Shown here: in pieces, positions 1 through 64,000 of the stretch
Layout: each line of letters opens with the position of its first letter
Numbering within the stretch: the first letter of the stretch is position 1
DNA from: Glandiceps talaboti
Taxonomy: Eukaryota; Hemichordata; Enteropneusta; Spengelidae
Assembly: GCF_964340395.1 (NCBI RefSeq)
Contig: NC_135557.1
Location: forward strand, 7,353,709-7,417,708
Direction of reading: 5' to 3'
Length of the DNA stretch: 64,000 nucleotides
Program-made: the position numbers and the translations under genes
Notes under the pieces: generated by a model
What the model saw: the letters and a program-made list of their open reading frames with translations, nothing else
Told to the model about the DNA's origin: nothing
Databases searched by the model: none

Positions 1-2348
1 TTGAACTCACTTGCTTTCAGCAGAAAAGAGTTGGGTGGTTTACGTATATGTCTTGATCCACGTAACCTGAACACTGCAATTAAGCGAACATACCACAGAG
101 CACCGACAGTTGAGGAGATTACCCATAAACTCGCAGGTGCCAAAGTCTTCAGTAAGTTAGATGCCTGACATGGGTACTGGGTACTTAGTACCCCAAGCTC
201 GAGATTTAGATTTCGTCACTTACCATTTGGTCTTAGAGTCTCACAAGATATATTTCAAGAGAAAATGGATCTGATATTGGCTGGCTGCAAGGGCACTTTG
301 AGTATTGCCGATGACATTATCGTTTATGGAGAAAACGAAACTGACCATGATCACTACCTACACAAACTCATGATACATGCTCATCAATATGGGCTAGTGT
401 TTAACCCTGACAAGTGCAAAATCAAGACCAAAGAGGTTAGAATATTTGGTATGGTCTATACCACAGAGGGAGAACGCCCAGATGACAAGAAGGTGAAGGA
501 GATTGTTTACCTGCCAAGCCCTACGAATGTCAAGGAGCTACAACAATTTCTCGGTATAGTACAGTATTAAGCGCCATTTAACCCAAACCTCTCAAACAAA
601 ACCTCAATGTTACGAGACCTGATTAAGAAAGATGTTAGTTGGATCTGGACACAAAATCATGAGAAGGTCTTTCAAGAGATCAAGAAACTGATATGTAGCG
701 CTGTTACACTCAACTACTTTAACCCTCAGCGAGAGACAAATATACAGGTCGACGCAAGTAAAAAAGGACTGGGTGCTGTATTAATCCAAGTTAACCCCAA
801 TGGACATGAAGATGTGATTGTATTTGCATCAAAAGCTCTTACTCCTACAGAGGAATGATATGCTAACATAGAGAGAGAAATGCTCGCAGTGTTTTTTGGA
901 GCTGAACGCTTTCACACATATGTCTACAGATGCAAGTTTGTGGTCGAATCGGATCATAAACCCCTTGAAGCTATAAAGCTCAAGAATCTGAGCCAGGCTC
1001 CACCACACTTACAAAGGATGTCGCTACGAATACAACAGTACGACATGAAGATCAAATACAGACCTGGTAGAGAACTGTTACTCGCTGATGCACTATCTCA
1101 CTTCAACCCAAAACCAGCCAAAATGCTTAAGTTGGAGAAGACTATTCACAGTGTGAAGTGGTCAGACGTAAAAATGGACTGACTGCATTGTCACACAGAA
1201 GACGACCCAGAACTTCAAATGTTGAAGGACATGGTCACCTAAGGGATGGCCAGAAAGAGTACAAGACGTACCGAAAATCATAAGACAGTACTGGAGTATG
1301 AAAGACTTCATCTCTGTCGAAGATGGAATTCTGTTGAAAGGAGAACGCATCATACTCCCAAGATGTCTCCAGAATGAGATATTATCAAAGCTGCATATGA
1401 GTCACCAAGGTATTGAAAAGACGTGACTCGGAGCCAGGACATGTGTCTACTGGAGAGGAATAGACAGTGACATTGAACGTTTGATTGGCAAATGTGATGC
1501 TTGCCTTGAGTGCACAAGAAAAGAACAGAAACAAAGCATGATACCACATGACATGTCAAGTGCACCATGGCAGAACTATATTTGGAGAAGATGGAATTCT
1601 AGAGCGTATGTTTACCGATGGTGGACCATGTTATTCAAGCAAAGAGTTCAAAGAAGTCAGTGAAAGTTGGGGATTCAGACACATTATGTCTTCGCCTCAC
1701 TACACGTAGTCAAATGGATTCATTGAAAGAGCTGTACAGACCGTGAAAGCTACAATCAAGAAAGCCAAGCATGCAGGAATTGGTCCAGAACTTGCATTAC
1801 TGTGTGTTAGAGCTACTCCATCAGATGGAAGAATTGGTAGTCCAACAGACATATTATACAACAGACGGGTTACAACAAACTTACCTGTTAGAGTAAAGAC
1901 AGACAAAGAAACGACAACTTCGCTTCGTAAACGCCAGGAAGTGCAAAAACACTACTATGACAGATCAGCTCGAGACCGCCCTGATTTGCAGGTTGGACAA
2001 ACCGTTGGTCTGCAAAACCCACAATCTCTAAAATGGACAACAGCCAAGATCACAAAGAAATGTCCTGAACCAAGATCATACATTGTCCAAAAACCAACTG
2101 GAACAAAACTCAGAAGAAATCAGAAGTTTTTCAAGGACCTGAGCATGAGAGACATTGATACACAGAGTACTAGTGAGAACAAACTATCAAGCGATCAGCT
2201 TAACCAACCTGTCATTGATCATACAGGTACAGACACTAAGAATGAAACAGAGAACAATAACAATAATAACACCAAACAGAGTAACGAGAAGAGATCGTCC
2301 TCGGGTAGATTAATCAAGCCGCCCGTGTGGAAAAAAGACTATGTATAG
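1..2348 (+). mobile_element. Ty3/Gypsy-type LTR retrotransposon pol remnant (fossil)
   Basis: Degraded pol region of a Ty3/Gypsy-family element, open at the left edge of the window. Parts in order: reverse transcriptase about 1-570, RNase H about 600-1130, integrase zinc-binding and core about 1190-1760, integrase C-terminal tail to 2348. The order RT, RNase H, integrase is the Ty3/Gypsy arrangement. No gag or envelope part is visible in the window. The copy is broken, with roughly half a dozen breaks, so it looks old and inactive. Family assignment rests on domain order and recognisable RT, RNase H and integrase motifs; the exact clade is not determined. Confidence 0.85.
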
Positions 2349-4571
2349 AACATGTTAAAAGTACACAAATGTTATACAGACTATTTAGAACGTGTTTACT
2401 CAAAACAGTAAAATAATAAACTCTTATAGGTAGTATCTATCACAACACATCCTAATGCTTCAGCCATCAAAACTTATCTTCTTTTGCCAATAAAGTCAGG
2501 GCAAATTTCCCCCAAATTTTCTGCATTGATTGGCTTCGTTCTAGACTGTTCAAAGTATCCGGGTTGCTTGCATTAAAAGGTACGTATATCAAAATACATA
2601 TCGATAAGCTTCGGTCCATATATGATTTTTAGATTTCGAGAAACCAAGTGAACTTGACAGCCATGGAAATTCACTTCATTGTGGCATGCATCGAGAAATT
2701 CTTGAACTTATTGTTACATAAGAGTGTTGTCGTAAACGAGTTGTATAGAATCAAAGTATAGACCGGCTTCATGCTACCACAATGTTAACGTTTTGATGTA
2801 TACTAGCGATGTGACTAGGGTTTGAATTGAATTTATTATTGGCTATGGAAACGAGTGTACATATCCCGGGTATGTAGGGGATCGAGAAGTCGAGTCAAGC
2901 TTTTCTTTATTGAAAACCACAACTTCAAGTACTCATAATGATGGATTTATTGTTTATGCTTGATTTATTGTTATTGAATTTGGGTAAATATTGCGTGTAT
3001 TTATTTATATTTAATATCTTTAGCAGTATGTTAACCAAAATATACAAGCAGGCATTATATTCATTTTATGTGGTTGCCCTCGAACATTTTAAATAAATGT
3101 TCATGAAACGTCTTTACTAAGGTAGATATCATTAACAAAATGACATAGCAGTAGAGCCAGAAAATGGAGAGATTGTCAAAGTCTGTATACCTGGGCAGGC
3201 TGAATGTTGCTTGCAAATACAAAGAAATATTTGTTGTGTGACAAGAACTTTTTATCATTATCAAAATTATTGAAGAAAAACTCGTTGTAATTAGTTTGGT
3301 AAACTACATATAAAGTTAAAAATATAAACTTTACTCTCCTATAATTTTTCACTGGCGAAGCCAAGTTTTATTTAGACCAAGGACATTGCAAAATAATGAA
3401 ATGAACTATAATTTCACACCATGTTTTTAATCAAGTGTATAATGTATTAAGTCATGTCATTCATCTCAGTAATTTAATTTGATGGTAATGTTTTGAATTG
3501 TTTTGGGCATTTGTCAACAGCATAAACCTTTGACAAGGCTATTAAAAGTCGAGGTGTCATTGCCATAATTAAACCTTTGAATGTTTTTAAACATTATGTT
3601 CCCTTTGAAACAGCTCTCATGTTTTATTTCAGTACAGTTGTTGTCATCGACAGTGAAATGCAATGAGCAAGCAAATATATTCCCATATTTTTTTGTTTTA
3701 TGTGTCTATGGCTAAATTTCACAAGATTTCACATAATGTGGTAATTTCGGTTACCATGGCTAGTGATGTTCATAGAATGACTTATTCGTTTTAACCAAAA
3801 CATTGCATTTCAAGCCTACTTTATAGGTTTGTTTCCATTGAAACAACTATCCTTTTTAGACAATTTATTTTACAACAGATGTCAGACACACATACAGCAT
3901 GCAAAAGTGATTTTTTCGGTTTTATCTTTTTAATGTTTTGTCTCTTTTTGCAAAGAAATCACATATTATGACTTTAGTTACCATGGCAATGGTTGTTATA
4001 ATAATAATTACCGTTTAGAACTCAGCATAACAGACTACCCCCCAGGTAGGTAGACTACCTCAAAAGCCCATATACAACAACTGTAGAAAGACCCAATCAC
4101 CAGTATGGGAAGGAATTAAAGATATCATATTTGATCAAAAAATTGCTATTTATACAAAATGACTCAAGATTTATAATGGAAAAACCTGAAAAGCTGGTCC
4201 TAAATATCAAAGCAATTTGATCGCCAGTTTCGGAGAAGATGTCAAAATTTTTATTTTTAATCAAAAATGTCCAAAATAATGTGCTAAATGAAAAGATACT
4301 CATATAAGCATAGCATGAACAAACCTTAATAGCCTCTCCCAAGGGATATTCACACCAAACATGTAAGCATTCAGACTGTTGGTTTATTTTGGAGAGAATG
4401 TATGCATTGTTCTCATGGGAACTACTATTTTGAATTGTGACTGTGATAAGAGCATGTTCCGTTCCATCACGGTCAACTGATATCATTCTAAAGATTCAAA
4501 TGCTTCCAACTGTATACCTTTAGCAAATTATCAAATTATCTGAAAAATCTAATTTAATCTTGTTTCACTAG
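2349..4571. other. non-coding stretch, possible 3' LTR remnant at its start
   Basis: No gene is supported here. The first few hundred bases, directly after the pol remnant, contain AATAAA-type signals and could hold the element's 3' LTR. The left LTR is outside the window, so this cannot be tested. The rest is AT-rich unique-looking sequence and may be an intron of the gene whose exons begin at 4572. Confidence 0.4.
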
Positions 4572-4880
4572 GAGCCACTTTCAAAGTAAGGCGTCTGCAG
4601 CAATTACTGTGCACTGTTATTGGAGTTCTGATGTTAGTTTTTATGTACAACCTAACATTAAGCAATTATGGGAATGGTTCTGGTAATACAGAGATGAGTG
4701 TACCATGCTACAAAGTGCAAGGGCCTACATATATTGATTCAGGTACATGTAACATACTGTCTTGTGTTTTGACAAAGTGTATAACAGAAGCTGTCTACAA
4801 ACCTTCATTGTCGAAAAGCTTAGTTACACTGTTTTACTTCATTACGAGATGTATTTCATGTTTGATCATCAATAATCAGT

Positions 4881-4947
<67 letters not shown>

Positions 4948-5159
4948 CAGGTTTTGAAAATTTGAACCAAATTATATGCTATAGACCCTACAGAACTGTT
5001 TCGTGAGGTGCTACCCCTGATGAGTGAGGAATACGCACCTCACGAAACAGTTCTGTAGGGTCTATAGCATATAATTTGGTTCAAATTTTCAAAACCTGTA
5101 TATAATTCGCTCTACTACCCGTATTGAGCACTTTTATGTGGTTTTATCTACATCCAGTC

Positions 5160-5229
<70 letters not shown>

Positions 5230-7667
5230 TCATAAATATGTAAAATAAGACACAATTATTAACTATAGCCCATTTACCTTCAGTGTATAATTCAATTGTA
5301 CATAACAGTTCTATCTTGTCAATACAAAACATAATTTAAGAACAAAAGTTGTTTGAATGTCATGCTATACTTTTAATTATCAGTCAGACCACCCTAAATT
5401 ATTTCAACATATTATGGTGTTCAACAGTTTTTTTGCTTGAGTTGACCTTACTAGATGTATTTCATTTTTGATGTTATATTATATTATATTATATTATATT
5501 ATATTATATTATATTATATTATATTACAATAAATATTATTTATCTGGAGTAGCTGCAATAGCTCCAGTAATCAAATACAGCAACGTTTAACTCTGTTAAT
5601 GGTGTGTTAGCCATTAATGTATATCTATTGGTACTTACCTAATAATGACGTGTTAAGTTTTTTTTCTTATCTCAAACAGGGAGTTTGATGAAAGCCCATC
5701 CATCTGTAGTGATGAATGTATCTATATGTACTCATACCAAGTATGACGATGAAAAGTGTGTCATCCATATATTACCAAAAGCAAAGGTATTTTCAGAAGT
5801 TTTATAAATTATCATATTGTTATCGATGTATTACAATAGTAAGGTATCATGTTAGACGACGGGTTTTTACAAAATTGCATCTGTTCTCCCACCTAAACTT
5901 ATATTTTAGTCAGTGACATAAACCATCGTTGGTTTTACGGTATAAATATCTAAATGTATATTTAAGCTGAGTGGATAGGCTTGTCCCAAGAATTGTCACA
6001 ATGCCATGATATTCAAGGCAATTGTTGAATTGCAAATAAGGTTAAACAAGTCAAGGCCACAGATCACTGTTCAAAAGAAAGGTTTAATCACAGGGGATTG
6101 GAATTGAAAGAGGCAGAATTACAGGCATACCGATTCAGAAAGTTATGGATGTATAAAGTGAACTTTGTTGGAATATGGAAGTATCCCCCACATGGTTAGA
6201 ATATTTATCTTGTTAGGATTTAGATACTTCTTAGTGTTGGTACCGTAGCCAATTTTGCTATTCTATGCATATCTTTTGTTATTCTGTGTATATGGTGTGA
6301 ACTGTTCCTTTTGTGTAGTTATAGCCCTCTGTGTTTTGTGTAGTTTTGCCACTATAGTGCTCTGAGTAGTAAAGTAACCCTACACTCTCTATGGTTGTAT
6401 TGAGCCCACATTGCAATCTTTTGGTTAGAATGATCCCAGACAAGTAAGGAATTGTACCTCTATGTACACAGTTTCAGATCTATTTCTCATAAACAGGCAA
6501 CTGAAGTTTTGAACATTTCACTTGGAGTATGTCAAGAGAAAGGTACTTATATTTGAATACTTGTTTCCGTTACTGAGTCTATAGATCCTTGAGAGACAGG
6601 GATACCCAGTCGTGATGGCAATATCACTACTGTCATGGCCTTATGGTAATTGTGCATTGATGAGTGTGTAGACATTGCCATTCCCACATTTCAGTTGCTC
6701 CAATGGTGGTTATTTTTACAAGCCCCCCCCCCCCCCCCCCCTTAAGCTGAATATCCATGAACAAATCAGCCATTGTGTTCTGTTTGTACTAATTGTAAAG
6801 TGCCTTCTCTGATTGGTTGCTATTTATATTCTGGAATGTAAAAATGACTTAAGCTAGACCCCAGGCGTTCGCTCTTGATTGCATCTTTCAGAAACAGAGT
6901 GCCGAGAAGAAAGCTCGAGGTCTAGCAGCTAGACTAATTGAAGCTGAGCACGAAGGGTACCATCGTATACATACATACATGCAGACAAGGTGTTATTGTA
7001 TGTAATCACTGCTCAGTGAACACACCTCCATGTAAATATGTGATTATTCATGCTGCATATGTAAGTAACCAGGGACTATATGGGACGAATCCCCAGGACG
7101 AATCGAGCATGGACCAGTTACCCATCTATACTGCATAGTGCCTGTCTAGTTTGATTTAGTTGGAGTAGTCGAGGGTCCTCTGTTTTGATTGGTTGGTTGA
7201 CTGACTGTTATTAAAGTTTTCCGGTACCTCTCTCGTTATCACCATGAAGGGAAGGCTTCGTCAGCACTACTGATTTAGTGTGTGGACCCTTTAGAGTGTG
7301 GGTGGGTGGGTGGTTGGGCGCTAAGTGTCCTGCTCCGCAGTGAGAAGGCACAATTATTACTATTTGATAAAACCCTTATAAATCACTTCTCATGAATATA
7401 GCTACCCATCTATACTGTGTAGTGCTTGTGAAGTTTGATTTAGTTGTGGAGTGGTCGAGAGTCCTCTGTCTCATGTATACCCTCTTCAATACTCACCAAC
7501 CCACCTACCCCAACTTGAAAGCTTGACTGAGCAAACATTATCTATTCATTCAGGCATATTATTGACACTATATAGGGTGTTGATCTTGCCTTCTGTTGAC
7601 TTTCACGAATTCTGTCATTCAATGTCTCTATATCTTTAGGCAGCGGGAGAGGGTGATGTTCAGCTGA
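4572..7667 (+). CDS. 3' part of an unrecognised small membrane-anchored protein gene
   Basis: Three candidate exons have good splice signals and matching phases: 4572-4742, 5680-5786 and 6892-6956. A terminal exon starts at 7640. Joined in phase it ends at a TGA at 7665-7667; if the third exon is skipped, frame 0 ends at 7691-7693. The first exon encodes a basic stretch (FKVRRLQQLL) followed by a hydrophobic segment (TVIGVLMLVFMYNL) and then NxT/NxS-type sites, which looks like a type II signal anchor. The second encodes a Cys-containing soluble stretch, the third a Lys/Ala/Glu-rich helix. Upstream exons were not found and may lie left of or around the retroelement. I do not recognise the family. 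The second exon ends in phase 0, so it could also splice to the ZU5 exon at 9703; that alternative is not excluded. Confidence 0.4.
4882..4946. repeat. (CA)n then (TA)n microsatellite
   Basis: About 45 bp of CA followed by about 20 bp of TA. It directly abuts the left arm of the hairpin element. Confidence 0.95.
4943..5104. mobile_element. perfect foldback (hairpin) element between TA microsatellites
   Basis: An essentially perfect inverted repeat: left arm about 4943-5011, 23-nt spacer 5012-5034, right arm about 5035-5104. Arms are about 69 nt and contain TTTGAACCAAATTATATGCT and its complement. The element is bounded by TA microsatellites on both sides (to 4946, and from 5162). The right half carries a hammerhead ribozyme on the + strand. 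Such ribozymes are known in the terminal repeats of Penelope-like elements and in non-autonomous retrozymes. No protein-coding part is present here. Confidence 0.85.
5008..5070 (+). ncRNA. type I hammerhead ribozyme
   Basis: The conserved core is complete: CTGATGA at 5017-5023, GAAA at 5044-5047, and a GTA cleavage triplet at 5055-5057. Stem II is 6 perfect pairs (5024-5029 with 5038-5043) closed by an 8-nt loop. Stem III is 4 pairs (5047-5050 with 5053-5056) with a 2-nt loop. Stem I pairs 5013-5016 with 5058-5061, then a CTAT bulge, then 5008-5012 with 5066-5070 (one G-U pair). The very short stem III is typical of hammerheads in Penelope-like elements and retrozymes, which often work as dimers. 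Predicted cleavage lies after 5057. Confidence 0.85.
5162..5226. repeat. (TA)n microsatellite
   Basis: About 65 bp of pure TA, forming the right boundary of the hammerhead hairpin element. Confidence 0.95.
5473..5526. repeat. (ATATT)n microsatellite
   Basis: About eleven tandem pentamers, in the intron upstream of the exon at 5680. Confidence 0.9.
7115..7470. repeat. pair of direct repeats about 60 bp long
   Basis: Two copies share ACCCATCTATACTG, then AGTTTGATTTAGTTG, then GTCCTCTGT. They lie at about 7115-7182 and 7400-7468 with a spacing near 280 bp. Between them is GT-rich unique sequence. It could be a short tandem duplication or the ends of a small element. Confidence 0.6.
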
Positions 7668-8116
7668 CAAAAGTTGAAAGAGACATCAGTTGAGTAGTGG
7701 CACTCCCGGCACTGCTCTGCTGGTAAGCAAAGACGAGGACACAGGATATCTCTTGGTTGATTTAGTCTCTATGAAAGCTGAAGGAGAGAATTGACAGAAA
7801 AATATGTGTTGAAACGTCAAAATAATTTATTCGTTTGTTATTACGTGATCCCATGGAACTTACAGTTACAAATGCATGTGTACACAAGCTTTACACGGAA
7901 GCATTGTCTCATTTGATTTATAGTTACATATAGCTGTAATTACTATACGTATATACATATCAGTCAAATATGAACTATTATACCAGTCACACATAAGAAA
8001 GTATTATGCAACCCAAGTCCAAATGTGTCTTTTAATCCTCGTTTCCTCTTTTGATGGGAAAACCTCACCCATTTCTGATCTCATTCATAGATTCGTAGAT
8101 TCATTCTGACTATAGG

Positions 8117-9003
<887 letters not shown>

Positions 9004-9123
9004 CATACTGTGAATAATAAAAATACAAGGGTAGGTTTTAAATTTCTCCGTTTATCTTGATAACTTTCAAACATCCATACAGTTTATGATGATTCAACCT
9101 TGGCTGGCAATTTGATCCGTATC

Positions 9124-9378
9124 TCAACTGATTGAGACAATGTTTTGGGTACTCGAGTCAGATTGCAGCTGCACAAAATTTGAAACTTCTAGGTCATATG
9201 TTCCACTCAAGATTTCAATTCTGTCAGATCTTACACGATGATAAGCTAATGAGGGGATCTTAAGCCACTGAAGTCTTTCAGGATAAGACATTTTGGAGAG
9301 ACCTGGTACTTGTTTTGTCGCCCTCCTCAGTTTAATGCGTTCATCTAGTTTACTTATAATCGTCTTCATTTGCTTCAT
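9124..9378 (-). mobile_element. LINE reverse-transcriptase C-terminal fragment
   Basis: An open frame of about 84 codons on the minus strand contains RRATKQVPGL, a YPERLQWLKIPSL segment and HRVRSDRIEI. This is the conserved region just after the palm in non-LTR retrotransposon ORF2 proteins, in the form R-A-T-K-x-V-P-G-L ... Y-x-x-R-L-x-x-L-x-L-P-S-L-x-x-R-R. Only this short piece is present, so it is a truncated dead copy. The clade cannot be assigned from so little. It sits about 325 bp upstream of the first ZU5 exon. Confidence 0.6.
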
Positions 9379-9702
9379 TTACAAGTTTAAAGTATAATAA
9401 AAGGAAAATCCAACCTACCTACTCTATTTCCTGAATTCATGTAATCACAAGCAAACGCTTTTTTATGTTATTTTTTTCCAAATCTATATTCTAAATTTGC
9501 GCTTTTCTTAAACATTTAGAAAGTATTTTTGATAAAGCCTGCTGTGACAACCTCGAGCTCAATGCTTGCATACTCTACTCACAAAATGTCAAAGTAAATA
9601 ACAAACAGACAAGGACTACAGGTACTAACTGAGTATGTGTGTAGTGTACCTCTTACCTCAGTGACTTCCTTACTTGTGGTATTTTTTTTTAATTGTTCAC
9701 AG

Positions 9703-9993
9703 ACCAGGAAGTTGTTTGCATTATCCTTGAATTTCTACCTGGAAATACCGGAAGACGCCGTGGATGAGTTTTTAGAGCTCGCAATAGTACATCGCAGGAG
9801 TTTTGTTAATAGACCAAGACTGGATGACTTTGAATATATAGAATCTAGTATTATTCAACTCTTGCCACTCGTGCCAAACGTTACTGTTCCAATGAAACTT
9901 GGTTTTAGAAGTAATGGTCAGCATTCTACCCGTGTGTTCTTTATACTGAGAAGTGATGACGGGTTTATCTGGGAAGAACTTCCATGTTTTCAG
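9703..9993 (+). CDS. exon: first ZU5 domain, main part
   Basis: 97 codons, phase 0 to 0, acceptor after a T-rich tract ending TTCACAG and donor GTATGT. It shows the ZU5 pattern: a beta strand then an I-P-E-D-A-V turn (residues 14-19; the family usually has IPxGAL), then SSIIQLLP (50-57) and an FIWEELP strand near the end. The domain is completed by the start of the next exon (GNLTVVHITRLGYF). That segment aligns with the family's autocleavage strand but reads H-I-T instead of H-F-S, so this copy is unlikely to self-cut. Confidence 0.65.
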
Positions 9994-10771
9994 GTATGTT
10001 ATTAGCCATCCGTCAGCCAAAGCCCAAAGGGGGAATATCAATGAATCATGTCCACTTGTGCGTCCATCTCAGTGTATCAATCCATCCACGTGTGGGTAGA
10101 TATTCATATATCTGACACCACAACGTAAGCCAATATGAATGAATGTGTATAGTGTTAAGTCAGACACTAATACTTGAACCTTCATCTTCAAGGTCAAATA
10201 GCAATTTTCTCAATAAAGTTAGAAATTAACACTCAGAAAAAAAATCAATTATTTGACTTATATCAAAGGGGCAATTCAGTTTGGTGGACGTAAATCTACA
10301 CATTAAGAAAACACAAATTGCAAAGCAAAAACAAGCAAAACAGATTAAAACGAATGCCTTCCGTAAGGTTTATCTTGAGTGTTTTTGTTCCAACACAAAA
10401 TAATTCTGGAATGCAAAAATCTTGCCTATAGTAGGCTATTAATACATGATATATTGTTTTTCTTTTTTGTGGCCTACAGACCTACTTACCGAAAATATGC
10501 CAATATCTTATTAAAACTAAAAGCTACATCAATACTATTTTCAGGACAGAAGCACTTTGGTATCGAAAACGTATGAACCAAATCATTGAATTTGAAGTGT
10601 GCGTTCCTCACACATTAATTACGTAAATTGCTCATTAATATTCATGAGAAATTTACCGAAACTTAATCAGTTCTTGCCATTACCGTATTAAATCAGCATG
10701 TGCAATAATTTTATTTGTCTAGCCAACACACGCACATACACACGGACGGACGGACGGACAAACACAAACAA

Positions 10772-10845
<74 letters not shown>

Positions 10846-13800
10846 TTTTGAAGTCGTCAATAGTAAAGTATAGTAAGTCCTTCATGTCACGAGATTTTGA
10901 CCAGATGCGACACTAGACTGCACCAGGTGTACTCAAAGTTTAAATGTGTTTTTTTTTTTTTTTTTTTTTTTGGTTGTTTGTTTTAAGTCTACTCGTCTCC
11001 GGACATTTAGTTTGAAGTATAAAGTGTAGCTTCTCTGATAAAACTAATTATTTGAATAAAAAAATAATTGTTATGCACAATCATATGAACAAATTATGCA
11101 AATGAGCCCACCCTGCTATCAGACCAACCCATGGAGAACACTGGAACCACATTGCCATGCTTTAAAAAAAAAAAAAAAAAGCTGCAGTGAAGAACATTTT
11201 TGATTGTCAGGAATCACAATTCTTGTGTATATATTGGTAAAGTACCAGAACATTGGAATCTCTTTTTCTCCTCTCTGACTGTGCTGGGCATGCTGATAAA
11301 CACACAATTTGTTCAAATAAACAGTTCAAACTAAATCTCGCCCAAAACACTTCGTACTCTGTCGGGTTACATCGGAATCAGTGTAGTGATCGCTAACCAA
11401 TTACTTTAAATTTGCTACATGAAAGTTTTGTTAGTAATTTCTCACTGACACCTGCCCTCTGAAACATCAACTTTTCTTGGCAATTGTAACTGGTTAATTT
11501 TTCAGTTAAGGGCTACATCATGTATAATAGCTATAGCACAGAATGTTGCGTTCCAACAATATGTACGTGTAAGAACAAAGAAGATATGGCATTTATGGCA
11601 CGATTGAAAGCCACTATTTACTATTGTGCACACTAGTATGTGCCATTTTGAAGATCTATTGATGATCTATCTTATGTGTTTATTACAGCTCAGAGACTTG
11701 TTGCTGGTTTTCAGAAATGATTTGATAACCAACGTCTCTAGGCTATACTTATTATTGAGTATAAAATAAACTTAGTTGTGAAAAGCTGCCAGCAATGTAA
11801 CATAGTCTACTTAAGTTTACTAGCCTATTTGTAGTGGTTTATGTATAGTGTATTGTATTGTACTGTACTGTACTGTACTGTACTGTACTGTACTGTACTG
11901 TACTGTACTGTATTGTATTGTATTGTATTGTATTGTATTGTATTGTACTGTACTGTACTGCACTGTACTGCACTGTATTGTATTGTATTCTATTGTATTG
12001 TATTGTAGTATAGTGCAGTATTGTGAATTGTACATGTAATTTTAATGATGTAGTGCAGTTTACTTTTAGAGTAAGATAGAGTAGTTTAATGTAGTGTAGT
12101 GTATTGTATTTTCGAGCTCAAACGTCACCTTTTTGATCAGCGCGAAGAACATTTTCAGTTTTCAATTGTAGCAAGCATTTCTAGACTTCCTCTGATGTTC
12201 AAATATTTAAATCGTGCTACATAATTAAATTTTTAGTCACTATTATAGTCATTTTGGGTTTTGAATCGTAACATAAATACAAACTAAAAACGTAACCGTG
12301 CAGCATAGACATTTTCGAAACACGACAGTCACGGATATACATTTTTATATACTTACGATTTAAAACCAAAAACGCAGGCTAAAATTGTAAACGTGCAAGT
12401 GATTTAACATTTCTGAAAGTCGACATAATCGAACAAAAATGACTGCACGATACACGTTTTTGACACAATTGAAAACCAAAAATTTGACATAATTTAGAAT
12501 CAACTCTCATCGTGTAGTCATTTCTATGAGTGTTTTGATTTTCAAAAATGTAAGTCGTTCTGCATGAGTACGTTTTTGTTTGCATCGATCGATGAATGAT
12601 TTTCACAATGAATAATGAATAGTTGCTTTTACAGAAGTATAGTATACAATTGCGCTTGTATTTAGACATCATTAGGTTTTTTGTATATTGCACTATATAT
12701 GTCTTTCATATTACAGCATGGTAATTTGACAGTTGTGCACATCACAAGACTTGGCTACTTCATTGTTAAGTCCAAACCATATAGAGAAAGATTGGTGATA
12801 GGAAAGAGTGACTGTACATATATTTCACCAGTCCATAGTTGTCTACAAATAAGCATTCCATCAAATGCTGTGCCACATCCACTGTTTGTCGATGTTATGG
12901 TAATGAAACAATCGTCATTTTTTTTACTAATTGTTAAATTCAAGATGAAAATCACCCGAGATTAAGAGATACCATCCTTGATATTAAATTTTGACTAAGA
13001 GCTAGGCCATTTGGTCAAAACACCTACAACCCGGGAAAAAATGTCTATCTGAGAAGTCGAATGGCTGAGTGACATTCTCATGGTTGCCTGTATGTTTCTC
13101 TATATGAGGAATAGTTCATTGGAAAAATGATCTGAATTGTGGTGTTTTCACAATGTCATATACATTTCTTAGCATTTTGCCCGACTTCTTTTTATTTCTA
13201 GTTTGTCGAACCAGATATGCAGTTACTCAGATCTACATTCCAGTCAATGGAACACAATGGCAATATGCCCATCAGTGGTCCACTGGTATACATTGAAGGA
13301 CACAATGGACTACTGCTTGAGAAAGCGGTAAAATTATCATTTCCCATGCCAACTGCAGATAGAGTTGATGAAATATTGGACGAATGGCAGCTGAAAATCT
13401 TTGAAGATACAAAAAGTGACAACACATGGAAAGATATTACCAACGAGGTGCTTTACGATATTGGTACAGGCTGTGTCACTATTCAAGTCGGCCATTTTTC
13501 TGGGTAATGTATGGTGTACAAGACTCAATAACCACACTTATATGCAGTGCATGCTATCTTGTTAGTAAAATATGAAACAGAATGAGTGATTATTATTGAC
13601 AGTTTGCAACAAGACATTTATCTCCTCATCATGCACTCACATATGTTCTGTGAAATGGGTTACCAGATTTTGGCTGAAACATCATTGGTATTTGTACTTA
13701 CTGACAAAGAGACCCTTTGCTAAACCCACATCCATAATCCTTTAAGGTAATATTGCGCAATGTAAGATATTTCGAATGGTAGTTTATAAGTTGGATCTAA

Positions 13801-15320
13801 AATACGTCTGTCCAAACACACGGTATATTTGCCCAATATACGTGCATAGATTATAATCACTATCACGCCAGCACTGGGTTCATGACTACAGCATTTCAAT
13901 AAATTGATTATTTGAGGTTCACCAAATATCATCATCGGTTTCTTAGACGTATTCCTTGAAAAAATAGATCTACAAGCGGGAACTTAACAACTGAATATTT
14001 TTTTCCAGTCTTGATATCTGTAGCTACCAGTTCCAATGGTATTGATTTAACTATGCTGTTCAATGGTAACTACATGGAATTAACTGGTTAATTTACATGC
14101 AGTCAGTTGCGATGCAAAATCCAGTTGCAATATTCTTTCTTGCCTTCTTTATTATATGACAATTTGGATATGTCCTAAACTGGAAAACTGAACAGCATTT
14201 TGTTTAACTGTGCATGTATATTTCCCTTACTTATAATGTACCAATAGATACAGTTCTCGACCTGACTCTTAACTTAAACCAGATTTAAACTGAATGCCTC
14301 CCGTAAGGGAATCACTTATTATGCAAATAACTCATTAAACTAAAAAAAACTATGGTAACAGGCTTCTTTTGGACAAGCTTTCTTAGGTTAATGTATGTAC
14401 GAGTGTATGATACTGCTTAATGCAGTCTTAAGATATAGCCTAATTACCGAAAATCATTAATTATGCAAATTACTCATTAACACTGTAAGGTACATCAACT
14501 AACTTTATAGGACATACACAATTTGTTATGGTTAATATATGTACTGAATTGTATTGAAATTGAAGTATGCAGTCATAAGATATAGCCTAATTACCGAAAA
14601 TCATTAATTATGCAAATTATTCATTAACACTGTAAGGTACATCAACTAACTTTATAGGACATACACAATTTGTTATGGTTAATATATGTACTGAATTGTA
14701 TTGAAATTGAAGTATGCAGTCATAAGATATAGCCTAATTACCAAGAATCATTAATTATGCAAATTATTCATTAACACTGAAAGGTACACCAACAAGCTTT
14801 ACAGGACATATGCGATTGTTATGGTTAACGTGTATACTGAATTATATTGGAATTGAAGTATGTATTTTTAAGATATAGCCTAATTACCGAAAATCATTAT
14901 GTATATTATTCATTAACAATGTATGGTGCATCAACAAACTTGTTATGACATATGTGTTTTCTTATGGTTAATGTATGTACTAAATTATGTTGAATTTGAA
15001 GTATGTATTCTTAAGATATAAGCTAATTACCAAAAAATGTTAATTGTGAAAATTATTCATTAATGCTGTAAGATACATCAATGAAGTTTGTAGGACAAAT
15101 GTATGTTGTTATGTTTAATGAATATACTAAATTATATTGAAATTGAAGTATGAAGTCTTAAGATATTGCGTAATTAGTTGATTTCATCAATATGCAAATT
15201 TCTATAATTAAACATTAACAGATCTGGCTCAAAACCTAATCAGGTCTAGCTATTACCCTAAAGATTATATATCTCAAATTTCGTTACAATTGAGCCAGCC
15301 GATATTTAGAAAATGATGAC

Positions 15321-15358
<38 letters not shown>

Positions 15359-16297
15359 TGACAGACACACAGACAAACATTCCCCTTTTAATACCTCCCC
15401 TACCCTTACGGGAGGTAAAAATCAAACATATAGGCTACCTCATCGAGCATGCAGTAATCGATAATTATTGGCCCGAGCCAGACGCTATATTCCTAATAAA
15501 TATCAATCAATAAATGTAATGGCAACCTATTTATAATCATGCTAAATGATTGCTGTGACGCAACGGTTTTGTAATGCAACAACGATGAATATTCCCTGTG
15601 CAACAGATGCATCTCTTATGTTTTAACCTAATTATTATGTTTTGTTCCACTTAGATATTCTTCATATTTGGTACCTGCTCTTGCCTTGCCAGAACAAGCT
15701 TCAGCCTTTATAGGAATGGCTGAAGCAATCAAAGACTATGTTAATAAAATGGTACACGGTCAATACCTTGTTAAATTAATCCTACTGCAAAACGAAAAAA
15801 AAACATATAACCTTGCAGTAGATTGTGTTGAAAGCAACAGACACAGAGAAAGCATTCTATACTTAGATGAATACGACTACAAGAAGGGAGACAGTATGCC
15901 AATTTCTCGGGATGTTATTGTGAAGAAAGGAGATGCAATCAAAGTAACAGTTGCACAAGACCTGGTCCTTAAGGATTACGAATTCGTTATATTGTGGTTC
16001 CAGCCATATCAGGATAATCACAGGACATTTGATGTAATGCCGAGAAAACCTAAAGTGAAACAGCTTAGGGGACGAGTTGATTTTATTGATGTCACTACTG
16101 ATGCTATACATGACAATCTATATTTCAGTATTCTAGTCAACATGGTAAGCAAATAACTGTCATAACTAAATATTCCAATGAATGAGTTCATATTTTTAAA
16201 TTAAAAGAATCAAAAGTAAAGGGCGACTAGGGCTCTCTAACCAACCGACATTTGTAATAATTGCTAATATTTGCAATAATAACTGTGACAAAAGTGC

Positions 16298-16335
<38 letters not shown>

Positions 16336-19300
16336 TAACAAACAAACAAACAAACAAACAGAAACGTGCTGTTTGGCAAATTTCCATAAATATGACATAA
16401 TTTACCTAGCAATGAAGATAATGTCCATACCAATGGGGAAAATATGGTGTCCATAATTATTCAAACATATCACATAAACTATACAGTGACAACGCCATTT
16501 GGCTATATTTGCCTTGTACTTCCTAATTTTGTAGGATGAAGACCAGTGTGGTGTCCCGTGCTCTGCTGACAATTCAGGTAAAAGGTTATATATTATATTA
16601 TACCATTATTATATCGCTGATGCATATCAAGAGATCCCATTTGTCAATACATCAAACTAACATGTCTAAAATAGTGATAATGCACAGTTAGGGCGACTCT
16701 AATTGCCCCTGAATGAGAATAATATATGCATTTTGATCGCTGTCGTCTGCATCCATCATGACCATGTCTTCCATGCCAAATGCTAATATTTTCTTAATTG
16801 GGAGAAATGAATATAATGTTGTTCTTGGCCCCATAAAATGCAGACGAAGTAAGGCAGATCGTGCACGTAAGTCTGTCACAAACGGGATCTAAATTGGGGC
16901 CATTCAAAAATGAACTTGCCAACTTCCGACTTCCAATTTCCAACTCTGTGTGTATATTTTGCTGTATACCAAATAGGCCAGGTTGTTATGTTTTACTGTA
17001 TAACAAATAGACCAGAGTGGTATGTTTTACTTTAAACCAAATGGGCCAGGATGGTGTGTTTTACATATACCAAATGGGCCTGGATAGTAAGTCTTGATTT
17101 ATACCAAATAGGCCACGATGGTACGTTTTACTTAATACCGAATGGGCCAGGGTGGTATGTTTTATTTTATACCTAATGGGTCAGGGTGGTATGTTCACAT
17201 TTTCATAATTAAATTGTTATGTTTTCCTCAGGGGAAGCACAAACATCTACCCTAACCCCCCCCCCCCCCACGGACCAAATTAGAAGGGTGATAAATTACA
17301 AGTTTAATGCTTAGCTCGTACACGAAGGCTACATCTTCCATTGCACACACTATTGGTACACAGCTGTGGGTAATACACCCGTCACAGCTGTGCTCACATA
17401 GCTGGTACATAGCTGTGGAAAATATCCATGTTACAGTATTGCTCACATAGGTGGCGCATGGGTGAGGGAAAAAGCTCTTGTACAGGGGTGTTATAAAAAC
17501 ACATACTGCATTGCTATTTGCCACACCCATACTACATGGATGTTTGGCATACCAGTTGCACACATGTCACGTCTAGGTATATTGCATAGGTGTGCTGGTC
17601 AAAGCTGTTACACGGATATTTTTCACAAAGCTATTACAGGCCTCATGGCTCAACTGAGCTGGTACAACTGTGTGCACAATACTGTCCTAGGTATGTGGCT
17701 GTTAAAGGGATGTGCAAGGTTCTATGTGTACCCCTTGCTAATTTTGACCAGTTGACTGACGCTTATGCGTATATGTCGTGAACTTTTCAAAACCTCTGGG
17801 GACACCATACCCAGGGGTGGTTTATTGCATATTATATTATACCAGTACATTGATGGCGCAGATCGAGAAATCTGATTTGTCTAGACGTCAAACTGGCAAG
17901 TGTAAATAGGCAATAATGAACAGTTGGCAAGTGTCCAAATTTTGATGTTCGATGTTCGTCAACGAACATTGAAGTCGGCATTGATAGTGAACTATGCAAA
18001 TTTTCAGAGGAGGATTTTTTCAATGAGACATTAGATTATTGGAGATAATGAAGGAAAGCAGCAGATTTATCGTATTTGTACAAATTATACCTACTAAGGT
18101 CAAGGCATGCACGCGATCGGTTTGTTGAATATCAACGTGCCATCATGTATATCGTCTCACTCCATCAAGTCGAAGCCAAGTGGGCACAGCTGCTGTATTC
18201 AATAAACGACTTCAAGTTTATACATTGAGTAAAACATGTATTTTTTTCATTACTGTATGCTGAGCTGTATACTGAGCCGATCAATGTACAGATTGTGATA
18301 ATAATATCCCTAGAAACGAGTAGATAATATAAATCAAGTCGCTGCATGACGCTCGTTGTCAAGGGGTCTGTGAGATGAGCTGGCTTGAAAACTTTAGTGT
18401 TATGCAATTTGTTCATGAAACCAGAAAACGTTAGTTTTTATTCGTATCTTACTTAACCTTATTCGAGAATATAATAACGATACACCTCCCAGTGGGGGTG
18501 GTATATCGTTCGATTTTGACCAGTTAAGTCAGTATAGGCACGAGCAATAGCGAGTGCCTATATTTCGTTCACTGGTCACACACTCTTGGTATACCATCCC
18601 CAGGGGTGAGTGTTATTACTTTATTATTGCCGTGGTGTTAGGTTATATGTCTCAGACGGCAAGGGTATGATTGGCACTACGCGTACTAGAGTGCTGATGT
18701 ATGCTTGTATGAAGTATAACTCAATATCAAGGTCATAAATAGTTCCAGGTTTATTTCATTGAATGTAATATATTATGATGACTCTCCACTTTGAAAACAT
18801 TGGAAAGATGGGTGATCGAGTACATGACGTACAATACCAGATTTAATCTGAATGCCACCCCCCGAGAAAAACTCTAGATTTTTGGGCCTACACACATTGT
18901 TCGAATGGAAATTCTGTACCAATTACTCAAGGAAGGAATGATACGAAATTTGATGCTTAGGTAGTTAATGTATTGCCTACTTATTAATAAAATCATTATT
19001 TATGCAATTTGACCATTTAGCTTAAAGTTACATCATCAAGCTTTAAAATGACGAATGCAGGTGTTTACCATCAATGCATGTACTGATATGAAGGAAATTT
19101 AAAGCATATTGCCTAATTATTAAAATGATTATTTATGCAAATTACACATCACAATTAAAAAAGACATGAACAACAACATCAAACACATAAATGTGTAATG
19201 ATTGGTGGATGTACCAGGTTACCAAGAAATTTGAAGTTTGTATTTTTAAGATATGGCCTAATTACTGAAAATGATTAATTATGCAAATTACTCATTACAG

Positions 19301-19731
19301 TTAAGAAAAACTATACCCATAGACTTTATAGGCTATGTGTGCTTGGTTATGGTTGGTGTATGTGCAAAATTATATGGATTTGAAGAGTGTATTCTTTAGA
19401 TATAGCTTAATTCCTGAGAATCGTTAATTATTCGAATTATTCATTAAAAGTAAAAGCTATATAAACAAACTTCAAATGACAAGTTCACTTCTTTATGGAT
19501 AACTTATGTACTAAATTAGATTGAAGTTGAAGTATGCATTCTTAAGTTACAGCCTAATTACCAAAAGTCATCAATTATGCAAATTGAACTGTTTAATATG
19601 AACAGATCTCGCTCAAAAACTAATAATTTCTAGCCATTACACTTAACATTTTATTTAATTAATATCATTATAATTGAGCCAGCTGTATCTTTTTTAAGAA
19701 AATGATGACACAGGCAGACATATAGGCAGGC

Positions 19732-19776
<45 letters not shown>

Positions 19777-19803
19777 CAGACACAGACACAGACACAGACA
19801 CAG

Positions 19804-19882
<79 letters not shown>

Positions 19883-22462
19883 GATAGACTGACAGACTGA
19901 CAGATACACAGACAAACATCACCATTGTAATACCTTCTGTGCCACCTTTACGGCAGGTAAAATACTTTCAATTCACCCAAAGTTCAATCATTCATAACAC
20001 TTTAGTGACAAATACATTCTGCAATGGTAACAGTAAAACTGTGATTTCGTTTCAAAATGATAATTTTCCTAAGCAACAATTTAAATATTATCAAGTTGAA
20101 GTTTTATTGTGATAGGGTACTTATCAGAATTTTCGGACATTTCATATCATATCTGTTATACTTTAACTTCCAGTTTCAATGCTTCAGTGGTCTGGGCATG
20201 TGCTGACAGATGGTATTCCTAAAGTGAAAAAACAAAAGAGAAACAAGAACTCAAGGTAAACATGAAAAGGGGCTTTTCGAAAAAAACAGGATATCAGTAA
20301 CAATGAAGGTTATTTTATTATAAATATAAATATGTCATCAGCAATATACTCAATTGACTTCTTCAGTTGACTGAATGTTTTCGACAGGTGCTCCTATTTA
20401 CATAAGCTTCAGAATTTTGAACCATCTGCTCGTATCCATGCAAAAGTTACAACTCTGTCCTGCTTGATAGCAGGCTTCACCGCCCGGTTCCTAATTGGTT
20501 CATGTCACTTACTGTGTAAATCCATCGTTACACGTTAGCTGTCGTTGTTCCTAATCGCCTCACACAACTTTCTGTGTAAACCCACCGTAACAGTGACACA
20601 TTAGTTGGTACCCATCAATGCCTATTTTTTATTAAGCAACTGGGATCTGGCACCAATCTTGACTACTTTTCACGATAACTCAGACAGTGGGCATAGGGAG
20701 TACTGTCATGTAAGAGGATTTAGCTCTGTCCCATTGTCGTACACTGCAGCTTCTTTTATGTCACCATCCAAGATACACTACCAAGAGGATATTGTAAATA
20801 GCATGCAGCTCTGGTTTGCGAGAATGATATGTCCCTGTTTAAGTTGTGACCAGTATAGTGATTCTTACTTGTTCTGATTACAATCAAAATCAAGCCAGGT
20901 TTTAAAATCCGAAGTACTTGTCAATAACCATGTTATGTGATTAAAACTTACAGAAAACATTCAGTCCACTGAAGAAATCAATTGCATCTGGACGAAATAT
21001 TTGGACAACGTTTTGCTTGTGATATAGTAACCTTTGATATAATTATGATACTAAGGGGAGGGGGTCTTTCTCTTTACATGATAAAAATAAGTATGAATGT
21101 TCAGAAAGATTTATTAGAGGTAAATATGGTACAGATCGGATGATTTATATCACTCTATACATGGCTATAAATATATCCTGCATGTTAATAATGCCTCATA
21201 TTTTCATCTTACACATAATTATTTCTTTGTTTTTATTTAGAAGTGTGTTGATTCTGAATGACGAATGGGGCACCTCTAAAGGGGGGCTGTCTTCAGTGCA
21301 TCGAATATTAACTCAGACGCTGTCTGAAGCGGGCTTTTCAGTATATGTTACTGCACTTGCTGTTACGGAAGAAGAAAATCATGATGCAGAGGAAAAGGGG
21401 ATTAGGCTTATTGTTGCAAAGGGTCGAGATACTTTAAGCAACCCTACTAAAAAAGATTGGTTAACTGAAAGTCATGCCTATCATTTTCCAAGTCTGGAGA
21501 AAATACCAAATTTAGAAATTATCATTGGGCATGTACCACTGACATCTGCAGCTGCATTATCAATTAGAAGGGAGCGTCTGGAGGGATGCCAAGTGTTCCT
21601 TGTTAACCATGTCATCCCACAATCAACGGATATACACAAAGACTCTTGGGATCTTGGTAAAATTGAAGCTAAGACAAGCGACATCGTGGAACAAGCTGTG
21701 GATGCAGATATCATCTTCTCAGTTGGACCAAGAATCAGAGATACCTTTGGTAATGAGTTTAGAAAGAGGGAAAATATAAATCACAAATATTATATCCCAT
21801 ACCCCGAGGATGACTTCTTTCAAGTCAAGATTGAAAAGCCTGAAAAGAGTCACCCTTGCCATATTCTCACATTTGGTAGGGTGTCATGTGATAGTAATCT
21901 GAAAGGTTTTGACATAATTGCCGAAGCTCTAGGGAAGGTGGCCGATGATATCTATAAAACATCTGATAAATCTCTCGTGTGGAAGATACGCGGAATTCCT
22001 GAAGACCAACAACATAGGACTGTAAGCTGTCTTAACGAACACGTCAAGTCTCCAAATCTCAACATACATCCTGAAATATATGGTACCCACAAACAAATAG
22101 TCGATGATATAAAATCAAGCCATCTTTTTGTAATGCCGTCACGAAGTGAACCCTTTGGAATGGTGGCTTTTGAGGTAATGGCTGCTGGACTTCCATTGTT
22201 GGTTACACGTAATTCAGGCATTGCCGATTACATGAAAGTCCACTTTCCAGAATATAAAGAGTCAATGATTGTAGAAGTTGGGGTGAACGAGAAGGATCGT
22301 CCGGGAGATATTAATAAATGGGCAGAAAAAATAACCAAAGTTCTTATGAAGGATTATGAAGCTAAATTCACCGAGGCTCAAATTATAAAGAAGCGACTCC
22401 AAGAGAAGAAAGACAGTGATGAAGAATGTGATTTCAAGAAGATGGTTAATGGGCTTATTTAA
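9703..22462 (+). CDS. ZU5-ZU5-UPA-glycosyltransferase (GT4) fusion gene, 5' end not found
   Basis: Seven exons have canonical acceptors and donors and fully compatible phases: 9703-9993, 12717-12899, 13202-13503, 15655-16144, 16535-16577, 20174-20255, 21241-22462. Together they give 870 codons plus TAA (residues counted from 9703). Order: ZU5 no. 1 (about 1-115), ZU5 no. 2 (about 140-258), UPA (about 259-420), short Cys-containing and basic linkers (423-464), GT4-type glycosyltransferase (465-870). The tripeptide HFS (13493-13501, Ser258) lies exactly at the ZU5/UPA junction, the place where PIDD1, UNC5CL and the NLRP1/CARD8 FIIND self-cleave. The first exon with a start codon is missing. An in-frame ATG at 9637 reads through the polypyrimidine tract and is probably fortuitous. 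No signal peptide can be judged. Seen: exons, phases, motifs. Inferred: one transcript, autoproteolysis, immune role. Confidence 0.75.
10322..10843. repeat. partial copy of the TIR/147-bp element family
   Basis: Begins AATGCCTTCCGTAAGG like the left end of the element at 14277 and includes an ATTACGTAAATTGCTCATTAA segment. It ends in GGAC, GACA and CA microsatellites (10742-10843). It is shorter than the copies at 14277 and 18838 and carries one or no internal unit. Lies in an intron of the ZU5-glycosyltransferase gene. Confidence 0.6.
11856..12010. repeat. (TGTAC/TGTAT)n pentanucleotide array
   Basis: About 150 bp of TGTAC and TGTAT pentamers in blocks. It is open in several frames on both strands only because of its composition. 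A pure TGTAT relative is at 61520-61580. Confidence 0.95.
12717..12899 (+). CDS. exon: end of ZU5 no. 1 and start of ZU5 no. 2
   Basis: 61 codons, phase 0 to 0, acceptor TATTACAG, donor GTAATG. The first third completes ZU5 no. 1. The last part (SCLQISIPSNAVPHPLF) is the opening strand and I-P-x-x-A-V turn of a second ZU5 domain. Tandem ZU5 domains followed by UPA is the arrangement of ankyrins and PIDD1. Confidence 0.6.
13202..13503 (+). CDS. exon: second ZU5 domain ending in the HFS motif
   Basis: 100 full codons plus two bases (phase 0 in, phase 2 out). It contains SGPLVYIEGHNGLLLEKAV, the PVxxxGPHGLxFxKPV-like central strand pair of ZU5, then a long acidic strand region. It ends VTIQVGHFSG. 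The H-F-S tripeptide is the minimal self-cleavage signature of PIDD1-type ZU5 domains. Confidence 0.7.
14277..15420. mobile_element. non-autonomous element with short terminal inverted repeats and internal 147-bp tandem units
   Basis: The left end reads TGCCTCCCGTAAGGG and the right end CCCTTACGGGAGGT, an inverted pair. Inside are five to six tandem copies of a unit near 147 bp, marked by TAATTACCGAAAATCATTAA at 14441, 14588, about 14735, 14881, 15024 and 15171. They are followed by a GACA array (15324-15365) next to the right end. No protein is encoded. Divergence between units is visible but low for the first three. It is a MITE- or satellite-carrying element in the intron before the UPA exon. 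Confidence 0.7.
15655..16144 (+). CDS. exon: UPA domain
   Basis: 490 nt, phase 2 in, phase 0 out, acceptor TTCCACTTAG and donor GTAAGC. It begins YSSYLVPAL, continuing directly after the HFS-G of the preceding exon. It contains a helix rich in Ala/Lys and several beta strands, and ends with FDVMPRKPKVKQLRG and YFSILVNM. Position and secondary-structure pattern fit the UPA domain (conserved in UNC5, PIDD and ankyrins). Similarity is moderate, so the call leans on its place after ZU5. Confidence 0.55.
16299..16362. repeat. (GACA)n then (AACA)n microsatellite
   Basis: Nine or more GACA tetramers followed by AACA tetramers, just downstream of the UPA exon. It may be the remnant end of another copy of the 147-bp element family, whose members end in GACA arrays. 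Confidence 0.9.
16535..20255 (+). CDS. two short linker exons (16535-16577 and 20174-20255)
   Basis: The first encodes DEDQCGVPCSADNSG, the second a short stretch ending in a basic cluster (KVKKQKRNKNSR). Both have AG/GT borders. They are the only combination I found that carries the reading frame from UPA (phase 0) into the glycosyltransferase exon (phase 2). The basic cluster could act as a nuclear signal or simply as a linker. Small exons chosen by eye carry more risk than the flanking ones. Confidence 0.5.
16960..17200. repeat. minisatellite, unit about 41 bp
   Basis: Six imperfect copies of a unit containing ACCAAATGGGCCAGG and GGTATGTTTTACT. Followed by a poly-C tract at 17258-17269. 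Intron of the ZU5-glycosyltransferase gene. Confidence 0.75.
17330..17700. repeat. degenerate tandem repeat region
   Basis: Loose repetition of CACAGCTGTG-, GCTCACATAG- and GCACACAT-like words. Units are too diverged to define a period. No gene seen. Confidence 0.35.
18478..18615. repeat. foldback element
   Basis: Outer imperfect inverted arms (ACCTCCCAGTGGGGGTGGTAT against GGTATACCATCCCCAGGGGT) enclose a hairpin TAGGCAC ... GTGCCTA. A related piece lies at 17735-17830 (TTTTGACCAGTTGACTGAC and ACCATACCCAGGGGTGG). MITE-like. Confidence 0.55.
18838..19965. mobile_element. second, more diverged copy of the TIR/147-bp element
   Basis: It starts CCAGATTTAATCTGAATGCC and ends TTTACGGCAGGTAAAA. 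Internal copies of the ATTATGCAAATTACTCATTA unit are spaced near 130-150 bp. The 3' part carries GACA, CAGA, CA and TA arrays (19722-19882) immediately before the right end. Same order as the copy at 14277 but with diverged ends. A third left-end fragment is at 23559-23600. Confidence 0.65.
21241..22462 (+). CDS. terminal exon: GT4 (group 1) glycosyltransferase domain
   Basis: A single 1222-nt exon, about 406 residues, with both Rossmann lobes of a GT-B fold. The N-terminal lobe starts SVLILNDEWGTSKGGLS, where the glycine-rich loop binds the donor. The C-terminal lobe has HILTFGRVSCDSNLKGFDI, then FVMPSRSEPFGMVAFEVMAA with the E-x7-E motif (Glu767 and Glu775) typical of retaining GT4 enzymes, then GLPLLVTRNSGIADY. 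Motifs look intact, so activity is plausible; the donor and acceptor sugars are unknown. From memory, GT group 1 domains are also reported attached to NACHT/NB-ARC receptors in corals, which supports an immune-type context. The in-frame ATG at 21140 lies in the intron and is probably not used. Confidence 0.85.
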
Positions 22463-23789
22463 AAGCAAGCAGTTTGAATAAGACATCAATATGCAATAGT
22501 GTGACACTGTCGTTTCATACGTATCTTTATTCACACATATCATCAACTGCTACTAATTTACAGCTAGAGTTAATGTCTCTGTCACATGGTTGTGATTTTG
22601 AATAATAGATTCTTTAGTTTAATGTACTAGTGACCTTTTGATGAATGGTGATGACAGGTATAGGTCACGGACCTTTTTGTGATGAGAGTGTGCTAGTTTA
22701 CTTGCCTACAGCTAAACATCTGTTGAACTTTGTGTGTACCCAATCATCGTTAAGGAGACCCCTATAAATACCCTCTAAGCCAGTGATAACATACTTCTCC
22801 TAACTTTTAACATCAAGGCCTGAAGGTGAATACTGCTAGTTTAGTGCCGCTGACTTGCTGGCTACTGTGTGCTGCCGCATGGGCGTGAATTACATTCCAC
22901 AACAAGAACTCAACCTACACCAACGGGACACTACGTTAATTTGCTAATGGCCTACGGAAATTGACTGTCCTTAGTACCGTGTAAAACTGGTGAGTTCATG
23001 ACTTGTGGATAATTGTATACAAGACAATATGGACTGGCTGACAGCCATTTGAGCTTCACATTTCGCGTGTACAACCGTTTGCTGCCACGTGGACTTAGAA
23101 TTCGCTAAATAATTAGTTAGTACCTGTCATCACCATAACTACGCATTTATAAGCTTTGTTCTTTATTTTGTACAACCTGACAAGTGTATCAGGGGATATG
23201 TATAGCACGTTCCGTTTCATTTTATGTAATATTATTTCATGGTCAAATACAGTATTCTCAATTGATATTTTGTTCTCTGTCGCTTCATTTATACAATACT
23301 CCATTCTAACCTTAGTTGTGTGTGTCACTCGACCATCTTGTGACAGTACCCAATTTTACCACAACATAACTGAGTTTCAGGCATATTAAAATGTCTGTCT
23401 GTCAATGTAAATAACTTAAAGTCAAAAACTACCAAACCAATTAACTTGGCCCTTGATTTTAGGGTCTAGTTCGGGAATTACTCAAGACAATATGATCACA
23501 TCACAGGTATGTGATTTGTGTCAAAAATATCATTTTGGTCAAAACAAAATAAACTCAACCAGGTTTAAACTGAATGCCTTCCGTAAGGGCAAAATATTCA
23601 GATGTTCGATCCTACACACAATAATTGTTGGAATGCAACAGGAGATATTCACTTAGTAATGTTGAATTAATATTGAATTTAAAGTGTGTATTTTTAGGAT
23701 ACTGAAAAGCAACAGATATGTTGGGAGGGGGAGGGAGCATACTGTAGTATAGAGAATGGTGAATAGCCACATCCAAAAAAATATCATAT

Positions 23790-23902
<113 letters not shown>

Positions 23903-26619
23903 ATTATAGACATTTGATTTATACTTTTTCATGTATATTTCTTGTGGTATTACAAATTATAATTTTTCTGAATCTCCAAAGATTTATTAAATACATCTTT
24001 GATAACTTCTGATGTGTACTTTCTTCAAATGTTTTGCTTCGTATGTAGGTTAATTGTTTGTAATCTGTGTGTTGTACTTTAAGACGTTCTTTCTTATCAG
24101 CAAGTCTTAAATTTTGAATTTATTTTACTCAATATCAAAGGCACAGCTGCAACGCCAGATATAAAAAGAAGGTTAACTGCAACCATTGCTAAGATTGCTG
24201 TTGAATTTAATATGCGAGAGGTTATTAATGTGACTTTATTCAATGCACTAAGCATTATTTATAATCTTCTATAAGCTCAACATACACTTTATAAATAGTT
24301 AAATAATTCTTCTATACTTTGTTTTTTTCACTAATCATATATTGTATATACATATTTTTATCAATAATTATATCAAAATATTTGAGATCCATTGATATAA
24401 TTCTTTTTAGTGTAATTGTAGATATATCTACTAGACGATTGTATTTTGTCCTTGAAACTAAATTTGTACTATTAGAACCTTGATATAGAATTTCAGCTGA
24501 TTTATATATCTTGATGATTATTTTGGCTCGTGTATGAGATGAACTCATTAATGATATGTTATTAAATAATAAATCATATTCTCCCTCTAGATCTGTATTC
24601 ATTTTGATGCAATCTATCATTAATGTATCTTTAGCTATTATTCTATTAACATTTGTATGGATGACGCATGTATAGATAATTTTGTTGGATTTTAACTTTT
24701 TAACTCCAAACACTTTCCTTGTGTGTCATAGTATAAGGACATATTATATAATTCACTTTCTTCTTTGATTGAGGGTTATAATGATTGCAATACAATAAAC
24801 CAATATTAATGATACACCTAAATTTGTTATTTGATTTCACCATTGCATATTTTGGCGTAATTTGAAGATGTATATTTGGATCTATGTAATCAATTTTATC
24901 TAATCTAGGATCTGGAGCAGTATTTCTATTATTATTTCATCTACACAATCCAAATTCATAAGAGTAGTAGTATGTGCAGCTGGTTTCAATTAAACTATGC
25001 ATGTGTTGTTGTTTCATTGTAGCACAAAGTCATTGTTGTGGTTTATATTTACATTCACTCCTTTTACATCAATATCTTGGAGATCATCCAACCTATACTT
25101 TTGTAAGTACATACCTAAACCGTAATTTGAAGGCATTATATAGTATATACGTTTATTATAGTAATGAAAATTCATATAAATTCAGTGCATCTCAACCAAA
25201 ATGCTAATGATGTAAATATTCAGTTTCATGAAATACTAATTGGGTATTACAAATATCCGATTATTACAATGTAAATTGTATAACTCATGGTTGAATAGGT
25301 ATGACAAGAAATGCGTAAATATTTACTCAGAAGTCTGCATGATTACGGAATCGCAAGGAACCTAACAGAGCAACATATCAAGGACATCACACACACACAC
25401 ACACACAAACATAATATTTATTCTTTTTTTTGTAAGCTTATATTGTTTTGTTTTTTATTTTAGACAGATAATTGTCGTTTTGAACGACTCGTAAATTTGC
25501 ATTTACCTTATTAGATAACTTTACTCAAAACGTCAGTCTGGACTATATTATCTACAAGTTTTGCACACTTATATTCACAGACTACAGTAGTATAATATAC
25601 ATTGCTTCCTTCCGTCCTAAACCAACGACCGTAGGGTTGTCGTCTCATGATCGTGACCAGAACCGAATCAACAGACTATGCATCGTGTCTTGGCCTGATT
25701 GGATAAGCGCAGTCATCTGACCATCGCATAGCAATGAAGATAACCCCACAGACTCATGGGATATACGATATAATCACAATTCTTACTCAATTGTATGGCA
25801 TTTCAGTCTTTGCTGTCTTTTCAGCCTCCCGACAAATTCATCACAAACCCATCCAACAGGGCAATGCAACAAACATCTTCGCCACGATTTACCGACCTAC
25901 ATAAAACAAAGGCACACACAGGGGACACCCAATAATCCGAGCATTACGAAACTAAGAACAATCCGATTGATACTAGAAGTTGTAAAGGGACAGTTTTTTA
26001 CCACAAACAAAGCGTAGAAAAAATAACCCCACATGTATCCACTAAAGACGTTGAGCTTCCCAGACTCCTGATATCTGACAAATTTGTCCCAGAAAGCCCC
26101 AACACTCGTTCGAAAAACCACTCCAACTTACCCACACACTACATTCAGCGAAAATGTTCTAGCGACTCCCTAAGCAAACCGGTTTGTTCCTATATTGAAC
26201 AATGAATCGCACTGCTAATCACGAAAATGTCGTAAAAATTACCAAGCTTGAATGAAGGTATTTAATAAGACAGAAATAAATCGGTCCATTATCACTTAGT
26301 TAAGTGACCCTGCGAGACTTAAAATGAATAAGTCAATATTAATTGTCTCTCCTCTCTGAAAATTCAATGTAATTATTTTTATACCCAGTATCGAAGGCGC
26401 AACATTTTGGGATACAAAATCATCACTATGGCGTCATTTCCCAGAATTCTTTTCATCCAAACGTATGTAGCGACAGTAATGGAAATATCCTGATTATAAA
26501 AGTTGTACCCATCTAATTAAAAATGAGCGTGAAGACAATGAAAAAACACATGACATGGATGGGTTATCATACTTTATTATTTTTGGTTATTGATAATTAT
26601 TCTTCAAGATTAATGTGTT

Positions 26620-26965
26620 CATCTAGATGAGGATTTAATATCTATTTTTGACTTTTAATTTATAAAACACGTTTATCATGGCTTCCTACGTGAGAGATTA
26701 ATGACAAACAACATAGACTAAATTTTTGTTTCTAACTCAATACAATGCAAAAAGCTATTAAGTGTGTACAATTTTAATGTTTGATATTGTATGTACAATA
26801 ACAAAGATTTTACATGTTTATTAATATTTTGCAATTTATTGAGTTACAAAAAAGATATTTGCATATTTTGTTTCACATTAATTTTTCAAGTAGGAAGCCA
26901 TGATCAAATTGTTTTATAAATTAAAAATCTAAAACAAATACCAATCCTAATCCATATGATCACTT
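26620..26965. repeat. imperfect inverted repeat, arms about 120-130 bp
   Basis: The left arm (about 26630-26755) has TTTAATTTATAAAACA and ATCATGGCTTCCTAC; the right arm (about 26830-26955) has the complements, in inverted order, with about 75 bp between arms. No terminal duplication identified. Probably a decayed foldback or MITE. Confidence 0.6.
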
Positions 26966-28094
26966 TTAAATTTCCTGGTTAAATGCTTTCCCAAGCTGGT
27001 GTTAAACTTATCTCCATGAATAGTTATATATATATATAACTGATAAATACAGATGCTCTAATATACATCATTTCACTACAAAATCCATTTCCATGTAACT
27101 GTTGCTCTTTGATTTTACTGCATTACAATTATAAACTGTACATAACTTATATACTGACGAATCTTACTAATGAACACAGAGTAATGCTTGCAAAATTGAC
27201 AGAAAAAGCTGACATATATAACTATTTGTAAATGACACTGGGAAAGATGTATATGGTATTGGATAGTCTTTGTCTTTTAGATGTACTACATATTCATACA
27301 CAATTGGTTCAAAATGTGTAAATGAACATTAACAACTTGATAACAGTTATTTGTGCAAATTACTATTAAACATGCTTCACAGGTATATTGAATATTGATC
27401 CTATAGTTCAATAATTGTTAATTAGAAGAAATTTATGAGACAAACTATTTTCCGCTATTAAAGGGGAATGCTACTCCAGGAAATGAAGTAATTTGCATAA
27501 ATCATCGGTTTTGCAATGTCATTTCGTGATGTTCTAACACCTACAATTACTTGTGATTTAAGAGAAACATCAAGTTGATTTTGTGTCTTTTTATTATTTT
27601 TGCACGTACAGTATAGGCACTAGTACTGATGAATCGTGAAATTTCAGTCATGATATTCCAACCATGATGCAATAGCCCATAGAAAAGGCACTCTATAAAG
27701 GTACAATGTCAACTTGATGCTTTTCTGAAATAGCAAGTAATTGTAGATGATATAAAATCATGTAAGGACTTTCTAGAACTCATATGTTATGAACGTGTCT
27801 TTATATCTTTGAGTGGCGGTTACTTAATTTTGTATTGGAAGCCATGTCATAACATTGATAGTGCCCTCCCATTGATTGGAAAAAAAATTAATAAAACACA
27901 ACACATTCTCATTTCCTACCCTCCGACCCACTCATCGACACACACACACACACACACACATACACTATGACCTCAAATTCAACTTTGTCTTGGTAGAAAG
28001 TTTATGTATTGAGAAGGGATTGAGTAATAATACAGGTATAATAGCGTCCTATGTTTTCAGATTGACGAGCCCGTTGCTTAGTGGCACGCCACTG

Positions 28095-28100
28095 TTTATT
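28095..28100 (-). terminator. candidate polyadenylation signal of the PARP14-like gene
   Basis: AATAAA on the minus strand about 286 nt downstream of the stop codon. It is the first canonical hexamer I see in that direction; no 3' end data. Confidence 0.35.
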
Positions 28101-28385
28101 CGTAGTATATACGTTATTGCTTAATATGTATCTCCTTGTTTATGAAGCCATACTTGACTAATAAATGTTTACTTAAGTATCCTGCTAATATGTATTTCAA
28201 TACCCCTCCATATAGGTCACAGCCATAAATTCTACCAAACAAGAATTATATACCAGCAATATGACGGGGAAAACAAATACTAGATAGTTAAATGCCATTC
28301 CTGGAACACCATGTGTATGCTATGATGTTGCTCTTACTAAAATAACCTCTGTCACCAATAGGTTCATTATTTTAAACCATTAAAG

Positions 28386-56043
<27,658 letters not shown>

Positions 56044-56340
56044 TGCATACTTCCAAACAGACGAAGAACAAAATTACAGTGAAGAACTCTGAGCCATCAA
56101 CAACGTTATATTTACAGTGCGCTGAGCTGATCACGATAACAATAGGTAATTTATTTTTAAATTTTGACGTATATGCTAACTAGGTGTGACACACAGGTCA
56201 TGGAATTCCCCGAAGTAGACACAATAGAACAGTCTACCGTTAAGACACCTTCGTGTGACGCAGCACTATATTGTGCCGGGTTTATTTTTACCCTTAACAA
56301 ACTATCGAACAATTATATGCCTTGACACATATAATGAGTG
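56044..56340. promoter_or_regulatory. 297-bp bidirectional promoter between two PARP14-like genes
   Basis: The start codons of the divergent genes are at 56043 (minus) and 56341 (plus), so both promoters and 5' UTRs must share this interval, unless untranslated upstream exons exist. It holds a kappaB-type decamer (56202-56211) and AT-rich stretches near 56147-56175 but no clear TATA box at a fixed distance. Confidence 0.7.
56202..56211 (-). promoter_or_regulatory. kappaB-type site GGGGAATTCC
   Basis: On the minus strand the decamer reads GGGGAATTCC, a full match to the NF-kappaB consensus GGGRNNYYCC. It is near-palindromic, so it can serve both genes. It lies 159 bp upstream of the minus start codon and 130 bp upstream of the plus start codon. 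Confidence 0.55.
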
Positions 56341-59300
56341 ATGTCTGGACAATCATTCTTAGTGTATGGCATACCCATTGACCTTGAAAACAAAACAGTG
56401 GAAGAAAATCTGATTGCTCTGTTATTGAAGCAGGAAGTGTTTCAAAACAATCACCTTGTCGACGTTCACGAAGCCTCGATTCCACGTGAAAACGAAAGAG
56501 TTTTCTTTGTGAAATTTGCATCATTAATTGGTAAGTTTCTAAAAAATTATATTCCTTTTATTGTCTGTAAATCTAAATTCATACGGAAACGCCATGGGTA
56601 TATTGAAACGATTACATAGAAGAAAGAAAGAGATTGATACAATAGGTGCGCGCCCCCTGTCAAAATGTACGTGCACATTATAAAACAATAAAGTGTATTC
56701 ACCAGACTTATAGAGACTTATGATGGTAGGGTAATCTCATTGTAAAAAGGGGATATGGTAATGTCATTGTAACAAGGGGTAGGGTAATCTCATTGTATAA
56801 AGGGGTAGGGTTAATCATTGTAAAAATGGGGTAGGGTAATCTCATTGTATAAAGGGGTAGGGTTAAATCATTGTAAAGAAGGGTAGGCTAATCCCATTGT
56901 AAAAAAAAGGGTTAAGGTAATCTCATCAAAAGGAAGTAGCGCAATCTGATTGTAAAAATGGGGTATGGTAAGAAGTAGTCGGGTAATTTCATTGTAAAAG
57001 TGGGGTAGGGTAATCTCATTGTTAAAAGGGGTAGGATAATCTCATTGTAAAATGGGGTGGGGTAATCTCATTGTAAAAAGGGTTAAGGTAATCTCATCAA
57101 AAGGAAGTGGCGCAATCTGATTGTAAAAATGGGGTATGGTAATTTCATTGTGAAAAGGGGAGGGTAATCGTATTGTAAAACGAGGATAGGGTAATCTCTT
57201 GTATAAAGGGGGTATGGTTATCTCATTGTAAAAAGGGCGTAGGGTAATCTCATTGTAAAAAGTGGGGGGGGGGTAGTGGTAATCTCATTATAAAAAAATG
57301 GGTACGATAATCTATTTAAAGGAAGTAGGGTAATCGCAATGTAAAAAGGGGATAGGGTAATATAATTTTAAAAAGGGGATAGGGTAATCTCATTGTAAAA
57401 AGGGGATAGGGTAATCTCATTGTAAAAAGGGGATAGGGTAATCTCATTGTAAAAAGGGGTAAGGTAACCTCGTTGTTAAAAAGGAGAGTAACCTCGTAGT
57501 AAAAAAGTGTGTAGGGTAATATCATTGTAAAAAGGGGACAGGGCACATGTAGGTTTAATCTGCCACACAATACCCATTCAATCATCAATACCAATTTTAA
57601 ACCGTCAAAACAGACGTTTATTTCATTCTTTTGAGTGAGTTAGAATCCTTTGTGTGTTTTTATTTGTTCTCGCTTATAAACATAGGATCCAATGTGCAAC
57701 ACTTTTCCCAACTCTTTTTATGTCACCTTGTCCTTATTTGGCTTAAAATTGTGTTCTTAATATCGACCTTATTGTCCCCCCTCCCGGCATCTTATCTCTG
57801 GGCCCATCTCTCACTATGTCATCATTAAGTGTGGTTAAGAATACGATTACTAGCGATCACAGTAAGTATGACGTATAACGCATTTTACCAGCTGGAGGAA
57901 TATCTTATTTTTTTAAATGGATTATTACAACATATATGTACAGTCGTAAATTCATTCATGTATAACTAAGTGTTTCGTATTTCCAGATGGTTTCCCGGGC
58001 AAACTCTGTCTTTATCTCAAGGTTGGACAACTGAGAGCCGTTCCAGTTATGATAAACCAATGTCCCACAGAGTTTGTGGAAACCTTGTCTCAGCAGACAA
58101 AACACGCGAAAAACACAGGGCAAACCGAGTTGACCGTTCCTACTCACACCAGTCCAACGGCACAGGTATTTAAATTACTTTACTGAATTGAAGTGATTTA
58201 TTAATCTAATGGCCACCTTACTTAAATATATGTTTCTCATCATAATGTCTTACTATGACGCATTGGTCTTCTTCTTTTTTTTAAAGAAAGTAAATGTATG
58301 AGTTAATTTTAGTGATATTGATTTTCAATTCATAATTATGCTTTATAACTTAGAAATAACAATGAGAGTGAGAAAAAAATTCAAACTTTGAAATATTTTT
58401 TTTAAAATTAAATTTCCCAAATATAAGCAATAAACGATAACTTTCGCTTAGATAGGTGTTGGTGGGATTGTCATCTGGCAATTAGTGAAGTTCTATTTTT
58501 TTCTAATCCTGACGTAGAGGGTGTCATTTTTTTCATTTTGTCGGGTTGAAGAAAATAAGGCAGGTCGGGTTAATAGGAGAAACATAGAATTAAGTAAGAC
58601 TGTCCTAATGGGCCTGCAGTTAAGTCAGAGTTCAACTGTTTTTGACTAAAATGTAAAGTATGAGTCTACTCCAATCTCAAGTATCTGTTCAGTTTATATC
58701 TATGAACTAGGTCAGCAATAAAGATTAATTACTGCCTGATAACACATTCTTTCAAGTTTATTTATCACCATGCATTACTGAATGAAACTACGCTTGCGCC
58801 AGATTTTGGCTCATCAAGCGTTGTGCTTCAAACCGGAAGGTCAGACCAAATAACTTAATTAGTAACGTATGCTATCTATCCGACTACATCGTCAATTTTA
58901 ATTTTAAATGGAATATTCCATTCATGTGGGTGGGGAGTGGGAGGGAGGCACGGCATATACTATATGTTTGTATTACTTGTTTTAGTTTATTTGTAGTATT
59001 GTCCTCATTCCTTATTTCACGTGAAAGAAAACCGCGGTCCTTAGCGAAAAAAAAAACAGGTATCGTTGACGATTTTTTAGCCCTACTTGAAAATGAAAAT
59101 TAATATTAATTTCTGTATGTTTCATGATAGACGGCTATTTTACCTTTTGTTGGGTTAATTTGAATTGTTGTCGATGGTGTTGTTACTACTCACAGTATAT
59201 GGTATACAAATCTAGCATTGCAATTATTGCCTACAAGGTCGGTAGGTCATGTCAACGTCATGGCAGTTCCTTCTGTTCTCTAAACATTATCATTTGTACC

Positions 59301-60807
59301 ACGTACAGTAGTTTAGGAGATGACAATGCCAGCAGCTAACTTCTGACGGACACTACTCAAATATAAGAAAAGGTTATTCAAGAAGCACTAAGGACAAAAA
59401 AAAGTATTTCTGATCAGGACAGTTTGTCTAAAATGGTGCTACGACACGAGTATTGTCAGTTAAAGTTACAGTTACTGTTCTTTTTATTTTGTATTTTAGA
59501 GCAATTGTTTATGTGGGGCAGATGTCAATTGCTTTATAATTGGCTCTGCAGTTGTCTTCACTGAAGTAGGGATGATTAATTTTTTTCCCCACGGATCTAG
59601 AGACTGCATAGGCTGGGTAAACACACAAACAAGACCGACATTTTTTTTTTGTATTGGTTTAAGTCTTGCGTTTATTTCTTTCGAAAAGAAAGGAGTTGTT
59701 GCGGCCCACTCAACCACGTCATTTTCAGTTGGAATCTGCTACTATGCCATCTAGTGGCAGAGAGTGAAGAAGGGCAGATGTTAGATTTGAAACCACTCTG
59801 TATGTTGTTGTCTTTGCATTGGTGTAAAATTACATGAAAACAAGTTTTCACATGTCTATACTCCTTCCAATTGATTGAACAGAGAATTCTATTAACTTAG
59901 AGAAGATTATGAACACGTATGCGGCCACTGATGGACTTCTAGAATTGGTGCTTAAGTCTGTAAGCAGTAGGCAGGCTAGGACTAAAGTAGATGTTGCAGA
60001 CCTGTAACATATACAGTCTGATGGGATATTATTATATGCAGACCAAAACTAAAAACATGCTTATGATCAGATTAGAAAATAAAATAATGTACATTTGGTT
60101 GCAATTCGACTTAGAATAGAATACGACTTGGATAATGCGATGAAACATAAGAAGTTGAAAATCTCAAATGTCTTTACGAACCGTGTTTTAAACACATTTC
60201 TGTCTGTGTAATACGTAATATTAGAATCCCGTACAGCCTGCAGAGTATGAAGAATTCAAGAATCGGATTCAGACTCAGACAACTGGACGCTGTGGTGATG
60301 CTCCCACTGCCCATTATGAGCCACATAAAATGGTTTTGCCGACGTCACAAATGCCACAACAGACGCCAGTTTTACCATCAAGACCATTACAAGGTCATCA
60401 ACACCATGATCAATGGCAACAACTGAAAGAAGAACAGCAGAGAAAAGATTGGCAGCAACAGTTGCAACAAAACCCAGGCTATTATACAGGCAGTGATTCT
60501 GGAAAGAGGGGCGTTGAACAACCAATGATGCCACAAAATAGAGATGAAACAACCTACCAGTCACCACCACAGTATGGTCCCTATGGCGATATAACAGCCC
60601 AATACCAACGCCAGCATCCACCACAACAACAGTTTAAGAGTGAAACCAATCCACAGTTGCGGCCACCTTATTTGCATAGTCAACTGGCATACCATGGCCA
60701 AGAGCAATGGTGGTCAAGCCAGCAACAGAGGTACCCACCACCACTTCAAGCACCATATCCAACCCATCATCGACAACACATGAGATATGGAATTGATCAA
60801 CAACAAC

Positions 60808-60862
<55 letters not shown>

Positions 60863-60884
60863 TTACCAACTACCACCACCACCA

Positions 60885-60937
<53 letters not shown>

Positions 60938-62665
60938 CAATTGGTTTCCCCCAGAATATGGTCAGTATCCAAGAATGCAGTGTCCTGGCAATCTAAACCC
61001 GCAATATCAACAACAAGACTTGTGGCATCGTCAACAACCACCAGTATCCATGCCACCCATTCAAAACTATGGACCACAGTATGGATATAGTATGCCAACC
61101 GGGACCTCGTCTGACTCCCAAGCAGGAATTCCACCACTGCAATTCCAAAATCGCGATTATGGTGCCAGTCAGAAAACATCAAATACACCTTTTAATGCGA
61201 ACGCACCACACCTGGTACAAATGCAAAATCCGCAAGAAATAGCATCCCCATCAGTGGAGAACGGGGCAATGACAAACACTTCAAAGGCAAACGTTGGATC
61301 CATTAAGGCAAGGAAAACTGAATCGACAGCTGCAGAAACTCGTCATCTCAAAGCAACAACCAAGACAGACGATTCTGGCCAAGACGAAACAGGTAACAAC
61401 TACTATATAATTGTTTCATTCTTAAGTTTTCATGACTCATAATCTTTTTCAAGAAAATGATTACTGAAAACGAATATACAATGTGAAAGTTAAACAGAAG
61501 CAAGGATTCTTGATCTTGCTGTATTGTATTGTATTGTATTGTATTGTATTGTATTGTATTGTATTGTATTGTATTGTATTATTTGGCTATTAGGCCTAAA
61601 TAATAGTTAAGACGAAGACTATATGGAAAACAACGGAAAACACAATATCCTGAACAAAACACTATTAAACACATGAAACAACATTTAAAAAAAATAAATC
61701 TACCTACCCCGCCTATTCTGAAATTGAGGGTTATTAGAACCACATAATTTGAAGGCCTTATAGAGAAACTAAACTCATGTCATTTTTTAACAGACGCTGA
61801 AGGGAAATCTTCAAGTACAATAGAGGTAACAGGATTTAGCAGTACGATGGATGAAGAGACGCTGTTATTATACTTTGAGAATAGAAAACGATCTGGTGGG
61901 GGAGATATAACTAACTCTTACATGAAAGCTGGAAACAAACTTGTTATCACTTACGATGACCCTGAAGGTAAACGATATTGAAATATATGTCTTAAACGTC
62001 CAGAGTGAGTTCAAATAATTAACATAATATTTTTACTGCACATGACATTCAGATGAGTCCAGGATGTGTCATTTAAATAAGAAGTTGCTGATAGATTCAT
62101 ACTGTTTTACTTACTTTATTTTTGTCCTTCAGAGATTTGAAATCTAATTTTACGGAGAATATAGTCGTATAAAATTATTAAATGGTGCAACAGACATGCA
62201 AGATTGAATCAAATAACTATGGATGCAATAAAATAAAAAAATCGAAGCAGTTCATCCTAAGATTTTTTTTCCTCGAAACAGTTGCTGAGAGAGTAGAAAA
62301 CAGAGAACACACCTTAAGTGACAGCATCCTCAGGGTACGCAAGGCAATAGTTCTGCCACTTGACAAAAGAAGTTTCATCTTGGAAGGATTGCCAGAAGCC
62401 ACAACAAAGGAGGATCTCGAGTTGTACGTTGAGAACCGAACTGAGATTGAAACAGATCCGAAGTTCTACTTTGGTGAAAGCTGTGGTCTTGTGTTGATTA
62501 GGTATAATGAAGATATACAAGGTGAGTACTACTGGCCATTTTTAAATCTAGAAAAAAAAACTGTGGAATATGTGAGTGCTACAGCAGTTTCAGAGAGTTT
62601 GAGAGAGTATGAGAAAGAGAGCCAGAGAAAGAGACAGAGACAGAGACACAGACAGACAGACAGAC

Positions 62666-62736
<71 letters not shown>

Positions 62737-64000
62737 GAAAGAGAGACACCGAGAGAGGTTTGAGGGAGAGAGCGAGAGCGCGAGAGATACCAATAGCTAT
62801 ATTAGAGAAATAATTATAGCAATATTCAGTTCAAAGCAATGACTATTAAGAAATGACTATATACTACAAAAAGTGGATTAACAGTATTTTGTATCTTTTT
62901 ATAAACAAAAATATAGATTTTGATACTATTGCTACGCGGATTGCTAAGAGAACGTATAAAGGAGCTTCTTTGACAGCCAAACAAGTTATGGTGACCAACG
63001 CCATTTTGGTTAGAGGTTTTCCTCGAGACATCTCTGATGATATACTGCAATTATACTTCGAAAGTCCAAAGAATGGTGGGGGTGACGTCAGTGAAGTTAA
63101 GATCGACAGCAACAAGAATACAGCCCTCGTGTACTTCAAGAATTACAAAGGTAACTTGCTGAATATTTAAATATATTTCGTGTGAGTTTTAAAGTTAGTA
63201 CGTTTGCTCACATGAATCCAATAGAACGCGTTTGTTCAAAGATATTTTATTCTGGTTGACCATTATTTTTTGTAAGTTTGGGAAACAAAGTAATAACAGT
63301 ATAATTTATGTTGTATTAATCCCAATCCATGTTATATTTCAGTTGTAGATTCTGTATTGGGTAGACAACACAAAATACAGAAATCCTCACTAGATGTCCA
63401 ACCATACCACGAATGTATTGGTTATGTGCTGAGTGAAGATGCACCACCACCCCCTATGCCAGAGACCTTGTCTAGGACGGTTAAACCTAACATAGCCAGC
63501 TTTATCACAACTCATCCCACAATCCTAGAAGACCTTCAGAAACGACTATCGCATGTCCACGCCAAGGTGACATTTCAGGATGATGATGAACCGTTTGGTG
63601 GAGTATTGATACAACATACAATATCGGCTGGTACACCCAAAGCGCATGATATCGCCAAGAGTTGGACTAAGAATGTGCAGGAAGTACTTGTTGAGTTCCT
63701 GAAACAATTTGACACCGAGTGCATAGAAGTACCAGAGGGTATATGGTTAATGGTAACAAGCCAATTGGTAGACATACGTGTTGGTGACGTGAACCCAATC
63801 ATGGATGAGGAATCTTCTACCATAACTTTTACTGGAAAGGTAGAACACGTACGTTTACTAAAACAGAAGATCGAGTCTGTAGTGAAAGATGTTGAAGCCG
63901 AGATTGACAAACAACGTCACACTGTCACAGTAGCTCATAACCTCGATGCCTTGAAAGTGAGGCAGCTCATGATGTGCAAGTTTTCACGGAGGGTTGCAAA
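56341..64000 (+). CDS. PARP14-like: second PARP14-like gene, 5' part (runs off right edge)
   Basis: Seven exons, phases all compatible: 56341-56530, 57987-58165, 60237-61392, 61794-61967, 62282-62521, 62917-63150, and 63343 to the window end. About 943 residues are visible. Order: N-terminal RRM-like unit (MSGQSFLVYGIPIDLEN), linker, Q-rich disordered exon, three RRM-like exons, start of the KH-like array. Macrodomains and the catalytic domain would lie beyond the window. Exons 1, 4, 5 and 6 (190, 174, 240, 234 nt) have the same lengths and phases as in the minus-strand gene, showing an inverted head-to-head duplication. Protein similarity between the pair is moderate, so the duplication is not recent. 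Start chosen at the ATG at 56341; nothing upstream in frame continues it. Confidence 0.88.
56720..57545. repeat. minisatellite, unit about 25-28 bp, 25 or more copies
   Basis: The unit is close to GGGTAATCTCATTGTAAAAA plus GGGGTA. Copies vary in the length of the A and G runs. It fills most of intron 1 of the second PARP14-like gene, starting about 190 bp after its donor. Confidence 0.9.
60237..61392 (+). CDS. PARP14-like: second PARP14-like gene exon 3: polyglutamine-rich disordered exon
   Basis: 1156 nt, residues about 124-508. Very rich in Gln, Pro, His and Tyr. Two long Gln tracts occur at 60799-60860 and 60887-60936, encoded almost only by CAA, separated by YQLPPPPK. The acceptor at 60236 (GTACAG) gives phase 0 and the frame PAEYEEFKNR; the next AG, 60241-60243, would not keep the frame. 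Ends QDETG in the same phase as its paralogue. Confidence 0.8.
61520..61580. repeat. (TGTAT)n microsatellite
   Basis: About twelve TGTAT pentamers in the intron after the Q-rich exon. Confidence 0.95.
61794..63150 (+). CDS. PARP14-like: second PARP14-like gene exons 4-6: three RRM-like units
   Basis: Exons 61794-61967, 62282-62521 and 62917-63150. Signatures: LLLYFENRKRSGGGD, DKRSFILEGLPEATTKEDLE and LQLYFESPKNGGGD. The middle exon has a normal GT donor (GTGAGT), unlike the GC donor of its paralogue. GACA and GATA arrays (62640-62745) lie in the following intron. Confidence 0.85.
62640..62745. repeat. (GACA)/(GATA) microsatellite
   Basis: GACA tetramers with GATA interruptions, flanked by GAGA-rich sequence. 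Intronic. Confidence 0.95.
63343..64000 (+). CDS. PARP14-like: second PARP14-like gene exon 7: start of KH-like array
   Basis: Acceptor TTATATTTCAG, phase 1. Begins VVDSVLGRQHKIQKSSLDV and continues open to the window end with a KH-like strand-helix pattern, including an ITFTGKVEHV strand. Equivalent to the minus-strand exon 45758-44178, so about 900 nt more is expected beyond the edge. Confidence 0.8.

Follow-up and report, generated by a model that had tools for sequence, protein, structure and literature searches.

Seven exons in a window of 64,000 nucleotides from the acorn worm Glandiceps talaboti (the window being the whole stretch of DNA that was analysed, in whose numbering all positions are given) can be joined into one reading frame, in which a probable ZU5-ZU5-UPA-like region precedes a GT4 glycosyltransferase. 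We put the probability at about one half that this is one gene, whose product would be a cytosolic ZU5-ZU5-UPA-GT4 protein which cleaves itself between F and S of an HFS motif and thereby releases the UPA domain, the linker and the glycosyltransferase as one piece.

Translation of the spliced exons gave 870 open codons and a stop codon with compatible phases, and neither a stop nor a frameshift occurs anywhere in the 870 codons. AG acceptors are present at all seven exons and GT donors at the six internal boundaries. The seven exons proposed in the initial annotation have canonical splice sites and agree in phase, and the four junctions listed there (13503/15655, 16144/16535, 16577/20174 and 20255/21241) are splice-site positions exact to the base. 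As a null model, 200 first-order Markov simulations of the region 9000-23000 were run and the longest stop-to-stop frame was recorded. The stop-to-stop frames of 174 and 474 codons exceed the simulated maximum of 159 and were reached in none of the 200 simulations. Frames of at least 101 codons arose in 118 of the 200, and therefore length by itself lends no significance to the short exons. The introns are rich in repeats, as judged by eye.

In the NCBI annotation the locus is split directly after HFSG into LOC144439732 (protein P0017) and LOC144440291 (protein P0001). The exon model of the initial annotation has no start codon; P0017 adds eight N-terminal residues to it, and when the open frames in 2400-9702 were inspected by eye, no upstream exon could be assigned. 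The features of the locus are:

8401..8424, + strand, doubtful candidate for the first coding exon of LOC144439732, 8 residues (P0017 N-terminus placed by translation; donor GTGGGT next)
9703..9993, + strand, exon 1, most of ZU5-like domain 1 with the first strands missing (splice sites, phase, P0017; very weak collinear ankyrin ZU5 match)
12717..12899, + strand, exon 2, end of ZU5-like domain 1, which has no HFS, and start of domain 2 (splice sites, P0017, Pfam ZU5 E=0.027)
13202..13503, + strand, exon 3, remainder of ZU5-like domain 2, ending in HFSG (splice sites, P0017, Pfam ZU5 below the cut-off)
13493..13501, + strand, HFS, residues 256-258, with the predicted cut F257/S258 (sequence; HFSGY kept in Ptychodera flava P0006)
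13505..13507, + strand, TAA within the exon 3 donor (GG/GTAATG), in frame if the intron is retained; LOC144439732 ends here (sequence compared with the P0017 C-terminus)
15655..16144, + strand, exon 4, last strand of ZU5-like domain 2, then the UPA-like domain (splice sites, P0001, BLAST to P0006, ankyrin profile matches)
16535..16577, + strand, exon 5, linker (splice sites; in P0001)
20174..20255, + strand, exon 6, linker with a basic end (splice sites; in P0001)
21241..22462, + strand, exon 7, GT4-conflict glycosyltransferase and stop codon
22148..22174, + strand, E-x7-E, E767 and E775 (both Glu invariant in 16 aligned GT4 proteins)

The stretch 8401-8424 resembles a local repeat by eye, and similar stretches occur within 8739-9014.

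By its sequence, the C-terminal half is certainly a GT4 glycosyltransferase. It matches the Pfam family GT4-conflict (PF20706) with an E-value of 3.4e-68 (230.8 bits, cut-off 26), and E-x7-E, the motif of retaining GT4 enzymes, is intact, its two Glu residues being invariant in all 16 aligned proteins. The earlier description of this part as an intact-looking GT4 is upheld by these results. The fold is GT-B, and the nearest structure is UDP-bound BshA, with ties including HepE. The sugar donor is presumably a UDP-sugar, which would be transferred to a target molecule. In the Pfam search only glycosyltransferase families matched the C-terminal half, with no death-fold domain among the matches; likewise, only such families matched the full splice. 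The repeats in the introns, the lack of a start codon in the proposed model and the weak first exon could also point to a decaying or unexpressed gene copy, which is highly improbable in view of 870 codons free of stops and frameshifts and of the intact catalytic motif.

The N-terminal half is probably a divergent ZU5-ZU5-UPA tandem, as suggested by sub-threshold, position-specific matches. Among 24736 Pfam models, ZU5 (PF00791) was the single match to P0017, in the expected place (residues 132-215; 15.2 bits, E 0.027; curated cut-off 21 bits); against the segment, the same model gave 13.5 bits (E 0.088), also below the cut-off. The domain is thus regarded as ZU5-like by its position and by its similarity to ankyrin in profile searches, and not as a member of the Pfam ZU5 family. 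No Pfam UPA match (the family which we take to be PF17217) was obtained with the exon 4 segment or with the N-terminus of P0006. The initial annotation had predicted ZU5 and UPA in a Pfam search and had held that the lack of any such hit in the exons from 9703 to 16144 would speak against it; ZU5 was found below the cut-off, and UPA was not found.

A profile of two sequences, the window protein and P0006, was searched against 177635 PDB sequences; the amphioxus protein P0014 was left out of it, and two alignments with badly placed N-termini were not used for any claim. With the longer alignment, the one match up to E 10 was an ankyrin ZU5-ZU5-UPA chain, and with the shorter alignment three of the five matches were such chains, in each case collinear. 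The chains of ankyrin-2 and ankyrin-3 were matched at E 0.65-1.3 with the ankyrin UPA aligned, and they are outranked in the search with the shorter alignment by an unrelated molybdate-binding protein (two entries, E 0.49 and 0.56). A near-exact reversal of the shorter alignment gave 0 matches in the PDB. In single-sequence PDB searches, the full splice gave 31 listed matches, none of them a ZU5 or UPA protein, and the list for the N-terminus was confined to unrelated sialidases and TetR proteins. AlphaFold yielded no confident fold for the ZU5-ZU5 protein P0017 (mean pLDDT 32.8), and the UPA part of P0001 (residues 1-180) had a pLDDT below 50. A match to Cas6b (PADLOC, E 0.04) was dismissed as a chance match. 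It is very unlikely that these domains are rich in beta strands and yet neither ZU5 nor UPA, as the family searches without a significant match and the sialidases and TetR proteins might suggest, since ZU5 was the sole Pfam match to P0017, in the right place, and the ankyrin tandem was recovered collinearly from the whole PDB set.

A homologous order is found in a second species. In Ptychodera flava, a single model (P0006) is ordered HFSGY, UPA-like domain and GT4, and it shares 30% identity with the window protein over 151 residues spanning the exon 3/4 junction (BLAST, E 4e-14). The search for the same order in related genomes, which had been suggested initially, was therefore successful from HFSGY onward; most of the ZU5 part is missing from P0006. 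Since this single model spans the point at which NCBI splits the locus, one gene is favoured, and the join of exons 3 and 4 (13503/15655) is a probable, predicted junction. Of the six junctions, five recur in the NCBI models P0017 and P0001, and 13503/15655 is in neither.

According to the NCBI annotation with its two separate models, there would be two genes, a short ZU5-ZU5 protein ending in HFSG and a UPA-GT4 protein starting at the internal Met at 15716 within exon 4, and regulation of the enzyme would come from UPA by itself or from the ZU5-ZU5 product, paired with it non-covalently. The in-frame TAA in the exon 3 donor fits this, and it would also permit a mixed variant, in which one gene yields the short form by intron retention after exon 3. 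However, between its canonical acceptor at 15655 and the Met at 15716 exon 4 stays open, and the 20 codons omitted by NCBI align with P0006 from HFSGY onward. Owing to the split, the stretch of the last ZU5 strand is absent from both NCBI proteins, and the second ZU5 would lose this strand. Two genes are therefore unlikely.

HFS occurs once (residues 256-258) and puts the scissile F-S pair of self-cleaving ZU5 proteins where the second ZU5-like domain ends. Both this motif and E-x7-E are present as noted at the outset. HFS is the type of cleavage motif found in PIDD and Nup98, and the cut in CARD8 immediately precedes the last ZU5 strand, one that is important for the UNC5b fold (PMC3210808). 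A Glu at -18 from the Ser, equivalent to CARD8 Glu-279, the loss of which reduces cleavage, is present here but is Ala in Ptychodera. One gene without cleavage, in which ZU5-ZU5-UPA acts as an ankyrin- or UNC5-like scaffold or clamp to position the attached GT4 or to inhibit it, appears rather unlikely. Among solved structures, ankyrins are nearest in sequence, and their printed alignment has no HFS at this position; amphioxus P0014 has HFQGY in place of HFS; on the other hand, HFS is exact here, is retained in Ptychodera and is the same motif as in PIDD and Nup98. The N-terminus of P0014 has 18 matching columns around HFQGY (hhalign E 0.0047, probability 7.5%; BLAST E 0.067), and because the match is limited to these columns, ZU5-UPA is not claimed for this protein, which is a lead only. 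Among the GT4 relatives from hemichordates and amphioxus there are some with DED, Death, COR or LRR/OTU domains.

PIDD1 has the order ZU5-ZU5-UPA-Death, and CARD8 and NLRP1 are FIIND proteins. The window protein shares with these the predicted ZU5-UPA order and, with PIDD, the HFS ending the last ZU5, whereas its C-terminal piece is an enzyme and theirs a death-fold adaptor. The domain order ZU5-ZU5-UPA-GT4 of the initial annotation is supported, together with this position of HFS and with the same order, from HFSGY onward, in Ptychodera. PIDD is cut after each ZU5 (PMC3210808), while HFS occurs here in the second ZU5-like domain only. The ankyrin-2 and ankyrin-3 chains (4d8o, 6m3p, 6m3q) have the tandem that is predicted here, collinear in the profile alignment, but have neither HFS in the printed alignment nor an enzyme.

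Metazoan and bacterial GT4-conflict proteins (PF20706) are predicted effectors of conflict systems, according to the accessible part of PMC8195603. These proteins, with hemichordate and amphioxus members likewise among them, share with the window protein the GT4 family, often C-terminal and fused to regulatory or death-fold domains; the metazoan partner given in the text is TRADD-N (with LRRs), and ZU5-UPA is not named there for GT4. Fusions of TRADD-N with FIIND or UPA-ZU5 are described in the same text, which predicts autoproteolysis for them. Like the predicted window protein, they are ZU5-UPA fusions of immune type in marine invertebrates, and they differ in that TRADD-N is not among the Pfam matches here, provided that Pfam models it. 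Bacterial polymorphic toxins combine a ZU5 autopeptidase with an enzymatic effector in one protein, as is predicted here; they are secreted, their ZU5 lies near the N-terminus of RHS proteins, and UPA is not named in the part of PMC3482391 available. Coral NACHT-glycosyl transferase group 1 proteins (PMC4083563) share the broad enzyme class and an invertebrate immune architecture, with NACHT instead of ZU5-UPA. In the literature text search, PMC8195603 was the only paper to contain ZU5 as well as GT4 as whole words. The order ZU5-UPA-GT4 was not found in the searchable text, which does not extend to the Figure 6 data of that paper, and to this extent the earlier statement that no such protein had been described still holds. 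Published predictions already exist both of GT4 enzymes as immune effectors and of immune fusions with ZU5-UPA.

In the proposed mechanism, ZU5-UPA would be a regulatory module of the PIDD1, NLRP1 and ankyrin type. The second ZU5 would probably cut itself at HFS shortly after folding, and the halves would remain bound to each other. If the ZU5 half is removed or opened, a UPA-linker-GT4 fragment of 613 residues and 70 kDa would be freed in the cytosol; UPA may then cluster the enzyme, and the GT4 may move a UDP-sugar onto a target of the pathogen or the host. An immune role, with the enzyme released on infection as the initial annotation proposed, is putative. In the animal ZU5-UPA self-cleavers known to us, the signal is passed on by a death-fold domain. 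Only tentatively, and on balance with some doubt, we propose that at least two acorn worms possess a self-cleaving sensor of the PIDD/NLRP1 type, whose freed, UPA-activated UDP-sugar transferase modifies molecules of the invader or the host without a death-fold step. If this is true, the ZU5-UPA trigger can also bring an enzyme directly into play, which has been proposed for conflict systems of bacteria, and the GT4-conflict family, the targets of which are only predicted in the accessible text of PMC8195603, would gain a testable animal switch in the cut between F and S of HFS.

Seven exons join in compatible phases to give 870 codons followed by a stop, with AG at all seven acceptors and GT at all six internal donors:

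9703-9993, plus strand: exon 1, AG acceptor, GT donor, phase agrees
12717-12899, plus strand: exon 2, AG acceptor, GT donor, phase agrees
13202-13503, plus strand: exon 3, AG acceptor, GT donor, phase agrees
15655-16144, plus strand: exon 4, AG acceptor, GT donor, phase agrees
16535-16577, plus strand: exon 5, AG acceptor, GT donor, phase agrees
20174-20255, plus strand: exon 6, AG acceptor, GT donor, phase agrees
21241-22462, plus strand: exon 7, AG acceptor, ends at the stop

The frames of 174 and 474 codons exceed the longest frame in 200 of 200 first-order Markov simulations (maximum 159); frames of 101 codons, reached in 118 of the 200, are not notable by length. Two NCBI models of Glandiceps talaboti (Hemichordata, Spengelidae) are identical to stretches encoded in the window. 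P0001 (LOC144440291, 591 aa; UPA-like and GT4 part) extends from the Met codon at 15716 in exon 4 to the end of exon 7 and carries the junctions 16144/16535, 16577/20174 and 20255/21241. P0017 (LOC144439732, 267 aa; ZU5-ZU5-like part) consists of eight residues, placed at 8401-8424, and exons 1-3, and carries the junctions 9993/12717 and 12899/13202. The four junctions listed in the initial annotation were exact, and 13503/15655 is the sole junction absent from both models.

When 5607 candidates were searched with the GT4 region, 16 proteins matched at E 1e-10 or better. One is P0001; of the other 15, four come from Glandiceps, five from Ptychodera flava, three from Saccoglossus and three from Branchiostoma. 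Of these 15, P0006 from P. flava (676 aa) alone resembles residues 1-463 of the fusion, with 30% identity across 151 residues (E 4e-14); the remaining 14 gave E 0.49 or worse, or nothing up to E 10. P0006 begins near the end of a ZU5-like domain and continues with HFSGY, a UPA-like stretch and GT4, so that one P. flava model contains the proposed order from HFSGY onwards, but only the end of ZU5. Among 4956 candidates, which covered proteins of 0.55-1.75 times the query length, a profile of the spliced Glandiceps protein and P0006 matched just P0017, P0006 and P0001 with E no higher than 1. The amphioxus protein P0014 may be a distant case of the same order with HFQGY, its likeness to the N-terminus of the fusion comprising 18 columns only.

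P0006 runs through the site at which NCBI divides the Glandiceps locus into two genes. CARD8 is cleaved at the end of its ZU5, directly before a strand crucial to the UNC5b fold (PMC3210808). P0017 stops two residues past HF and P0001 starts 20 codons into exon 4; as placed, neither contains YSSYLVPAL, the counterpart of the post-cut strand. For both reasons, the two NCBI genes are likelier a split model of one gene, although this comparison of sequences is not proof. P0017 ends in HFSG, matching readthrough of the exon 3 donor GG/GTAATG as GGG TAA. Since this TAA (within 13502-13507) is in frame, retention of the intron would give a ZU5-ZU5 protein with HFSG as its last residues, which may be a short isoform that occurs naturally.

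The N-terminal half is weakly consistent with the ZU5-ZU5-UPA assignment of the initial annotation. Up to E 10, Pfam listed ZU5 alone for P0017 (E 0.027; 15.2 bits, below the cut-off of 21 bits), and UPA had no Pfam match in this half or its P0006 counterpart. Against PDB sequences, the two-sequence profile listed solely ankyrin-3 (E 1.1). A shorter alignment listed ankyrin-2 (4d8o, E 0.65; 6m3q, E 0.81) and ankyrin-3 (6m3p, E 1.3) behind two molybdate-binding protein entries (E 0.49 and 0.56); these ankyrin matches are mutually non-independent. The 4d8o alignment is collinear from the end of the first ZU5 through UPA, and the reversed shorter alignment (one wrong or missing residue per row) had 0 matches in PDB. 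Structure prediction of this half gave no usable support for ZU5 or UPA.

HFS, the motif at which PIDD and Nup98 are cleaved (SF/S in CARD8 and NLRP1; PMC3210808), occurs once in the spliced protein, at the end of the second ZU5. In CARD8, mutation of a Glu 18 residues ahead of the Ser lowers cleavage (PMC3210808); at this position, which corresponds by spacing only, the Glandiceps fusion has Glu and the Ptychodera protein Ala. By analogy, the fusion would be cut at F257/S258 into pieces calculated at 29.5 kDa (without the start exon) and 69.7 kDa, the latter slightly above the 68 kDa proposed initially. The CARD8 halves remain together after the cut (PMC3210808), and loss of the N-terminal half frees the C-terminal half (PMC9213247); here, UPA-linker-GT4 would be the piece set free. 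For GT4 an effector role is predicted, in which invader molecules are modified or host-invader contacts blocked (PMC8195603).

The Pfam partners of the 15 GT4 relatives varied:

DED: P0002 and P0011 above cut-off, P0008 and P0009 below, P0010 weak
Death: P0015
Sushi: P0004
COR: P0007; P0016, together with LRR and OTU
p450 piece: P0013
No partner above cut-off: P0003, P0005, P0006, P0012, P0014

P0004 (Glandiceps, 761 aa) combines GT4-conflict with Sushi repeats in four stretches, an unusual partner if the effector is cytosolic, as presumed; by eye, it also has a probable transmembrane segment close to its N-terminus. In P0014 (Branchiostoma hybrid, 788 aa), two hydrophobic stretches precede GT4, as judged by eye, and this protein is possibly a membrane-bound, non-cleaving relative.

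Exons of PARP14-like genes lie on the minus strand at 28386-46280, where PARP catalytic, WWE, Macro and PARP14 KH domains were above the Pfam cut-off in five frames tested. Because PARP14 relatives are immune-related in vertebrates, the GT4 gene may adjoin another immune-type locus. Plus-strand frames at 56338-63170 resemble, by eye, parts of the minus-strand gene (e.g. 62850-63170 and 45969-46280), possibly a second copy in opposite orientation; two frames tested from there had no Pfam match. Retrotransposon-type remains occupy 169-2348 (plus strand), with an RT_RNaseH_2 match in 571-855 (Pfam) and stops between consecutive frames in 169-1182.

GT4 effectors are described in metazoa and bacteria, and GT4-TRADD-N in cnidarians, cephalochordates and hemichordates; TRADD-N is also fused to FIIND or a UPA-Zu5 module, with autoproteolysis predicted for the latter fusions (PMC8195603). 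The pairing of ZU5 with an enzyme has a precedent in bacterial toxins that carry ZU5 autopeptidases and enzymatic domains (PMC3482391), and coral NACHT proteins bear glycosyl transferase group 1 domains (PMC4083563). ZU5-UPA with GT4 was not found in the openly licensed papers searched; the figures or supplement of PMC8195603 may hold such an order. Novelty is tempered, as the effector role and ZU5-based deployment are both predicted in print, the ZU5/UPA identity is sub-threshold and junction 13503/15655 is a prediction from sequence. The fusion is intact and partly conserved in another acorn worm, P. flava, and it probably brings together two known immune modules in a new way.
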